Below are positions 1 through 64,000 of a stretch of DNA of 64,000 nt, piece after piece. The position numbers were made by a program, and so were the translations under genes. The stretch covers positions 372,001 through 436,000 of the forward strand of contig JAFKEU010000005.1 of assembly GCA_017308475.1 (NCBI GenBank), in the 5' to 3' direction. Under the pieces are notes generated by a model. The model saw nothing but the letters and a program-made list of their open reading frames with translations. It ran no database searches and had not been told where the DNA came from. Position 1 is the first letter of the stretch; every line of letters begins with the position of its first letter. Origin of the DNA: Alphaproteobacteria bacterium. Lineage in GTDB: Bacteria > Pseudomonadota > Alphaproteobacteria > Micropepsales > Micropepsaceae.

Positions 1-918
1 CACTATGGCCCGCGCCCTTACGGGCGCCCGGTCAAGGCGGTTCCCGCCCACATCACCCGTGCCATGCGCCCGGAAGAGGCGTTCCGCGCCACGCTTTCGG
101 ACTGCCTGGCGCAGCTCACGGCCAACGCCGCAACGCTTCGGACCGGCCGCTCGGTGGAAGGCCTGCACCAGCTCCGTATCGCCTTCCGGCGGCTGGAAGC
201 GGCGCTGGGCGCCTTTGGCAAGGAATTCCGCCAGGAATGGCTTGAAGAACTGCGCAGCCGTTCCAAGGTTCTTTCGGGCCGCATGGCGGCGGCGCGCGAC
301 CTGGATGTCTTCATCGGCTCGCTGCTGGACGACGCGTTCCAGGCCGGCACGGTGGAAGGCGCCCAGGCGTTGCGTGCCGCCGCACAAAGCGCCCGCGACG
401 CGGCATGGACAACCGCCCATGCCTGCGTCACCAGCGCCGATTTCGCGCGCTTCCTCGATGATGTCGCCGCGCTTGCCCAGTCGCATCTGCCCCTGGGGCG
501 CGAGCGCAAGCTGACGCGCACCGCCGCCCGCATCCTGGACCGCCAGGCCCGGCGGGTGGAAAAACGCGGCCGTGCCGCATCGAGCCGCGAGGAAGCCGAC
601 CTGCACCGCCTGCGCATCGCGCTCAAGAAGCTGCGCTACAGCGCGGAATTCTTCGCCCCGCTTTATCCGGCCGGGAAGGTAAAGGCGTATCTGGCCTGCG
701 TGCGCGAGCTTCAGGACGAGCTGGGCCATCTCAACGATGTCGCCAATGTGCGCGGGACCATCGGCGGACTCCTGCGCGCCCGCAAATCCGGTGACGGCGA
801 AATGCGGCTGGCCGCCGGCATGGTACTGGGCTGGTACGGCGCCCAGACGCCGCGCGCGATCAAGAAGTCGCTGAAGCGCTACAAGACATTTCGCGGCTTT
901 ACGCCTTTCTGGACGTGA
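1..918 (+). CDS. CHAD domain protein, 5' end outside the window
   Basis: The reading frame is open from base 1 with no stop before the stop at 916-918, so the true start lies upstream. The visible part is a CHAD domain: helical, rich in Arg and Lys, with the repeated hallmark LHQLRIAFRRLEAAL near the start of the domain and LHRLRIALKKLRYSAEF in its second half. CHAD domains bind polyphosphate and are often fused behind a CYTH triphosphatase domain, and the missing N-terminus could be such a domain. The first ATG in view, at 64, is inside the domain and unlikely to be the real start. The last 20 bases overlap the opposite-strand phosphatase remnant. Confidence 0.85.
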   Translation, partial: HYGPRPYGRPVKAVPAHITRAMRPEEAFRATLSDCLAQLTANAATLRTGRSVEGLHQLRIAFRRLEAALGAFGKEFRQEWLEELRSRSKVLSGRMAAARDLDVFIGSLLDDAFQAGTVEGAQALRAAAQSARDAAWTTAHACVTSADFARFLDDVAALAQSHLPLGRERKLTRTAARILDRQARRVEKRGRAASSREEADLHRLRIALKKLRYSAEFFAPLYPAGKVKAYLACVRELQDELGHLNDVANVRGTIGGLLRARKSGDGEMRLAAGMVLGWYGAQTPRAIKKSLKRYKTFRGFTPFWT

Positions 919-1526
919 GGTTGGTGGGGCGCGAGACTGGCATGAATTCCAGATTGAGTGCGGCAATGGCGGGCGCCCCGTCCGGCGCCAGCGACAGAAG
1001 CAGGATGCGCGACACATCCAGTTGCGCCGGCATGGGCGCATCCATCGCCCAGCCGCTGGCCAGGGTATAGGCCGCGCGCAAGAACACCCAGATGGGCCAC
1101 CGCGACCGCGTCTGCCTCGCCCCGTGATACGTCCTGCAGGAAGTTCGCCACGCGCGCATGGAGTTCGCCGGTGGATTCCCCGCCCAGCGGGCGAAATTCC
1201 TCGCGCCGCGCCGCTCCGGCCTTTTCAAAGGCGTTGGCGCCGTGCCGCTCTAGGATCTGCGCGCGGGTCAGCCCTTCCCATTGGCCCCAGTTCTGTTCCA
1301 TCAGCCGCGCATCCAGCACCGGATTTGAAAAGCCCAGCGCCTCGGCCGTCTGCCGCGCACGCAGCATCGGGCTTGAGAAGATGCGCGCCGGCGCCAGCGC
1401 ATCGGGCAGGCGCAGCGCCGCCATCTTCGCCCTTCCGGCATCGCTAAGCGGAATATCGGTATGCCCCTGGATGCGCCCCAGCACATTCCATTCGGTGGGG
1501 CCGTGGCGCAGCAGCGCGAGCTTCAT
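899..1526 (-). pseudogene. Histidine phosphatase (phosphoglycerate mutase-like), frameshifted
   Basis: The N-terminal two thirds is a typical branch-1 histidine phosphatase: MKLALLRHGPTEWN supplies the RHG catalytic motif, and VAVAHLGVL supplies the second catalytic His. Right after that the frame drifts into low-complexity sequence ending at 879. The expected C-terminus, starting RAAYTLASGW, continues in the neighbouring frame to a stop at 899. Removing one base in the run at about 1080-1085 joins the two parts exactly. This is therefore either a genuine frameshift or a one-base sequencing error. The repaired protein would be about 208 residues, normal for the family, and would overlap the CHAD gene by only 20 bases. 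Confidence 0.8.
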
Positions 1527-1613
1527 GCCGCGCCTCGTGCTTCGACCGGCTCTGCATGAGGCGTATTTCGCAATCCGGCCCTTATCTGGAGCCGGTGGAA
1601 GGAGGAGGGCCGA

Positions 1614-2408
1614 TTACACATCCAGTTCGACGACGACAGGCACATGATCGGAAGCCTTCTGCCAGCCGCGCATCTTCCTGACGATCTTGTGCGCGACAAG
1701 CGCGCCCTTCAGCCCGGGGCTGGTCCACACATGGTCCAGCCGGCGGCCCCTGTCCGACGCTTCCCAGTCCGCGGCGCGATAGCTCCACCAGCTGTAGATC
1801 TTTTCCGTCTCCGGGATGAAATGGCGGGTGGAATCGGTCCAGTCGAAGGCGGCCTGCACCTCGCCCATCAGCCGCGTTTCGACCGGGGTGTGGCTGACCA
1901 CGTCCAGAAGCTGCCTGTGGCTCCACACATCGTTTTCCAGCGGCGCCACATTCAGGTCGCCCACCAGCAGCACGGGATCGGATTTTCTCGCCGGCCGGGC
2001 GGCGAAGAATTTCTCCATCGCCCGCAGGAAGTGCAGCTTGTGGTCGAACTTGCCGTTCTTCACCGGATCGGGAACGTCGCCGCCCGCCGGCACATAGAAA
2101 TTGTGCAACTCCACGCCGTTCTCCAGCGTCACGCCCAGATGGCGCGCATGGCCTTCGCGGCAGAAATCCTGCTCCCCGGTTTCGCGGAAGGGCGTGCGCG
2201 CGATGATCGCCACCCCGTGATAGGCCTTCTGGCCGTGAATGGCCTGGTGGACATAACCCAGCTTGCGGAAGGGTTCGCCGGGGAAGAGACCGTTCTCCAC
2301 CTTGGTTTCCTGCAGGCACAGCACATCGGGCCGCTCATCGCGCAGGAAGCGCGTGACCAGGTGAATCCGGTGGCGCACCGAGTTGACGTTCCAGGTGGCG
2401 ATTTTCAC
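1614..2408 (-). CDS. xth: Exodeoxyribonuclease III family AP endonuclease
   Basis: A 264-residue EEP-superfamily nuclease, full length for ExoIII. It repairs abasic sites and removes 3' blocking groups from DNA. Visible motifs are KIATWNVNSVR with the metal-site Asn7, LQETK with Glu34, GDLNVAP in the middle, and the C-terminal SDHVPVVVE with the catalytic Asp-His pair. I chose a GTG start at 2408 because the family begins M-K-I-x-T-W-N and a GGGAG ribosome binding site lies just upstream. An ATG five codons earlier is possible. It is a single gene with no operon partner. Confidence 0.95.
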   Translation of the reverse strand: MKIATWNVNSVRHRIHLVTRFLRDERPDVLCLQETKVENGLFPGEPFRKLGYVHQAIHGQKAYHGVAIIARTPFRETGEQDFCREGHARHLGVTLENGVELHNFYVPAGGDVPDPVKNGKFDHKLHFLRAMEKFFAARPARKSDPVLLVGDLNVAPLENDVWSHRQLLDVVSHTPVETRLMGEVQAAFDWTDSTRHFIPETEKIYSWWSYRAADWEASDRGRRLDHVWTSPGLKGALVAHKIVRKMRGWQKASDHVPVVVELDV

Positions 2409-2423
2409 GAAGCCAGCTCCCAA

Positions 2424-2671
2424 TCCTCAACGGCGCGCCGTTCCAATCGTTAATTTTTACAGCAATATCACGGGCTTGCCAAATATACTGCGACGCAGCA
2501 CTGCAATATTAGCATAACTAGATACGATTGAAACGCGGTACCTACGCCCCATATTGCAGTGCAGCACAAAGGTTCCCGCACCGCGAGAGAAAAACAATGC
2601 AAGGTACCTTGCGTAAACAGGTAGCATGCAGTACATACTACCCAACGCCAATTTCGAAAGGACACACCGCC
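2424..2671. promoter_or_regulatory. AT-richer control region with a perfect palindrome
   Basis: This gap lies between exonuclease III and the tandem small membrane peptides and is clearly less GC-rich than its surroundings. At 2599-2612 it holds the perfect 14-bp palindrome GCAAGGTACCTTGC, about 60 bases before the first peptide start. A second GGTACC core occurs near 2538. The likely role is an operator for the peptide pair; this is inference. No gene longer than the peptides is evident here. Confidence 0.4.
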
Positions 2672-2803
2672 ATGACCAACCCCATCCTTCATTCCCTCCA
2701 GCCCGAAACCCGCGTTGAAGACCGGATCGCCAACGCCTTCCAGGGCGCAACCATCGCCTTGGCTGGCCTGCTGGCGCTTCTGACCGTCGCGGCGACGGTC
2801 TGA
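2672..2803 (+). CDS. Small membrane peptide, first of a tandem pair
   Basis: A 43-residue ORF with a good upstream AAAGGA. The first half is polar (QPETRVEDRI) and the second half is a single predicted membrane segment, ALAGLLALLTVAATV. It shares 20 of 43 residues, without gaps, with the next ORF, and both end in LLTVxAT plus one residue, so the pair arose by duplication and is kept as protein. An in-frame ATG 25 codons upstream (2597) lies in the palindrome and has no counterpart in the paralogue. I do not recognise the family. Confidence 0.7.
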   Translation: MTNPILHSLQPETRVEDRIANAFQGATIALAGLLALLTVAATV

Positions 2804-2826
2804 CCCAACCGAAACGGAGACATCCC

Positions 2827-2958
2827 ATGACCAAGCTGCTCAGCCCCGCGATACAGCCCGAAGCCGGCGTGAGCGAGTTCGTGGCCGGCCTGTTCAACGC
2901 CGCCACCATCACGCTGGCCGCCACCCTCGGTCTTCTGACCGTCGTGGCGACATTCTGA
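2827..2958 (+). CDS. Small membrane peptide, second of a tandem pair
   Basis: A 43-residue ORF starting 23 bases after its paralogue stops, with GGAG upstream of the ATG. Conserved positions include MT at the start, QPE at 10-12, then F23, ATI at 26-28 and LLTV at 36-39. The hydrophobic C-terminal half (ITLAATLGLLTVVATF) predicts one transmembrane helix. Equal length, matching topology and separate ribosome binding sites suggest a co-translated two-peptide unit. The stop lies only 4 bases from the convergent tsaD stop. Function unknown. Confidence 0.7.
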   Translation: MTKLLSPAIQPEAGVSEFVAGLFNAATITLAATLGLLTVVATF

Positions 2959-2962
2959 GGAT

Positions 2963-4033
2963 TCAGATCCCCACAGGGGCCTTGCCGGCCAGCGGCCAGC
3001 GGGCCCTTGGAGAAATGCGAAGCGCACTTTCCCCCTCCCCCTGCGCCAGCATTTCCAGCCCCGCCCAGGCAATCATCGCCGCATTGTCGGTGCACAGCCT
3101 GGGCGGGGGAATCCGCACCGCAAAGCCCTCGCGCGCCGCCAGCCCGTTCAGAGCCGCGCCGATCGCCTGGTTGGCGGCGACCCCGCCCGCGACCACCAGA
3201 ACCGGCATATCCACATCCGGAAAATCCGCGCGGAACATCGCCATCGCCGCCCGCGTGCGATCGGTCAGGATGTCGATCACCGCCGCCTGGAAGGACGCGC
3301 TGGCGTCGGCCACGTCCAATCGCTGCTGCTGGGCCTGAAGCCTCAGCGCCGTTTTCAGCCCGGAGAATGAGAAATCCGCGCCGGGCCGCGCATTGTGGCC
3401 CGTGACCAGCGGACGCGGCAGGTCGATCGCGCGTGGATTGCCGCCTCGCGCCGCCGCCTCCAGCGCAGGGCCCCCCGGATAGGGCAGGCCCAGAATCTTG
3501 GCCGCCTTGTCGAAGGCTTCCCCCACTGCATCGTCGATGGTGCTGCCATAAAGGCGAAAATCATCAATGCCGCCCACGCCCAGAAGCTGGCAATGACCGC
3601 CCGACACCAGAAGCAGCAGGAAGGGGAAGGCCACGCCATGCGTCAGCCGCGCGGTCAGCGCATGACCCATCAGGTGATTGACCGCCACGAGCGGCTTGGC
3701 GCATGCCAACGCCAGGCCCTTGGCCGTGGTCAGGCCCACCATCACGCCGCCGATCAGGCCTGGCCCCGCCGTGGCGGCAATGCCGTCAAGCTCGCCCAGG
3801 GTGACACAAGCATCCGCCAGCGCCTGTTCGATCACCCCGTCCACAATCTCCAGATGGGCGCGACTGGCGATTTCCGGGACCACCCCGCCATAAGGCGCAT
3901 GCGCTTCGGTCTGGCTGAACACCACATTGGACAGTATCTGCCCCGGCCCTGGAGGAAACCCGCGCACCACGGCCGCCGCGGTCTCGTCGCAACTGGTCTC
4001 AATGCCCAGAATGGTGAAGGTCTTGCCTGTCAT
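2963..4033 (-). CDS. tsaD: tRNA N6-adenosine threonylcarbamoyltransferase
   Basis: A 356-residue TsaD (Kae1/Gcp family). It transfers the threonylcarbamoyl group to A37 of tRNAs that read ANN codons, working with TsaB and TsaE. The signature [14 protein letters not shown] is near residue 10, the metal-binding HxxxH is seen as HLMGH at about 120-124, and SGGHCQLL and GVAANQ follow. The start at 4033 gives the usual N-terminus with GGGAG upstream; a longer in-frame version from 4069 would run into the hemD promoter. It is divergent from hemD with a 41-base gap, a common alphaproteobacterial arrangement, although hemC is absent here. Confidence 0.96.
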
Positions 4034-4074
4034 CGGGCGCTCGTCTACTCCCAAAACCCTATGGATCAAAGCCC

Positions 4075-4773
4075 ATGCGGATTCTGATCACCCGCCCCGC
4101 CGAAGATGGCGCCGAGATTGCCGCGCGCCTGGCCGAAATGGGTCACGAAGGCATCGTCGCTCCGCTTCTGGTCCCTCGCTATGACAAGGCCCCCGAGCCC
4201 GATTTTTCCGGCGTGCAGGCGATTTTGATCACCAGCGCCAATGGCGTCAGGGCGCTGACGCGCGCCACGCAGCGCCGCGACCTTCCCATCTTCGCCGTTG
4301 GCCCGCAGACCACGACCGAGGCGCGCAATTGCGGCTTCACCGATGTCCGCAATGCCGACGGCGATGCCCGGGACCTGGCGGCGCGCACGAGGCAATGGAC
4401 CTCGCCGCAACTGGGCGCCCTGCTGCATGTGTGCAGCCATGACGCGCCGGGCACCTTGGCGTCGCTTCTGACCGAAGCCGGCTATGCCGTGCGCCGCGCT
4501 CCGCTCTACCACATCGAGGCGGCCGATGAACTTCCCGCGCCGGCCGCGCAGGCGCTGACCGGCCATCAGCTGGACGCGGCGATGTTCTTCTCGCCGCGCA
4601 GTGCGGCGATCTTTCGCGAGGCGCTGATGCGGCAGGATGCATCACTTGCCACCGCGCTGACCGCGCTGTGCATCAGCGCCCAAACCGCCGCAGCCCTGGC
4701 GCCCCTGTCCTTCGCGGCCGTGCGGGTGGCAGCCCGGCCCAACCAGGATGCCATGCTCGCCCTGGTAGAATAA
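4075..4773 (+). CDS. hemD: Uroporphyrinogen-III synthase
   Basis: A 232-residue HemD-family protein, which closes hydroxymethylbilane to uroporphyrinogen III in heme and corrin synthesis. It opens [19 protein letters not shown], the usual first strand and helix. [12 protein letters not shown] lies in the first domain and [11 protein letters not shown] in the second, as expected for the two-domain fold. HemD sequences diverge strongly, so the call rests on these motifs, the length, and the position next to tsaD. The usual alphaproteobacterial partner hemC is not adjacent. Confidence 0.88.
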
Positions 4774-5040
4774 TCCGGAAAACACCCGGGCCGTGCCGCC
4801 ATTAACCTGGTATTTACGTCGACGGATTACAACCTTAAATTGTGGTCTGGCGATTTCGCCAGAACCATCCCCGGCCAGCAGCGCGACCTCCCCCGGCGTC
4901 GCATCCTGGCTTCGGACGGGCGGGCAGGCGGCATCCGGCAGACATGCCCGCCTGCCCGCCCACCTGCACAATCGCGCGCCAGGCACATATACAATGCAAT
5001 CCGCTTGCGGGACGGCCTTGGCTCTGTGCAGACTTTGCAG
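4774..5040 (+). other. Gap before the ATP-grasp operon
   Basis: About 270 bases with no supported gene. The frame of the next gene stays open upstream to a TTG near 4840, but the translated stretch is proline- and arginine-rich and unlike the family N-terminus. An AT-rich patch at 4802-4842 may hold the promoter of the operon that follows. I see no terminator hairpin with a T-run after hemD. Confidence 0.35.
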
Positions 5041-6561
5041 ATGCAGCACGAGGCCGTTGCCAACACCGAAGATTTTGGCGGTCCAGACATCGTCTCCGGC
5101 CCGGCACGCATCTCACAGGCCGGAATCGATCCTCCTTACGCCGCCTATGAGCTCGGCAAGCCTTATGACGAAATGTTCGCGCCCGACGGCAAGGTGCGGG
5201 GACCTTATGCGGCGCTGGATTCGCGGCTGTCGACCCTCTCGCTGGAAGAGCTGGTGCGCCGCCAGCAATCCTGCGAGCAGAGCTTTCTGCACCAGGGCAT
5301 CACCTTCACCGTCTACAGCGACAACCGCGCCACCGAACGGATCATCCCCACCGACCTATTGCCCCGCATCATCACCGCGGCGGAATGGGCCCGGCTGGAA
5401 GCGGGCCTGACCCAGCGCATCGTCGCGCTGAACCTGTTTCTGCGCGATATCTATACCGACGGCCGGGTGCTGAAGGACGGGGTGATCCCCCGCCAGCTGA
5501 TCTATGGCTCCAAGCATTACCGGCGCGAGATGCGCGGCCTGCCGGTACCGCACGGTGCCTATGTGAACATCTGCGGCTCCGACCTGATCCGCGATGAAAC
5601 CGGCGACTTTGTGGTGCTGGAGGACAATCTGCGCGTGCCCTCCGGCGTCAGCTACATGCTCGCCAACCGCGATGTGGCGCGCAGGGCCTTCCCGGCCGTC
5701 TTCCGCTCCATGGGCGTGCGCCCCATCGAGCATTATCCCCTGGAACTGCTGGCGACGCTGCGCTCGCTGACGCCCTTCACCGAGGATGTCTCCATCGCCG
5801 TGTTGACGCCGGGCGTCTTCAACTCCGCCTATTTCGAGCATGCATTCCTTGCCCGCCAGATGGGCGTGGAGCTGGTGGAGGGCCGCGACCTTCTGGTCAA
5901 CGACAATGTCGTCTATACCCGCACCACGTCCGGGCTGAAACGCATCGACGTCATCTATCGCCGCATCGACGACGATTTCGTCGATCCCCTGATCTTCCGC
6001 GAGGATTCGGCGCTTGGCGTGCCGGGCCTGTTCAACGCCTATCGCGCCGGCAATGTGATGATCGCCAACGCGCTGGGAACGGGCGTGGCGGATGACAAGG
6101 CGGTCTATGCCTATGTGCCGCGCCTGATCCGCTATTATCTGGCCGAAGAACCCATCCTGGAAAATGTCGAGACTTTCCTCTGCCGCGAGGAAACATCGCT
6201 GCACCACGTTCTGGCCAACCTCGACAAGCTGGTGGTCAAGGCGGTGGGTGAATCGGGCGGTTACGGCATGCTGGTGGGCCCCCACGCCACGAAGCAGGAG
6301 CGCGCCGAATTCGCCGAAAAGATCAAATCCGATCCCGACAATTACATCGCCCAGCCGACCATCCAGCTTTCGACCGCGCCCACCTTTGTCGGAAACGGTG
6401 TCGAGGCGCGCCATGTCGATCTGCGCCCTTTCATTCTGCATGGTGCCGAAACCAAGATCGTGCCGGGCGCCCTGACCCGCGTGGCGCTCAGGCGCGGCTC
6501 GCTGGTGGTCAATTCCAGCCAGGGCGGCGGCTCCAAGGACACCTGGGTCCTCAGCCAATGA
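5041..6561 (+). CDS. Circularly permuted type 2 ATP-grasp protein
   Basis: A 506-residue member of the DUF404/DUF407 ATP-grasp group. Motifs include [17 protein letters not shown], then [16 protein letters not shown] with the acidic metal ligands, and [14 protein letters not shown] with the ATP-binding Lys and glycine loop. Comparative genomics predicts amidoligase-like activity in peptide synthesis or tagging, but the substrate is not established. I chose the ATG at 5041 because the family similarity begins soon after; the ribosome binding site is weak. It is first in a unit with the alpha-E protein (33-base gap) and the transglutaminase, the usual companions of this family. Confidence 0.9.
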
Positions 6562-6594
6562 AGATCCTGCGCCGATGAAACAGCCGGGGGGCCC

Positions 6595-7542
6595 TTGCTA
6601 AGCCGCGTCGCCGATTCGCTCTACTGGATGAGCCGCTATGTCGAGCGCGCCGAACACACCGCCCGGGTGATCGCGGTCAAGCTGGATTCCATGGTCGAAC
6701 AGACGCCCGAGGACGCCGCTGCCTCCTGGGCGCGGGTGGCCGAGGCGTTGTCCGGCGAGAAACAGGCGGTCCGCCACGCCGACGCCTTCGCGATCACCAG
6801 AAAGCTGGCGTTCGACCGCGACAACGACACGTCGCTGATCAACTCGCTGTCCATGGCGCGCGACAATGCCCGCCAGGTGCGCGAGGCGCTGTCCAACGAA
6901 GTCTGGGAAAACCTGAACCGGCTTTACCTGCGCCTGTCGCCGGTCACCATGGACTCCATCTGGGTCCACTCGCCCGCCCGCCTGTTCCGCGAAGTGCTGG
7001 AAGACATGCACGCGCTGGAGGGCGTGACCTATTCCACGCTCTCCCACGGCGAAGGCTGGTACTTCCTGGAACTGGGCCGCCATATCGAACGGGTACAGCT
7101 TGTCGGCCGGCTGCTGGACCTGCACTTCACCGCCGCCGCCAATGAAGGCGAGGCCGGTCCCAAATATTTCGACTGGCTGGTGCTGCTGAAATTCTGCACC
7201 GCCTTCGAGCCCTATACCAAGCGCTACACCGCCTCGATACGCCCGCAGAAGATCGCCGAATTCCTGCTCTTCGACGCCGAATTTCCCCATTCCATCTGCT
7301 TTTCCGTCGATCGCATGACCGAGGCTCTGGCCCGCGTCGCCCCCGGCGCGCCCCCGGCCCGTCGCGCGGCAGTGGAACGGCTGGCCGGGCGCCTGAAATC
7401 GGCGGTGGATTTCGGCCAGGTGGACGACCTGATGCGCGGCGGAATCGCCAGCTTCATCGCCGACGTGATCCGCCAGTGCGAGCAGATCCACAAGCAACTC
7501 TACAGTTCCTATATCACCTACGGTGCGGAGACAGTGCTGTAA
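6595..7542 (+). CDS. Alpha-E domain protein
   Basis: A 315-residue all-helical alpha-E protein, recognised by LSRVADSLYWMSRYVERAEHTAR at the N-terminus and by EGWYFLELGRHIERV mid-protein. These proteins nearly always sit beside the circularly permuted ATP-grasp enzyme and a transglutaminase, and are thought to work with them; no reaction is proven. The start is probably TTG at 6595: it begins exactly at the family N-terminus with a G-run immediately upstream, and the nearby ATG at 6574 is out of frame. Confidence 0.9.
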   Translation: MLSRVADSLYWMSRYVERAEHTARVIAVKLDSMVEQTPEDAAASWARVAEALSGEKQAVRHADAFAITRKLAFDRDNDTSLINSLSMARDNARQVREALSNEVWENLNRLYLRLSPVTMDSIWVHSPARLFREVLEDMHALEGVTYSTLSHGEGWYFLELGRHIERVQLVGRLLDLHFTAAANEGEAGPKYFDWLVLLKFCTAFEPYTKRYTASIRPQKIAEFLLFDAEFPHSICFSVDRMTEALARVAPGAPPARRAAVERLAGRLKSAVDFGQVDDLMRGGIASFIADVIRQCEQIHKQLYSSYITYGAETVL

Positions 7543-7550
7543 TGATCCAG

Positions 7551-7691
7551 GTAGCGCGAGCGCCGCATTCCGCGGCGCGACTTTCAGCATCGGCCAGCTT
7601 CCTTCCCCCTTCGTGCGAAGCACAGGAAGGGGGAAGGTGTCGCAGCGAGATGTCGGCGGAGCCGACCCGAGCTGCGACGGATGGGGGTTGA
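7551..7691 (+). repeat. Dispersed intergenic repeat, copy 1
   Basis: This is one of six related elements in the window. It has a GC-rich 5' part, then a hairpin built on CTTCCCCCTT / AAGGGGGAAG, then a second dyad around GTCGCAGC / GCTGCGAC, ending GACGGATGGGGGTTGA. The G-run at its end sits 4 bases before the transglutaminase ATG and must be that gene's ribosome binding site. It closely matches copy 6 (59893-60043) and copy 5 (57412-57530). Confidence 0.75.
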
Positions 7692-8654
7692 ATGTTTTAT
7701 TCCATAAGACACGTCACCCGCTTCCGCTATTCCGGTCCCGTGCGCGAAAGCGTGATGGAACTGCGCATGCAGCCGCGCTCGGAAGGGCCCCAGACCCTGC
7801 GCTCCTTCCAGATCGTCACCAATCCGCGCGCCCAGCTCTATGCCTATACTGATCACATGGGCAACGCGGTCTATCACTTCAACCTGCTGCGCGAGCATGA
7901 AGAACTGCGCATCGAGGCCCAGGCGGTGGTGGAGATGGCATCCTTCCCGCCCCGCCCCGAACGGCTCGATGACCTGGAATGGGGCCGCTACAACAGCTTC
8001 AACCTCAAGGACGATCATTTCGACATGCTGGGGCCGTCCAAATTCGCCCGCCCCTCGCCGGAGCTGGACAGCTTCATGAAGATCGCCGACCTGCAGGAGC
8101 CGGTGGGCGACCCGCTCACCGCACTCAATACGCTTCAGCGCGGCATATACGATTCCTTTGAGTATCAGAGCGGCATCACCGAGGTGAATTCCCCGATCGA
8201 AGTGGCGCTGGAACAGCGGCGCGGCGTCTGCCAGGATTTCGCCCACATCATGACCGCCATCGCGCGGGTCTGGGGTGTCCCCACCCGTTACGTCTCCGGC
8301 TATCTCTATCACAAGGGCAGCCGCGACCGTTCCGCCGCCGACGCCACCCATGCCTGGGTGGAAGCCTGGCTGCCCAGCCTGGGCTGGGTGGGCTTTGATC
8401 CCACCAACAATATCATGGCGGCCGAACGGCATGTGCGTGCCGCCGTGGGGCGCGACTATGCCGATGTGCCGCCCACGCGCGGCACCTACAAGGGCGGGGC
8501 GGACAGTGAGCTTTCCATCGCCGTGTCGCTGGAACCCACGGCGGCACCGGTGCGCCACGAGGACTTCCTGAAGGTCGCCCGGCCCATGGCGTCGCCGGCG
8601 CCCACACCCTCGATGCCGGAACGGCTGTATCATCAGCAGCAACAGCAGCAATAA
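7692..8654 (+). CDS. Transglutaminase-like cysteine protease family protein
   Basis: A 320-residue protein with an N-terminal beta-rich domain (YSIRHVTRFRYSGPV) followed by a transglutaminase core. The catalytic triad is visible: Cys180 in RRGVCQDFAH, His220 in ATHAWVEAW and Asp236 in GFDPTNN. This group is linked to the upstream ATP-grasp and alpha-E proteins and may cleave or remodel their peptide product. The C-terminus ends in six glutamines encoded by mixed CAG/CAA codons (8634-8651), unusual in bacteria. Translation starts directly after the dispersed repeat. Confidence 0.92.
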   Translation: MFYSIRHVTRFRYSGPVRESVMELRMQPRSEGPQTLRSFQIVTNPRAQLYAYTDHMGNAVYHFNLLREHEELRIEAQAVVEMASFPPRPERLDDLEWGRYNSFNLKDDHFDMLGPSKFARPSPELDSFMKIADLQEPVGDPLTALNTLQRGIYDSFEYQSGITEVNSPIEVALEQRRGVCQDFAHIMTAIARVWGVPTRYVSGYLYHKGSRDRSAADATHAWVEAWLPSLGWVGFDPTNNIMAAERHVRAAVGRDYADVPPTRGTYKGGADSELSIAVSLEPTAAPVRHEDFLKVARPMASPAPTPSMPERLYHQQQQQQ

Positions 8655-8655
8655 T

Positions 8656-8757
8656 CTTTTGGCCCCCTCCGTCGCAACTCGACCGGCTGCGCCGGCCCAT
8701 CGTTGCGACATCTCCCCCTTTTAAGCGCTTCGCGCTAAAGGGGGAGCAGGGACTGAG
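8656..8757. repeat. Dispersed intergenic repeat, copy 2
   Basis: A member of the same family as copy 1, in the opposite orientation. It starts CCCCCTCCGTCGCAACTCG, continues through CATCGTTGCGACATC, and ends with the hairpin CTCCCCCTTTT / AAAGGGGGAG around a GCGC loop. It follows the transglutaminase stop directly and could act as a terminator-like or stabilising structure. Confidence 0.65.
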
Positions 8758-8768
8758 TGGTGGATGGA

Positions 8769-9137
8769 ATGTCTGGGAAGAAGAAAAGAGATATCGGCGG
8801 CACGCTGACGGTGGACGGCACCGAAATGCGCTGGTCGGTGAAGAGCGAACCGGTGCGCAGCGCGACCTCCGGCGATATCGGCCTGCGCCTGTCGGTGGTG
8901 CTGCATGATGAGACAAAGACCCGTCACGGCACCCTGAAGGCCTGGCGTGAGCTGGTGCTGCAATATCCCTTCGAGCGGCAGAAACATCCCTCGCGGTTTC
9001 CCGAAAAGCCCAGAGTCGATCCCATCCATCTGGCTGCCGACATCAAGCTGGCGATGGAAGCGGGCTGGGAGCCAAGGTCGCGTGGCCGCGCCTTCGAACT
9101 GATCCTGGACGAGGAAGACTTGACCGGCCGCGACTAG
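8769..9137 (+). CDS. Conserved small hypothetical protein, 122 residues
   Basis: A soluble, charged protein beginning MSGKKKRDIGGTLTVDGTEM and ending DLTGRD, with no signal peptide or membrane segment. The sequence alternates short beta-like stretches (LTVDGTEMRWSV, LRLSVVLHD) with a helix near the C-terminus. A GTG at 8757 is an alternative start 4 codons earlier; GGATGGA precedes the ATG at 8769. It follows the transglutaminase after a repeat, so it may not be in the same unit. Function not recognised. Confidence 0.65.
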   Translation: MSGKKKRDIGGTLTVDGTEMRWSVKSEPVRSATSGDIGLRLSVVLHDETKTRHGTLKAWRELVLQYPFERQKHPSRFPEKPRVDPIHLAADIKLAMEAGWEPRSRGRAFELILDEEDLTGRD

Positions 9138-9478
9138 CGGGCCAATGCCGCGCGCAGGCTGAAGCCGGTAAGCCCCAGCGCCACCAGCGCGAAGGAGGCC
9201 ACACGCGGGTCCAACAGGTTGCCGATCAGAAGGCCGAAGCCCAGCGCCACCACCACATAGGCAACAGAGGCGGCAGCCGCCACCCAGGCCAGTCCCCTGT
9301 CATTGGGCCGGTCCGCGCGCAGCAGATTGATCGCCGCCACCAGCAGGATCACCAGCGTGCCGTTCAGCGCCCAGAATCGCGCATGCGGCTGGTCACGATA
9401 AAATTGCAGCGACCCGAATGTGTGCCCGCAGGCCCCAAGCACCAGGAGCGCAGACAGGCCGCGATCGATCCATTTCAT
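9134..9478 (-). CDS. Small membrane protein, four predicted helices
   Basis: A 114-residue protein opening MKWIDRGLSALLVLGACGHTFGSL. Hydrophobic segments lie at about 8-22, 38-53, 63-82 and 90-108, giving four membrane helices. Its last 4 bases overlap the convergent neighbour. The frame stays open upstream, and an ATG at 9657 has GGGGAG before it, but the extra 60 residues are Arg-, Gly- and Trp-rich and look non-coding, so I prefer 9478. Function unknown. Confidence 0.65.
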   Translation of the reverse strand: MKWIDRGLSALLVLGACGHTFGSLQFYRDQPHARFWALNGTLVILLVAAINLLRADRPNDRGLAWVAAAASVAYVVVALGFGLLIGNLLDPRVASFALVALGLTGFSLRAALAR

Positions 9479-9792
9479 GCGATGTCCCCAACCACTTGCG
9501 GCGGGGACTATCCGTCCGCCCCCAGGGCCTGTCCACGCCCCGGCGAAATTATTTTCGGCTTTGCCGTCCGCACGTTGGCGATGGTGGCGCCAGCCCGCCA
9601 ATCCACCGGCCCTTGCGCGCGGCCATACTGGCCCGATGAAGCGCGCGGCGGTCATGGCGAAGGCTCCCCTTATCCAACAGCCGGGGGAGGGGGGTGGGGA
9701 ATTCTTGCGCAAACGAATATTCGGAAAAAACGTTGACCGTCGGCATTTGCTGCTCGCGCGGCGGTCCAGGACGCTGCCCGCCTCTCCACGCC
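9479..9792. other. Gap, no supported gene
   Basis: About 310 bases between the small membrane protein and the end of the TPR-glycosyltransferase. Open frames exist on both strands but have poor composition and no convincing start. An AT-rich patch with short A-runs lies at 9716-9737, which could hold part of a terminator for the glycosyltransferase. Nothing else is evident. Confidence 0.3.
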
Positions 9793-11544
9793 TTATCCCG
9801 CGGCAAACGCCGCCAGTTCTTCGGCCACCCGCGGCATCAGGGAATTCCAGTCGCCGAATTTCTCCGGCCAGAACACCTTCGTATCCGCATACCAGGGATA
9901 TTCCGCCGTTCCCAGCTGCGGCCAGGTGCGGCCGGCGGTGACAAACCAGGTCTTTGCTCCCACCGCTCCGGCGGTGGCACCTGCCGCGGTGGGCGCCGAA
10001 AGCACCAGGTCCAGCGCCGCGCACAAGGCGGCCGTGCCGTCGATATCGTCCCGCAGGTCCAGTCCCTCGATCTGGTGGATGGTCACGCCGGACTTCTCGG
10101 CCGCGCGCGCCAGTTCGGCGGCGCAATCGCCGTACTGAAGATTGACGAAGCTGATGCCCGCGGTCTTCAGGATGGGGCCCCAATGGTCGATGGGAGAAAA
10201 ATATTTCGCGCGCTTGGCGCCCAGCATCATCGAACGCCAGCACAGGCCGGCCTTCCTCCCCGGCAAGGCGGCCAGCTTCTGCCTGAAGTCTTCTACCCGC
10301 GCCGGATCGGGCACCAGGAAAGCCTCATGCCGGAAATCAGACAGCGACTTGCGGAAATGCTGCAGGGCCGTGCCCATCGGTGCCCACAGGTCGGGCGCAT
10401 TGTCCTTGGCGGCAAAGGGAATGAGGCGCAGCGCCTTGTTGCCGTCCGGGTCTATCAGGGTGCGGTCATCATAGGTACCGACCTGCGCCGCCGGGAAGCT
10501 GCGCTGGAACAGCGGCACCAGCCGCGGATCGACTGCGATCTGCAGCTTTCCGGTTTCGCCGACTGCCTTCTGGATGTCGGGCAGCACATTGGCGAACATG
10601 AATTCATCGCCCAGGCCCTGTTCGCCCACGATCAGGATGGTCTTGCCCGCCAGCTCTTCGCCCTTCCACTGCGGGGCTTCGATCATGTGGTGCAGATAGG
10701 CGCGAAAGCGCGTGTCGTTACGGATCTCATAGGCGTGGAAGCCCTCTTCCAGGTGGCCGGCGCCAATCAGGCAGATGCTGCGCGAATGACTGGTCTCGCG
10801 GCGCTCGGTGGGATCGACTGCCCGCTCCAGCGCCAAGTCATAGGATTGCAGCGCCTCCTCCAGCTTGCCCAGATGCTGATAGGCATAGCCCAGATTGTGA
10901 TAGGCGCGGGCAAAGCCGGGCTGAAGCCGCGCGGCTTCCTCATAGAAGACCAGGCTTTCGTCGGCGCGGCCTTCCTCGGCCAGCACGGTGGCCAGCGAAT
11001 TCCACAGGATCGCCTCGCCCGGCATGCGGTAGAGCGCGGCGCGCAGCGTATCGATGGCGGTCGTCGGGTCGCCCATGTCGCACTGGACCGAACCCAGATT
11101 GTTGTAGCCCAACGGAGAATCGGGGCAGGCCGCGATATAAAGCTGGAACAGCTTGGCCGCGCCTTCCGTCAGCTTCAGGTTCCAGGCGGTCAGCCCCAGA
11201 TTGATCAGCAGTTCGGGATCTTCCGGATCGAGCTGGAAGGCGCGTTCATAGGTCACCAGCGCCTTGTGAAGGTGACCCATCCGCTCCAGCGCCATGGCCA
11301 GCACATGGAAGGCCTTGGAATTCTCGCCGTCGGCCTCGGTCGATTTCAGCGCCCACTGGCCCGCCTTGGCGATGTCGCCCTTGCGCCAGTACCGGATCGC
11401 CCGCTTGAGAAGAAGGTTGGAGCGATGCCGCGCCTTTTCGCGGACGACCTCGCCGACAAGGTCCTCCAGCTTGGAAATGGCCTGCATGCGCGCGTCCACG
11501 CCGGACATTGTGTCGATGCTCGGAAGGGGCGCGGCATTGGCCAT
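9793..11544 (-). CDS. TPR-glycosyltransferase, FlmG-like, probable flagellin glycosylation
   Basis: A protein of about 583 residues. The N-terminal half contains TPR repeats from about residue 50 (KALVTYERAFQLDPEDPELLINLG, SPLGYNNLGSVQCDMGDPTTAI, FARAYHNLGYAYQHLGKLEEAL). The C-terminal half, from about 270, is a glycosyltransferase-like domain with ILIVGEQGLGDEFMFANVLPDI and a late LDLVLSAPTAAGATAGAVG. This is the architecture of Caulobacter FlmG, which binds flagellin through its TPRs and attaches a nonulosonic acid. It is divergent from flbT-flaF and the flagellins, supporting the same job. The start is uncertain (11544 or 11580). Confidence 0.82.
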   Translation of the reverse strand: MANAAPLPSIDTMSGVDARMQAISKLEDLVGEVVREKARHRSNLLLKRAIRYWRKGDIAKAGQWALKSTEADGENSKAFHVLAMALERMGHLHKALVTYERAFQLDPEDPELLINLGLTAWNLKLTEGAAKLFQLYIAACPDSPLGYNNLGSVQCDMGDPTTAIDTLRAALYRMPGEAILWNSLATVLAEEGRADESLVFYEEAARLQPGFARAYHNLGYAYQHLGKLEEALQSYDLALERAVDPTERRETSHSRSICLIGAGHLEEGFHAYEIRNDTRFRAYLHHMIEAPQWKGEELAGKTILIVGEQGLGDEFMFANVLPDIQKAVGETGKLQIAVDPRLVPLFQRSFPAAQVGTYDDRTLIDPDGNKALRLIPFAAKDNAPDLWAPMGTALQHFRKSLSDFRHEAFLVPDPARVEDFRQKLAALPGRKAGLCWRSMMLGAKRAKYFSPIDHWGPILKTAGISFVNLQYGDCAAELARAAEKSGVTIHQIEGLDLRDDIDGTAALCAALDLVLSAPTAAGATAGAVGAKTWFVTAGRTWPQLGTAEYPWYADTKVFWPEKFGDWNSLMPRVAEELAAFAAG

Positions 11545-11592
11545 GACTGTCTCGCGGGATCGGATTTGCGCGCCCATCAAAGCAATTCATGC

Positions 11593-11607
11593 TTAACCGC
11601 GTGTAAA
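11593..11607 (+). promoter_or_regulatory. CtrA-like box, one mismatch
   Basis: TTAA-CCGCGTG-TAAA, a TTAA-N7-TTAA pattern with one mismatch, in the divergent space between the TPR-glycosyltransferase and flbT. A further TTAACC half-site lies at about 11637-11642. Confidence 0.35.
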
Positions 11608-11686
11608 TAATGTCCGGTCATTGCGGCAGGTCTTTGTTAACCAAACCACGCCTATGGTCGGGGCGACGAACACGAAAAGGGGCGCC

Positions 11687-12082
11687 ATGCCGCTCAAACT
11701 GTCTTTGAAGCCGGGCGAGAAATTCGTGCTGAATGGTGCGGTCCTCGCCAATGGCGACAAGCGCACCAGCCTGGTGATTCAGAACAAGGCCTGTGTGCTG
11801 CGCGAAAAGGACATCCTGCAGCCCGAGGACGCCAATACCCCGGCCCGGCGCATCTATCTGGCTGTCATGATGATGTACCTGGACGGAGAGGCCAGCCAGG
11901 AACCCTACAACGAATTCGCCCTGCGCATGACCGAATTCATGGGCGCGATTCAGACCCCGTCAATCCTGTCGATGTGCGTGGACATCAGCCGCGATGTGGC
12001 TCTGGGCAATTACTACAAGGCCCTGATCGCCTGCCGCAAACTCTTTGAACCCGAACGGGAGCGTCTTTCCTATGAGCCTTAA
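11687..12082 (+). CDS. flbT: Flagellin post-transcriptional repressor FlbT
   Basis: A 131-residue FlbT. In Caulobacter it binds the 5' untranslated region of flagellin mRNA and promotes its decay until the hook is complete. The sequence MPLKLSLKPGEKFVLNGAV and the middle DILQPEDANTPARRIYLAVMMMYL are characteristic. The start at 11687 matches the family and has AAAAGG upstream. Its 3' end overlaps flaF by 11 bases, so the two are translated together. Confidence 0.93.
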   Translation: MPLKLSLKPGEKFVLNGAVLANGDKRTSLVIQNKACVLREKDILQPEDANTPARRIYLAVMMMYLDGEASQEPYNEFALRMTEFMGAIQTPSILSMCVDISRDVALGNYYKALIACRKLFEPERERLSYEP

Positions 12083-12419
12083 AGCCTATCAAAACGCCCA
12101 GGCCGCGACCGAAGATCCGCGCGTCACCGAATACCGGCTGTTCGGCCAGGTCACCGGCGCGCTGCTCAGCGCCAAGGAAAGCAATGCCGTCGGCACCCAG
12201 CTGATCGAGGCGATCGACTGGAACCGCCAGCTGTGGCGCACGCTTGCGGCCGACTGCATGGACGACCGCAACACCCTGACCCAGGATGTGCGCGCCAAGA
12301 TCATCTCGCTGTCGTTGTGGGTGTCGAAATATTCGCGAAGCGTGGCGCGCGAGAAGGCGCCGCTCGATCCCCTGATCGAGATAAACCGCACCATCATGCA
12401 GGGCCTGCAGGCCTCGTAA
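12072..12419 (+). CDS. flaF: Flagellar biosynthesis regulator FlaF
   Basis: A 115-residue FlaF, needed for flagellin synthesis or secretion and acting opposite to FlbT in Caulobacter. It opens MSLKAYQNAQAATEDPRVTEYRLFGQVTGAL, the conserved helical start, and later has ISLSLWVSKYSRSV. The ATG lies inside the flbT coding end, an 11-base overlap that implies translational coupling. A terminator follows directly. Confidence 0.93.
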   Translation: MSLKAYQNAQAATEDPRVTEYRLFGQVTGALLSAKESNAVGTQLIEAIDWNRQLWRTLAADCMDDRNTLTQDVRAKIISLSLWVSKYSRSVAREKAPLDPLIEINRTIMQGLQAS

Positions 12420-12437
12420 GACAGGCGCATACAGACA

Positions 12438-12479
12438 GGGGCCGGCCTTGCGTCATGCGAGGCTGGCCCTTTGCTTTTG
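12438..12479 (+). terminator. Terminator after flbT-flaF
   Basis: A hairpin with arms GGGCCGGCC and GGCTGGCCC (with G-T pairs) around a TCAT loop region, followed by TTTGCTTTTG. It closes the flbT-flaF unit before the flagellin promoter. Confidence 0.75.
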
Positions 12480-12501
12480 TTGCCGCCCCATGCTGCCGAT
12501 G

Positions 12502-12514
12502 GGCAAAAGATGCC
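12502..12514. promoter_or_regulatory. FlbD-like enhancer dyad for flagellin 1
   Basis: GGCA-AAAGA-TGCC, centred about 72 bases upstream of the sigma-54 element. It is the weakest of the dyads found before the sigma-54 promoters in this window, because the outermost C and G are not kept. Confidence 0.45.
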
Positions 12515-12579
12515 TAACCGGGGCTGCCCCCTGGCGAAAAATAACATCGAAAAATCAATGACTTGCCCGGTTAACTGCA

Positions 12580-12595
12580 TGGCACGGCGGTTGCA
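12580..12595 (+). promoter_or_regulatory. Sigma-54 promoter of flagellin 1
   Basis: TGGCACGGCGGTTGCA is a full match to the -24/-12 consensus, with GG and GC separated by exactly 10 bases. Transcription would begin near 12606, leaving a leader of about 60 bases before the ATG at 12668. Confidence 0.93.
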
Positions 12596-12667
12596 GTTCC
12601 TCGCGTGGGCCGAAATGCCCCAGGACAAGCAGAAAGCGCGTCCGCCACCAGGTAACGGAGAATGCCA

Positions 12668-13495
12668 ATGTCTTTTAGCGTCAACACCAACAACGGCGCG
12701 GCGATCGCGCTGCAGTATTTGAATCTGACTCAGGGTCAGCTCGACCAGACCCAGTCACATATCAATACCGGCCTGAAAGTCGCGTCGGCGAAGGATGATG
12801 GCGCGATTTATGCCATTGCCCAGAACCAGCGCGGCGACCTGGCCGGCTTTCAGTCCGTCATGAGCTCTCTGAACAACGGCTCGTCCGCGATCGATGTCGC
12901 CCTTTCCGCGGGCCAGTCGATCTCTGACCTGCTGATCCAGATGAAGCAAAAAGCATTGTCCGCGGCTGACCCATCGCTCGATACGGCGAGCCGTCAGGCG
13001 CTCAATGCCAATTTCACCGCCCTTCGCGATCAGATATCCACGATCGTGAAGAACGCCGTGTTCAACAACTTCAATCTGGTCGATGGTTCCACCACCAAGA
13101 TTCAGGCTCTGGCTTCGGCCGACGGCTCGCGCCGCATAACCGCCGCCGCCCAGAATCTGAGCCTGTCCGGCACCATCGTGACCCTCAAATCGACTGCCAC
13201 GGTCTCGACCCAGACGAAAGCCTCGGCCCTGATCGGTACGATCCAGACCTCGCTCGCCAACGTGAACGCGGCCCTTGCCAAATTGTCCAGCGGCGCGGCG
13301 AAGTTCTCGATCCAGTCGACCTTCAGCCAGAAACTGTCGGATACCCTGACCAGCGGCCTGGGCAACCTGGTCGACGCCAACATGGCGCAGGAAAGCGCCA
13401 AGTTGCAGGCTCTGCAGGTCAAGCAGCAGCTGGGCGTTCAGGCTCTGTCGATAGCCAACCAGTCGCCGCAGACCATCCTGTCGCTGTTCAAATAG
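12668..13495 (+). CDS. Flagellin 1
   Basis: A 275-residue flagellin with conserved D0/D1 ends and almost no variable domain. The N-terminus MSFSVNTNNGAAIALQYLN and the C-terminus, ending in QTILSLFK, form the coiled-coil core; FNNFNLVDGS lies mid-protein. The start at 12668 rather than 12662 is set by GGAG 7 bases upstream and by the identical N-terminus of flagellin 2. The many Ser and Thr residues in the centre are likely glycan sites for the TPR-glycosyltransferases nearby. It has its own sigma-54 promoter and terminator. Confidence 0.95.
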   Translation: MSFSVNTNNGAAIALQYLNLTQGQLDQTQSHINTGLKVASAKDDGAIYAIAQNQRGDLAGFQSVMSSLNNGSSAIDVALSAGQSISDLLIQMKQKALSAADPSLDTASRQALNANFTALRDQISTIVKNAVFNNFNLVDGSTTKIQALASADGSRRITAAAQNLSLSGTIVTLKSTATVSTQTKASALIGTIQTSLANVNAALAKLSSGAAKFSIQSTFSQKLSDTLTSGLGNLVDANMAQESAKLQALQVKQQLGVQALSIANQSPQTILSLFK

Positions 13496-13522
13496 CAGTC
13501 ATACGCCCGTCGAGGGGCACCG

Positions 13523-13556
13523 AAAGGGCGATGCGAAGGCATCGCCCTTTTCTTTT
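13523..13556 (+). terminator. Terminator after flagellin 1
   Basis: A strong intrinsic terminator: stem GGGCGATGC / GCATCGCCC with a GAAG loop, followed by TTTTCTTTTT. Confidence 0.93.
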
Positions 13557-13690
13557 TGCGCACGCCTGCGCGCCGGCGATTAACAAGCCTTCACCGTGCC
13601 CTGCTTCGCGGTGATACAGGTTTTTCCAGCAATTCCGGGCCCTTGGTGGCCGCGCATTTTCTGAAAAGTGGAATCTTTTGCCGCCTGATG

Positions 13691-13756
13691 CGGCAGTTGT
13701 TGCCGGGTGGCGGCAGAATTTGCCGGGCGGCTTCTGCTGGCCGGCAAACCTCGCCG
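13691..13756. promoter_or_regulatory. Triple FlbD-like enhancer upstream of flagellin 2
   Basis: Three dyads of the form CGGCA-N5-TGCCG: 13691-13705 (CGGCAGTTGTTGCCG), 13711-13725 (CGGCAGAATTTGCCG) and a degenerate one at 13742-13756 (CGGCAAACCTCGCCG). The first two are 20 bases apart and the third 31 further on, close to whole helical turns. They resemble, from memory, the ftr sites bound by the Caulobacter activator FlbD. Confidence 0.65.
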
Positions 13757-13811
13757 GATCGGATTTTCCGACGCTGCACAAAATCGATGCTTAAGCGATT
13801 CTGAATTCCAA

Positions 13812-13828
13812 GCGGCACAAGCCTTGAA
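13812..13828 (+). promoter_or_regulatory. Possible sigma-54 promoter of flagellin 2
   Basis: GCGGCACAAGCCTTGAA keeps the -24 GGCAC and the spacing but has TTGA in place of TTGC at -12. The three enhancer dyads 55-120 bases upstream support it. The rest of the 390-base gap between the flagellin genes holds the flagellin 1 terminator, these elements and a small CGGGC / GCCCG hairpin (13840-13854) in the leader. Confidence 0.45.
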
Positions 13829-13888
13829 ATGTGGTCGCGCGGGCAAAATGCCCGAGAGCACTGCTCAAAACCAGAACGGAGAGACCAC

Positions 13889-14716
13889 ATGTCCTTTAGC
13901 GTCAACACCAATAACGGCGCCGCGATTGCGCTGCAGTATCTGTCGGCCACCCAGGGTCAGTTGAACCAGACCCAGTCGGCCATCAACAGCGGCTTCAAGG
14001 TTGCCAATGCCCGCGATGACGGCGCGATCTATGCGATCGCCCAGAACCAGCGCGGTCAGGTTGCCGGCTACCAGGCCGTCATGAGCTCCATCAACAATGC
14101 GACCTCCGCGGTCGATGTGGCCCTTTCCGCCGGCCAGTCGATTTCGGACCTGCTGATCCAGATGAAGCAGAAGGCGCTTTCCGCCGCCGACTCCTCGCTG
14201 GATACCGCCAGCCGTCAGGCCCTGAATGCCAACTTCACCGCGCTGCGTGACCAGATCACCACCATCGTGAAGAACGCGGTGTTCAACGGCTTCAATCTGG
14301 TGGACGGTTCGACCACCCAGATCACGGCTCTGGCCAGCGCCGACGGCAGCCGCCGCATCACCACTTCGGCCCAGAAGCTGGCCCTGTCGGGTACGATCGT
14401 GACGGTGAAGTCCACCTCCACGATCTCGACCCAGGCCAAGGCCTCGACCCTGGTCGCCACGATCCAGTCCTCGCTCACCAACGTCAACTCGGCGCTCGCC
14501 AAGCTGTCGGCCGGTGCGGCGAAGTTCTCGATCCAGGGCACCTTCGCCCAGAAGCTGTCGGACACCCTGACCCAGGGTATCGGCAACCTGGTCGACGCCA
14601 ACATGGCGCAGGAAAGCGCCCAGTTGCAGGCCCTGCAGGTCAAGCAGCAGCTGGGTATTCAGGCGCTGTCGATCGCCAATCAGGCGCCGCAGACCATACT
14701 CTCCCTGTTCCACTAA
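13889..14716 (+). CDS. Flagellin 2
   Basis: A 275-residue paralogue of flagellin 1, equal in length and collinear without gaps, with differences scattered through the protein. It starts with the same MSFSVNTNNGAAIALQYL and ends TILSLFH. GGAGAG precedes the ATG. Both copies keep QMKQKALSAAD and RQALNANFTALRDQI. Separate promoter structures suggest the two filament proteins are expressed at different levels or times. The Ser/Thr-rich centre (TIVTVKSTSTISTQ) differs most between copies and may be the glycosylated face. Confidence 0.95.
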   Translation: MSFSVNTNNGAAIALQYLSATQGQLNQTQSAINSGFKVANARDDGAIYAIAQNQRGQVAGYQAVMSSINNATSAVDVALSAGQSISDLLIQMKQKALSAADSSLDTASRQALNANFTALRDQITTIVKNAVFNGFNLVDGSTTQITALASADGSRRITTSAQKLALSGTIVTVKSTSTISTQAKASTLVATIQSSLTNVNSALAKLSAGAAKFSIQGTFAQKLSDTLTQGIGNLVDANMAQESAQLQALQVKQQLGIQALSIANQAPQTILSLFH

Positions 14717-14724
14717 GCCGTGGC

Positions 14725-14759
14725 ATGGACGGCGCCCCATTCTTCGGGGCGCCGTCCAT
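14725..14759. terminator. Hairpin between convergent flagellin 2 and the glycan operon
   Basis: Near-perfect stem ATGGACGGCGCCCC / GGGGCGCCGTCCAT with a loop of about 7 bases. There is no T-run on either side, so it may act as a bidirectional or Rho-assisted terminator and mRNA stabiliser. The remaining bases to 14873 show nothing else. Confidence 0.65.
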
Positions 14760-14873
14760 CGCCAACCGATGCCGGGGGACCGTAAGAATACGGCCCCTGC
14801 CCCGGGGCGAAGGGAACTTATTCTGGTGGGAATGCAAGGGGTGTGGGCATGTGCCCGCGCCCCTTGCAGCTTT

Positions 14874-16874
14874 TCAGGCGGCGCTCACGCAAAAACGGAA
14901 GCGCCGCGAGCCGGGCATGAAATCGGCCGGCTTGCGCGTGTCATCGAGCTCCAGCGCCGAAAGCTGCAGCTGGCAGAACAGGCTTTCGGTTCCGTCCGCG
15001 CGCCGCGCCGGCCGATGGGTGAGAAGCCCCAGAAGCGGTGCGCAGCAGCGGTCAACCTCGACGCGCAGGGCCGCACGGCCATCGCTGATCTCGGCCCAGC
15101 CCTCGGTCATGCCCAGTCCAAAGCTGGACGAAACCAGGAATGATACCGGCGCGCCATGGTCGATCGTCTGTCCGGCCAGCGCGAAGCGCTCGGCCGCGCC
15201 GCCATTGTTGGTGGAGAGCCAAAGCCTCTTAAAGTCGAAGGCATCGGGCAAAAGGGTGAAATGGCCCAGGCGCAGCACGCCCTTGTCCCAGCTGCTCCAG
15301 TTGAACAGAAGGTCGAACTCCACCCGCGGGCTGCCGCCGCAAAACCGCATCCGCTTTTCGATCGTGCCGCGCGGCGTCTGGATGTGCCCTTCCACCAGCA
15401 CATCGCCTGCCGCATTTTCCGCGATGCGTGTGTCCGCCCAGTCCAGGTCTGTGGTTTTGTGTTCGCCGGGCGCTTCCCACACACAGTCGCCGGTGTACCA
15501 GTCGGCCTGCAGCGCGATGTCGCCGAAAAAGCCGTGCGGCAGCCCCCCCAGCACGGGTCGTGCGTGCCCGGAGAAATGCAGGCTCGAAAGCGCAAGACCG
15601 CGGCGCCGGTCCAGCCGCGCCGACAGTGTCGCCGTTTTGATGTCGATATGACGATCCGCGACGGCCGGCGTTGACAGCGGTGCAGGCTTGCCCGCCGCGG
15701 CGATGCCCCAGCGGGCATCGGCCGCCTTCAGGCGTTCGGCAAAGCCGGTCCAGCGCTTCCCGGTCAGATGCGTGCGAAAATCGCTGGCCCACAGATAGCA
15801 AAGTTCTTTCCAGTCGGCCTTGCTCTCATCGGCCGCCATGCCGCGATAGATGCGTTCGCAGGCGGCGTTGACCGCCAGATTGTCCCGTCCCGTCACCGCC
15901 CAGCGCGCCAGATTGTATTTGCGCTGCTTCTTGACCGGCACCGGACAGGCCGCGCTTTCCAGCACAAGCGCCTGGCCGGCGCCCGGCCGGTCCAGAATAT
16001 CCAGCACGCGCGATGGCGCCACGAATGCCGCGCCGTCTTCGCGCACCGCGGCAAAGGCGGCGGCCAGGCGGTCCCATTCCCCGCCGCTGAGTTTTTCCTC
16101 GGTCTTGAAGCGGCCGGGGCGGAAATCGAAAATTTCTGCATCGCTGGCATAAAGACAAAGGGCACGGGCACTTTGCGCGCGCGCCTTGCCGCGAACGAAA
16201 TCACGATAGACGTCCAGGCCTGTGTCGCCATGAGCCAGCCGCTGGAGTTGCTGGAAGGCGGCGGTATTGCTCCACAACAGCGCGATCCGGCGGCCATCGG
16301 GCCCCACGGCGTATTGCGGCAGAAAGGCCGTCTCCCCATGCCATTCGGGATGCTGGCTGGCGGGATTGTCGAAATCCATGATCAGGGCGTCGAATCCGGC
16401 ATCGGCATAAAGCCCCACCAGGCCGCCGGCATAGGCCTGCTCGTTGACCAGGGCAAGGCGGGGACGCATGCCCAAAAGGCGCTGATAGACCTCAAGTCCC
16501 AAACGCAGATTTTCGCGGGTCACCCGCGCGGGCACCAGCGGCCCGATCATCTGGCTGTAGCCCGAACCGATCAGTTCGATTTCGCCCCGCGCTATGGCGG
16601 CGCGCGCCGCTTCGATCCAGGCCGGATCGCGGGCCGAGATTTCCTCCAGCGTATAGCCGCTGATCTCCATGCCCAGCGGGCCGTGTGCCGCCGCCAGCTT
16701 CAGGAGCGGCCAGTAGCAATTGGCGATCATTGCGTCACGGCGCTCTTCCTCGATCGAGGAGAAGGCCAAATTCAGATGAAAGAATGCAAAAACTTGAAAG
16801 GTGGTCGCGCCGGAAGGCCCTCCGCCTTGCTCCGGGTTTCCGGACGCTCCGGGGACGGAGAACGGCGCATTCAT
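14874..16874 (-). CDS. GH57-like glycoside hydrolase family protein
   Basis: A 666-residue protein with an N-terminal GH57-type barrel: FFHLNLAFSSIEEERRDAMI, then LGMEISGYTLEEI, IELIGSGYSQMIGPL and LVNEQAYAGGL. A beta-rich C-terminal half follows (ALSSLHFSGHARPVLGG). GH57 enzymes act on alpha-glucans, but divergent members appear in surface-glycan clusters, where a trimming or transfer role is possible. It is last in the eight-gene minus-strand operon and overlaps the ATP-grasp stop by 4 bases (ATGA). No signal peptide, so it is cytoplasmic. Substrate unknown. Confidence 0.75.
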   Translation of the reverse strand: MNAPFSVPGASGNPEQGGGPSGATTFQVFAFFHLNLAFSSIEEERRDAMIANCYWPLLKLAAAHGPLGMEISGYTLEEISARDPAWIEAARAAIARGEIELIGSGYSQMIGPLVPARVTRENLRLGLEVYQRLLGMRPRLALVNEQAYAGGLVGLYADAGFDALIMDFDNPASQHPEWHGETAFLPQYAVGPDGRRIALLWSNTAAFQQLQRLAHGDTGLDVYRDFVRGKARAQSARALCLYASDAEIFDFRPGRFKTEEKLSGGEWDRLAAAFAAVREDGAAFVAPSRVLDILDRPGAGQALVLESAACPVPVKKQRKYNLARWAVTGRDNLAVNAACERIYRGMAADESKADWKELCYLWASDFRTHLTGKRWTGFAERLKAADARWGIAAAGKPAPLSTPAVADRHIDIKTATLSARLDRRRGLALSSLHFSGHARPVLGGLPHGFFGDIALQADWYTGDCVWEAPGEHKTTDLDWADTRIAENAAGDVLVEGHIQTPRGTIEKRMRFCGGSPRVEFDLLFNWSSWDKGVLRLGHFTLLPDAFDFKRLWLSTNNGGAAERFALAGQTIDHGAPVSFLVSSSFGLGMTEGWAEISDGRAALRVEVDRCCAPLLGLLTHRPARRADGTESLFCQLQLSALELDDTRKPADFMPGSRRFRFCVSAA

Positions 16875-18091
16875 GCCGTGCGGATCCGGATCAGCGCCAA
16901 CGCATCATTGGCCGCCTTCAGCGCGGCGTCGTGGGTGTCGCCGGTGGCCAGCACCATCGCGGCGCTGGGTCGCTTGTCGCCGGCCGGCGGGATTACATCG
17001 CCGGGCCGGGCAGTGACCACGACCTCGGCGATGCCTGGGATCCTGCGCGCGTCCTCCTCGCCCGTCACGCCCATCACCGTGCCGGGTTCGGGAAAGGTAT
17101 AGCGCTGAACCACCGGCATTTGCCGGCGCGGGGTCAGTTCTTCCGGCGAAACCGCCTCGCCCAGCGCCAGGCGAATGGCGGCGCCTATGAAGTCCACACC
17201 GGTGTTGAGCGGTATCTCGCGGGTACAGAAAAAGCCGCCCGACAGGCGCGCCGCCAGCTCGATCACATAGGGCTCGCCATCATGCACCACGATATCGCCC
17301 TTGACCGTGCCGGTCGTCACGCCAAGAGCGGATGCGGCGCGGCCGACCAGGTCCTTGACCTTGTCCTGGATGCCGGCGGGAAGATGACTGGGCAGATCGC
17401 CGCCATTCTCGATGAAGAAGGGCGCATAGCGTTCCAGATATTCGTAATTGCGGTCCGAGAAGCCGGGCGTATAGCACACCCCGTTCATCACGATGCTTTC
17501 GGTCGACACCTGCGGGCCGGGCAGATACTGCTCCACCATCACCCGCTCGCTGGGCGAATGGCTGCGCGCCAGCATGAAGGCCGCGGTCAGGTCGGCCACC
17601 TGGGCGACGCGCTGCACGCCGCGCGAACCGCGCGAATCCACCGGCTTGATCACCAGGTCCTTGCCGCGCTCGATGGCGATGCGCTGCAATTCCTGGGGGG
17701 TGGATACTTCGGCGAACCAGGGAATTGCCACGCCCGCGCTGCGGAAGGCTTTCTTCATCGCCAGCTTGTCGCAAGCCAGTTCCGCCACGTGTACCGGAAT
17801 GCCGGGCAGGCGCAGGCGCTGGGCTACCGTGGCGGCGGTGACCGGCGCATCGGCCGCCACACACAGCACCCCGTCGATCCTGCGGATCTTGCGGCTGTAG
17901 CGTTCTGCGGCAGCCGCCGTCTCGGACGGGCCATAGACATCCGCGATCAGGCAGGAATCGGCAAAGGCGAAGCCGGGCGCGGTGGGATCGCGGTCGGAAA
18001 CGACGACGGTATAGCCCATCTCCTTTGCGCGGCGGGCCGCGTCGGCGGCCTCGATGCCGCCGGAGATGATCAGGAGTGTCTTCTTCTCCAT
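16871..18091 (-). CDS. ATP-grasp ligase (carbamoyl-phosphate synthase-like fold)
   Basis: A 406-residue ATP-grasp protein. The N-terminal part has KTLLIISGGIEAADAARRAKEMG. The ATP-binding region has DLVIKPVDSRGSRGVQRV, and the metal site is seen in PYVIELAARLSGGFF. Such enzymes join a carboxylate to an amine or thiol through an acyl phosphate. In this operon it could acylate an amino sugar or attach an amino acid to a glycan precursor; that is inference. Its start overlaps the SDR stop by one base and its stop overlaps the GH57-like start. Confidence 0.85.
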   Translation of the reverse strand: MEKKTLLIISGGIEAADAARRAKEMGYTVVVSDRDPTAPGFAFADSCLIADVYGPSETAAAAERYSRKIRRIDGVLCVAADAPVTAATVAQRLRLPGIPVHVAELACDKLAMKKAFRSAGVAIPWFAEVSTPQELQRIAIERGKDLVIKPVDSRGSRGVQRVAQVADLTAAFMLARSHSPSERVMVEQYLPGPQVSTESIVMNGVCYTPGFSDRNYEYLERYAPFFIENGGDLPSHLPAGIQDKVKDLVGRAASALGVTTGTVKGDIVVHDGEPYVIELAARLSGGFFCTREIPLNTGVDFIGAAIRLALGEAVSPEELTPRRQMPVVQRYTFPEPGTVMGVTGEEDARRIPGIAEVVVTARPGDVIPPAGDKRPSAAMVLATGDTHDAALKAANDALALIRIRTA

Positions 18092-18846
18092 CAGAAATAA
18101 AGCCCCCCGTTCACGTTCAGCGTCTGCGCCGTGATGTAGCTGGCAGCGTCCGACGAAAGGAATACCACGGCATCGGACACTTCCTCTGGCGCGCCCATGC
18201 GCTTCAGAATGATGGAATCGGCCGCCTTCTGCACGGCGGCGCTGGCCATGCCGGCCGCCGCCATGTCGGAAGCGATCAACCCCGCCGCCACGGTGTTGGA
18301 ACGCACGCCATATTGCGCGCCGAAACGCGCGATCACCTGGGCCAGCGAGATCAGCCCCGCCTTGGAAGCGGCGTAATGGGCGGTACGCGGACCGCCATAC
18401 TGCCCGCTGACGGAGCCGATATGCGTGATGGCGCCGCCGCCCGCGCTTTTCAGCAGCGGCAGGAATGTCTGGGAGACCATGAATGGCCCCTTCAGATTGG
18501 CGTCCAGGATCATGTCCCAGTCGGCATCGCTGATCTGGTCGAAGTCGGCGGGCTTGTTGATCCCCGCATTGTTTACCAGGATGGTGACGGGGCCGAAACT
18601 GCGCGCCTGCTCGGCGGCGTGCTGGACGCTGGCGCGCGATGTCACATCCATGGGCACGGCGTGGGCGCGCCGGCCCAGCGCCTCGATGCGATGGACAATG
18701 TCCTGCGCCTCGCGGTGGCGCTCGCGATAGGTCAGAACCACGTCGGCGCCGGCTTCGGCAAGGCCGACGGCGATGGCGGCGCCGATGCCGCGCGATCCGC
18801 CGGTGACGACGGCAGTCTTTCCGGCAAGCGAGAATCGCGGGTTCAT
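18091..18846 (-). CDS. Short-chain dehydrogenase/reductase
   Basis: A 251-residue classical SDR. The cofactor loop is TGGSRGIGAAIA near residue 16, followed by NNAG (LVNNAGINKPADF) and the catalytic Ser plus Tyr-x-x-x-Lys as GSVSGQYGG and YAASKAG. It resembles FabG-type reductases, but its place between the split transketolase and the ATP-grasp ligase suggests that it reduces or oxidises a sugar intermediate. It is coupled by ATGA overlap to the transketolase gene. Confidence 0.9.
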   Translation of the reverse strand: MNPRFSLAGKTAVVTGGSRGIGAAIAVGLAEAGADVVLTYRERHREAQDIVHRIEALGRRAHAVPMDVTSRASVQHAAEQARSFGPVTILVNNAGINKPADFDQISDADWDMILDANLKGPFMVSQTFLPLLKSAGGGAITHIGSVSGQYGGPRTAHYAASKAGLISLAQVIARFGAQYGVRSNTVAAGLIASDMAAAGMASAAVQKAADSIILKRMGAPEEVSDAVVFLSSDAASYITAQTLNVNGGLYF

Positions 18847-19832
18847 TTGCGTTTCATGACCCGTTTGGCCGCCTCCGCGATATGGGGGGCGGCGATCTCA
18901 TAGTGATGCGCCAATTCCTCGGGTTCGCCCGATGCGCCGAACATGTCCTTCACGCCGACGAACTCGACCGGGCAGGGATGCGTGGCGGCCAGCGCCTCGG
19001 CCACCGCGCCCCCCAGTCCGCCATGAATGTTGTGGTCCTCGGCGGTGACGATGGCGCCGGTCTCGCGCGAACAGCGCGCGACCAGGGCACTGTCGATCGG
19101 CTTGATGGTGGGCATGTTGACAATGCGGGCGGAAATTCCGTCTGCTGCCAGAAGGTCGTGCGCAGCCAGCGCCCGGGCGACTTCGGCGCCGCAGGCGATG
19201 ATGGTCAGGTCGGTGCCGTCCCTCAGCACCTGGCCCTTGCCGATTTCAAACCTGTGATCGTCACCGAACAGGCGCGGCGCGGGGCTGCGGCCGGTGCGCA
19301 TATAGACCGGTCCGTCGAATTCCAGGATCGCGCGGGTGGCCAGCGCCATTTCGGTGGCGTCGGCGGGCGAAATCACCGTCATGCCGGGGATGGCGCGGAA
19401 GGCGGCCAGGTCTTCCAGCGCCTGCGCGCTGCCACCGTCGGGGCCGACATCCAGGCCGGGATGGGAGGCGACGATCTTGGCATTGCGCCGCGCATAGCAT
19501 AGCGACAGGCGGGCCTGTTCGATGGCGCGCAGGCAGAAGACGGCGAAGGTGGTCACCACCGGCACCAGTCCCACGGCGGCCATGCCGCCCGCCGCCGCCA
19601 TCATGTTCTGCTCGGCAATGCCGAACTGCACGAAGCGCTCGGGATGGGATTTGCGAAAATGGTGCACGCCGGTGCCGCCGGCGATGTCGGCGTCCAGCAC
19701 CACCAGCTTGGGAAACTCATCGGCCATGGCCGACAGCGCCTTGCCGAAGGCTTCGCGCAGTGAATCGCCGTTGGAAGCGATAAGGGCAGGCCCCGCCTCA
19801 TGCAGCGAAGCGGTAGGCGAACTAGAGGTCAT
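18843..19832 (-). CDS. Transketolase, C-terminal subunit
   Basis: A 329-residue protein equal to the pyrimidine-binding and C-terminal domains of transketolase. It has the conserved Glu region FVQFGIAEQNMMAAAGGMA, then FAVFCLRAIEQARLSLCY and ASHPGLDVGPDGGSAQALEDLA. Split transketolases move two-carbon ketol units using thiamine diphosphate. The ATG at 19832 has GGAG upstream and overlaps the N-terminal subunit gene by 11 bases, so the two subunits are made together. Its setting in a glycan operon, not with pentose-phosphate genes, suggests a specialised sugar substrate. Confidence 0.92.
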   Translation of the reverse strand: MTSSSPTASLHEAGPALIASNGDSLREAFGKALSAMADEFPKLVVLDADIAGGTGVHHFRKSHPERFVQFGIAEQNMMAAAGGMAAVGLVPVVTTFAVFCLRAIEQARLSLCYARRNAKIVASHPGLDVGPDGGSAQALEDLAAFRAIPGMTVISPADATEMALATRAILEFDGPVYMRTGRSPAPRLFGDDHRFEIGKGQVLRDGTDLTIIACGAEVARALAAHDLLAADGISARIVNMPTIKPIDSALVARCSRETGAIVTAEDHNIHGGLGGAVAEALAATHPCPVEFVGVKDMFGASGEPEELAHHYEIAAPHIAEAAKRVMKRK

Positions 19833-20745
19833 CGAGGAACTCCGCAATCTGGCCCGCGTCGGCGCCCAGCGCCGTCAGGGCTTCCTCCGCCTGGGCGCGG
19901 GTGAACTTCACGCTGCCATGCCAGGCGGGAATGTTTTCCATATAGGGCACGCCCTTGCCCTTGATCGTATGGGCAATGATCAGGGACGGCACCTTGCTCA
20001 ATTCGGCGTTCAGGCCGGTGTTGTGAAAGGCGTCAAGGATGGCGGTGACGTCGTGGCCATCGATTTCCTGCACGTTCCAGCCGAAGGCGCGCCATTTGTC
20101 GGCCAAGGGTTCCAGCCGCATGATGGAATCGTTGCTCGCATCGCTCTGCAGCTTGTTGTAGTCGACCACCGCGGTCAGGCGCGACAGCTCGTGATGGGCC
20201 GCCGACATGGCCGCTTCCCACACTTCGCCTTCCTGCATCTCGCCGTCGCCCAGCAGGCAATAGACGCGCGCCGGATTCTTCTGGATGCGCAGGCCCAGCG
20301 CCATGCCCACCGCGACCGAGATTCCCTGGCCCAGCGAGCCGGTGGACGTTTCCACCCACGGCAGGTCCAGCACATGGGGATGGCCCTGGAAGGGGCTGCC
20401 CAGCTTGCGCAAAGCCAGCGCGGCCCTGGCGTCGCAGAAGCCGAAATGCGCTCCCGTCGCGTACAGCGCCGGCGCACCGTGGCCCTTCGACAGCACGAAA
20501 CGGTCGCGGCTGGGATCGTCGATGCCGCCGGGCCGGACATTCATCTCCGCGCCGTAGAGGCACGCAAAGAGCTCGGCAGACGACATCGCGCCGCCCGGAT
20601 GACCCGAGCCGGCGTGATAGATCGCGGCGATGGAATGCATGCGGATGAAGCGCGCGGCCTGCGCCAGCTTCGGTTCAGTACCCGATGCCGTATCCGTATT
20701 CTGGCCGGCATCGTTGGCCGGTTGGCTTCTGAGCGGCAGGTTCAT
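19822..20745 (-). CDS. Transketolase, N-terminal subunit
   Basis: A 307-residue thiamine diphosphate-binding subunit. It has HSIAAIYHAGSGHPGGAMSSAEL near residue 40, the ThDP and metal motif LLGDGEMQEGEVWEA (GDG-x-N-like), and later IAHTIKGKGVPYMEN. The ATG at 20745 is preceded by GAGGGGG; an ORF extension upstream lacks family similarity. It partners with the overlapping downstream gene to make a full transketolase. Confidence 0.92.
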   Translation of the reverse strand: MNLPLRSQPANDAGQNTDTASGTEPKLAQAARFIRMHSIAAIYHAGSGHPGGAMSSAELFACLYGAEMNVRPGGIDDPSRDRFVLSKGHGAPALYATGAHFGFCDARAALALRKLGSPFQGHPHVLDLPWVETSTGSLGQGISVAVGMALGLRIQKNPARVYCLLGDGEMQEGEVWEAAMSAAHHELSRLTAVVDYNKLQSDASNDSIMRLEPLADKWRAFGWNVQEIDGHDVTAILDAFHNTGLNAELSKVPSLIIAHTIKGKGVPYMENIPAWHGSVKFTRAQAEEALTALGADAGQIAEFLDDL

Positions 20746-20767
20746 GGCCCCCTCTTGGAGTGTGTCG

Positions 20768-21961
20768 TCAGGCCGCGCGGCCAAGGCGGGCACGCCCAAG
20801 CAGGTCGGCATAAAGAATGATCTCAGCCCCCGGCGCGCGGGCGCGCACCTCTGCGGAAATTTCCTCGGCGAAGCCGCGCGACATCACCACCACTACATCG
20901 GCAGTGTCGTCGTTCAGCGCGTCGGGCGCGGCCAGGGCGACGCCGTGGCGTTCCGCCATGTGTTTCTTCAGGTGGACGTCAATCAGGAGCGAAAGCGTCC
21001 CGGGGTCATAGCCCCCCTCGCGCACCAGCATATCGAACAGCCGCCCGGCGCCCCACAACGCGACGCGCTTCGGCTTCAGCGCTTCCAGCTCGCGCGCCAC
21101 CATTTCCAGTGCTGCCAGGTTGCGCGCGCGCGTATGCTGGTAACGGTTCATCAGTGCCATCGCCGCCGCCGATTCGGCCGGGTCGGCGGCAACGGTCTCG
21201 AGCGGTGCACCGGACTTGCGGGCGACGAACAGAAGATTGATCGCATCGGCCGGATCGTTCTGCTCGACGATCTCAAAACCGGCGGCCTCGATCATCCGCG
21301 ATAGGGTGCGGGCCGAAAAGTGGAACAGATGCTTGTCGATGAACCATTCCTCGACGATGTCCTCGCCGCCGATCAGCGCGATGTTGGGTGCGTCGATCAC
21401 CAGCAGCCCGTTCGTCTTCAGCACGCGGGCGTGATCCTTCAGCGCCGCAAAGGGCGCGGCCAGATGTTCGATGGTGTGGCAGGAATGGACGATATCGAAG
21501 CTGGCATCGGCAAAGGTGGTGTGTTCGGTGCGGGCCTGCACCAATTCGGTGCGGGGCATGCCGGCGCAAGACGCCGCGAAACGCTCATCGGGCTCGACCG
21601 CCGTCAGTTGGGCACCGCGCGCGGCCTCCAGAAAGGCGCGCGCAAAACTGCCCCGGTTCGAGCCGACATCCAGCAGCGCAAGATTGCCCGTCAGGTCGGC
21701 GTGGCGCGAGAGGGCGGCCATAGCCGCGCCGGTACGAAAGCCCTTGCCGTAGCGCACATTGCCCCAGTCCGCCCCGCCCGACACCGCAGCGGCATGACGC
21801 TCCCGGGTACGGGCGATGCGCGGCGTCGACTGTACCAGGCCGCAATAACGGCAGACATGGACTTTCAGGCCGCGGGTGGAGCCGTCCGGCAGATAGGAAA
21901 AAGCCAGTTCGTCGCGGCCGCAAAAGTCGCACGGACAATGTTGAAGGGTCTGAGACGACAT
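20768..21961 (-). CDS. SAM methyltransferase with N-terminal zinc-binding motif
   Basis: A 397-residue protein in three parts: a Cys cluster (CPCDFCG and CRYCG in the first 40 residues), a class I methyltransferase fold with LLDVGSNRGSFARAF and HSCHTIEHLAAP, and a C-terminal Rossmann-like domain with ALWGAGRLFDML. This is the layout of sugar C-methyltransferases that act on nucleotide-linked keto sugars (TylC3-like). It probably methylates a sugar in the flagellin glycan. It is 22 bases upstream of the transketolase genes in the same operon. Confidence 0.85.
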   Translation of the reverse strand: MSSQTLQHCPCDFCGRDELAFSYLPDGSTRGLKVHVCRYCGLVQSTPRIARTRERHAAAVSGGADWGNVRYGKGFRTGAAMAALSRHADLTGNLALLDVGSNRGSFARAFLEAARGAQLTAVEPDERFAASCAGMPRTELVQARTEHTTFADASFDIVHSCHTIEHLAAPFAALKDHARVLKTNGLLVIDAPNIALIGGEDIVEEWFIDKHLFHFSARTLSRMIEAAGFEIVEQNDPADAINLLFVARKSGAPLETVAADPAESAAAMALMNRYQHTRARNLAALEMVARELEALKPKRVALWGAGRLFDMLVREGGYDPGTLSLLIDVHLKKHMAERHGVALAAPDALNDDTADVVVVMSRGFAEEISAEVRARAPGAEIILYADLLGRARLGRAA

Positions 21962-21971
21962 GGGGGGACCG

Positions 21972-22011
21972 CCGGAATATTCCGGTAACCATGTTCAGCC
22001 GGACATGGTTA
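21972..22011. promoter_or_regulatory. Two adjacent palindromes in the glycan operon
   Basis: The perfect palindrome CCGGAATATTCCGG (21972-21985) is followed at once by an inverted repeat, TAACCATGT / ACATGGTTA, with an 8-base spacer (21986-22011). They lie between the sulfotransferase stop and the methyltransferase start. TTAACC half-sites at the arm edges also resemble CtrA half-boxes. Either an internal promoter and operator or an RNA hairpin that sets relative expression is possible. Confidence 0.5.
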
Positions 22012-22027
22012 ACGGGGCCTTATCTCT

Positions 22028-22852
22028 CTAGTAATTGACCGCATATTCGGCGCGGTCCGCATAGCCCAGCCGCGCCATCATCGGGCCGGCGGTGGCCTCG
22101 AACCGGGCGCGCTGAAGCGGGGTCAGCAGACGGTCTTCAGGGCGATTGACATTGTGCGGTCGGGCGAAGACGGCGAAATCGCTGTCCTGGTATTCGAGCC
22201 CCAGGAAACGCAACAACTCTCGCACATGTGACGGCGACCGGGTCAGGTCTTCCAGCCGTGCGAACAGTGTTCGTTCCGCCGGCAGCGCGGCCAGGGAGTC
22301 AAGAATCTCGCGGTTGATCTCGGCCCAGTGCCAGCAGATGCGCTGGAACTGGTCGAAGCTCCGAAATGCCTCCGCCATCGGGTCATTCCGGCGCGGCACC
22401 GGCCACCAATAGGGCTTCTCGGGGGGAGGCGGGAATGCGGCGCCGTCGTAGTGGGCCTGCATGACGGCGTTGGCGTGGTCGTCGTAATTCTCGGCACCCA
22501 GCTTGTGAAAATAGGAGCTGGTTACCTTTCGTCCGTCACGCACCAGATGGACGAAGCGCGCGTCGGGATAAAGCGCGGCCAGGTCGGGGATCAGCCAGGA
22601 CAGCTTGTTGGACGAATCGCCCCATAGACGCGCGCGACTGTGGTGGATCGCGGCGCCGAAGGTGTCGCCGATGAGGCCCCGCGTCTGGGCCTCCCCCATC
22701 AGCCCCAGATAGCGCTTCACCGCCAGGGGCTGGGTGATCTGCACCGCATATTCGTGATGCATCTCCACATTCGGCTTGGCTGACAGGGCCTTGTGCAGCA
22801 TGGCTGTACCGCTGCGGCCGGAGGAGACGATGAAAAAGGGTGTCGCGGTCAC
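22028..22852 (-). CDS. Sulfotransferase family protein
   Basis: A 274-residue PAPS-dependent sulfotransferase. The 5'-phosphosulfate loop is SSGRSGT at residues 10-16, and the 3'-phosphate motif is RFVHLVRDGRKVTSSYFHK near 100. The rest is helical, as in bacterial and polysaccharide sulfotransferases. It would transfer sulfate to a sugar hydroxyl or amine, so the glycan may be sulfated. Its ATG overlaps the upstream methyltransferase stop (ATGA). No membrane segment, so it acts in the cytoplasm on a precursor or on flagellin. Confidence 0.9.
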   Translation of the reverse strand: MTATPFFIVSSGRSGTAMLHKALSAKPNVEMHHEYAVQITQPLAVKRYLGLMGEAQTRGLIGDTFGAAIHHSRARLWGDSSNKLSWLIPDLAALYPDARFVHLVRDGRKVTSSYFHKLGAENYDDHANAVMQAHYDGAAFPPPPEKPYWWPVPRRNDPMAEAFRSFDQFQRICWHWAEINREILDSLAALPAERTLFARLEDLTRSPSHVRELLRFLGLEYQDSDFAVFARPHNVNRPEDRLLTPLQRARFEATAGPMMARLGYADRAEYAVNY

Positions 22853-23805
22853 GTTGCTTGCGGCTTCGTCGCGATGATCACCGCCTCGCGGCCGATGCCC
22901 TGCCCGGCCAGTGCGCGATAGAAATTCCGCCGGACCTCCTTCAGTCCCGCCAGCTCCATCGCAAAGTCAAAGCGCTTGCGCCTGTCGTGACAGGCCCGCC
23001 CCAGTGCGGGGTCGTCCGTGTAGTTCTCGCCCATCATCAGGAAGGCTTCCATGGGAAAGCTGGTGGTGCGCTCCTGATCGGCCACGCCCAGCCGGCCCAG
23101 CAGCGCGGCCAGGGAATCGAAATCGAAATAATTCAGATGATGGGGCGGGGCCACCCACCATTCACCGATGCCAAGCGCGCCGCGCGCGGCGATCTGGAAC
23201 GGCGAGAAATCATTGGGAACGCCCACGCACAACACCCCGCCTGGCTCGATCAGTCCGATGGCGCGCGTCAGCACATCAATGGGGTTTGGCACATGCTCCA
23301 GCACATTGGTCAGGTTGACCGCATCGAAGCGGCCCAGCGCGGGGGCGCTTTGCGCATTGAAGAAGTCTTCGGTGACGGCGGCACCCAAAGACCGCGCATG
23401 GGCCGCGGCCTGGCGCGACGGCTCGATGCCGTGTGCTTGCCAACCGCGCGCGATCGCGGTCTTCAGGAAAAAGCCCGGCCCGCATCCGATATCCAGCAGG
23501 CGGCGGCGCCCTGCACCCAGCCGCCGCTCGAACGCTTCCAGCCGGTCGGTCTGTGCCAGAACGAACCAGTCCTGATCCTCGCCGGCATGGGCGATGAAGC
23601 TGGGCTTCTCGTCGGCATAGTAATTCTGGCGATATTCCTCTTCCAGCGCCGCCGGATCGGGCAGCGGCAGCGCATGGCGGAAGCCGCATTCAAAGCAGTC
23701 GATGATGCTGTGGGACCCGGCCCCCGCGATGCGCGGGCCGTTATGCCGGCCGTCCCGCAGGAACTCGGCCTGCGGAAACAGGCGTGGCGAAGATGCTTGG
23801 CTCAT
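22849..23805 (-). CDS. Class I SAM-dependent methyltransferase
   Basis: A 318-residue methyltransferase, first gene of the operon. A Cys pair (CFECGF) lies near residue 40, followed by the SAM motif RRLLDIGCGPGFFLKTAIARGW and the post-motif NLTNVLEHVPNPIDVL. An N- or O-methyltransferase of a sugar is likely. The start at 23805 has a G-run upstream. Divergent from neuB across an 80-base space holding two CtrA-like boxes. Confidence 0.88.
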   Translation of the reverse strand: MSQASSPRLFPQAEFLRDGRHNGPRIAGAGSHSIIDCFECGFRHALPLPDPAALEEEYRQNYYADEKPSFIAHAGEDQDWFVLAQTDRLEAFERRLGAGRRRLLDIGCGPGFFLKTAIARGWQAHGIEPSRQAAAHARSLGAAVTEDFFNAQSAPALGRFDAVNLTNVLEHVPNPIDVLTRAIGLIEPGGVLCVGVPNDFSPFQIAARGALGIGEWWVAPPHHLNYFDFDSLAALLGRLGVADQERTTSFPMEAFLMMGENYTDDPALGRACHDRRKRFDFAMELAGLKEVRRNFYRALAGQGIGREAVIIATKPQAT

Positions 23806-23845
23806 CAACAGTCCCCCCGCTGCCGGCTCCCTTGGCCGCATCGCG

Positions 23846-23885
23846 TTAACCGCTTTTTAGCCATACAAACTTTAGATTCGGTTAA
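23846..23885. promoter_or_regulatory. Paired CtrA-like boxes between the glycan units
   Basis: TTAA-CCGCTTT-TTAG (23846-23860) and TTTA-GATTCGG-TTAA (23871-23885), each one mismatch from TTAA-N7-TTAA. The second touches the neuB start codon. They could coordinate both divergent units with the flagellar cycle. Confidence 0.45.
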
Positions 23886-24755
23886 ATGGACCAGCCGATC
23901 TTCATCGCAGAAGCCTCATCGAACCACGGCCGCGACCTGGACCGCGCGCGCGCCTTTGTCGATGCCGCGGCCGATGCCGGTTGCGATGCGGTCAAATTCC
24001 AGTTGTTCAGGATCGACCGGATGTTTTCGCCCGAGATCCTGCGCCAGAGCCCCGGGCACAGGGCCCGGGCGGAATGGGAATTGCCGCTTTCCCACCTGGC
24101 GCCGCTGGCGAAGCATTGTTCGGAACGGAACATCCGGTTTTCCTGCACGCCCTTCTACCTGGAGGCGGTGGCGGAGCTGGCGCCCTTCGTCGACTTCTAC
24201 AAAGTGGCGTCCTATGAGCTGCTGGTCACGGACCTGCTGAAAGCCTGCGCCGCGACCGGAAAGCCCGTCGTCCTGTCAACCGGCATGGCCACGTTGGATG
24301 AAATTGCTGCCGCCGCGGCAACATTGAAAGACGCCGGCGCCGCCGACATCACGCTGCTGCATTGCGTGTCGGCCTATCCCACCCCGGCTTCAGAGGCCAA
24401 CCTGTCGGCCATCGCCGCCATCCGCGAGGCGACCGGCCTGAAGGTGGGATGGTCCGACCACACCCGGCGCCCCGCGGTGATCGAGCGGGCGGTGCATCGC
24501 TGGAATGCCGCGGCGGTGGAATTCCATCTCGACCTTGACGGCAAGGGTGCCGAATACGCCGCCGGCCATTGCTGGCTGCCGGACGAGATCGCTCCCGTCA
24601 TCGCCCGCATCCGCGAAGCGGGCGTGGCCGATGGCAGCGGCTTCAAGGGTCCGCAGCCCTCCGAATTGTCCGACCGCGACTGGCGCGCCGATCCATCCGA
24701 CGGCATGCGCCCGCTGAAGCATGTACGCCTGTCGTACAGGGGCGAAGCAGCCTGA
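23886..24755 (+). CDS. NeuB/PseI-type nonulosonate synthase lacking the SAF domain
   Basis: A 289-residue barrel enzyme of the N-acetylneuraminate synthase family, which condenses phosphoenolpyruvate with an N-acyl hexose. Motifs include FIAEASSNHGRDLDRARAFVDAA, DAVKFQLFRIDRMFS, FYKVASYELLVTDLL, VLSTGMATLDEI and LLHCVSAYPTP. Typical members are about 340-350 residues with a C-terminal antifreeze-like SAF domain that covers the active site. Here the protein stops shortly after the barrel. It overlaps the next gene by one base (TGATG), so the two are co-translated. Confidence 0.88.
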   Translation: MDQPIFIAEASSNHGRDLDRARAFVDAAADAGCDAVKFQLFRIDRMFSPEILRQSPGHRARAEWELPLSHLAPLAKHCSERNIRFSCTPFYLEAVAELAPFVDFYKVASYELLVTDLLKACAATGKPVVLSTGMATLDEIAAAAATLKDAGAADITLLHCVSAYPTPASEANLSAIAAIREATGLKVGWSDHTRRPAVIERAVHRWNAAAVEFHLDLDGKGAEYAAGHCWLPDEIAPVIARIREAGVADGSGFKGPQPSELSDRDWRADPSDGMRPLKHVRLSYRGEAA

Positions 24756-26578
24756 TGGAAATGCGCGAACACATCCGGGTCGTCGCGGTTATCCAGGCCC
24801 GCATGGGCTCCACCCGCCTTCCCGGCAAGGTGCTGAAACCCATCGCCGGAAAGCCGCTTCTCTGGCACATCGTTCATCGCCTCAGGGCTTGTCACCTGAT
24901 CGAAGAGATTGCCGTCGCCACCACCGTCAATCCGGCGGACGAGGCGATCGTGGAATGGTGCAACGCCGAAGGCGTCGCGGTGGTGCGCGGCTCAGAGGAA
25001 GACGTGCTGGCCCGCTATGCGGCCGCCGCCGAAAAGCTGGACGCGGACATCATCGTGCGTGTTTCATCCGATGCGCCTTTCATCGATGCCGGCTTCGTCG
25101 ACCACCTGATCGCCACCCTGATCGAGCAGGACGGCGATTACGTGCTGCTGGAAGAGGGCGCTGACTGCGCCCATGAGGGCGTCGATCCCTTCAGCCGCCG
25201 CGCCCTGGACAAGCTGATGATGGATGCCGCCACCGATCCGGCCGCGCGCGAGCATGTCACCGGCTATTTCAAGCTGCATCCCGACTTCGTAAAGATCGTG
25301 CGCGCCGCCCCATATCCGCCGCTGGCCGGAAAGGGCGGACGCCTGACCATCGACACGCCTGACGACCTGGCATTCATCGAAGCGGTGCATGCCCGGCTGG
25401 CGGCCAGGGCGGGCGAAGCCTCGCTCGCCGACCTGCTGCTGCTGCTGGAGCGCGAGCCGGACCTCACGCGCATCAATGCCCACGTGAAACAGAAGCCCAT
25501 CGCGGGGGCCACCGGCCAGACGGCGGGCGGCGTGGCCCTGATCCGTTGCGATGGCGGTGGTGCTTTCGGCTATGGCCATGTCAAACGCATGGTGTCGCTG
25601 GCCCGATCCTTGCGCGACCAGGAAGGCATCGGCGCGGTCTTTGCGCTGAACGGGACCAGGGATGCGGCCGCCCCGATCCGCCGCGCCGGCTTTCAGGTAA
25701 CCATGCTGCATGGTGCCAGCGACCTGGAGACGCTGATCGATACCATCGGCCCCGACATTCTGCTGCTGGATGGCCGCGAAGGCCCCACCCGTGCCGAACT
25801 GGAAAAACTCAAACGCGGCATTCCCGTCACCGCCGTGATCGACGATGCCGGCGAACGGCGCCTGGCCGCCGACTATGCCTATTACCCGCCGGTTCCCCAG
25901 GCCCATGCGCTGGATTGGACGGGCACCAACACCCTGCCGCGCATCGGCTGGCAGTGGACGCTGACCGGTCTCAACCCCAATGCCGCGCCGGGACCGCAGC
26001 TGAAACCGGCGCTGCCCAAGTCGGGGCGCCCCACCGTGCTGGTGGCGATGGGCGGCAGCGATCCCCTGGGGCTCACCCTGCGTTGCGCCAGGGCGCTGGC
26101 GCCTCTGGATACCGTCTTTCGCGTGCGCTTCGTGATCGGCGCGGGGATGAAGGACGGCAAGAAGATCGCCGAAGGCCTGGTCAAGCTGAAAAGCAATTAC
26201 GAGACGGTGGAAGGCGCCAATGATCTTTCCATCGAATATGCCAATGCCGACCTGGCGCTCTGCGCCTTCGGCGTCACGGCCTATGAGCTGGCGTCCACCG
26301 GCACGCCGGCCATCTATCTGGGTATTTCCGAGGACCATGCCATCTCTGCGGGCGCCTTCGCAGAAGCTGGCATGGGCATCTCGCTGGGCCTGGCCGCCAG
26401 GCTCAGCGACGCCGATATCCTGCGGACGGTGAGCTGGCTGTTGCAAAAGCCGCTGGCCCGGCGCGAAATGCGCGCTGCCGGTCTTTCGCTGATCGATGGG
26501 CAGGGCGCTTCGCGCATCGCCGCCGATCTCGCCGCGGCGCTGACCAGCGCCCGCACGCCGCTCAAGACCGCGCTTTAG
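24755..26578 (+). CDS. Fusion: SpsF-like cytidylyltransferase and PseG-like hydrolase
   Basis: A 607-residue two-domain protein. Residues 1 to about 240 are SpsF-like nucleotidyltransferase: VVAVIQARMGSTRLPGKVLKP, VSSDAPFID and LTIDTPDDLAF. Residues from about 260 are PseG-like: IRCDGGGAFGYGHVKRMVSLA, then ILLLDGREG, VLVAMGGSDPLGLTL and LCAFGVTAYELASTGTP. PseG removes UDP from the altrose precursor of pseudaminic acid, and the cytidylyltransferase activates the finished acid, so the fusion joins steps on either side of NeuB. Substrate identity is inferred. Its stop overlaps the convergent TPR-glycosyltransferase by 4 bases. Confidence 0.85.
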   Translation: MEMREHIRVVAVIQARMGSTRLPGKVLKPIAGKPLLWHIVHRLRACHLIEEIAVATTVNPADEAIVEWCNAEGVAVVRGSEEDVLARYAAAAEKLDADIIVRVSSDAPFIDAGFVDHLIATLIEQDGDYVLLEEGADCAHEGVDPFSRRALDKLMMDAATDPAAREHVTGYFKLHPDFVKIVRAAPYPPLAGKGGRLTIDTPDDLAFIEAVHARLAARAGEASLADLLLLLEREPDLTRINAHVKQKPIAGATGQTAGGVALIRCDGGGAFGYGHVKRMVSLARSLRDQEGIGAVFALNGTRDAAAPIRRAGFQVTMLHGASDLETLIDTIGPDILLLDGREGPTRAELEKLKRGIPVTAVIDDAGERRLAADYAYYPPVPQAHALDWTGTNTLPRIGWQWTLTGLNPNAAPGPQLKPALPKSGRPTVLVAMGGSDPLGLTLRCARALAPLDTVFRVRFVIGAGMKDGKKIAEGLVKLKSNYETVEGANDLSIEYANADLALCAFGVTAYELASTGTPAIYLGISEDHAISAGAFAEAGMGISLGLAARLSDADILRTVSWLLQKPLARREMRAAGLSLIDGQGASRIAADLAAALTSARTPLKTAL

Positions 26579-28068
26579 GACAAGGCTGCAAGCACTTTGC
26601 GGAAGGCCGACGGCCAGTCGCCGCGCGCCTTCGGCATCGCCAGGCTGCAGGCCGGCGCGAAAGGCTCGTGCGCCTGGCCCAGCGCGGTCCAGCTGGTGTT
26701 GTACAGCACCTTGAAGGTGGGCGTTCCCACACCGGCGCAAAGCCACGACACCGCGGTGGGCGCGCTGACCACCGCATCAAGAGCGGACAGCAGCGCGGCA
26801 CTGCGATCCAGTTCGTTCTTCTGGTCGATGCCCTGCGGGACGATGATCCGGCGTCTGCTGATCTGTTCCAGCGCGGCGATTTCCTCCTGCGTGGCATCGT
26901 ACTGCACGCTGACGATCGTGCCCTGCAGATCGCGCAGGAAAGCGCCCCATTCTTCCAGCGGCGCATATTGCAGGCTGCGATGGCCGCCCGACTTTCCGCT
27001 GCGCCAGCATATGCCGATCGTCCTGCCACCGCGGCCGAACACCTGTTTCCAGCGGGCGGCCTCTGCAGCATCGGGCGCAAGGAAGACATGGGGATCGGGG
27101 AAACGGTCCAGCGACCCGCGCAGATAGCGCGGCAGGGTGCCCATCAGGGTCCAGGCGTTGGCACCACCCGCGCCTTTCAGCCAGCCATAATCGGCGCGCG
27201 GATGCCCACCCGCCGACGCGATCTCGGCGGGGTGCACGCACACAGAGGGGAATGAGCGGGCGAACAGCGAAACCAGCCGCGGCTCGCATTCCAGCACCAC
27301 GCTGCCGCCTTCCCCGGTGGCACGCGCGGCAAGTTCGGAAATCAGGCTGGCGAACAGGATCTGGTCGCCGACGCCCTGTTCGGCCCGCACCAGAAGCCGT
27401 TTCCTGCGCAGCGGCTCGCCCGTCCACGGCGCCAGGCGCAGGTCCGCCGCAGGTACCTTGCCGGCAATGTCGATGCGGGCGGCATAATCGCGCCAGCCTT
27501 CCTTCAGCGCGCCCGTCAGCAGATGCAGGACGGCGCGATTCAGTCGGATTTGGGGATTTTTGGGATCATGATGGATGGCCGAATCGTACAGTGTTCGCGC
27601 TTCCTCCCATTCGCCTCGGTCGCACAGAAGATCGGCCAGGTTCGACAGCGCGGGCGCATAGTTCGGACGCGCCGCCAGCGCGGCCCGGTAATGGCTCTCG
27701 GCCCGTCCATTGTCGCCCATCTCGCGGAAGGCCGATCCCAGGGTGAGGTTGATCTCGGGGCTCTGCGGAACTTGCGCCAGCGCCGGCTCCAGCAGGGCGA
27801 TGGCGGCCGCAAACTGGCCGTTCGCCCGCATCAGATTGGCCAGGTTGACCATGGCTTCCAGCCGGAGCGGATCGATGGCCAGCACCTGGCGGAAGAATTG
27901 TTCGGCAGGGCCGGCCATGCCCAATGCGCCGGCGGTGTTGCCCAGCGCGAAAAGGACCCTTGTGTCCTGCGGGTCCTGGGCCAGCGCCTGCTCATACTGG
28001 CCGATGGCCTCCAGATGCCGCCCTTCGGACGAAAGTTTCAGACCCGTGGCATAGGCGGTGCTTGGCAT
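26575..28068 (-). CDS. Second TPR-glycosyltransferase, probable flagellin glycosylation
   Basis: A 497-residue protein with the same plan as the one at 9793-11544: TPR repeats in residues 1-190 (GRHLEAIGQYEQALAQDPQD, SPEINLTLGSAFREMGDNGRAE) and a glycosyltransferase-like half with RLLVRAEQGVGDQILFASLISEL, IGICWRSGKSGGHRS and LSALDAVVSAPTAVSWLCAGVG. EQGxGDxxxFA and the SAPTA segment are shared by both copies. Two such enzymes could modify different flagellins or add successive sugars. No clear ribosome binding site; a perfect CtrA-type box lies 23 bases upstream. Confidence 0.8.
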   Translation of the reverse strand: MPSTAYATGLKLSSEGRHLEAIGQYEQALAQDPQDTRVLFALGNTAGALGMAGPAEQFFRQVLAIDPLRLEAMVNLANLMRANGQFAAAIALLEPALAQVPQSPEINLTLGSAFREMGDNGRAESHYRAALAARPNYAPALSNLADLLCDRGEWEEARTLYDSAIHHDPKNPQIRLNRAVLHLLTGALKEGWRDYAARIDIAGKVPAADLRLAPWTGEPLRRKRLLVRAEQGVGDQILFASLISELAARATGEGGSVVLECEPRLVSLFARSFPSVCVHPAEIASAGGHPRADYGWLKGAGGANAWTLMGTLPRYLRGSLDRFPDPHVFLAPDAAEAARWKQVFGRGGRTIGICWRSGKSGGHRSLQYAPLEEWGAFLRDLQGTIVSVQYDATQEEIAALEQISRRRIIVPQGIDQKNELDRSAALLSALDAVVSAPTAVSWLCAGVGTPTFKVLYNTSWTALGQAHEPFAPACSLAMPKARGDWPSAFRKVLAALS

Positions 28069-28090
28069 GGCGCGATGATCGCGCGCGGCT

Positions 28091-28105
28091 GTTTAAGGCA
28101 GCGTT
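28091..28105. promoter_or_regulatory. CtrA-type box between TPR-GT2 and flaEY-like
   Basis: A perfect TTAA-GGCAGCG-TTAA in the 97-base divergent space. A TTAACG half-site follows at about 28135. Confidence 0.6.
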
Positions 28106-28165
28106 AAGCCTGTTTCTTCAAGCCATTAGTCTGCTCTTAACGCACCGGATGCGAAATTCCTGCAT

Positions 28166-31024
28166 ATGTCGGGCATTGGCATTTCCGGGCTTGATCCTTC
28201 GACGCTGCTGGGCTTCTACCAGGCCCAGCTGGCGACCTCACCCACCGCCATCGCGGCAGGCGCCGCCCAGGCTGCGTCCCTTGCCGCCGCCCAGAACAAG
28301 GGCGCCACCGCCAACGACAATCCACCCTGGAACACGCCCAACACAAATGATGCGCACCAGGATGCGCAGGTGCTGTCGACCACCGATTTCCTCGACACGT
28401 CCAAGGTGCCGCTGAGCGCGGGCGCGACCACCGACTCCAAGATGGAGCAGGACAATCAGAAGCTGTTCGCCCTCTACAGCGCTGTGAACACGCTGGCCTA
28501 CCTGGCCAAGATGGCCCAGCGCCCCACCGCCACCGGCGGCCAGCTTGCGGGCCTCAACACCCGCTTCCAGGACGGCATGTCCCAGCTGCAGCAGTATCTG
28601 GCCGGGTCGAGCTTCAACAATTTCAACCTCCAGGCGGCCAAGCCGTCCGACCAGGTGACGTCCACGGCCTCGATCCCATTCAGCGACTACACCTACCAGA
28701 CCAAGAAATTCGTCACCAACGCCCATATCGGCGATCCGCTGCCGGGTGTCTCGGCCTCCGACAGCTTCACCATCGGCATCAAGAAGGGGGGGGTGACCAC
28801 CAATGTGGCGATCGACCTCAGCCAGGTGCAGGGCTCGCTGACGTTGACCAACATCGTCGGCTACATCAACGGCCAGCTGGCCGCGAACGGCTTTTCCACC
28901 CGGTTTCAGAAAACGGTGACGGGCGATACGCCCACCAGTTCGGCCAACGCCACCTATGGCATGCAGATCACGCCCGGCGGCGTGGAACAGGTCACGCTGT
29001 CGGCCGCCTCCACGCCCTCGCTCTACATGGTGGGCAGTTCGGGTACTGCCACCGAAACCCAGACCGTCACCAATGCCGCCACCTCGGCCACCACCACCTC
29101 GGCCGCTGACCAGGCCGGCCGCCTGACCAAGATTTCGGGCCTGTCCGGCACGCCGTCAGGCATCTTCAGCGTCAATCAGCAGGCCTCCAGCGGCATCACC
29201 AATGCGCAGGCCACGGTGGTGGACGGCAGCGGCAATATCTATGTCGTGGGCAACGCCACCGGCGACTTCGGCAACCAGATCAACCAGGGCAGCCAGGACG
29301 TCTATCTCACAAAATACGACTCTGCCGGCAATGTGGTGTGGCAGAATCTTCTTGGCAGCGCCGGCAGCGCCAACGGCTACGGCCTGGCGCTCGATCCCAG
29401 CGGCGGGGTGGTGGTGACCGGCAGTTCGACCGCCGATCTCACGACGACTTCCGTCGCCGACGGCAACAATGACTCTTTCGTCGCCCGCTATGCCGCGGAC
29501 GGAACGCAGAGCTGGATCAAGCAGGTCCAGACCCTGGCTACCAACCAGTCCAATACCGTCAGCGTCGATGCCAGCGGCAATGTCTATATCGGCGGTTCGG
29601 TCTCGGGCGGGGTGATCGGCGCCGGCCAGACCGGCTCGGGCAAGGCCGATGCCTTCCTGGCCAAATACGACTCCAAGGGCAATCTCCTGGCCGAGAACCA
29701 GTTCGGCACCTCCGCCAACGATTCGGTCGCGGCCACCGCCACCGGCAGCGACGGCAGCCTCTATGTCGCCTCGGTCCAGAACGGCCACGCCATCGTGGCG
29801 AAATATGCGGGCGGCGACATCACCAGCGCCCCCACCTGGACCCAGGACCTGGGCGATCTGTCGGCGGCGGGTGCCATCGGCGGGCTGGCCGTGTCCAATG
29901 GCCAGGTCTATGTCTCCGGTACCACCACGAACCAGAACCTGACCGCGGGCGGACAGGCCACGATAGCCAACGCGGCAAGCGGGGGCGTTGATTCCTTCGT
30001 CTTCGCGCTCACCGATAACGGCACCAGCGCGGCGGCCGGCCACGTCACCTACGTGGGCACCTCCGGCACCGACCAGGGCGGCGGGCTGAGCGTGGCAAGC
30101 GACGGCACCATCTATATGACGGGCAGCACCACCGGCACCTTCGCCGGCCAGACCCGCAACATCCAGAACACCACCAATGCCTTCGCCACCGCGATCAACG
30201 CCGATGGCAGCATCGGCTGGACACGGCAATATGGCGGCCAGGACGGCATCTCATCCGGAACCGGCGTCGCCATCGACCCCAACGGTTCCAGCGTGCTGGA
30301 TGCGCTGGGCCTGCCACGCGGCACCATCAACCTCAACCAGTCGGTGGACCTGACGACCCAGACCACGCTGCGGGCAGGCGACACGTTCCAGATCCAGATT
30401 CAGGGCACGGCGGCGCGGACCGCCACCATCACCATCGACCAGGGCGAGACCTTCGATTCACTGGTGACCAAGATCAACGGCCAGCTTGGCCAAGTGGGCA
30501 AGGCGTCGATCAACTATACCGGCGGGGCCGAGAACCTGAAGCTCCAGGTCAACGCCGGCTACACCATCAACCTGGTTGCGGGATCGGGCGATTTCGATGC
30601 CCTCTCGCGGCTGGGCATTCCGGCGGGTGTGCTGACCGCGCCATCCACGAACAGCAGCAGCACCAACACCACCACGACGTCGTCGGCTATCACGCCCACT
30701 TACGGGCTGGGCTTTTCGGGCACGCTGGACATCTCGACCAAGATGGGCGCCGACCTGGCGCGGTCCCAGCTTCTGACCGTGCTCTCGTCCATCCAGAGTA
30801 CCTATCAGACCACCAATACGCCAAAGCCGACCAGCACCACACACACCGGCAACACCAGCGGCACGGCCAGCGCCTATCAGGCCTCGCAGCTGGCCAGCTA
30901 CAATCTGGCACTGGGGCTGATGAACACCGATCCCAACAACGCCGTTGCCAATATCCAGCAGATCGTCAGCAGCGGCGGATCGGGCGGGAGCAGCCTGGCC
31001 GGGCTGCTGGGCGGGTTGGTCTAG
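28166..31024 (+). CDS. FlaEY-like flagellar protein with beta-propeller repeats
   Basis: A 952-residue, Ser/Thr/Gly-rich protein with few charged residues and no signal peptide. Residues 1-170 are helical and include SSFNNFNLQAA, close to the flagellin FNNFNLVDG motif. Residues about 330-700 hold SBBP-type propeller repeats with D-x-S-G-N-x-Y-V-x-G signatures (VDGSGNIYVVGNATGDFG, VDASGNVYIGGSVSGG). The C-terminus is helical again after a Ser/Thr linker. Caulobacter FlaEY, from the flagellin region, has similar size and repeats; its precise role is not settled. It could be an exported filament-associated protein. No clear ribosome binding site. Confidence 0.65.
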   Translation: MSGIGISGLDPSTLLGFYQAQLATSPTAIAAGAAQAASLAAAQNKGATANDNPPWNTPNTNDAHQDAQVLSTTDFLDTSKVPLSAGATTDSKMEQDNQKLFALYSAVNTLAYLAKMAQRPTATGGQLAGLNTRFQDGMSQLQQYLAGSSFNNFNLQAAKPSDQVTSTASIPFSDYTYQTKKFVTNAHIGDPLPGVSASDSFTIGIKKGGVTTNVAIDLSQVQGSLTLTNIVGYINGQLAANGFSTRFQKTVTGDTPTSSANATYGMQITPGGVEQVTLSAASTPSLYMVGSSGTATETQTVTNAATSATTTSAADQAGRLTKISGLSGTPSGIFSVNQQASSGITNAQATVVDGSGNIYVVGNATGDFGNQINQGSQDVYLTKYDSAGNVVWQNLLGSAGSANGYGLALDPSGGVVVTGSSTADLTTTSVADGNNDSFVARYAADGTQSWIKQVQTLATNQSNTVSVDASGNVYIGGSVSGGVIGAGQTGSGKADAFLAKYDSKGNLLAENQFGTSANDSVAATATGSDGSLYVASVQNGHAIVAKYAGGDITSAPTWTQDLGDLSAAGAIGGLAVSNGQVYVSGTTTNQNLTAGGQATIANAASGGVDSFVFALTDNGTSAAAGHVTYVGTSGTDQGGGLSVASDGTIYMTGSTTGTFAGQTRNIQNTTNAFATAINADGSIGWTRQYGGQDGISSGTGVAIDPNGSSVLDALGLPRGTINLNQSVDLTTQTTLRAGDTFQIQIQGTAARTATITIDQGETFDSLVTKINGQLGQVGKASINYTGGAENLKLQVNAGYTINLVAGSGDFDALSRLGIPAGVLTAPSTNSSSTNTTTTSSAITPTYGLGFSGTLDISTKMGADLARSQLLTVLSSIQSTYQTTNTPKPTSTTHTGNTSGTASAYQASQLASYNLALGLMNTDPNNAVANIQQIVSSGGSGGSSLAGLLGGLV

Positions 31025-31064
31025 CGACCTCGTCGCAAGCGCAGGCTGAAACCGGAGGGGTCAA

Positions 31065-31499
31065 TCAGACCACCTTGTTGAACACCATCGCGCCCGACGA
31101 CTGGGGCTTGTAGCCCGGGCGCGGCCCATAGGTCCGCGTCGGCGCATTCATCCGGTCCACTTCATTGGCGATGGCGCGGATCATGCCCTCGCTGGCGTTC
31201 TTCACCCGCGCCAGAAGCCGGGTGTGAAGCATCAGTACTTCGCGGAATTTGGCCGTGATGGTCAGGAAGCGGGTGCGCAGCGTCACCGGGGCGGCCTGGG
31301 CGATGCGCAGGTCGAAATTCTGCGCCTCGCGGCCATATTGGGCGGTCAGCTTCTGCACTTCGGGGTCGCCGGTCTTGAGCGCCGCCACATCGCCGGCCTT
31401 CAGCGCCGCGATGTCGCTTTCCAGCACCGCGATCAGCCGTTCGGCCATGGCGATCAGCCGTTCGATTTTCGGCTCGTCCTGTATCTTCACGTCGTTCAT
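31065..31499 (-). CDS. flbY: FlbY-like flagellar protein
   Basis: A 144-residue helical protein, MNDVKIQDEPKIERLIAMAERLIAVLESDI, with long helices through residue 110 and a proline-rich tail (YGPRPGYKPQ). By position it matches FlbY, the third gene after flgI and cheL in Caulobacter; FlgN-type chaperones have a similar helical design. Its ATG overlaps the CheL stop (ATGA). Name assigned mainly from synteny. Confidence 0.68.
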   Translation of the reverse strand: MNDVKIQDEPKIERLIAMAERLIAVLESDIAALKAGDVAALKTGDPEVQKLTAQYGREAQNFDLRIAQAAPVTLRTRFLTITAKFREVLMLHTRLLARVKNASEGMIRAIANEVDRMNAPTRTYGPRPGYKPQSSGAMVFNKVV

Positions 31500-31807
31500 T
31501 GCGCGCCCTGCTGGTGCTTGAGCAATTCGGCCTGCATATGTGCGGCCAGGCCGAAGCCGCCCTGATTGGCAATGCCCTTGGCATACTGGTCGATCATCAT
31601 GGAGCGGAACATCTCCTCGCCCTGGCCGCCGCCGAACATGCCGTCGGTCTTGATGCCCGAAAACATGCTGCCCAGCAGCTGGGCGATGAACACGCTCTCA
31701 TAGTCCCTGGCCGCGCTGGCGGCCTTGGACGCATCCGCCGTCTGGGCGGGCTGGGCCACCGCGCCCTGCTGGGCCAGAAAGGTCGCACCTGAAATCGCCG
31801 CGTCCAT
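31496..31807 (-). CDS. Rod-binding protein CheL / FlgJ N-terminal type
   Basis: A 103-residue protein matching the rod-binding part of FlgJ, without the muramidase domain, as is usual in alphaproteobacteria (CheL). Key stretch: ARDYESVFIAQLLGSMFSGIKTDGMFGGGQGEEMFRSMMIDQYAKGIA. It helps rod assembly through the peptidoglycan. Coupled on both sides: its ATG overlaps the flgI stop and its TGA overlaps the flbY start. Confidence 0.9.
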   Translation of the reverse strand: MDAAISGATFLAQQGAVAQPAQTADASKAASAARDYESVFIAQLLGSMFSGIKTDGMFGGGQGEEMFRSMMIDQYAKGIANQGGFGLAAHMQAELLKHQQGAQ

Positions 31808-32940
31808 CAGCCGATCACCTGGATGTCCGCCTGCAGCGCGCCGGCCGCTTTGATTGCCTGCAGGATGGAGATGATGTCGCGCGGCCCCACGCCCAGCGCG
31901 TTCAGGCCATCCACCAGGTGCTGCAGAGAGACGCCCTCGTTCATCACCGCCATCCGGTTGCCGCGGCTGTCGTCGATCTGGATGTTGGTGCGCGGCACGG
32001 TCTGGGTGGTGCCGGTGTTGGAGAAGGGCGAGGGCTGGCTGACCTGCGGGGTCTCGGTGACCTTGATCGTCAGGTTGCCCTGGGCGATCGCCACGGTGGA
32101 GATGCGCACATCCGCGCCCATCACGATCACGCCGCTGTTCTCGTCGATGATGACCTTGGCGGGCTGGTCGGGATCGACCTTGATCTGTTCGATGTCGGTC
32201 AGAAGCGACATCACCCCGCCCGGATAATTGGCGGGCACCTCAAGTTGCACGTTCGAGGGATCGGTCGCCTGGGCGGCACCGTTGCCCAGATAGGTGTTGA
32301 CCGCCTTGGCGATGCGGCTGGCGGTGGTCAGGTCGGGATTGTGCAGCGACAGCTTTACCGTCGAAAGGCTGGCCAGCTTGAAACCGGTATCCTTTTCGAC
32401 GATGGCGCCATTGGCGATGCGGCCCGCGGTGGGCACGCCGCGCGTCACGCTGGCAGCCGCGCCCTGGGCGGCGAAGCCGCCGACGGCGACGGGCCCCTGG
32501 GCCAGCGCATAGATGGAGCCATCGGCGCCGAACAGCGGCGTCACCAGAAGGGTGCCGCCCTGCAGGTTCTTGGCATCGCCCATCGCCGACACCGACACGT
32601 CGATGCGGGTGCCCGGCGCGGCAAAGGCGGGCAGGTTGGCGGTCACCATCACGGCGGCGACGTCCTTGGTCTGCATCACCTGACCGCGGGTATTCACGCC
32701 CAGCCGTTCCAGCATCGCCTGGATGGACTGCTGGGTGAACGGGGCGTTCTTCAGGCTGTCGCCGGTGCCGTTCAGGCCCACGACCAGGCCATAGCCGACC
32801 AGCATGTTGTCGCGGATGCCCTGAACTTCGACCAGGTCCTTGACCCGCGAAAAGGCAAGGACCGGCGCCGGAGCGGCAACGACAAGGGCGCCCAGGATCA
32901 GGGTGGCGATGCGGAGGTAATAGGACGGTGCGCGGCGCAT
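31807..32940 (-). CDS. flgI: Flagellar P-ring protein FlgI
   Basis: A 377-residue FlgI forming the P ring in the peptidoglycan. A signal peptide is visible (LRIATLILGALVVAAPAPVLAFS), followed by RVKDLVEVQGIRDNMLVGYGLVVGLNGTGDS, typical of the mature start. The end is ISILQAIKAAGALQADIQVIG. The ATG at 32940 is chosen from the signal peptide and the AAAGG upstream. First gene of flgI-cheL-flbY, behind a sigma-54 promoter. Confidence 0.97.
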   Translation of the reverse strand: MRRAPSYYLRIATLILGALVVAAPAPVLAFSRVKDLVEVQGIRDNMLVGYGLVVGLNGTGDSLKNAPFTQQSIQAMLERLGVNTRGQVMQTKDVAAVMVTANLPAFAAPGTRIDVSVSAMGDAKNLQGGTLLVTPLFGADGSIYALAQGPVAVGGFAAQGAAASVTRGVPTAGRIANGAIVEKDTGFKLASLSTVKLSLHNPDLTTASRIAKAVNTYLGNGAAQATDPSNVQLEVPANYPGGVMSLLTDIEQIKVDPDQPAKVIIDENSGVIVMGADVRISTVAIAQGNLTIKVTETPQVSQPSPFSNTGTTQTVPRTNIQIDDSRGNRMAVMNEGVSLQHLVDGLNALGVGPRDIISILQAIKAAGALQADIQVIG

Positions 32941-32973
32941 ACGGGCTTCTGCCTTTCTGTTCGCGTGCGTCCC

Positions 32974-32989
32974 TGCCAGAATCGTGCCG
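32974..32989 (-). promoter_or_regulatory. Sigma-54 promoter of flgI-cheL-flbY
   Basis: On the minus strand CGGCACGATTCTGGCA fits TGGCACG-N4-TTGCA with two mismatches and exact GG-N10-GC spacing. It lies about 35 bases before the flgI ATG. Confidence 0.78.
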
Positions 32990-33008
32990 CCCAGCACATC
33001 AGAATTGT

Positions 33009-33233
33009 CTTTTTAAATCAATATGTTGAACAATGTTCGGAAATCGGCCGGGCCGTTTCGGCAAATCCTGCCGGGTCCAGGCTGCCGTGCGCCTCTCCAC
33101 GGCCGTCTTTGCCTGCCCGCCCGGGCCCGATTTCGGAGAGGGCGATTTTCGTCACGCCGAGCCGGGCTTTTCCGTATCCGCCCTACAGCCTACTCTGCCG
33201 CCTCTCCGCCCCCACTGATGTTCAGGACAATTC
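33009..33233. promoter_or_regulatory. Space between flgI and gpmI with an FlbD-like dyad
   Basis: CGGCAAATCCTGCCG (33059-33073) is a perfect CGGCA-N5-TGCCG dyad about 78 bases upstream of the flgI sigma-54 element. The stretch also has an AT-rich patch at 33008-33040. No gene is evident; the gpmI promoter must lie in or near it. Confidence 0.6.
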
Positions 33234-33362
33234 ATGACGCACACGACGCTTCTTTGCATTCTGGATGGCTGGGGCCCCGGCGGCGGACGCCGCCAATTGA
33301 TTAATGGCGGCGCACGCCGCCCCTTGAACAAGGGCCAGCCCGGCCGCGAGCACGCGTCATGA
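33234..33362 (+). pseudogene. Duplicated gpmI 5' end forming a 42-codon leader ORF
   Basis: The first 14 codons read MTHTTLLCILDGWG and match the gpmI start MTRTTILCILDGWG (37 of 42 bases, with three of five changes silent). AGGA lies 7 bases before this ATG, a better ribosome binding site than that of gpmI itself. The frame then runs through GC-rich palindromes, GGCGGCGGACGCCGCC (33279-33294) and GGCGGCGCACGCCGCC (33306-33321), and ends at a TGA that overlaps the gpmI ATG (ATGA). It is either the scar of an insertion in gpmI or a working coupled leader. Confidence 0.75.
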
Positions 33363-34906
33363 CGCGCACGACGATTCTCTGCATTTTGGATGGTTGGGGC
33401 TGGCGTGAGAATCATGCCGAGGACAACGCCATCGCTGCGGCCTCCACGCCCAATTATTCGCGCCTGCTCAAGGAATGTCCCCACGCACTGCTGCAGACAT
33501 CGGGCAGCGCGGTGGGCCTGCCCAGGGGGCAGATGGGCAATTCCGAAGTCGGCCACATGAATATCGGTGCCGGCAGGGTGGTGGCCCAGGACCTGCCGCG
33601 CATCGATGTGGCGATCGAGGATGGCTCGCTGGCGCATCGGCCCGCGCTGCTCGACCTGATCGACAAGGCAAAGTCGAAAAAGTCGGCGGTGCATCTGATG
33701 GGCCTTCTGTCGCCGGGTGGCGTGCATTCCCACCAGGACCAGATGGTGGCGCTGGTGAAAATCCTGGCGGGCGCGGGCGTGCCGGTCTTCGTCCATGCCT
33801 TCCTGGACGGCCGCGATACGCCCCCGCGCAGCGCCGTTGGGTTTGTCCAGAAATTCCTTTCGGACATCGACGGCACTCCCGGCGTGCGCCTGGCCACCCT
33901 GTCGGGCCGCTATTATGCGATGGACCGCGACAAGCGCTGGGACCGGGTGGAAAAAGCCCATGCGGCGATGGTGGATGCCGATGGTCGCCGCTACACGGAT
34001 GCGGCCGCGGCGCTGGAGGCCTCCTATGAGGCCGGGGTGACGGACGAATTCGCGGTGCCCTGCGTGCTGGGCGATTATGCCGGCATGGAAGATGGCGACG
34101 GCATGCTGTTCGCCAATTTCCGCGCCGACCGGGCGCGCGAAATATCCACCGCGCTGCTTGATCCAGGCTTTGACGGCTTTGACCGCGCGCGGCTGGTGCG
34201 GTTCTCCGCAGCCTGCGGCCTGACTGAATATTCGGAGGCTCTCAAGCCTTTCATGCAGGCGATCTTCCCGCCGGAAGATGTGCGCGACACGCTGGGCGAG
34301 GTGATCGCCCGCCAGGGGCTCAAGCAGCTGCGCATTGCGGAGACCGAGAAATACGCCCATGTCACCTTCTTCCTGAACGGCGGGCGCGAAGAGCAGTTCG
34401 ATGGCGAGGACCGCATCCTGGTCCCCAGTCCCAAGGTGGCGACCTATGACCGCAAGCCCGAAATGAGCGCCTATGAAGTAACCGACAGGCTGGAAGCGGC
34501 CATCCTGTCGGGCAAGTATGACCTGATCGTCTGCAACTACGCCAATCCCGACATGGTGGGCCATACCGGGGTGATGAGCGCGGCGGTCAAGGCGGTAGAC
34601 ACGATCGATGAATGCTTGGGCCGCCTGATGGCGGCGCTGGAAAAAGTGAATGGCGTGATGCTGCTGACCGCCGATCATGGCAATATCGAAATGATGAAGG
34701 ACCCACAGACGCATGAACCCTATACCGCGCACACCACTTTGGATGTGCCGGTAATCGCGTTTTTTGGAGAAGAGGGCGGCGCGCCGAAGGGATCGAAGCT
34801 GGAAAACGGCCGTCTGGCCGATGTGGCGCCCACGGTGCTGGCCCTGATGGGAATCGAAAAGCCCGCGCTGATGACCGGCCATTCGCTGCTGGTCACGCCC
34901 AGGTGA
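33359..34906 (+). CDS. gpmI: 2,3-bisphosphoglycerate-independent phosphoglycerate mutase
   Basis: A 515-residue cofactor-independent mutase interconverting 3- and 2-phosphoglycerate with two manganese ions. The first metal motif is LCILDGWG at 7-14. The catalytic Ser62 is in RGQMGNSEVGHMNIGAG. Late metal motifs are YANPDMVGHTG and LLTADHGNIE. The gene is complete, but its own ribosome binding site is poor, and translation may depend on the upstream leader ORF. The stop overlaps the GTG of the next gene (GTGA). Confidence 0.97.
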   Translation: MTRTTILCILDGWGWRENHAEDNAIAAASTPNYSRLLKECPHALLQTSGSAVGLPRGQMGNSEVGHMNIGAGRVVAQDLPRIDVAIEDGSLAHRPALLDLIDKAKSKKSAVHLMGLLSPGGVHSHQDQMVALVKILAGAGVPVFVHAFLDGRDTPPRSAVGFVQKFLSDIDGTPGVRLATLSGRYYAMDRDKRWDRVEKAHAAMVDADGRRYTDAAAALEASYEAGVTDEFAVPCVLGDYAGMEDGDGMLFANFRADRAREISTALLDPGFDGFDRARLVRFSAACGLTEYSEALKPFMQAIFPPEDVRDTLGEVIARQGLKQLRIAETEKYAHVTFFLNGGREEQFDGEDRILVPSPKVATYDRKPEMSAYEVTDRLEAAILSGKYDLIVCNYANPDMVGHTGVMSAAVKAVDTIDECLGRLMAALEKVNGVMLLTADHGNIEMMKDPQTHEPYTAHTTLDVPVIAFFGEEGGAPKGSKLENGRLADVAPTVLALMGIEKPALMTGHSLLVTPR

Positions 34907-36216
34907 GACCGAATGCCACTCTCCTGCTGCTGACGGTCCTGCTGGTGACGGCGCCGGCCGCCGCGGCGGTGAAGACGGCGCGCAGCCCCGCGGCACAGGC
35001 GCAAAAGCGCGTGAGCGTTCCGGTCAGGCCCACGCCCCGGCCGCGCGACGCGCAGCCCGCCGCAAGCTCCGAACCGGCGATCGACCTGTCGCATGCCATG
35101 CCGGGCAAGGCGCTGGCCGGCCTTCCATCCAGCGCCGACCAGCTCAAGGCGCTTTCCGCCGAAATCAAGGAGGACCGACCCAGGCTGAAGGCGGCGCGCG
35201 AGAAAAGCGATGCCCTCGCCGCCGAAGCCCGGACCCTGCGGCGCAAGCTGATCGACACCGCGGCGCGGATCGAAGACCTGGAGCGCAGCCAGATCGCCGA
35301 TGCCGCCGAGATCGACCGCTTGGCGAAAGAGGATGCGCGCCTTTCCGCCGGCTTCGCCAATGACCGGGTGGCGGTGACCAAACTGCTGGCGATCCTGGAA
35401 CGGCTTCAGCACGACATGCCCCCCGCGCTGGTGCTGCGGCCGGACGACGCGCTCAGCGCCGCGCGCGGCGCCATGCTGATCGGGGCGGGTTTGCCGCCGG
35501 TCTACGCCCAGGCCGCCCGGCTTTCCCACCGCATCGAGGCGCTCAAGCGCACCCGTGCCGCGCTCGAGCGGCGCCGGGCCGAGGCCCATGTGACCGCCGT
35601 CAATCTTGGCTCGGCGCGGGTGGAACTGGACCGGCTCCTGGCCCAGAAGGAAGAAGAAGCCCAGGGCGCTGCCCAATCCTACGGAACTCTCAGGCGGCAG
35701 CTGGACCAGATCGCCCGCCAGGCGGCGGATTTCCAGGCGCTTTTGACGCGGGTTCGGGCGCTCAGGCGCCAGGGGGCGGGGACGGAGGACGGGGTGGTGA
35801 CCGTCACCGCCCGCAGCACCGACGCCCTGCCGGCCCTGCAAAAAGGATCCTTTCTGGAACCGGTGGTTGGCAGTCTGGTGGGGGGCACCCAACACGCAGG
35901 TGTCGGGCTTTCCTATGCAACCCGGCCCGGTGCCCAGGTGATCGCGCCGTCAGATGGAAAAGTTTTATACGCCGGGCCTTACCATAAGTCAGGACAGGTC
36001 TTGATCCTGGAGATAACCACTGGCTACGATCTGGTATTGGCTGGAATGGGACGCGTGACCGTAAAGCCGAATGACCAATTGCTTGCGGGCGAACCGGTCG
36101 GAAACATGCCCGCGGGAGAGGGGCCGGACAACCGGCTCTATTTTGAACTGCGCCATGCGGGCCATGTCCTCAATCCGGCACCTTGGTTGAAACTGAAACT
36201 GCGTCCGGTACTGTGA
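34903..36216 (+). CDS. EnvC-like murein hydrolase activator, degenerate LytM domain
   Basis: A 437-residue periplasmic protein with a GTG start overlapping the gpmI stop. A signal sequence (TLLLLTVLLVTAPAAAA) is followed by coiled coils at about 75-300 and a C-terminal M23/LytM fold (GTQHAGVGLSYATRPGAQVIAPSDGKVLYAG). The zinc ligands are lost: HxGxD has become HAGVG, and the HxHFE motif is LYFELR. This matches EnvC-type activators, which switch on amidases in division without cutting murein themselves. Followed by ctpA, a common alphaproteobacterial order. Confidence 0.88.
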   Translation: MRPNATLLLLTVLLVTAPAAAAVKTARSPAAQAQKRVSVPVRPTPRPRDAQPAASSEPAIDLSHAMPGKALAGLPSSADQLKALSAEIKEDRPRLKAAREKSDALAAEARTLRRKLIDTAARIEDLERSQIADAAEIDRLAKEDARLSAGFANDRVAVTKLLAILERLQHDMPPALVLRPDDALSAARGAMLIGAGLPPVYAQAARLSHRIEALKRTRAALERRRAEAHVTAVNLGSARVELDRLLAQKEEEAQGAAQSYGTLRRQLDQIARQAADFQALLTRVRALRRQGAGTEDGVVTVTARSTDALPALQKGSFLEPVVGSLVGGTQHAGVGLSYATRPGAQVIAPSDGKVLYAGPYHKSGQVLILEITTGYDLVLAGMGRVTVKPNDQLLAGEPVGNMPAGEGPDNRLYFELRHAGHVLNPAPWLKLKLRPVL

Positions 36217-36230
36217 AAGGCAAAGACGAC

Positions 36231-37556
36231 ATGAAGAAGTTTGCCCTGGTGGGTCTGGGCCTGGTCGGCGGCCTGTCGGTCGCCTTGTTCGCGCTGCCTC
36301 AGGCCCAGGGCGCCAATGACGCCAGCGCCTATTCCCAGCTCGACCTGTTCAGCGACGCCTTCCAGAATGTGCGCGACAAATATGTGCGCCCGGTCAAGGA
36401 CAGCGAACTGATCGACAATGCCATCCAGGGCATGGTCTCCAGCCTGGATCCGCATTCCAGCTACATGGACGCCAAGGCTTATGGCGACATGCAGGTCACC
36501 ACCAAGGGCGAGTTCGGCGGCGTCGGCATCGAAGTCACGCTGGAAGACGGCCTGATCAAGGTGGTCTCGCCCATCGACGGCACGCCCGCAGCGCGCGCCG
36601 GCATCAAGTCGGGCGACCGCATCGCCGGCATCGACGGCCAGTCCATCGCCGGCATGCCGCTGAACGATTCCATCGACAAGATGAAGGGTGCGCCGGGCAG
36701 CAAGGTGACGCTGACCATCCTGCGCGAGGGCGAGAAGAAGCCCTTCGACGTGGCGTTGACCCGCGCCATCGTCCATGTCGATGCCGCCTCCTCGCGGCGC
36801 GAGGGCGATGTCGGCTATGTGCGCCTGCCGGGCTTCAACGAACAGACCGCCGACGGGCTGGAAAAGGCCGTCGCCAAGCTCAAGAAGGAAATCGGCCCGG
36901 GCATCAAGGGCTATGTCCTGGACCTGCGCAACAATCCGGGCGGGCTTCTGGACCAGGCGATCCAGGTGTCGGACGACTTCCTCAACAGTGGCGAGGTCGT
37001 CTCCACCCGCGGCCGCCACAGCGAGGATACCCAGCGCTATGATGCCCATCCCGGCGATATCACCGATGGCAAGCCGGTAGTGGTGCTGATCAATGGCGGC
37101 ACCGCCTCGGCGTCCGAGATCGTCTCGGGCGCGCTGCAGGATCACAAGCGCGCCACCATCATCGGCCTGACCAGCTTCGGCAAGGGTTCGGTGCAGACCA
37201 TCATCCCCCTGGGCGACAATCGCGGCGCGTTGCGCCTGACCACGGCGCGGTACTACACCCCGTCCGGCCATTCCATCCAGGCACAGGGCATCATCCCCGA
37301 CATCCAGGTCGCCCAGGGCGACGAGGCCGATGTGCCCAAGCTGGCACGCCCCTCCGAAGCGGACCTGCGTGGCCATCTGGCGGGCGAACCGATCCCGGAA
37401 AAGCGTGCCAAGGCCCCGGTCATCAAGCCGGCCCCGGGCAAGAAGTATGACGACTTCCAGCTCTCCTATGCGCTGGACCTGCTCAACGGCAAGATGACGG
37501 TGGCCTCGGCCAGCTCGGTGGTTCAGCCCGCCGACCAGACGGCCGCCGCACGTTGA
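36231..37556 (+). CDS. ctpA: Carboxyl-terminal processing peptidase, S41 family
   Basis: A 441-residue periplasmic protease with a signal or anchor (FALVGLGLVGGLSVALFALPQAQG). A PDZ domain follows at about 90-160 (GIEVTLEDGLIKVVSPIDGTPA). The catalytic Ser is in GGTASASEIVSGAL, with the Lys in SFGKGSVQT. It trims C-termini of envelope proteins and murein hydrolases. The ATG at 36231 has AAAGG upstream, 14 bases after the EnvC-like stop; joint function in cell-wall turnover is likely. Confidence 0.94.
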   Translation: MKKFALVGLGLVGGLSVALFALPQAQGANDASAYSQLDLFSDAFQNVRDKYVRPVKDSELIDNAIQGMVSSLDPHSSYMDAKAYGDMQVTTKGEFGGVGIEVTLEDGLIKVVSPIDGTPAARAGIKSGDRIAGIDGQSIAGMPLNDSIDKMKGAPGSKVTLTILREGEKKPFDVALTRAIVHVDAASSRREGDVGYVRLPGFNEQTADGLEKAVAKLKKEIGPGIKGYVLDLRNNPGGLLDQAIQVSDDFLNSGEVVSTRGRHSEDTQRYDAHPGDITDGKPVVVLINGGTASASEIVSGALQDHKRATIIGLTSFGKGSVQTIIPLGDNRGALRLTTARYYTPSGHSIQAQGIIPDIQVAQGDEADVPKLARPSEADLRGHLAGEPIPEKRAKAPVIKPAPGKKYDDFQLSYALDLLNGKMTVASASSVVQPADQTAAAR

Positions 37557-37557
37557 T

Positions 37558-37690
37558 TTAACCCCTCCGGCCTACGCAACTTTGCTTGGCGCGGCGCACT
37601 TTGTGCGTCGCGCCTTTGCGTTGCTGCGGCCACCTCCCCTTCCAGCGTGCTGTCGCACGCGAAGGGGAGGAGGGCCTGTGCGCGCGGTGG
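37558..37690. repeat. Dispersed intergenic repeat, copy 3 (divergent)
   Basis: A divergent member: CCCCTCCGGCCTACGCAACT, an internal dyad GGCGCGGCGCAC / GTGCGTCGCGCC, and the hairpin CCTCCCCTTC / GAAGGGGAGG. It fills the space between ctpA and the next gene and may double as a terminator for ctpA. Confidence 0.5.
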
Positions 37691-37733
37691 GGCTATTAAC
37701 TGAAGAGTAACCACATAACCCGTTAATTGGGGC

Positions 37734-38783
37734 ATGACTGCCGTCAGCCCCACCGACGAGCCGCACGGCTCGCGCGCCGCGCGCGCGCTGGCCCTCTGCA
37801 CGGCTTTCGTCGTTTGCGGCCTGACGGCCGGTGCCCTTGCCATCACGGTTTTCGGGCACCATCAGGGTCCGGCGGTAAGCCTGGACCTGTCCGCCCCGGC
37901 CCAGCCAAAGAGACAGCCCGCGGCTTTTGTTCCTGTGCCCAGCGAGGATGGTCCGGCCCTGGCGCCGGTGACCAAACCGCTCTTTGCCGGCAAGGCGCTT
38001 CTGGCCGATCCGGCGCTGATCGAGAACACCAAACAGGGGCCGCTGCCGCGCATCGCCGATGACGGGCGCAGCCCCATGACCGCCTACGCCGCGCCCGCTG
38101 CCGACGGCAAGTTCCGTATCGCCATTGTCGTGCGGGGGCTGGGAATCTCGGCCTCGGCCACCAGGGCAGCGCTGGACAGCCTGCCCGCCGGCGTCACCCT
38201 GGCCTTCGCGCCCTACGCGCACGATGTTTCCACCTGGGTCGCCCAGGCGCGCGCCAAAGGTCATGAGGTGCTGCTGGAAGTGCCCATGGAACCATACGAC
38301 TTTCCCGACAGCGATCCGGGGCCGCACACCTTGCGCGCCGGTCAGAATGAGGGAACCAACCTCGACCGCCTGACCTGGGCGCTGACCCGTTTCACGGGCT
38401 ATGCCGGGGTGACCAACCTGATGGGACAGCGTTTCCTTTCCGACAGCGACGCGCTGTCGCCCACACTCACCTATCTGTCGCGTCGCGGGCTCTACTTCTT
38501 CGACAATGGCAACGCTGCCCAGTCAGTGGCGCCACTGGTTGCCGGCCAGGTCGGTGCCCGCCTGGTACAATCCAATGCCGCCATCGACCCCATCCAGACG
38601 GCGCTGGAAATAGACCACCGCCTTTCGGACCTGGAGAATGCCGCCCGCGCCAATGGCAGCGCGACGGGCAGCGCCTTCCTCTATCCGGTCAGCCTGTCGC
38701 GCATTGCTGCGTGGGCGAAAGACCTTAAGGCCCGGGGGTTTGTTCTGGTCCCCGTCTCGGCCATAGTGAATCCGCCAAAATAA
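37734..38783 (+). CDS. Divergent polysaccharide deacetylase family protein (YibQ-like)
   Basis: A 349-residue protein with one N-terminal membrane segment (ALCTAFVVCGLTAGALAITVF), a proline-rich linker to about residue 100, and a deacetylase-like domain: IAIVVRGLGISASATRAALDSLPAGVTLAFAPY, EVLLEVPMEPYDFP and GVTNLMGQRFLSD. The family usually has V-x-D-D-x-G at the metal site; here the segment reads VVRGLG, so the usual aspartates are replaced and activity is doubtful. It follows ctpA and precedes rppH, the usual order. Confidence 0.85.
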   Translation: MTAVSPTDEPHGSRAARALALCTAFVVCGLTAGALAITVFGHHQGPAVSLDLSAPAQPKRQPAAFVPVPSEDGPALAPVTKPLFAGKALLADPALIENTKQGPLPRIADDGRSPMTAYAAPAADGKFRIAIVVRGLGISASATRAALDSLPAGVTLAFAPYAHDVSTWVAQARAKGHEVLLEVPMEPYDFPDSDPGPHTLRAGQNEGTNLDRLTWALTRFTGYAGVTNLMGQRFLSDSDALSPTLTYLSRRGLYFFDNGNAAQSVAPLVAGQVGARLVQSNAAIDPIQTALEIDHRLSDLENAARANGSATGSAFLYPVSLSRIAAWAKDLKARGFVLVPVSAIVNPPK

Positions 38784-38827
38784 CGGGCACGGTCTTCTCC
38801 CGTGTCTGCTTCAACGGATTCAGGGAC

Positions 38828-39307
38828 ATGTCATCGGGCTCTCAATACGGCGATCTTCCTTACCGGCCCTGTGTCGGCATCATGCTGCTCGATGCCGATC
38901 GCAGGGTTTTTGTCGGCAAGCGCATCGACCAGACGGTGGAAGGCTGGCAGATGCCGCAGGGCGGCATCGATCCGGGCGAGACGCCGCGCCAGGCTGCGAT
39001 GCGCGAGCTTCTGGAGGAAGTGGGCACCGACAACGCCGAAATCATCGCCGAGATGGAAGAATGGGTCACCTATGACCTGCCGCCTCATCTGGTGGGGGTG
39101 GCCTTTCATGGCCGATATCGCGGCCAGAAGCAGAAATGGTTCGCGATGCGCTTCGGCGGCAGCGATGCCGACATCAACCTGACGGCGCACGAGCCGGAAT
39201 TTTCCGCCTATCGCTGGGTGGCCATGAACGATCTGCCCGGACTGATCGTGCCCTTCAAGCGCGACACATATCGGACCGTGATATCGGCCTTCCGGGGCCT
39301 GGCATGA
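38828..39307 (+). CDS. rppH: RNA pyrophosphohydrolase (Nudix)
   Basis: A 159-residue RppH, which removes pyrophosphate from the 5' end of mRNAs and starts their decay. The Nudix box runs from about residue 45 to 67 (GGIDPGETPRQAAMRELLEEVG), with all conserved Gly, Glu and Arg positions in place. QKQKWFAMRF and EFSAYRWVAMNDLPGLIVPFKR are typical of the RppH subgroup. Confidence 0.95.
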   Translation: MSSGSQYGDLPYRPCVGIMLLDADRRVFVGKRIDQTVEGWQMPQGGIDPGETPRQAAMRELLEEVGTDNAEIIAEMEEWVTYDLPPHLVGVAFHGRYRGQKQKWFAMRFGGSDADINLTAHEPEFSAYRWVAMNDLPGLIVPFKRDTYRTVISAFRGLA

Positions 39308-39362
39308 CCTGTTTATTTGGCGTTCGTTTCTGTTCGTGCCCGCGCTCCTCCCGGAATCCGGC

Positions 39363-40130
39363 ATGAGCGCCCCAAAGCCGCCCGTGCTGATGATACACGG
39401 TGCCTTCTGCGGCCCCTGGTCGCTTGAGGGGCTGAAGGTCAGGTTTGAAGCTGCCGGTTATGGCGTCGCCGTGCCTTGCCTGCGTTTTCATGATGAAGCC
39501 GCGCCGCCGGCGGCGCTGGGCACCACCGGCCTGGCCGATTACGCCGCAGACCTGGAAGAGGAGATTTCCGCGCTGGGCGAGCCGCCGGTGCTGGTGGGCC
39601 ATTCCATGGGCGGGCTTCTGGCGCAGATTCTGGCGGTGCGCCGGCCTGCGCGCGCGCTGATCCTTCTGGCGCCGTCGGCGCCGTGGGGCGTGCCGCCCTC
39701 CACCCTGTTCGAGATCAGTGCCGCCCAGGCGCTGCATCTCCATCCCGGCTACTGGAACCGGGTGCTGGAACCCAATCGCGACGTGGCGCTGGCCCATTCC
39801 ATCGACAGGCTGCCGCGCGATATGCGCGACGAAGTGTTTTCCCGCTTCACCTGCGAATCCGGCCGCGCCACCTTCGAGGTCATGAACTGGGGGCTGGACA
39901 TGAAACGCGCCAGCGAGGTCGATCATGCCCGGATCGGTTGTCCGCTGCTGTTCCTCACCGGTTCGGAAGACCGCATCAATCCGCCCACGACGGTCATGCG
40001 CATCGCCGCGCTTTACAAGGAACGCGCCACGAATGAGGTGCTGCCCGGCATGGGGCACTGGCTGATCGGCGAGCCGGGCTGGGAAGCCCTGGCCGACCGC
40101 GCGCTTTCCTGGCTGGATGAGAAACTCTAG
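39363..40130 (+). CDS. Alpha/beta hydrolase
   Basis: A 255-residue hydrolase. The oxyanion segment is LMIHGAFCGPWSLE, the nucleophile Ser81 lies in VGHSMGGLLAQ, the acid in LFLTGSEDRINPP and the His in LPGMGHWLIGEPGW. The start at 39363 leaves the usual short N-terminus; an in-frame ATG 9 codons earlier is possible. Substrate cannot be told from sequence. Confidence 0.88.
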   Translation: MSAPKPPVLMIHGAFCGPWSLEGLKVRFEAAGYGVAVPCLRFHDEAAPPAALGTTGLADYAADLEEEISALGEPPVLVGHSMGGLLAQILAVRRPARALILLAPSAPWGVPPSTLFEISAAQALHLHPGYWNRVLEPNRDVALAHSIDRLPRDMRDEVFSRFTCESGRATFEVMNWGLDMKRASEVDHARIGCPLLFLTGSEDRINPPTTVMRIAALYKERATNEVLPGMGHWLIGEPGWEALADRALSWLDEKL

Positions 40131-40139
40131 GCCCGCCCG

Positions 40140-43100
40140 CTAGCTGCGCGGTTGCTCGCCATAGCGCTTGTTGAAATCCGTCATGAAGGACTGCAGCGTG
40201 TCGATGCCGGCGATTTTCGCCGCCGCGTCACGGAAGGCAAGGCCGTGCGTCTCCAGCGGCGCCGACAGCACCGCGAACAGGTTGGCGTCGGGCGTGGACT
40301 TCATTTTTGCCTCGAAATGCCCGTTCAGCCGCGCCAGGCTCTGCTGGTCGCCGGCCAGCGAATAGGCCACAGCCGCGCGCAGCACCTCGGTGCGCTCGGC
40401 CGGGCTCAAGGGCTCCTGGTCGCTCCAGCGCGTGTCCAGCATCTCCTCGGCCTTCTGGCCGGCCATGGCCCAGTTGCCGCTTTCCCAATAAATATCCGCG
40501 CGCAGCCGCCGCGATTGCGGGGTGTCGTCCAGCGCGATCAGGTCCAGCGCATTGTCCCATTGCTTGAGGGCGGCGAAGGCCCGCGCCTCCAGAAGCAGGC
40601 GCGCATGCATTTCATCGGCCGGAAGGCCGGTGACGTCGGAATCACGGATCGCCTTCACCGCGGCTTCCGGCTTGTGGTCCATCAGATAGACGCTGGCAAG
40701 GCGGGTTGACACCTGTGCCTTGGCGACGCCGTCCAGGCGCTTGTCCACCTGATAGGCGAGAAGCTTCGCCGCTGGTCCCAGAAGATCCACCGCCACCAGC
40801 CGGTCCGAGATGCGCCGGATCATCTCGTCGCCGTCGGGCCCGATGGGGGTCAGGTCCAGATTGTCATAGAACAGAGCCAGCGCATCGACCGGTTTCATCT
40901 TGTCGGCGCCGCCTTTCAGGAACAGGTTGACGAAGGCGGCGCGCATGTCGTCCTGCGCCACCCGCGCGGCGTCAAGGCCGGGAAAATTCTGCGTGGCCAC
41001 GCGCAGGACCTTCAGCCCTTCGCGCCACTGGTGCCTGCCGAAATAGAGCGAGGCCAGCTTGCGCAGTGTCTTCAGCTCCAGCCCGTCGCCGCGCCAGCGG
41101 AAGCGCAGCCGCTCCAGCGCGTCGATCGCCTGGGGCGCGGTGATGGCACCTGCCCCCAGCGCGGCATTGGTCTGATAGAAGATCGCCGCCGCCGCCAGCT
41201 TCTCGTCGCCGCCGCGCGCCACCGCCGCGAACACGGGCGCCGCATCGTGATAGCGGTCCTCAGCCGCCACCAGCCGGGCCTGCGCCAGCTCTTTGGCCAG
41301 CGCCTGCCTGGGCGTCAGCGTCTTGGGCAGGCGCTGCAGCGCCGAATCCGCCAGGTCCAGCCGCGTCAGCCCCAATGCGGCATCGGCGTCGGCCAGCCGC
41401 GCTTCGGCCTGCCAGTAATCGGGATAGCGGTTCAGTACCGGATCGGCTTGTTCCAGATGCTCGTGCGCGGCTTTCCAGTCCTCCATGCCCGCCTCGGTCA
41501 GGCCGCGCCACAAGGCGGCATGGCGCACGCTGTCGAAGCCGGGACCGGCGAGCGTGTTATGGGCCTGGCGATAGCGGCCCATCATGTATTGGGCGGCGGC
41601 GCGCATGGTGGTCAGCTGGGCATCGCCCATCAGGCCGGGATCGTGGCTCTGCACAAGGTCGATCAGGCCCAGGGCCTCGGCGGCAAAGCGGTTCGCCAGA
41701 TAGAAGCGCGCAAGGTCCAGCCGCGCGCCGCTCGCCCCGGGCATGGGCTGGTGGGCGATGCGTTCATTCAACAGGCGCTCGGTGGCCAGGAAGCTGCCGG
41801 CCCTCAGCGCGCCCCAGCGGTTGAAATCCAGGAAACTGGGGCCTTCGCCAAAGCGGGCCAGGGCGGCGGGCGTCTGGCCCAGCGGCAGTTGCGGCGGGGT
41901 CAGGCTAAGGCCGCCCGGACGCGAAATGGTGACGCGCGATTCGTCGGCCTTGACCTGAAGGTCGTCGGCGAAGGGCGTGACCACCAGGCCCGAGGCACTG
42001 GGCAGAAGCGCGAAATCGACAAAGACGCGCTTTTCCGGCACCCCGCGGCCTGCCGCAGCCGGCACGATGGTCAAGACATCGCCGGTCGCCGGATCGGGCA
42101 CCAAATAGGCATGGCCCGCCGCGGGCAGCAGGGTGGACAGCGACTGGCGGCTGGGATCGCTCTGGTTGCGGGCCAGCCCGACCGGCTGGGCGGTGCCGGC
42201 CACCTTGGCGCCGATGGCCACCTTCAGGTCGCCATGGTCGGCGGTGGCGGCGATGGCGGCGGGCGCCTTCAAGGTCAGGCGCAGGATGGAAAGGCCCTGG
42301 CTGGAGACCGCCTGCACCTGCAGCGCATAATCCCCCAGGGCCTTCTGCAGACTGGCGACATCGAATCCGGGTGTATCGTCCAGCACGATCCAGGCGGTCA
42401 GGCCGCGCACGAAGACCGCGCTGGCGCGCGGGCCCGCGCCGTGAAAGGTGATCAGCACGCCGTCCTGGGTGCGCTGTCCATCCGCGAAATTCTGTGCGGG
42501 CGCGGCCGGCGCCTCGGCGACGGCTTGCTTGGTCTGGTCGCCCGGCTTCGGCGCGGTGTCGTCGGCCTTGGCCTCTTTCTTCTCGTTGTTTTTGTCTTCG
42601 GACTTTTTGTCTTCGGTCTTCTTGTCTTCGGTCTTGGCGTGCCTGGCAGGGTCCAGCCTGGCCGCGGTTTCCGCGATTGCCTGGGCCTGGGCGCCGGTGA
42701 TGCCCTTGCCGCCCAGCGGCTTCATTGCCGAGACCTGGGGCCGCCCGCCGCCGGGTGGGGCATAGGCGGCGCCGTCGGTCTTGGGCGCCAGGATGTCGAG
42801 CACGACATGGCTGCCGTCCTTGAAATCGTGATAGCCGGAATCGGAGTCGGTTTCGAATTCCACCACGGTGGTGTTCCCGTCCAGGCGCCAGGCGGCATTC
42901 TTCACCCAGGGCGGCGTGAAGCGGGCGATCACCGACAGGTCCATGCGCACCGGTGCCTGAAAGCGGATGGTCATCTTTCCCGCGCCGGGGAACACCGAAT
43001 AGGCCACGTTCCTGGGCCAGTCGAAAACCAGCCGGGTGAATTTGGGATAGGTGCCGGTGCGCAGCTTCACCTCGGGCAGGCTGGCCGGATCGATGGGTTT

Positions 43101-43508
43101 GACAACCGGCTTTGCGGGCGGCGGCAGGTCGGGCATCACCCCGTTGAAACTGGCCGGTGCCAGATCGACCACGGCGCGATCGCCCTGTTGGCTGACATGC
43201 AGGCGCACGGGCACGGTCAGGGCAAAGCGCAGCGTCTTGCCGTCGGGATCGGCGCGGCCGGCCGACAGCACTCCGGGCATGGCGGCGGTCACCGCCGCGG
43301 GGCTGACATCGGTTTTGCTGCCGAAGGAGATGGCCAGCACGCCGCCGGTGGTGACGGCGCCGACCTTGGCGTTTTTGGCCAGGGTGAAGGACAGCCGGCC
43401 ATAACCGCCCATCATGCGGCCTGAAACGCTGTCCGCGCGCGCACCAAAGGGCAGCAGCACGGCGCACAGCGCCGCCGCCACAACCATTCTGGACGCCATA
43501 CCGGTCAC
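40140..43508 (-). CDS. Large periplasmic TPR protein linked to the flagellar motor genes
   Basis: A 1122-residue protein. A signal peptide (MVVAAALCAVLLPFGARA) is followed by a beta-rich AMIN-like part (KFTRLVFDWPRNVAYSVFP). At about 290-320 comes a charged low-complexity stretch built on KTEDKK repeats, then further beta modules. From about 620 to the end are helical TPR-like repeats (FYLANRFAAEALGLIDLVQ, ASVYLMDHKPEAAVKAIRD). GTG at 43508 and ATG at 43499 or 43487 are possible starts. It follows motE after a gap holding a perfect CtrA box. A scaffold role in motor assembly is a guess from context. Confidence 0.65.
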   Translation of the reverse strand: MTGMASRMVVAAALCAVLLPFGARADSVSGRMMGGYGRLSFTLAKNAKVGAVTTGGVLAISFGSKTDVSPAAVTAAMPGVLSAGRADPDGKTLRFALTVPVRLHVSQQGDRAVVDLAPASFNGVMPDLPPPAKPVVKPIDPASLPEVKLRTGTYPKFTRLVFDWPRNVAYSVFPGAGKMTIRFQAPVRMDLSVIARFTPPWVKNAAWRLDGNTTVVEFETDSDSGYHDFKDGSHVVLDILAPKTDGAAYAPPGGGRPQVSAMKPLGGKGITGAQAQAIAETAARLDPARHAKTEDKKTEDKKSEDKNNEKKEAKADDTAPKPGDQTKQAVAEAPAAPAQNFADGQRTQDGVLITFHGAGPRASAVFVRGLTAWIVLDDTPGFDVASLQKALGDYALQVQAVSSQGLSILRLTLKAPAAIAATADHGDLKVAIGAKVAGTAQPVGLARNQSDPSRQSLSTLLPAAGHAYLVPDPATGDVLTIVPAAAGRGVPEKRVFVDFALLPSASGLVVTPFADDLQVKADESRVTISRPGGLSLTPPQLPLGQTPAALARFGEGPSFLDFNRWGALRAGSFLATERLLNERIAHQPMPGASGARLDLARFYLANRFAAEALGLIDLVQSHDPGLMGDAQLTTMRAAAQYMMGRYRQAHNTLAGPGFDSVRHAALWRGLTEAGMEDWKAAHEHLEQADPVLNRYPDYWQAEARLADADAALGLTRLDLADSALQRLPKTLTPRQALAKELAQARLVAAEDRYHDAAPVFAAVARGGDEKLAAAAIFYQTNAALGAGAITAPQAIDALERLRFRWRGDGLELKTLRKLASLYFGRHQWREGLKVLRVATQNFPGLDAARVAQDDMRAAFVNLFLKGGADKMKPVDALALFYDNLDLTPIGPDGDEMIRRISDRLVAVDLLGPAAKLLAYQVDKRLDGVAKAQVSTRLASVYLMDHKPEAAVKAIRDSDVTGLPADEMHARLLLEARAFAALKQWDNALDLIALDDTPQSRRLRADIYWESGNWAMAGQKAEEMLDTRWSDQEPLSPAERTEVLRAAVAYSLAGDQQSLARLNGHFEAKMKSTPDANLFAVLSAPLETHGLAFRDAAAKIAGIDTLQSFMTDFNKRYGEQPRS

Positions 43509-43557
43509 GGACTTTTCCCCTGCGCCTGCCCCTGGCGGCGACTATCGCGAAGCGGCA

Positions 43558-43572
43558 TTAACCCGCGGTTAA
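43558..43572. promoter_or_regulatory. CtrA-type box upstream of the large TPR gene
   Basis: A perfect TTAA-CCCGCGG-TTAA, about 50 bases before the start of the minus-strand TPR gene and just after the motE stop. It implies that the TPR gene has its own promoter. Confidence 0.62.
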
Positions 43573-43582
43573 CCACGCCGGA

Positions 43583-44347
43583 TCACCCGCCGGATTTGGG
43601 CGGCTGGGCCTTTGCCTCCGCCGCCGCCGGAGCCGCCTGCGACGGCGCGCCGGAAGCTGCCGCCTGTGCGGTCTGGACCGTAGCCGCGGTATCCGCGGTC
43701 TGGGGCAGGGCCAGCCTGTCGGCCAGCTTCACGGTCAACGCCTGGGCGCTGTCGGCATTCATGCCGGCCAGGATGGTGCCCAGCACGTCCGACTTCATCT
43801 GCTGGGCCACCGGCACCAGCACCGCGTCGGGCAGGCTGTTGAAGATGCGCGCGGCATCCTTGGGCTTCATGCTGGAATAGGTTTTCACCAGCGTGGCGAT
43901 CTGGGCCTTCTGCGCGTCGTCGCGCTGGACCAGAAGGGCGGCGATCTGGCCCTGAAGCTGCTTGAGCTGGGCGATCTTGGCATCGACCCGCTGTTCGGCA
44001 GCGGCCAGCATCCTGGCCTGGGTGTCAAGCTGGCTCTGGCGTGCGTCCAGTTCGCGGCGCCGCTTTGCCATCGAGGACATCACATCCACTTCGGCGGCGC
44101 TGGCCGTGGCATCGTCTTCGGCGCCGGCATAGTCGGGATTGGCAGCCTTGGGCGCGGCGGTCAGGTTGGCGCTGTCCTGGACGGACTGCGCTTCGCCGGC
44201 CGCGGCATAGGCGGCGTGCACCAGATCCGACGTCTTCAGCGCCAGAAGCGCGCCGCCAACGATGACGACGACCGGCAGCAGGCGCAGGAACCGCCTCCCC
44301 CTTGCGCGCAAAGGCGCGCCGGAGAGGGGAGCAGGCTCGGAGTTCAT
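43583..44347 (-). CDS. motE: MotE-like flagellar motor protein
   Basis: A 254-residue protein with one membrane helix (LLPVVVIVGGALLALKTSDLV), a coiled coil at about 90-145 (KRRRELDARQSQLDTQARML) and an MgtE-N-like module (KPKDAARIFNSLPDAVLVPVAQQMKSDVLGTILAGM). In alphaproteobacteria MotE is the chaperone that places MotC in the periplasm. The tail is Ala/Gln/Pro-rich. It overlaps the DUF6468 stop by 4 bases in the fliL operon. Confidence 0.85.
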   Translation of the reverse strand: MNSEPAPLSGAPLRARGRRFLRLLPVVVIVGGALLALKTSDLVHAAYAAAGEAQSVQDSANLTAAPKAANPDYAGAEDDATASAAEVDVMSSMAKRRRELDARQSQLDTQARMLAAAEQRVDAKIAQLKQLQGQIAALLVQRDDAQKAQIATLVKTYSSMKPKDAARIFNSLPDAVLVPVAQQMKSDVLGTILAGMNADSAQALTVKLADRLALPQTADTAATVQTAQAAASGAPSQAAPAAAEAKAQPPKSGG

Positions 44348-44826
44348 TGCGCGGACCTTTCAAGGCGGCTCATGATGCTGATCGACGGCAGCGCCATCTC
44401 GGCGGCGGGCCGTGCGGCGGCGCGGCTGGCGGTGGTGGCGCTTTCCATGCCCCCGCGCTGTGTCGCAGCGCTTTCCATGCCCCCGCGCTGCGTCGCAGCG
44501 CATTCCATGCGTTGCGCGATGCGCTCGCCCGAGGCGGCAAGCACCGACAATTCATCGATATGCAGGCGCGCCCGCTTCAGCCGCTCGTCCAGCGTGGCGG
44601 CGGCCTCGCCGGCTGCGGCCTTCAGCGCCCGCAACGACGCGCCCGCGCCGGCGATCGCCATGTTCAGTTCTCCGATGGTGCGCGACAGGCCTTCCTGGCC
44701 CTTGCGCACGGCGGCCAGGCGCCGCTCCAGCAAGATGCAATAGCCCAGGGTGAAGACCAGAAGCAGGTCCAGCGCCAGCTCCATGAAGAAGGCCGGGCCC
44801 AGGTTCGAAAGGAAATTGGCGATCAT
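44344..44826 (-). CDS. DUF6468 membrane protein of the fliL-fliM operon
   Basis: A 160-residue protein with one N-terminal membrane helix (MELALDLLLVFTLGYCILLERRL) and a long cytoplasmic helix. DUF6468 proteins sit between fliM and motE in alphaproteobacteria and have no assigned function. Near residue 110-135 it carries a tandem repeat, MECAATQRGG then MESAATQRGG then MESATT, encoded by a 30-bp DNA repeat. Confidence 0.82.
   Translation of the reverse strand: MIANFLSNLGPAFFMELALDLLLVFTLGYCILLERRLAAVRKGQEGLSRTIGELNMAIAGAGASLRALKAAAGEAAATLDERLKRARLHIDELSVLAASGERIAQRMECAATQRGGMESAATQRGGMESATTASRAAARPAAEMALPSISIMSRLERSAQ
44441..44511. repeat. 30-bp tandem repeat inside the DUF6468 gene
   Basis: Two units (44441-44470 and 44471-44500) differ at one base, with an 11-base partial third. 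In frame, each adds MESAATQRGG. The near identity suggests a recent slip or expansion that preserves the frame. Confidence 0.85.
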
Positions 44827-44847
44827 GGATCGTCTCTCCTGTTGGTT

Positions 44848-45888
44848 TTACAGAGCCCGCGAGGCATCGGTGCGCTCGATGGCGTCATCGACCCGCACGG
44901 CGACATTGGCGTTGACCCGGCCCATGCGGCCGGTCAGCAGCGGCACGCCGCGGCAGCGCAGTTCGACCTTGGACTCAGGGCCCGCGCTCAGCATCAGGGT
45001 CTGGCCGACTTCCAGGTTCATCACCTTGTGCAGCGGCATGGTCTGCTCGTCCAGGATCGCCTCGATGTCGATCCTGGTGGACCACAATTCGGTGGCAAGA
45101 TGGCTTTCCCAGATGGAGTCGCGGCCGAACTTCTCGCCCATGAACTGCTGCAGCAGAAGCTTGCGGATGGGCTCCAGCGTCGCATAGGGCAGCAGCAGCT
45201 CGGTGCGCCCGCCGCGATCTTCCATGTCGATGCGCAGCTTGACCAGGATGGCGGCATTGGCGGGCCGGGCGATGGCCGCGAAGCGCGGGTTGGTCTCCAG
45301 GCGGTCCAGCGAGAAGCTGACCGGCGCCAGGGGCTCGAATGCGGCGCACATGTCCTGCATGATCACCTCGATCATGCGCTGCACCAGCGTGCGCTCGATG
45401 GTGGTATAGGGCCGGCCCTCGATGCGCATGGCCGAAGAGCCGCGCCGCCCGCCCAGAAGCACGTCCACGATGGAGTAGATCAGGTTGGAATCCACCGTGA
45501 ACAGGTCGTAATTGTCCAGTTCCTCGGCATGGAACACCGCCAGGATGGCGGGCAGGGGGATGGAGTTCAGATAGTCGCCGAAGCGGATCGACGTGATGGA
45601 ATCCAGGCTCACCTCGACATTGTCGCTGGTGAAGTTGCGCAGCGACGTCGTCATCAGCCGCACCAGGCGGTCGAAGACGATTTCCAGCATCGGCAGGCGC
45701 TCATAGCTGACCAGCGCCGAATTGATGATGGCGCGGACGCCGGACTTGTCCTGCATCTGCTCGGCGCTGACGTCGAAGCCCAGAAGGGAGTCGATCTCCT
45801 CCTGGTTCAGCACGCGCTCGGCGCCGGCGGCGTCGCCGGCCTCGAGGGGCGCGGCATCGGTCTGGATCTCTGGGGTCTCGTCGGCCAT
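44848..45888 (-). CDS. fliM: Flagellar motor switch protein FliM
   Basis: A 346-residue FliM of the C ring, which binds CheY-P and sets rotation direction. It has LNQEEIDSLLGF near the N-terminus (the CheY-binding region), YERLPMLEIVFDRLVRLMTTSLRNFT, then SIRFGDYLNSIPLPAILAVFHAEELDNYDLFTVD, and a C-terminal SpoA-like domain with LRCRGVPLLTGRMGRVNANVAVRVDDAI. Follows fliL by 19 bases. Confidence 0.97.
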   Translation of the reverse strand: MADETPEIQTDAAPLEAGDAAGAERVLNQEEIDSLLGFDVSAEQMQDKSGVRAIINSALVSYERLPMLEIVFDRLVRLMTTSLRNFTSDNVEVSLDSITSIRFGDYLNSIPLPAILAVFHAEELDNYDLFTVDSNLIYSIVDVLLGGRRGSSAMRIEGRPYTTIERTLVQRMIEVIMQDMCAAFEPLAPVSFSLDRLETNPRFAAIARPANAAILVKLRIDMEDRGGRTELLLPYATLEPIRKLLLQQFMGEKFGRDSIWESHLATELWSTRIDIEAILDEQTMPLHKVMNLEVGQTLMLSAGPESKVELRCRGVPLLTGRMGRVNANVAVRVDDAIERTDASRAL

Positions 45889-45907
45889 GGTTCTGTTCTC
45901 GGAAGGG

Positions 45908-46450
45908 CTACTGTACGATCATTTCCTTGAGCAGCACGTCGCGCACATGATAGGGCGCGGCGGCCACATTCACGCGGCGCAGCAGCTCTTCCTTCAGGCG
46001 CAGAACACCGGCCGAACCTTTCAGGTCGTCGAGCCGCAATTCGCGCAGATAGGCCTGGAACTGATCGGTGATGCGCGGCATCAGGGGCTGTATCGCGGCC
46101 TTGTGCTCCTCGTCATCCATTTCCAGCGACACCGACAACTTCAGATAGGCGGGGGTGCCGTCGCTTGACTGGATGTTGACCAGGATGTCCTGCATGTCGC
46201 TGAAGGCGACCTTTGGCGGGGTGATGGGCGCTTCCTCGGCCTCTGCACCCGCCTTGGATTTCTCGCCGGCGAAGAGAAAGAAGTACGCACCGGCGCCGCC
46301 GCCGCCCACCACCAGCAGCAAGGCCGGCACGGCGATCATCAGCATTTTTTTGGTCAGGAATTTCTTCAGCCCCTTGGGGGCCTGGGCCGCACCTTCGGCG
46401 CCGGCATCCTCGCCGTCCTTTGCCTCGGGGACCTCTGCCTTGCTCGCCAT
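45908..46450 (-). CDS. fliL: Flagellar basal body-associated protein FliL
   Basis: A 180-residue FliL with a charged cytoplasmic start, one membrane helix (MLMIAVPALLLVVGGGGAGAYFFLFAG) and a periplasmic domain (DILVNIQSSDGTPAYLKLSVSLEM, ending YHVRDVLLKEMIVQ). It surrounds the stators and raises motor torque. First gene of fliL-fliM-DUF6468-motE, divergent from flgF. Confidence 0.95.
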   Translation of the reverse strand: MASKAEVPEAKDGEDAGAEGAAQAPKGLKKFLTKKMLMIAVPALLLVVGGGGAGAYFFLFAGEKSKAGAEAEEAPITPPKVAFSDMQDILVNIQSSDGTPAYLKLSVSLEMDDEEHKAAIQPLMPRITDQFQAYLRELRLDDLKGSAGVLRLKEELLRRVNVAAAPYHVRDVLLKEMIVQ

Positions 46451-46496
46451 TGCCGGTTCTCTTGAATTCGACGAGGCCAGACTTGCGCAAACGTGG

Positions 46497-46511
46497 TTAA
46501 GGAGTGGTTCA
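46497..46511. promoter_or_regulatory. CtrA-like box at fliL
   Basis: TTAA-GGAGTGG-TTCA, one mismatch from TTAA-N7-TTAA; on the fliL strand it ends with a perfect TTAACC. It lies about 47 bases upstream of the fliL ATG. Confidence 0.5.
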
Positions 46512-46514
46512 AAT

Positions 46515-46551
46515 TGCCGGGTGGACCGGTTTCACCCGGCAGGAATTTCCG
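46515..46551. promoter_or_regulatory. FlbD-like dyads between fliL and flgF
   Basis: A perfect inverted repeat, TGCCGGGTG / CACCCGGCA (46515-46541), overlaps a dyad CGGCA-GGAAT-TTCCG (46537-46551), one mismatch from CGGCA-N5-TGCCG. The dyad is centred about 60 bases before the flgF sigma-54 element. It could activate flgF and repress fliL. Confidence 0.55.
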
Positions 46552-46602
46552 CCCGCGATCCATCGTGTCCGCAAAAAGCCAGCAAAACGGGGGCTCCGAA
46601 GC

Positions 46603-46618
46603 TGGCACGGCGGCTGCA
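46603..46618 (+). promoter_or_regulatory. Sigma-54 promoter of flgF-flgG-flgA-flgH
   Basis: TGGCACGGCGGCTGCA, one mismatch from the -24/-12 consensus and GG-N10-GC spacing exact. Predicted start near 46629, leaving a 30-base leader. Confidence 0.9.
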
Positions 46619-46659
46619 CCTGCCTTTGCACGGATCAGAAGGATCTGCACGGGTGCACA

Positions 46660-47400
46660 ATGGACAATTCACTTCTCGTTAGTCTTTCACAGCAGCTCGC
46701 GGCGTTTCGCGCGATCGATGTGATTGCCAACAATATCGCCAACGCCTCCACCCCCGGCTACAAGCGCGAATCCACCAAGTTCGAGGAATACATCGCCCAG
46801 ATGCATCCTGCCGAAGGCGAGACGGGTTCCCAGTCGGTCAGCTTCGTCAAGGACGCCGGCACAATGCGCGACCTCGCCCAGGGCCATATGACCCAGACGG
46901 GCGCGCCATTCGACCTGGCCATCAACGGCAAGGGCTTCTTCGCGGTGCAGACGCCCCAGGGCCTGCGCTATACCCGCGACGGCCATTTCTCGCTGGATGC
47001 AAACGGCCAGATCGTCAATTCCAGCGGCTATGCGCTGCAGGGCGACGGCGGCGCCATCACCATCACCCCCGACGACGGCGACATCCGCATCGCGCCGGAC
47101 GGCACGGTATCGGGCCGCACCGGCCAGCTGGCCAAGGTGCGCGTGGCCGACTTCGCCGATGAATATGCGATGGTGAAGCAAGGGGCCAATCTCTATTCCA
47201 CCGACCAGCAGGCCCAGACGCCGGCGGTGATCGACATCCGCCAGGGCGCGCTGGAAGGCTCCAATGTGCAGCCGGTGCTCGAAATCAGCCACATGATCGA
47301 GGTGATGCGCGCCTATGAGGCGACCGCGACCCTCACCAAGAACCAGCAGGACATGAAGCGGGATGCCGTCGAGAAGCTCGGCGCCATGCCGGTATCATAG
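46660..47400 (+). CDS. flgF: Flagellar basal-body rod protein FlgF
   Basis: A 246-residue proximal rod protein. It begins MDNSLLVSLSQQLAAFRAIDVIANNIANASTPGYKRE with the rod N-terminal motif, has LAINGKGFFAVQTPQGLRYTRDGHFSLD mid-protein, and ends with the helix SHMIEVMRAYEATATLTKNQQDM. The start at 46660 fits the family; the frame is open 52 codons upstream, but that stretch contains the promoter. First gene of flgF-flgG-flgA-flgH. Confidence 0.96.
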   Translation: MDNSLLVSLSQQLAAFRAIDVIANNIANASTPGYKRESTKFEEYIAQMHPAEGETGSQSVSFVKDAGTMRDLAQGHMTQTGAPFDLAINGKGFFAVQTPQGLRYTRDGHFSLDANGQIVNSSGYALQGDGGAITITPDDGDIRIAPDGTVSGRTGQLAKVRVADFADEYAMVKQGANLYSTDQQAQTPAVIDIRQGALEGSNVQPVLEISHMIEVMRAYEATATLTKNQQDMKRDAVEKLGAMPVS

Positions 47401-47412
47401 GAGAACTGACCC

Positions 47413-48201
47413 ATGAGAGCCCTTTCCATCGCCTCGACCGGCATGCTGGCCCAGCAGACCAATGTCGAAGTCATCGCCAACAACCTGGCGAACATGAACA
47501 CCACGGCCTTCAAGCAGCAGCGCGCCGAATTCCAGGACCTGCTCTACCAGAACATCCAGGTGCCGGGGTCGCAGACCTCCGACCAGGGCACCTATGCCCC
47601 CAACGGCATCCAGCTGGGCGCGGGCGTGCGCACCGCGGCGGTCTATCGCATCACCACCCAGGGCGACCTGAAATCGACCGGCAATCCCTATGACGTCGCC
47701 ATCCAGGGCCCCGGCTTCTTCCGCGTGCAGCAGGCCGACGGCACCGATGCCTACAGCCGCTCGGGCAATTTCTCGCTCAGCCCCCAGGGCCAGCTGGTCA
47801 CCCAGGACGGCCTGATCGTCCAGCCCGGCATCGCCATCCCGCAGAACACGCTTTCGGTGAGCATCAACGCCCAGGGCCAGGTCAACGCTACCATCGCCGG
47901 CAATTCCACGCCCCAGACCGTGGGCCAGCTGGAGCTGACGCGCTTTCCCAACGAAGCGGGCCTGCAGGCACTGGGCAGCAATCTCTACATCGAGACGCCA
48001 GGCTCGGGCAGTCCCCAGGCGGGCGTTCCCGGCTCGGTCGGCTACGGCACCATCCAGCAGGGCTTTCTGGAAACCTCCAACGTCAACTCGGTGGACGAGA
48101 TCACGGCGCTGATCACCGCCCAGCGGGCCTATGAAATGAACTCCAAGGTGATCTCGGCGGCAGACCAGATGCTGCAGGACGCCTCCAGGCTGGGATCCTA
48201 A
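47413..48201 (+). CDS. flgG: Flagellar distal rod protein FlgG
   Basis: A 262-residue distal rod protein: MRALSIASTGMLAQQTNVEVIANNLANMNTTAFKQQRAEFQDLLYQ, then VAIQGPGFFRVQQADGTDAYSRSGNFSLS, and the C-terminal EITALITAQRAYEMNSKVISAADQML. Starts 12 bases after flgF with GGAG upstream. Confidence 0.98.
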   Translation: MRALSIASTGMLAQQTNVEVIANNLANMNTTAFKQQRAEFQDLLYQNIQVPGSQTSDQGTYAPNGIQLGAGVRTAAVYRITTQGDLKSTGNPYDVAIQGPGFFRVQQADGTDAYSRSGNFSLSPQGQLVTQDGLIVQPGIAIPQNTLSVSINAQGQVNATIAGNSTPQTVGQLELTRFPNEAGLQALGSNLYIETPGSGSPQAGVPGSVGYGTIQQGFLETSNVNSVDEITALITAQRAYEMNSKVISAADQMLQDASRLGS

Positions 48202-48204
48202 GCC

Positions 48205-48708
48205 ATGATGCGCAAACTCATCCTCACCCTGACGCTCTGTTTCGCGCTTCCCACCGCGCTTCTGGCCGCCACAAGCGCCTTCGCCGCCACAGTGCGGATC
48301 GTGGTGCCGGCGCGCGACATCGCCCGCGGCGATGTGATCGGCGAAAGCGACCTGACCTACGTCACCGTCGACGGCAACGCCCTGATGTCCGGCGTCGCCA
48401 CTTCGATGGACGAGATCAAGGGCATGCAGGCCCGCCGCGTCCTGGGCGCCGGCCAGCCGCTGCGCGGCACCGATGTGCGCCGCCCCATCGTGGTCAGCAA
48501 GGGCCAGGTGGTGACCATGGTGTTCAGCGCGCCGGGCGTGGAAGTCACCGCCACCGGCCGCGCGATGACCGAGGGCGGCGTCGGCGATACCGTGACCGTC
48601 CAGAACCCGGCTTCTTACCGCATGATCTCCGCCACCGTCACCGCCCCCGGCACCGTGCGCGCCGATGGCGGCGTCATCTCCAGCCCCACCCGCACTGCCA
48701 GCCGATAG
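48205..48708 (+). CDS. flgA: P-ring assembly chaperone FlgA
   Basis: A 167-residue periplasmic chaperone that guides FlgI into the P ring. Signal peptide (LILTLTLCFALPTALLAATSAFA), then an SAF domain (VRIVVPARDIARGDVIGESDLTYV) and the C-terminal GQVVTMVFSAPGVEVTATGRAM. Starts 3 bases after the flgG stop. Confidence 0.94.
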   Translation: MMRKLILTLTLCFALPTALLAATSAFAATVRIVVPARDIARGDVIGESDLTYVTVDGNALMSGVATSMDEIKGMQARRVLGAGQPLRGTDVRRPIVVSKGQVVTMVFSAPGVEVTATGRAMTEGGVGDTVTVQNPASYRMISATVTAPGTVRADGGVISSPTRTASR

Positions 48709-48717
48709 GATCCAGCC

Positions 48718-49443
48718 ATGCGTGCCCTTTTGCCCAAGCTTGTCGCCGCCGCCTTGACCGGCGTTGCCCTGTCCGGCTGCTCGGCCATGGACCGGCTGGA
48801 GAATATCGGCGAGGCCCCAAAACTGACCGCGGTGGACAATCCGGCCGGCCGCCAGATCGTGGCCGCCATCCCCGCGCCCCAGCCCATCATGCATGTCGAC
48901 AACTCGCTGTGGCAGCCGGGCGCGCACTCCTTCTTCCATGATCCCCGCGCCAGCCATGTGGGCGATGTGATCACGGTGAACGTCAACATCGCCGACGCCG
49001 CCAAACTGTCGAACAGCTCGACCCGCGGCCGTACCAATTCGGACAATGCCAACCTGACCAATTTCTTCGGGCTGGAGAATGCGCTGCCCACCAATGTCGA
49101 CCCCACCAGCCTGGTGAAGATGGGTTCCGACATGACCAATACCGGCACCGGCGCGATCAACCGCTCCGAAGCCATCAACCTGACCCTGGCGGCGCTGGTC
49201 GCCCAGGTGCTGCCCAACGGCAATCTGGTGATCGACGGCCATCAGGAAGTGCGGGTGAACAACGAACTGCGCGACATGCGCGTATCCGGCATCGTGCGCC
49301 GCGAGGACATCACCCAGGACAACACCGTCAACCTGGCCCAGATTGCCGAAGCGCGCATCTCCTATGGCGGGCGCGGCCAGGTCACCGACGTGCAGCAGCC
49401 GCGCTATGGCAGTCAGGTCTTCGACGTGCTGATGCCGTTCTAA
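48718..49443 (+). CDS. flgH: Flagellar L-ring lipoprotein FlgH
   Basis: A 241-residue outer-membrane ring lipoprotein. The lipobox is ALSGC with the modified Cys21. Then WQPGAHSFFHDPRASHVGDVITVNVNIAD, NGNLVIDGHQEVRVNNELRDMRVSGIVRREDI and SYGGRGQVTDVQQPRYGSQVFDVLMPF at the end, all family hallmarks. Last gene of the operon. Confidence 0.97.
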   Translation: MRALLPKLVAAALTGVALSGCSAMDRLENIGEAPKLTAVDNPAGRQIVAAIPAPQPIMHVDNSLWQPGAHSFFHDPRASHVGDVITVNVNIADAAKLSNSSTRGRTNSDNANLTNFFGLENALPTNVDPTSLVKMGSDMTNTGTGAINRSEAINLTLAALVAQVLPNGNLVIDGHQEVRVNNELRDMRVSGIVRREDITQDNTVNLAQIAEARISYGGRGQVTDVQQPRYGSQVFDVLMPF

Positions 49444-49560
49444 AGAAACCCCCTCCGTCGGCAACTCGGTCTGCCTAAAGGCGGACCCATCGTTGCCGAC
49501 ACTCCCCCTTCTGGGGCGCTTTGCGCCGAAGGGGAAGGAGGCCGGTGCCAGCCGGGGGCG
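49443..49560. repeat. Dispersed intergenic repeat, copy 4
   Basis: Begins CCCCCTCCGTCGGCAACTCG and continues CCCATCGTTGCCGACACTC and a hairpin CCCCCTTC / GAAGGGGAAGG around a GCGC loop. Same orientation as copy 2 and, like it, directly follows a gene's stop codon. Confidence 0.65.
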
Positions 49561-49591
49561 CGTCGCGAAATGTGGCGCTCGAGTTCAAAGA

Positions 49592-49617
49592 AAAAGGCCG
49601 GCGCTGGCCGGCCTTTT
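49592..49617. terminator. Bidirectional terminator between flgH and dksA
   Basis: A perfect stem AAAAGGCCGGC / GCCGGCCTTTT with a GCTG loop. The A- and T-runs serve both strands. Confidence 0.92.
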
Positions 49618-49626
49618 CAATTCGGG

Positions 49627-50043
49627 CTAGTCGTCCCGGTAGACCTTTTCGCGCCGCTCATGGCGCTCCTGCGCCTCGATCGACAGCGTCGCGATGGGGC
49701 GCGCATCCAGCCGTTTGAGCGAGATGGGTTCGCCCGTCTCCTCGCAGAAGCCATAGGAACCATCGTCAATGCGGCGAAGCGCGGAATCGATCTTGGCGAT
49801 CAGCTTGCGCTGGCGGTCGCGGGTCCTCAGTTCCAGCTGGCGCTCGGCCTCGGTCGAGGCGCGATCGGCCAAGTCGGCATGCGGCACGGTTTCCGCCTGC
49901 AGATTCTGGATGGTCTCCCGGCTTTCCTTGAGGATTTCTTCTTTCCACTGATTGAGCTTGCGCCGGAAATATTCGCGCTGACGCTCATTCATAAAGGGCT
50001 CATTTTCCGACGGCCGATAGTCAGCCGGGATTTGGGTACCCAT
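49627..50043 (-). CDS. dksA: RNA polymerase-binding transcription factor DksA
   Basis: A 138-residue DksA, which works with ppGpp on RNA polymerase at stable-RNA and amino-acid promoters. The coiled coil runs through RREYFRRKLNQWKEEILKE-like sequence to about residue 95. The C-terminal finger reads CEETGEP...LSIEA, so only one of four zinc cysteines remains, as in other alphaproteobacterial DksA proteins. The start at 50043 has GGGAG upstream. Confidence 0.93.
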   Translation of the reverse strand: MGTQIPADYRPSENEPFMNERQREYFRRKLNQWKEEILKESRETIQNLQAETVPHADLADRASTEAERQLELRTRDRQRKLIAKIDSALRRIDDGSYGFCEETGEPISLKRLDARPIATLSIEAQERHERREKVYRDD

Positions 50044-50273
50044 GCGCACTCCCTTCGAAGCGGGGCGGGCGGCAGAAAAGAGGTAACACCCGCCTTGAGG
50101 GCCGGGGTTATACCGGCGCCTCAACCCGGCAGCAATCGGGAAAGCGTGTTAAAGTAACTGCTGCACAAAATTCGGGCATTTCCGGCCAAAGTCGTTGGAT
50201 CTCCGGGCATTTCGGGCCGCTGCCGGGCATGCCGGAACCAGGGGACGCCGGAGCTTTCGATTCCCGGCGCCGG

Positions 50274-51167
50274 TCAGTTCAGCAGCAACCGGTTCACATA
50301 CGGATCAAGGCCCTCAGCCCGCGCAATGCGCCGGGGGCGGTAATCGAGCGCGAACACCGGCAGGATCGAATAGCCCACCTCCAGTATCAGGCGCGGGCGG
50401 GCCAGCGGCACCGGTCCGGCATGAATGCCAAAAGTGTCGGCGATGAAGCTGGTGCCGCGCCCTCCGGTTATCGCAATGATCGCCTCGCGGCCATAACGCT
50501 GTTCCAGCTCCGCCTCCTCGATCGGGCGCGCACGGAAGGTTCCCGCATCGAGATGGGATCCCTTTACGTACAGATGCGGTCCCGAATCGCAATCGACATC
50601 GCTCAGGTAGATGAAGAATTTGAAGAAGCGCCAGTCATCGGGATCGCGATGGAAATTCTGGGTCTGGACCTGTGCGCCATCTCCCGGAAAGGACCAGCGC
50701 ATGCCGATGGTCGAGATCGTGGGCATGCAGCCCAGATAGTCGATGGCCAACTGGATCAGGAATGGCGCATTGGCCGTGGCCAGCACATGGGGGCATTCGA
50801 GGACATCTTCCAGCGGCACATCCGCGATCGTGACCTGTGTTTGCGCCTGCCCCGCGCCCAGGCACAGTCCATCCCGCAGCAGCAGCGGCTTGTCGCCGAG
50901 ATAAGCGAGGATGTCGTCGACCTGCCCCGGCTTCAGCATGTCGGGAAGCCGCGCATAGCCATCCTGGCGCAAGCGCTTCACGAATTCCTCGCAGACGCTC
51001 GCCGGAAAGGGTTCGGGGCGCCGCTGCGCCACGTTGATGCCCGCCGCGATCACCCCGGCTGCGGCGCGGCGGATAGCCGGGTGTGTGACAAGACGCTGGG
51101 AATAGTACAGGCAGCCGCGCAGCGACGGCAGACCGATGCGCGAACGCAGGGACGCGTATTCCAGCAT
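50274..51167 (-). CDS. Phytanoyl-CoA dioxygenase-like (PhyH) protein
   Basis: A 297-residue protein with the 2-oxoglutarate/Fe(II) oxygenase pattern of PhyH enzymes: NFHRDPDDWRFFKFFIYLSDVD supplies the His-x-Asp ligands, SGPHLYVKGSHL follows, and the distal His is in FGIHAGPVPLARPRLILEVGY with an Arg that could hold 2-oxoglutarate. Probably hydroxylates a small molecule; substrate unknown. Stands alone between dksA and a phasin-like gene. The gap 50044-50273 shows nothing beyond the end of this gene. Confidence 0.8.
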   Translation of the reverse strand: MLEYASLRSRIGLPSLRGCLYYSQRLVTHPAIRRAAAGVIAAGINVAQRRPEPFPASVCEEFVKRLRQDGYARLPDMLKPGQVDDILAYLGDKPLLLRDGLCLGAGQAQTQVTIADVPLEDVLECPHVLATANAPFLIQLAIDYLGCMPTISTIGMRWSFPGDGAQVQTQNFHRDPDDWRFFKFFIYLSDVDCDSGPHLYVKGSHLDAGTFRARPIEEAELEQRYGREAIIAITGGRGTSFIADTFGIHAGPVPLARPRLILEVGYSILPVFALDYRPRRIARAEGLDPYVNRLLLN

Positions 51168-51408
51168 CGCGTGAGGGAACCTTCAAAAAAGGCAAAGCCA
51201 TTTTCTCCGACTCGCGAAGTTCAATGCGTCCCGGATTGAACATCAAGGACGGTTAAGAGCGCCCGCCCGTGGAACTCCATGTCGAAGCGCCCGTGCGATC
51301 GTCGCAAATCCGCGCTCCAGCCGTCACGCAAATTTTTTGCGGCGGCGCGAAACTGACAAGGTCCGGCCTGCTTCCCACTTGGATCCATCCTTCGAAGGAG
51401 ACTGATTA

Positions 51409-51867
51409 ATGGTTGAGCAAACTCCCGACATGTCCGCCCCCATCCAGGCTGCCTCCGCCCTTACGGCAAGCCTGACCGAAGCTGTCCACAAGAACCGCCT
51501 GCTGATCGAGCAGATGGCCCAATTCACCCGCAACGAAGCCCTGCGCTTCTTCCAGCGCCGGATGGAGCAGGATACGGCCGCCATGAGCAAGCTGCAGGAT
51601 GCCCACGGCATCGGCGCCATCATCGGCGTGCAGCAGGAATGGCTGCGCGGCCTGTTCCAGGATTATGCCGGCCAGAACATGCGCATCGCGGGCCTTGTCC
51701 ATGATCTGACCCAGGACGCATTCGACCGTTGCGGCGAAGTCGCCGGCATGGGCCTCGACAGCGTGCGCCAGGCGGCGAACGGCATGGCGGGCGAGATGCA
51801 AGCCGCTGCGGACATGCCCGCCGAGATGGCGGACAACCCGCAGCAGTACGCCGAAACGCAGCACTGA
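51409..51867 (+). CDS. Phasin-like protein
   Basis: A 152-residue, almost wholly helical protein (ALTASLTEAVHKNRLLIEQMAQFTRNEALRFFQRRM), rich in Ala, Gln and Met, with no membrane segment. This fits phasins, which coat polyhydroxyalkanoate granules. A strong AAGGAG lies upstream of the ATG. No PHA synthase in the window, so the call rests on composition and pattern. Confidence 0.65.
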   Translation: MVEQTPDMSAPIQAASALTASLTEAVHKNRLLIEQMAQFTRNEALRFFQRRMEQDTAAMSKLQDAHGIGAIIGVQQEWLRGLFQDYAGQNMRIAGLVHDLTQDAFDRCGEVAGMGLDSVRQAANGMAGEMQAAADMPAEMADNPQQYAETQH

Positions 51868-52106
51868 TCGCCGGCGCCGAAACTGCGTCCTCCGGGCAAG
51901 CCGGGGGACAGCGGACCTGCGAAAGCGGCGAACGGTTTGAACCTGTGACCTTCGAGCCTGACGAGGTAAGGCGGGGTGGCCACTCCTGCCGAACGGGCCG
52001 CTCCTGCAGCGCGGGTTGCGAAAGCTGGGTCCCCGGACCAGCCGGGGGAGGCGCGCCTTGCGAGCAAATCCGGTGGATTTGCGAGAGCGCCGACCATTCG
52101 CACAAA
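51868..52106. repeat. Non-coding region with a tRNA-fMet relic and duplicated modules
   Basis: At 51935-51965 the minus strand reads CTCGTCAGGCTC joined to GAAGGTCACAGGTTCAAAC: the tRNA-fMet sequence with exactly seven bases (ATAACCT) missing, which removes part of the anticodon loop and stem. Around it, modules of the form CCGG-AGCCGGGGGA followed by TTGCGA or TGCGAAAG occur at about 51895 and 52031. No gene supported. Confidence 0.65.
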
Positions 52107-52136
52107 CGGCTTAGGCCCTGAAAAGGACCTAAGCCG
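52107..52136 (-). terminator. Hairpin after tRNA-fMet
   Basis: Stem CGGCTTAGG / CCTAAGCCG plus inner CC/GG pairs around TTTT, 12 bases after the tRNA, followed on the minus strand by TTTGTG. Likely the tRNA terminator. Confidence 0.75.
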
Positions 52137-52147
52137 TGTGCTCATGA

Positions 52148-52224
<77 letters not shown>

Positions 52225-52340
52225 TCACGGAAGGGAGGCGGGATATAGGACTTTGAGCCGCCGCTGTCCACCCCTGCCGCCGGCTGCGGAAAACCGGACT
52301 TTTGGCTGGATTTTCCCCCCGCCCCCATCGCCGAAAGCCG

Positions 52341-52877
52341 TCAGGCCGGGTGGGCGCCCGGTCGGGGCGTCGCCGTCAGCCCCGCGACATGTTCCTTTGC
52401 GGTCTGGATGGCGCGCACGAAGCCGACGGGATCGGCGATCTGGGGTGTGGTCACCGAATCAACGCCCGTCCCTTCGATCCTCACAGTTCCGTAATTGAAG
52501 ATGCGGCCAGGGAAGCTCTGGTGGATCTTCACCCCCTCGATATTGGGCAGCGCGATCTCGTTGGTTCGCATGGTGAAGAGGCCATACTTCTCCACAAAGC
52601 GGTGGCTGGTCACGCCGAGCTCGGTGGTCCATTTGCGAATCATCAGCTTCAGGAACACCCCAAGCCCCACCACCAGCAGCACCACGAAGGCGACGGCCAG
52701 CGAGTGCCATGTGGCCTGGTTGGCCGGATCGCGGCCCGCATGGATGAAGGTTGCTGCCAGGGCCGCCAGCGGCAAAATGATCCACAGCCATGCGCCCAGG
52801 CTATAGAGCCAGTGGAAATGCGCCCGAATGATCACGGTCTCGCCATCGCCCAAAGACCTGTCGATGTAGGAAGGCAT
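52341..52877 (-). CDS. PH-domain (bPH2/YdbT-like) membrane protein
   Basis: A 178-residue protein: MPSYIDRSLGDGETVIIRAHFHW, two membrane helices (LGAWLWIILPLAALAATFI and SLAVAFVVLLVVGLGVFLKLMI), then a bacterial PH-like domain with TSHRFVEKYGLFTMRTNEIALPNIEGV and GTVRIEGTGVDSVT. The family is found in envelope stress and lipid contexts; function open. The start at 52877 has GAAGGGG upstream. Confidence 0.86.
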   Translation of the reverse strand: MPSYIDRSLGDGETVIIRAHFHWLYSLGAWLWIILPLAALAATFIHAGRDPANQATWHSLAVAFVVLLVVGLGVFLKLMIRKWTTELGVTSHRFVEKYGLFTMRTNEIALPNIEGVKIHQSFPGRIFNYGTVRIEGTGVDSVTTPQIADPVGFVRAIQTAKEHVAGLTATPRPGAHPA

Positions 52878-53102
52878 CTTTCGAACCCCTTCAACCCTTG
52901 CGGCGCCGCATTGTTGCTCCGGGCGGCGCCGGAATTTCCAATCGTTGCACGCACGCGAACGCCTGGTCTTCCTTCTACGGCATTTACGCAGGCTCCGGGA
53001 GAGGGACCCTGCGCGTGCCACGCCTGCTCTGGTGCCATTCGCCCCATGACAGCCCCGTGACTTTGCCGCTTAATCGGCGGTGCTGTCCTTTGGGGAAATC
53101 AC

Positions 53103-54782
53103 ATGATCCGATCGCATCTTCTGAATTTTGCCGCCCTGCCGGTTCTGGCCCTGGTGCTGATGGCCGCCAATGGCCACGCGGCCACACCGCCCAATCCCGG
53201 CGAGGCGTCGGCAAAGCCGGATGCGCTCAGCACGTCCGCCCCCGCCAAGGATGTGCTGTTCCACGCCGGCAGCAGCCAAAGCGAGGGCAGCGTCACGGTC
53301 GAAGGCACACGCATCGACTACCGCGCCGAGGCGGGCACCATCATCGTCCATCCCAAGGACTGGGACGACGCGGCCTGGCGCGAGCATCCCGCCAAGCCGG
53401 GCGACGACGACAAGGACAACAAGGAGGCACCCCAGGCCGAAGCGGCCATGTTCTATGCCGCCTATTTCAAGAAGGGCGTGCCGTCCGAGCGCCGCCCCAT
53501 CACCTTCGTCTTCAATGGCGGGCCGGGCTCCTCCACCGTGTGGCTGCACATGGGGGCATTCGGGCCCCGCCGGGTCGTCACCAGCAATGACAGCCACACC
53601 CCGGCCGCACCCTATTCCGTGGTCAACAATGCCTACAGCCTGCTGGATGTGTCGGACCTGGTGTTCATCGACGCGCCGGGCACGGGCTTTTCGCGCATCG
53701 CCGGCAAGGACAAGGAGAAGGCTTTCTACGGCGTTGATCCCGACGCCCACGCCTTCGAACAGTTCATTCTGGGCTTTCTCTCCCAGTATGGCCGCTGGAA
53801 TTCGCCCAAGTATCTTTTCGGCGAAAGCTACGGCACCCCGCGCAACGCCAATCTGATCAACCTGCTGGAGACCGGCGACAGTGTCGACTTCAACGGCGTG
53901 ATCCAGCTTTCGCAGATCCTGAACTTCGACCTTTCCGCCGACGGGCCCCAGTTCAATCCCGGCACCGATCTGCCTTACGTGATCGCGCTGCCCACCTATG
54001 CGGCGACCGCCTGGTATCACGACAAGCTGTCGGGCACCAAGCCCGCGGCGCTGGAGCCCTTCCTGAAAGAGGTGGAGCGGTTCGCGACCACCGACTATGC
54101 CCAGGCACTGGCGGAAGGATCGCAGCTTCCCGCCGACAGGAAGCAGGCCATCGCCGAAACGCTGGCCCGCTATACCGGCCTGCCGGTGGCTTATGTGCTG
54201 AAGGCGGATCTGCGCATCAATGGCGGCATGTTCGAGAAGATGCTGCAGGATGGCGCCGACCTGACCACCGGCCGGCTGGACACCCGCTTCTCAGGGCCCA
54301 GCATGGATCCGCTCTCCAAGGAAGCGGCCTATGATCCCCAGTCCGCGGGCCTCAGCTCGGCCTACGTCTCGGCCTTCAACGATTACGCGCGCAAGGTGCT
54401 GCATTACGGCGACGGCCAGACCTACAAGCTGTTTGCCGATGTGGACAAATACTGGAACGACCCGCATCAGCCGCCGGGCGCCAGCCAGCCGGTCGCCGGC
54501 ATCCTCAACCTGATGCCCGACCTCGCCTCGGCGATGAAATACAATCCCGATCTGAAGGTGATGCTGAACGGCGGCTATTTCGACCTGGCCACGCCGTATT
54601 TCGAAGGCTGGTACGAGATGCATCACCTGCCGATTCCGGACAAGCTGCAGTCGAACATCGAATACCGCTATTACCAGTCGGGCCACATGGTCTATGCGCA
54701 CGAAGAATCGCTGAAGAAGCTGCACGACAATGTCGCGGACTTCATCAACCGGACCGACAATCTGGGCGGCGGCGCGAAGTAG
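53103..54782 (+). CDS. S10 family serine carboxypeptidase-like protein
   Basis: A 559-residue secreted protein: signal peptide (LNFAALPVLALVLMAANGHA), then FVFNGGPGSSTVWLHMGAFGP with the oxyanion glycines. The nucleophile is Ser242 in LFGESYGTPRN, the Asp in LNGGYFDLATPYF and the His in YYQSGHMVYAHEES. Bacterial S10 homologues are common in heterotrophic alphaproteobacteria and probably release C-terminal residues from peptides in the periplasm. Confidence 0.93.
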   Translation: MIRSHLLNFAALPVLALVLMAANGHAATPPNPGEASAKPDALSTSAPAKDVLFHAGSSQSEGSVTVEGTRIDYRAEAGTIIVHPKDWDDAAWREHPAKPGDDDKDNKEAPQAEAAMFYAAYFKKGVPSERRPITFVFNGGPGSSTVWLHMGAFGPRRVVTSNDSHTPAAPYSVVNNAYSLLDVSDLVFIDAPGTGFSRIAGKDKEKAFYGVDPDAHAFEQFILGFLSQYGRWNSPKYLFGESYGTPRNANLINLLETGDSVDFNGVIQLSQILNFDLSADGPQFNPGTDLPYVIALPTYAATAWYHDKLSGTKPAALEPFLKEVERFATTDYAQALAEGSQLPADRKQAIAETLARYTGLPVAYVLKADLRINGGMFEKMLQDGADLTTGRLDTRFSGPSMDPLSKEAAYDPQSAGLSSAYVSAFNDYARKVLHYGDGQTYKLFADVDKYWNDPHQPPGASQPVAGILNLMPDLASAMKYNPDLKVMLNGGYFDLATPYFEGWYEMHHLPIPDKLQSNIEYRYYQSGHMVYAHEESLKKLHDNVADFINRTDNLGGGAK

Positions 54783-54794
54783 AACGCCCCCCGC

Positions 54795-55019
54795 GCGCCA
54801 ATGGCGCGCCGTTGAATGAGAAGTGCGTGCGGGAGCGTCGGCGTGAGCCGGAGCGACCCCTCGACAACTGCCGGTCTTCGTGATCCGGCAGCGGCACTTC
54901 GCGCACGCCAAAGGCGCGCCGTTGAATGTGAAGGGCGTGCGGGAGCGTCGGCGTGAGCCGGAGCGACCCCTCGACAACTACCGGTCTTCGTGATCGGGCA
55001 ACAGCACTTCGCGCACGCC
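54795..55019. repeat. 110-bp tandem duplication carrying the 3' end of ftsK
   Basis: Bases 54801-54909 and 54911-55019 match at 102 of 109 positions with a period of 110. The right copy contains the last 14 codons and stop of ftsK; the left copy is a loose duplicate in which the ftsK end reads GVREVPLPDHEDRQ and the stop has changed to CAG. It fills the gap between the S10 peptidase and ftsK. Confidence 0.93.
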
Positions 55020-57404
55020 CTTATGGTTGGGCGCGCTGACCACGCCCTCGTTTTCCATGCGCTCGATCAGGCTGGCGGCGCGGTTGTAGCCGATCTGCAG
55101 CCGCCGCTGGATATAGCTGGTCGACGCCTTGCGGTCGCGCGCCACCACGGCCAGCGCCTTGTCGTACAGGTCGTCGCCCGACTGGCCGTTGCCCTGGCCG
55201 AACACGGCATAAGGGTCGTCGCCATCCTCGTCCGGCTCCTCGGTTACCGCGTCCAGATATTCCGGTGTGCCCTGTGACTTCAGGAAGCGGACAATGTCTT
55301 CCACCTCGTGGTCAGACACGAAGGGGCCGTGGATGCGCTGAATGCGGCCGCCCGCGGCCATGTAAAGCATGTCGCCCTGGCCCAGCAGCTGCTCGGCGCC
55401 CTGCTCGCCCAGGATGGTGCGGCTGTCGATCTTGCTGGTCACCTGGAAGGAAATGCGGGTCGGGAAATTGGCCTTGATGGTGCCGGTGATCACGTCGACG
55501 CTCGGCCGCTGCGTGGCGGCTATAAGATGGATGCCGGCGGCGCGCGCCATCTGGGCCAAGCGCTGGATGGCGCCTTCGATCTCCTTGCCCGAGATCATCA
55601 TCAGGTCGGCCATTTCGTCGACCACCACCACGATGAACGGCATGGCCTCGAATTCCAGCGCCTCGTCCTCATAGACGGGCTTGCCGGTCTCGCGGTCAAA
55701 GCCGGTCTGCACGGTGCGCTTGAGGACTTCGCCCTTCTCCTTGGCCTTGCGCACCCGGTCGTTGAATGCTTCCACGCCGCGCACGCCCATCTTGGACATC
55801 TTGCGATAGCGCTCTTCCATCTCGCGCACCGCCCATTTCAGGGCCACCACCGCCTTGCGCGGATCGGTCACCACCGGCGACAGAAGATGCGGAATGCCGT
55901 CATAGACCGACAGCTCCAGCATCTTGGGATCGATCATGATCAATCGGCACTGCTCGGGCGTCAGCCGGTAGAGCAGCGACAGGATCATGGTGTTCAGGCC
56001 CACCGACTTGCCCGAACCCGTCGTGCCCGCCACCAGAAGGTGGGGCATCTTGGCCAGGTCCGCCATCACCGGCTCGCCGCCGATGGTCTTGCCCAGCGCC
56101 ACGGTCAGTGGCGCACGCGCCTTTTCATAGTCCGAGCTGGCGAACATCTCGCGCAGATAGACGGTCTCGCGATACTGGTTCGGCAGTTCGATGCCGATCA
56201 CGTTGCGCCCCGCGATGGTGGCGATGCGCGCGGCCACCGCGCTCATCGAACGGGCCACGTCGTCGGACAGGCTGATCACGCGGCTGGACTTCACGCCCGC
56301 CGCAGGTTCGAATTCATACAGCGTCACCACCGGGCCGGGGCGCACGGCATGGATGCGGCCCTTGATGCCGAAATCGCCCAGCACCGCTTCCAGCATGCGG
56401 GCATTTTCCTCCAGCGCCTCGTCGGACAGGGCGTGGCTTTCCTTGGGAGGCGGCACTTCGGCCAGAAGACCCAGGGCAGGAAGCTGGTATTCGCCGCTGG
56501 CTAGGTTCAGCGCGGCCTGGCTGTCAGAGCGCCGCGGCTGGGGCCTGGCGGATTCACGCTTGACGCGGCTTTTCTGGCGCTCGGCCTGACGTTCCTGAAG
56601 GCGCATGGCGGCGATGGGTTCGGGGCGCAGCGATCCGGGCCCCTCGTCATCCTCGGCCTCGTGATAGGCGCCTTCGCCGTCGTCCTCATATTCGCCGTCG
56701 TCATCCTCGTCATGGTCATAGGCGCGGGCACGGGGGCGCCGCACCAGGCCGTGGAGCCATATCGCGCCCGCTGGAATATTGGCGATGCCGCGCGCGATGG
56801 GCACAAAGCGCAGCCCCGTGGCCAGGAAGGCCAGCGGCAGGCCCACCAGCAACAGGCCCAGCGGCAGCGCCCACGCCGCCCATGCCTTGTGCAACACCAG
56901 CGCGGCATGGGCGGAAAGTCCTGCCGCGGCAATGCCGATCATGCCCCCGGCTCCCGCCGGAAGGCTGGCGGGCGGCGGCAAAAGGCCCAGTCCCGCCGCC
57001 ACGGTGACGGTGCCCAGCGGCCAGGCGACCAGCCGCCACATGGCATATTTCAGGTGACGGCCCATCAGGGCGCGCGCGCCCCACACGAAAAGCGGCGCCA
57101 GGAAGGCCAGTGCCGCGATGCCGAATATCTGCAGCAGAAGATCGGCGGCGACCGCGCCATAGGGCCCCAGCAGATTGTTCACCGGCGCCAGAGTGGCGTT
57201 GTTCAGGCTGGCATCGCCGGACGAATAGGAAAGCAGCGACAGCAGCGCGGCAAAGGCTGCCACGATCAGCAGCAGCCCGGCCCCCCGCAGCATCGCCATC
57301 CGCGTCAGCCGGGCCAAAGCGCGGCGCGCATCGGCCAGCGCGTCGGCCATCGCACTGCCCTTGGCGCGCGGGTGATAGACGCCTCCGACCATTCTTCCGG
57401 CCAT
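54978..57404 (-). CDS. ftsK: DNA translocase FtsK/SpoIIIE
   Basis: An 808-residue FtsK. Four N-terminal membrane helices lie in the first 185 residues, followed by an acidic linker (DDGEYEDDGEGAYHEAEDDE). The motor has Walker A as LVAGTTGSGKSVGLN and Walker B as PFIVVVVDEMADLMM. The C-terminal gamma domain is RKASTSYIQRRLQIGYNRAASLIERMENEGVVS, which reads KOPS sites. It clears DNA from the septum and aids dimer resolution. I prefer the ATG at 57404; its ribosome binding site is the G-run of the dispersed repeat. Confidence 0.96.
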   Translation of the reverse strand: MAGRMVGGVYHPRAKGSAMADALADARRALARLTRMAMLRGAGLLLIVAAFAALLSLLSYSSGDASLNNATLAPVNNLLGPYGAVAADLLLQIFGIAALAFLAPLFVWGARALMGRHLKYAMWRLVAWPLGTVTVAAGLGLLPPPASLPAGAGGMIGIAAAGLSAHAALVLHKAWAAWALPLGLLLVGLPLAFLATGLRFVPIARGIANIPAGAIWLHGLVRRPRARAYDHDEDDDGEYEDDGEGAYHEAEDDEGPGSLRPEPIAAMRLQERQAERQKSRVKRESARPQPRRSDSQAALNLASGEYQLPALGLLAEVPPPKESHALSDEALEENARMLEAVLGDFGIKGRIHAVRPGPVVTLYEFEPAAGVKSSRVISLSDDVARSMSAVAARIATIAGRNVIGIELPNQYRETVYLREMFASSDYEKARAPLTVALGKTIGGEPVMADLAKMPHLLVAGTTGSGKSVGLNTMILSLLYRLTPEQCRLIMIDPKMLELSVYDGIPHLLSPVVTDPRKAVVALKWAVREMEERYRKMSKMGVRGVEAFNDRVRKAKEKGEVLKRTVQTGFDRETGKPVYEDEALEFEAMPFIVVVVDEMADLMMISGKEIEGAIQRLAQMARAAGIHLIAATQRPSVDVITGTIKANFPTRISFQVTSKIDSRTILGEQGAEQLLGQGDMLYMAAGGRIQRIHGPFVSDHEVEDIVRFLKSQGTPEYLDAVTEEPDEDGDDPYAVFGQGNGQSGDDLYDKALAVVARDRKASTSYIQRRLQIGYNRAASLIERMENEGVVSAPNHKGVREVLLPDHEDR

Positions 57405-57411
57405 AACCTCA

Positions 57412-57530
57412 ACCCCCATCCGTCACAGCTCGCTTGCGGTCGTCCGGCTTTGCCGTACAGGCCGCAAAGCTCGCTGCGACACCTTCCCCCTTCCTGTGCT
57501 TCGCACGAAGGGGGAAGGAAGCCTCAGTTT
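57412..57530 (-). repeat. Dispersed intergenic repeat, copy 5
   Basis: Read on the minus strand it matches copy 1: hairpin CTTCCCCCTT / AAGGGGGAAG, GTGTCGCAGCGAG, and the end GACGGATGGGGGTTGA. As with copy 1, the terminal G-run lies just before a gene start, here ftsK. Confidence 0.78.
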
Positions 57531-57553
57531 CGTCCCGGCCGCCCGAAGGCAGC

Positions 57554-58732
57554 TCAGAGAATTTCCTTCAACCTTTCGAGTGCGGTAAGAATGGTTGACA
57601 AATTGCTAACGAGCGCCACCCGGACATAGGAAAATCCAGGGTTTTCCCGGGTTTTTCCGGTTACGATTTCTCTTCCCATGTAAGCGCCGGGCAGCAGGCG
57701 CACCCCCTGCTCGGCCCATGCCCGGCGGGCGAAATCCTCGCCATTGCCCACATCCAGCCAGAGGAAGAATCCGCCTCCCGGCCGCGTCATGCGCCGGCCC
57801 AGGATGCGTTCGGCCGCCGCCATCTTCTCCTGATAGCCGGCGCGGTTTGCCTCGACATGCGCCTCGTCGCTCCACAGCGCCGCCGATGCCGCCAGCAGCG
57901 GTCCCGGCACGGTGGGGCCCGCCACATTGCGGAAGGCGCGCAGCCTGCCGATCAGCGCGGGTTCGCCCGTCACCAGGCCGGAGCGGATGCCCGGAAGTCC
58001 CGACCGCTTGGACAGGGAGTGGAACGACAACAGCCGCGCCAGCCCGGCGGTAGCGGCGTATCGCGCCGTCAGTGCCGACAGCGGCGGGTGATCGAACCAG
58101 ATGTCGGCATAGCATTCGTCCGCCAGCACCAGGAAATCGTGGCGGTCGGCCAGTGCGAACAGCGTGCGCCAATAATGCTCATCGGCCACCGCGCCTTCGG
58201 GATTGGACGGGCTGCAGATATAGACCGCCGCCACCCGCTCCAGCGTCTCGTCCGGCAGGGCGGCATAGTCGGGAAGAAAACCGTTTTGCTTGCGCGACGG
58301 CACATAGAGCGGCTCGGCGCCCGCCGCCAGCGCGGCGGCGGCATAGCACTGGTAGAAGGGATTGGGCATGGCGACGACGGGTTTCGCCCCCGCCTTGGCC
58401 AAAGGCATGAAGGGAAAGAGGGCGCTGAACAGCCCCTCGCGCGTGCCTGCCAGCGGCAGCACATCGCGCTCGGCATCGACCTTGAGGCCGAAGCGCCGGT
58501 TCAGCCAGCCCGCCGCCGCCTGGCGCCAGACCTCGGTGCCGGTGATCGCCGGATAGTTGCCGAAGCTGGCCAGCGCCTCCTCCAGCGCCGCGTTCACGAA
58601 GCCGGGCACCGGGCCCGATGGATCGCCCACCGCCAGCGAGATGGGCGGCTTGCCGGGGGGCAAGTCCGCCAGCAGCGCCGACAGCCGGGCGAACGGCCCT
58701 TCGGGCAGGGCGGACAGAAGCATGTCGGACAA
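57554..58732 (-). CDS. dapC: Class I/II aminotransferase, DapC-like
   Basis: A 392-residue PLP enzyme. The PLP Lys is in SFHSLSKRSGLPGIRSG, with ICSPSNPEG and LVLADECYADIWF upstream and the terminal Arg in SYVRVALVSN. The start FARLSALLADLPPGKPPISLAVGDP is typical of N-succinyl-diaminopimelate aminotransferase (DapC) in alphaproteobacteria, a step of lysine and murein precursor synthesis. Other class I substrates cannot be excluded. Confidence 0.84.
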   Translation of the reverse strand: MSDMLLSALPEGPFARLSALLADLPPGKPPISLAVGDPSGPVPGFVNAALEEALASFGNYPAITGTEVWRQAAAGWLNRRFGLKVDAERDVLPLAGTREGLFSALFPFMPLAKAGAKPVVAMPNPFYQCYAAAALAAGAEPLYVPSRKQNGFLPDYAALPDETLERVAAVYICSPSNPEGAVADEHYWRTLFALADRHDFLVLADECYADIWFDHPPLSALTARYAATAGLARLLSFHSLSKRSGLPGIRSGLVTGEPALIGRLRAFRNVAGPTVPGPLLAASAALWSDEAHVEANRAGYQEKMAAAERILGRRMTRPGGGFFLWLDVGNGEDFARRAWAEQGVRLLPGAYMGREIVTGKTRENPGFSYVRVALVSNLSTILTALERLKEIL

Positions 58733-58762
58733 GGCGATTCTCCGGGAAAGTGGCGCAGATCC

Positions 58763-58831
58763 AGTGTCGTGGTCCCGAAGTTCGCCCGGATCCCGATATA
58801 GAGATCATGCGAATTTCGGAATCGGGACACT
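58763..58831. repeat. Imperfect inverted repeat with 23-base arms
   Basis: Arms 58763-58785 and 58809-58831 pair at 18 of 23 positions (AGTGTC...TTCGC against GCGAA...GACACT), with a 23-base spacer. It lies upstream of dapC and of the TraB/GumN gene. Possible mobile-repeat remnant or operator. Confidence 0.5.
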
Positions 58832-58917
58832 AGTGGGCGCGGGCCGTGCGGGCCAGACATTGATGGATTCCTGGCATGCGGCTTGGTTGGGGCACAGGGC
58901 GCATGCCAGCATGGCGC

Positions 58918-59895
58918 ATGGCAGGCAGCAAACCCCTGGCGGTGGTTTTGGCGGCGGCCCTTCTGGGCGGCGCGGCGCCTGCGCCTGTCCCGAGCCCGGC
59001 TGAAATCTGGTCCAGCAGCCTGCCGTCAGAGGCGGTGGAAAGCGTCACCGTCACGGCGGACGCGAAGGGGCCCGCCATCTGGCGCCTGGCACGGGGCAAT
59101 GGCGAGGTCTGGATCCTGGGCACCATCGGCCCGATGCCCGAGGACCTGGCCTGGAACCGTGCCGGCCTCCAGCGCCTGATTGCCGGCGCCCGCCAGCTTC
59201 TGCTGCCGCCGGCGCCCGATGTTGGAATGATCGACGCGGCCTGGTTCTATCTGTGGCACGGCGACCTGCTGCGCCAGCCCGATGGCAGCAGCCTGCAGCA
59301 GACATTGCCGGGGCCGCTTGCCGCCCGCTTTGCCCAGGCGGCCGCGCTGGCCGGCAAGGATGCTTCGCGCTATGCGGACGATGTCGCGCTGGTGGCGGCG
59401 ATGCGGCTGCAGCGCGATTTTCTTTCGTCTCATAGCCTCACCCGCCAGGAACCGCGCGAAACGGTGGAGCGCCTGGCCCGGCGCGCGCGCGTGCCGGTGC
59501 GGCGCATGGGCGAATTCGACCTGATGCCGACGGTGCGCGCGGTCCTGGCGCTGCCGCAGGCGCGCCAGCGCCCTTGCCTGGAACAGGCGGTGGACGACGC
59601 CTTCCGCCAGGCGCGCGATGCGGCAGCCGCGGCCGATGCCTGGGCCGACGGCAATATCGACCAGGTCAAGGCGCATTATGCCGAGACGAAGCTGCTGGAA
59701 TGCGTGGCCGCCACCTCGCCCGAGGCCGCCGGGGTGAATGCGCTGAGTGTAGGGCTGATCGTCAAGGGCCTGGACCAGGCCCTGCGCGACGGCGGCAAGA
59801 GCGCCGCGGTGATCTCGATCGGTCCCCTGCTGCGCCAGGGCGGGGTGCTCGAACAGCTTGCGGCAAAGGGCGTCGCGATCTCGCATCCCGAGTAG
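58918..59895 (+). CDS. TraB/GumN family protein
   Basis: A 325-residue secreted protein with a signal sequence (LAVVLAAALLGGAAPAPVPSPAE). The TraB/GumN core follows: IWRLARGNGEVWILGTIGPMPEDLAWN near the start, and a late GKSAAVISIGPLLRQGGVLEQLAAKG. Some relatives (Tiki) are metalloproteases using a GxxH motif; here the position reads GTIG, so the His is missing and catalysis is doubtful. Starts at 58903 or 58876 are also possible. Confidence 0.82.
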   Translation: MAGSKPLAVVLAAALLGGAAPAPVPSPAEIWSSSLPSEAVESVTVTADAKGPAIWRLARGNGEVWILGTIGPMPEDLAWNRAGLQRLIAGARQLLLPPAPDVGMIDAAWFYLWHGDLLRQPDGSSLQQTLPGPLAARFAQAAALAGKDASRYADDVALVAAMRLQRDFLSSHSLTRQEPRETVERLARRARVPVRRMGEFDLMPTVRAVLALPQARQRPCLEQAVDDAFRQARDAAAAADAWADGNIDQVKAHYAETKLLECVAATSPEAAGVNALSVGLIVKGLDQALRDGGKSAAVISIGPLLRQGGVLEQLAAKGVAISHPE

Positions 59896-60043
59896 AACGC
59901 GAGCGACGCATTCCGCGGCGCGACCATCCGCGCGCACCAGCTTTCCTTCCCCCTTTTGCGCGAAGCGCACCCAAAGGGGGAAGGTGTCGCAGCGAAGTGT
60001 CTGCGGAACGCAGACCTGAGCTGCGACGGATGGGGGTTCAACA
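59893..60043 (+). repeat. Dispersed intergenic repeat, copy 6
   Basis: The closest relative of copy 1: shared GCATTCCGCGGCGCGAC, the hairpin CTTCCCCCTT / AAGGGGGAAGG, GTGTCGCAGCGA, and the end GCTGCGACGGATGGGGGTT. Here no gene starts after it, because amt ends on the other strand. Confidence 0.78.
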
Positions 60044-60061
60044 AAACAAGACGCCCCAAAC

Positions 60062-60090
60062 AAAAAGGGCGCCTCTTTCGGGGCGCCCTT
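60062..60090 (-). terminator. Terminator of glnK-amt
   Basis: On the minus strand AAGGGCGCCCC, a GAAA-type loop, then GGCGCCCTTTTTG: a strong intrinsic terminator 20 bases after the amt stop. Confidence 0.93.
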
Positions 60091-60109
60091 GATGCTTTGC
60101 TTGCGACAA

Positions 60110-61435
60110 TCAGTCGTGAACCGTCTCACCATGCAGGTTGATGTCGAGGCCTTCGACTTCAACTTCGGGCGAGACGCGCAGGCCGATGATCATGTCGATG
60201 ACCTTCAGGATGATGAAGGTACCGACCGCGCACCACACAAAGGTGATGCCGATATCGGCGAGCTGGATCGGCATCTGGGCGAAATTGCCGTCGATCAGCC
60301 AGCCCTTGCCGGCCGAGTTGATGGCGCTGTTCGCGAAGACACCGGTCAGCAGGGCGCCAAGCGCACCGCCCACGCCATGCACGCCCCAGGCGTCCAGGCT
60401 GTCGTCATAGCCGAGGGCCTTCTTGACCCACACGGCCGAGACATAGCAGACCACGCCGGCAGCGATGCCGATGATCAGCGCGCCCACCGGATCGACGAAA
60501 CCACTCGCCGGGGTGATGGCCACCAGGCCCGCGACGGCGCCGGAGATCATGCCCAGGACGGACGGCTTCTTGGCGATGATCCATTCGGCGAACATCCAGG
60601 CCAGCGCCGCGGCAGCGGTCGCGATCTGGGTGGCGGCCGCGGCCATGCCGGCATTGAAGCCGGCGGTGAGGGCGGAACCGGCGTTGAAGCCGAACCAGCC
60701 GACCCACAGCAGGCTGGCGCCGATCACCGACAGGACCAGGTTGTGGGGCGACATGTTCTCGCTGCCATAGCCGATGCGCTTGCCCAGCATCAGGCAGGTG
60801 ACCAGCGCCGCGGTGCCGGCATTCAGGTGCACCACCGAGCCGCCGGCATAGTCCAGCGCGCCCATGGTGAACAGGATGCCGCCGCCCCATACCATGTGGG
60901 CGATCGGGCAATAGACGAAGATCAGCCACAGGCCCATGAACCACAGGAAGGCGGAAAACTTCATGCGGTCGGCCAAGGCGCCTGCGATCAGCGCCGGGGT
61001 GATGATCGCGAAGGTCATCTGGAAGAACATGAAGACCGACTCGGGGATGGTGCCCGACAGCGTGCTCACGGTCATCGGCTTCAGGAACAGGAAGCTGAAG
61101 TCGCCCACGAACTTGTTGATGGTGGCGTCGCCGTTGGTCTTGAAGGCCAGCGAATAGCCCAGCACCATCCACAGGACGGTGATCAGCGCGGTGGCGCCGA
61201 AGCTTTGCGCCAGCGTCGCCAGCACGTTCTTCTTGCGGACCATGCCGCCATAGAACAGGCCAAGGCCCGGGATGGTCATCATCAGCACCAGGGCCGAGGA
61301 GGTGATCATCCACGCGGTGTCGCCCGAATTCAGCGTCGGCGCGTCGGCGGCAAACGCGGTGCCCGCCGTCAGCGTCAGCGCGCCAAGACCCGCAAGGGTC
61401 GCAAGGCCCGCCTTCTTCAAAATCTCAATTCTCAT
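60110..61435 (-). CDS. amtB: Ammonium transporter Amt
   Basis: A 441-residue Amt with a cleavable leader (GLATLAGLGALTLTAGTAFAA) and eleven membrane helices. Motifs: FYGGMVRKKNVL, DYAGGSVVHLNAGTAALV with the first pore His, and VHGVGGALGALLTGVFA with the second. It imports ammonium and is gated by the P-II protein made just upstream. The start at 61435 has GGGGAC upstream. Confidence 0.97.
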   Translation of the reverse strand: MRIEILKKAGLATLAGLGALTLTAGTAFAADAPTLNSGDTAWMITSSALVLMMTIPGLGLFYGGMVRKKNVLATLAQSFGATALITVLWMVLGYSLAFKTNGDATINKFVGDFSFLFLKPMTVSTLSGTIPESVFMFFQMTFAIITPALIAGALADRMKFSAFLWFMGLWLIFVYCPIAHMVWGGGILFTMGALDYAGGSVVHLNAGTAALVTCLMLGKRIGYGSENMSPHNLVLSVIGASLLWVGWFGFNAGSALTAGFNAGMAAAATQIATAAAALAWMFAEWIIAKKPSVLGMISGAVAGLVAITPASGFVDPVGALIIGIAAGVVCYVSAVWVKKALGYDDSLDAWGVHGVGGALGALLTGVFANSAINSAGKGWLIDGNFAQMPIQLADIGITFVWCAVGTFIILKVIDMIIGLRVSPEVEVEGLDINLHGETVHD

Positions 61436-61472
61436 TTCATGTCCCCTTTGTGGTCGCGCGCAAGCCATCGGC

Positions 61473-62015
<543 letters not shown>

Positions 62016-62034
62016 TCACGATTGGAGCAAAATT

Positions 62035-63285
62035 GTGAGCGAGGACCGATCAGCGAACGCTCCAGCCCGAAATGTCGACGTCATCATCGCGGGCGGCGGT
62101 CTGGTGGGACTTCCCCTTGGAATTGCGCTGGCACGGGGTGGGCTGAGGGTGGCCGTGGCCGATGTCGCCCCTCCCGCCCGGGTGCTCGAACCGCGCTTCG
62201 ACGGCCGGGTTTCGGCCCTGGCCTATGCCAGCGTGCGCATGCTGGCGGCGCTGGGGGTATGGCAGCATCTGGCCCATGCCCAGCCCATCCATGAAATCCT
62301 GGTGACCGACGGCGCCATCGGCCGGGCACCCTCGCCCTTCTCGCTGCATTTCGATTCATCAGAGGTGGGGACCGGCGCGCTCGGCCATATCGTCGAGAAC
62401 CGCCACATCCGCCTGGCGCTCTATGAGGCGGTGGCCGCCACGGCGAACCTTGCGCTGATTGCCCCCAATGCGGTGAGGAACGTCACGGTGGAAGCCGGCA
62501 GCGCTGTCGCCACCCTGGGCGACGGCCAGGCCATTGCCGCGCCGCTGGTCATCGCCGCCGACGGGCGCGCCAGCCCGCTGCGCGAGCAGGCAGGCATCGG
62601 CAAGGTGGGCTGGTCCTATCCCCAGACCGGTATCGTGGCGACCGTCGAACACGAAAAGCCGCATAATGGCGTGGCATACGAACATTTCCTGCCGTCGGGG
62701 CCGTTTGCGATCTTGCCGTTGCCGGGCAACCGGTCCTCGCTGGTATGGACCGAGACGAAGACAAAAGCGCCGGGCCTGCTGGCGCTGGACGAGGCGGGCT
62801 TCAACGCCGAACTGGCGCGCCGCTTCGGCGACCATCTGGGCGCCACCAAAGCCGATGGGCCGCGCTGGTCCTATCCGCTCTCCTTCCATATCGCCCGCGA
62901 TTTCGTGCGGCCGCGTTTTGCGCTGGCGGGCGATGCCGCGCACGGTATCCATCCCATCGCGGGGCAGGGGCTCAACCTGGGCCTGAAGGATGCCGCCGCC
63001 CTGGCCGAAGTGCTGCTGGATGCGGCGCGGCTGGGCCAGGATATCGGCGCGCTGGATGTGCTCAAGCGCTATGAGCGCTGGCGGCGGTTTGACAGCTTTA
63101 CGCTTGCGGCTTCGACCGACGCGCTGAACCGTCTCTTCTCCAACGACATCGCGCCCATCCGCGCCATTCGCGACCTGGGGCTGGGCATCGTGGACTCCAT
63201 CGGTCCGGCGCGGCGCTTCTTCATGCGCCATGCCGGCGGCGATGTGGGCAAGCTGCCCCGATTGATGAAGGGCGAAGCGGCCTAG
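62035..63285 (+). CDS. UbiH/UbiF/COQ6-family FAD hydroxylase
   Basis: A 416-residue flavoprotein monooxygenase of ubiquinone synthesis. The FAD loop is VDVIIAGGGLVGLPLGIALA, with LVIAADGRASPLREQ (the DG motif) and FALAGDAAHGIHPIAGQGLNLGLKDA (the GD motif). It hydroxylates the quinone ring; which carbon cannot be told from sequence. A GTG start at 62035 has GGAG upstream. Confidence 0.92.
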   Translation: MSEDRSANAPARNVDVIIAGGGLVGLPLGIALARGGLRVAVADVAPPARVLEPRFDGRVSALAYASVRMLAALGVWQHLAHAQPIHEILVTDGAIGRAPSPFSLHFDSSEVGTGALGHIVENRHIRLALYEAVAATANLALIAPNAVRNVTVEAGSAVATLGDGQAIAAPLVIAADGRASPLREQAGIGKVGWSYPQTGIVATVEHEKPHNGVAYEHFLPSGPFAILPLPGNRSSLVWTETKTKAPGLLALDEAGFNAELARRFGDHLGATKADGPRWSYPLSFHIARDFVRPRFALAGDAAHGIHPIAGQGLNLGLKDAAALAEVLLDAARLGQDIGALDVLKRYERWRRFDSFTLAASTDALNRLFSNDIAPIRAIRDLGLGIVDSIGPARRFFMRHAGGDVGKLPRLMKGEAA

Positions 63286-63422
63286 CCCTTCAGCCGCCGT
63301 AGGATTCGCAAGAATTCGCCAACTCCAAAACGCTTCGACGCGCCGGACTTCCTACGGGCCATAATGGCTCTCTCGAATTCCGCTTTGGTATAGATTTCGC
63401 GGTTGGGCTTAACGAATTTCAT
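63282..63422 (-). CDS. Small basic protein, 46 residues
   Basis: An ORF with a strong ribosome binding site (AAGGA, about 9 bases before the ATG). It starts MKFVKPNREIYTKAEFERAI and ends LRILRRLKG, rich in Lys and Arg with a net positive charge and a likely helix at 12-24. Its stop overlaps the end of the convergent hydroxylase by 4 bases. It is AT-richer than its neighbours and sits in an AT-rich island, suggesting later arrival. Family not recognised; a nucleic-acid-binding role is possible from charge alone. Confidence 0.65.
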   Translation of the reverse strand: MKFVKPNREIYTKAEFERAIMARRKSGASKRFGVGEFLRILRRLKG

Positions 63423-63529
63423 TTTGAAAATTCCTTAAATAATAAGAGGCGGACCTAAGTTCACAACCTTTGTTGTTCAAGTCTTCGCCTGCTCGCCAGG
63501 TGGGGAATTTGACTGTCCAAAAACCCAAC

Positions 63530-63618
63530 TGTCATGGCCCACTTTACGTGGGCCATCCAGGGCAACATGCGCCGGCGCCTGGCGGCTCTGGATGGCCCGG
63601 GCGAGCCGGGCCATGACA
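63530..63618. repeat. BIME-like paired palindromic repeat
   Basis: Two 31-base palindromic units in inverted orientation, 63530-63560 and 63588-63618. Both have outer TGTCATGGCCC and GGGCCATCCAG ends and differ only in the loop. Together they can fold into a cloverleaf-like structure. REP elements of this type are common between alphaproteobacterial genes. Confidence 0.8.
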
Positions 63619-63624
63619 TAGAAA

Positions 63625-63909
63625 CTAAGACGGCGCTCCTGCCCGCAGGATCATCGCCGCCGCCAGGCTCGCGCCCACCGCGCCCGCCAGCGCAGAGGTC
63701 GCCAGCGGCACGGCGATACCGCCACTAGTGAAGAAGGGAAGCTGCACCAGAGCGGTGAAGGTAAAAGCAACGGCACCGCCCATCGCGCCGGCCAGCGCCA
63801 CACGCCGTGCCCTTGCTGCCGGCACGCGCGCCAGCGCCACCATAAAGGCCAGCACGCCAAGCGCGGCGCCCGCGCCCAGGCCCAGCAGCACTATCATCAG
63901 CACGTTCAT
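63625..63909 (-). CDS. Small membrane protein, 94 residues
   Basis: Three predicted membrane helices: LMIVLLGLGAGAALGVLAFM at about 4-23, VALAGAMGGAVAFTFTALVQL at about 37-57 and a third at about 68-90, with a basic loop (RVPAARARR) after the first. Its ATG is 1 base from the preceding gene's stop, so the two probably form a unit. Function unknown. Confidence 0.65.
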   Translation of the reverse strand: MNVLMIVLLGLGAGAALGVLAFMVALARVPAARARRVALAGAMGGAVAFTFTALVQLPFFTSGGIAVPLATSALAGAVGASLAAAMILRAGAPS

Positions 63910-63910
63910 C

Positions 63911-64000
63911 TCAATGGATCGTCCGCTTCCAGCGCGCGCTGGCGCGTTCGCGCGCCGACAGCGGCGAGCGCGGGCCGGATTCGCTCCGCGCCATCAGGGC
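63911..64000 (-). CDS. C-terminal end of a gene running off the window
   Basis: The minus strand is open from the window edge to a TGA at 63911, coding for the last 29 residues (ending ARERASARWKRTIH). The stop is 1 base from the ATG of the small membrane protein, typical of an operon. Too little is visible to name it. Confidence 0.55.
   Translation of the reverse strand, partial: ALMARSESGPRSPLSARERASARWKRTIH

Follow-up and report, generated by a model that had tools for sequence, protein, structure and literature searches.

Helicobacter pylori 26695 carries a protein, HP0326, whose parts we take to be PseF and PseG, in that order. A single-base insertion joined the two genes, which are separate in other strains, with a 7-nt overlap; only a few fused orthologues were noted (PMC3046158). 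The pseudaminic acid pathway runs in the order PseB, PseC, PseH, PseG, PseI, PseF (PMC7591256). In Caulobacter crescentus, the cytidylyltransferase FlmC shows no homology to PseF, FlmD is a divergent PseG with 22% identity to Campylobacter jejuni PseG, the FlmC and FlmD gene numbers are adjacent, and FlmG is a 596-aa protein with TPR and glycosyltransferase parts (PMC7591256). In Bacillus subtilis, SpsE, SpsF and SpsG serve a legionaminic acid pathway: synthesis depends on spsG, and transfer to the spore on spsF (PMC7439481). Finally, the sfmABCDE cluster of Shewanella oneidensis encodes a NeuB-like protein of 290 aa (SfmA), a TPP enzyme, an SDR, a methyltransferase and an ATP-grasp protein; PseB and PseC are present, clear orthologues of PseH, PseG, PseI and PseF were reported lacking, and the flagellin glycan comprises a mono-acetyl Pse-like unit of 274 Da and a unit of 236-264 Da (PMC3765264).

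Here we describe a gene in a 64,000-nt stretch of alphaproteobacterial DNA (the window) that, like HP0326, joins in one polypeptide a predicted cytidylyltransferase and a predicted UDP-sugar hydrolase, both of the pseudaminic acid pathway. HP0326 results from an insertion in a single strain, whereas the fusion described here is fixed in a genus, occurs in several phyla and has an N-terminal half of the SpsF type rather than PseF. As described, B. subtilis SpsE-SpsF-SpsG likewise place a NeuB-type synthase, a cytidylyltransferase and a hydrolase in one pathway, but SpsF and SpsG are separate proteins and the sugar is legionaminic acid. Caulobacter FlmC and FlmD, by their description, are separate counterparts of the two halves in an alphaproteobacterial flagellin pathway with FlmA, FlmB, NeuB and FlmG; they differ in being two proteins, in a pseudaminic acid pathway that includes a PseH-like FlmH.

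Results

A single open reading frame encodes both halves

The fusion gene occupies positions 24755-26578 of the forward strand and its translation is stop-free over 607 residues. The stop codon TGA of the upstream NeuB gene (24753-24755) and the fusion ATG at 24755 form the sequence TGATG, a 1-base overlap with a shared A. An alternative in-frame TTG at 24569 would give a protein of 669 aa. Alignments with homologues begin at about residue 1-8 of the 607 and extend no further upstream, which makes 24755 the likely start. Of 37 genus genomes, 28 carry the fusion, split over contig ends in two of them; it also occurs in several other lineages, indicating that it is no assembly artefact. Chance or a frameshift artefact as its origin was ruled out by conservation across the genus. 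An AlphaFold model built from 35 fused homologues (mean pLDDT 88.8, pTM 0.75) has two domains, one cytidylyltransferase-like and one with a GT-B fold, joined by a low-confidence linker (25499-25525, forward strand; residues 249-257, with pLDDT under 50 at 250-255). The spacing from L237 to R264 is 22 residues in 26 of the 35 homologues. The original prediction, that one 607-residue protein holds both enzymes, was thus borne out by the single reading frame, the match of each half to its own family (PF02348 and TIGR03590), the two-domain model and the recurrence of the fusion in the genus.

We considered whether the two genes had been joined by accident and one half is now decaying, as with HP0326, the published precedent (PMC3046158). 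Relaxed-looking N-terminal halves in three relatives (L103, L078 and L070) fit this idea. However, the fusion has been kept across the genus and in several phyla, all signature residues are present in both halves of the window protein, and both are under purifying selection (dN/dS of about 0.10 and 0.26-0.29 relative to the nearest relatives). An accidental, decaying fusion is therefore highly improbable.

The N-terminal half resembles SpsF rather than PseF

The N-terminal domain (24773-25498, forward strand; about residues 6-248) matches Pfam CTP_transf_3 (PF02348) over residues 10-211 with an E-value of 5e-32 and 111.9 bits, above the gathering score of 22.6 bits. It is not PseF: TIGR03584 matched residues 10-77 only, with 27.3 bits against a cutoff of 205.7, and Kdo-type models scored about 76 bits, above the 27 of PseF. 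Its nucleotide loop reads ARMGSTRLPGK and contains the RxxSTRLPGK pattern. Seven residues are invariant among the 35 fused proteins (R16, R21, K25, R78, D106, D200 and D204), including the metal-type aspartates D106, D200 and D204. In the AlphaFold model, residues 6-248 superpose on the Leptospira cytidylyltransferase 6oew with a Z-score of 28.0 over 236 of 239 residues. By sequence, this half is an SpsF-type CMP-sugar cytidylyltransferase, with its activity predicted.

The C-terminal half belongs to a PseG-like subfamily

The C-terminal domain (25526-26554, forward strand; residues 258-600) has one significant family, NCBIfam PseG (TIGR03590), with an E-value of 2e-24. Its 86.5 bits fall below the curated cutoff of 153.55 bits, which a fused Geobacter homologue (149.0 bits) and an unfused Methanoregula homologue (143.6 bits) approach. 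A PDB search with this half as a single sequence returned no PseG, which was recovered by profile only. The profile alignment places H275 of its GxGHxxR loop opposite H17 of C. jejuni PseG (3hbm), which we take to be the general base. The loop and the GT-B fold are shared with the C. jejuni enzyme (3hbm/3hbn); the latter, by contrast, is a stand-alone protein with 17% identity to the C-terminal half. Invariant residues among the 35 fused proteins are R264, D266, H275, R278, D364, W399, W401, D436 and E511.

The original prediction would have failed had profile searches placed this half in an unrelated glycosyltransferase family, and this did not occur. The low PseG score and the structural comparisons nevertheless raise the alternative that it is a GT-B transferase or another UDP-sugar enzyme, MurG-like or of the epimerase type, instead of a hydrolase. 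Residues 259-596 superpose on MurG (3s2u, Z-score 28.6) and on UDP-GlcNAc 2-epimerases (about 26), as compared to 25.0 for UDP-bound C. jejuni PseG (3hbn) over 272 of 282 residues. MurG and the 2-epimerases share the GT-B fold, so the fold alone cannot decide between hydrolase, transferase and epimerase. By contrast, neither a MurG (TIGR01133) nor an epimerase profile matched the half at E-values up to 1, and the Geobacter relative that lies near the PseG cutoff scored only 49 bits against MurG. In addition, separate candidates for the flagellin transferase lie nearby, and loci with PseB, PseC and NeuB had no other hydrolase that we could see. We consider a transferase or epimerase quite unlikely and retain the hydrolase reading.

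Within this reading, we interpret the half, from its sequence, as a distinct PseG-like subfamily with the signatures YPPVPQ, GWxW, FGVTAYE and DH. The motifs YPPVPQ, GWEW and FGVTAYE are common to fused and unfused members and absent from the canonical PseG of genome G008; the family's DH pair falls beyond the end of that protein, which is cut at a contig end. As FGVTA[YC]EL was among the search patterns, its invariance is partly a selection effect, while GWEW and YPPVPQ were not patterns. This canonical PseG (G008:C52:1-846, L140; 281.8 bits) lies on a 4-kb contig in one genus genome that also carries the fusion. The sole PseG-like gene in the genome of the window is the fusion itself.

NeuB co-occurs with the fusion, and PseB and PseC are encoded in the genome

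PseB (513 bits, over cutoff) and PseC (419 bits against a cutoff of 423.5) are the products of adjoining genes on another contig; a pathway lacking a UDP-sugar source was dropped from consideration once they turned up. The two genes lie near the end of contig C15 (L064:8711-11900), beside a KidO-like aldo/keto reductase gene, and aldo/keto reductase-like genes are also present in the distant pathway loci L120 and L121. The genome of the window had no PseF over cutoff, and no genus genome searched had a PseH over cutoff. The setting expected of a PseG-like UDP-sugar hydrolase in the broad sense, namely PseB, PseC and NeuB with no other PseG, was found here. Across phyla, distant loci with fused or unfused enzymes have the recurring order PseB-PseC-NeuB-SpsF-(...)-SpsG. 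In the unfused loci of Methanoregula and Nitrospinota, aminotransferase and aldo/keto reductase genes lie between SpsF and SpsG; the aminotransferase is class III by Pfam in Methanoregula and the aldo/keto reductase was called from its start sequence.

Among 23 genus genomes, all 15 with the fusion have NeuB, and the 8 without it lack NeuB as well. Together with the PseB-PseC-NeuB-SpsFG loci of many phyla, this co-occurrence supports the placement of the fusion and NeuB in one pathway, and the SpsF-type and PseG-like character of the halves fits steps after and before NeuB, as the original prediction held. The distance between PseB and the fusion is no more than about 10 kb in G004, G007, G010, G013, G021 and G049; in G016, PseB sits with NeuB.

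Collectively, these data argue that the fusion probably catalyses two steps of a pseudaminic-acid-type pathway of flagellin glycosylation, with substrates, reactions and acceptor that we infer. PseB and PseC would make a sugar of the UDP-4-amino-4,6-dideoxy-L-AltNAc type, from which the C-terminal domain of the fusion would then remove UDP. The released hexose would be condensed with PEP by the separate NeuB, and the N-terminal domain would activate the resulting nonulosonic acid with CTP to a CMP-sugar for use by an FlmG-type flagellin transferase. By analogy, the knock-out phenotypes of B. subtilis SpsG and SpsF fit roles in hydrolysis and CMP-activation (PMC7439481). Several observations count against this assignment: of the 15 genomes with the fusion, 11 have a PseB over cutoff, and G005, G008, G012 and G020 (the last 98% complete) do not; three of the eight fusion-less genomes, which also lack NeuB, have PseB; the C-terminal half lies well under the PseG cutoff; and MurG scores higher in fold.

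A conserved cassette adjoins the fusion near flagellar genes

On the reverse strand, positions 14874-23841 hold a cassette encoding a GH57-like protein, an ATP-grasp protein, an SDR, transketolase C and N subunits, a methyltransferase, a sulfotransferase and a second methyltransferase. Most members of the genus keep it next to the fusion, and parts of it are likewise conserved there in other phyla. A 595-aa protein with TPR matches only (9793-11580, reverse strand) is encoded beside FlbT, FlaF and two flagellin genes; its architecture and position make it a FlmG-like candidate flagellin glycosyltransferase. A second TPR protein, of 497 aa (26575-28068, reverse strand), is convergent with the fusion and adjacent to it in most relatives. 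Positions 28166-31024 encode a 952-aa protein, presumably FlaEY-like, that is conserved between this TPR protein and flgN/flgJ/flgI. In L103:361-5665, L074:7554-12203 and L142:6665-18164, the fusion and the TPR protein are retained and the NeuB cassette has been exchanged or lies elsewhere. It is replaced by a canonical pse locus or by a longer NeuB with another ATP-grasp protein, or is itself found on another contig together with PseB/PseC and an IlvB-like TPP enzyme.

In gene content only, the cassette resembles the Shewanella sfm cluster: a short NeuB, a TPP enzyme, an SDR, a methyltransferase and an ATP-grasp protein near flagellin genes, with PseB and PseC in the genome. It differs in that no fusion was reported in Shewanella and the window has split transketolase subunits as opposed to the IlvB-like SfmB; among relatives, G016 and Geobacter L113 do have an IlvB-like gene. 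The divergence from PseG and the missing PseH hint that the substrate lacks the usual 4-N-acetyl group, and the sugar cleaved by the hydrolase half may have a non-acetylated 4-amino group. The missing PseH and the sfmABCDE-like cassette likewise suggest, by analogy, that the product is a Pse whose amine is free or unusually acylated, and the ATP-grasp enzyme may acylate the free 4-amine. It is conceivable, though we hold it only tentatively, that the fusion belongs to a distinct sfm-type pathway found across phyla. The hydrolase would act there on the non-4-N-acetylated PseC product, NeuB and the cytidylyltransferase half would yield CMP-Pse5Ac with a free 7-amine, and the neighbouring ATP-grasp protein, TPP enzyme, SDR and methyltransferases would build and attach a nitrogen-free acid.

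The NeuB partner is usually adjacent and can be exchanged

The NeuB gene (23886-24755, forward strand) encodes a 289-aa synthase-family protein and is the only NeuB gene of its genome. PF03102 is the sole Pfam match; the C-terminal SAF domain of canonical NeuB/PseI is absent. A similar NeuB accompanies PseB, PseC, SpsF and SpsG across phyla, the absence of SAF having been checked in Geobacter L113 alone.

The original prediction had described the fusion as directly coupled to the NeuB gene and had suggested channelling around the synthase. Direct coupling is the usual state, as in the window: 17 of the 20 genus-level loci have NeuB directly upstream, as do 13 of the 14 distant loci with a fusion. 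It is not invariant. Channelling would have the product of the hydrolase half pass to a docked NeuB and on to the cytidylyltransferase half. The two halves do flank the NeuB step, and both the immediate adjacency and the almost constant linker length are in line with it. However, adjacency by itself already predicts operon fusion, and in Methanoregula, Nitrospinota, Phycisphaerales and others the same clusters encode unfused forms. Moreover, close relatives have changed the partner: L074 and L103 have a SAF-containing NeuB (35-39% identity), and in G016 (81% identity) NeuB sits on another contig. As the partner is exchangeable and unfused forms exist, the data do not call for a channel adapted to one particular NeuB, and the suggestion of channelling found no support here. 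We regard a fusion that also channels as unlikely; plain operon fusion with 1:1 co-expression is the simplest account.

Branch lengths in relatives with a second cytidylyltransferase

In G010, locus L103 carries PseC, PseB, PseF and PseI beside the fusion, each of them scoring over cutoff, together with a PseH-like protein. Apart from the C-terminal half of the fusion, no PseG was found in this genome, although the assembly is 92% complete and a PseG may have been missed. Since PseF is present, the N-terminal half, if redundant, is expected to evolve faster. The terminal branch of L103 measured 0.84 for the N-terminal and 0.37 for the C-terminal half, an N/C ratio of 2.25 against a median of 0.52. 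This pattern is suggestive and agrees with the roles assigned to the halves. High ratios were also found in L078 and L070. L070 has no PseF, and L101 and L074 have PseF-like genes but no high ratios, such that relaxation of the N-terminal half in the presence of a second cytidylyltransferase is only suggestive. L103 is placed differently in the trees of the two halves, and recombination may contribute to its N-terminal branch. The fusions at L070:5804-7642 and L078:9203-11020 have no NeuB cassette nearby and have long N-terminal branches; the nucleotide loop of L070 is altered to ARMGCARLPGK.

The fusion is found in several lineages

A GTDB-wide scan with the C-terminal half identified 75 loci. 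Fused reading frames occur in Rhizomicrobium and its kin, Geobacter, other Desulfuromonadales, Deferrisomatales, Desulfobacteraceae and one actinobacterial MAG; in Anaerolineae, Phycisphaerales, Nitrospinota, Methanoregula and others the two proteins are separate. Another alphaproteobacterial family has a fusion homologue at 39% identity. Among 398 genomes sampled across the phylum, SpsF-like matches were mostly stand-alone. On a tree of 68 C-terminal domains, the fused state required 4 changes (shuffled mean 14.7), with only one forced by starred branches. Independent origins are thus unsupported, and a single old fusion that was spread or inherited suffices.

Discussion

The fusion represents a known enzyme pair in a variant form that is widespread and fixed; it is no new kind of system. 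Most likely it arose by the joining of neighbouring operon genes, mainly fixing their 1:1 co-expression. It also offers a test object for whether joining the steps that flank the synthase brings a kinetic benefit.

Our analysis assigns concrete enzymes to hydrolysis and CMP-activation in a flagellin glycosylation pathway that extends from alphaproteobacteria to Methanoregula. Standard profiles miss both steps, with the C-terminal half under the PseG cutoff and no PseF. Gene content ties the pathway to the Shewanella sfm cluster, in which the PseG, PseF and PseH steps were reported lacking. If the sfm-type pathway is correct, SpsF-SpsG homologues would fill the PseF and PseG gaps of Shewanella-type systems.
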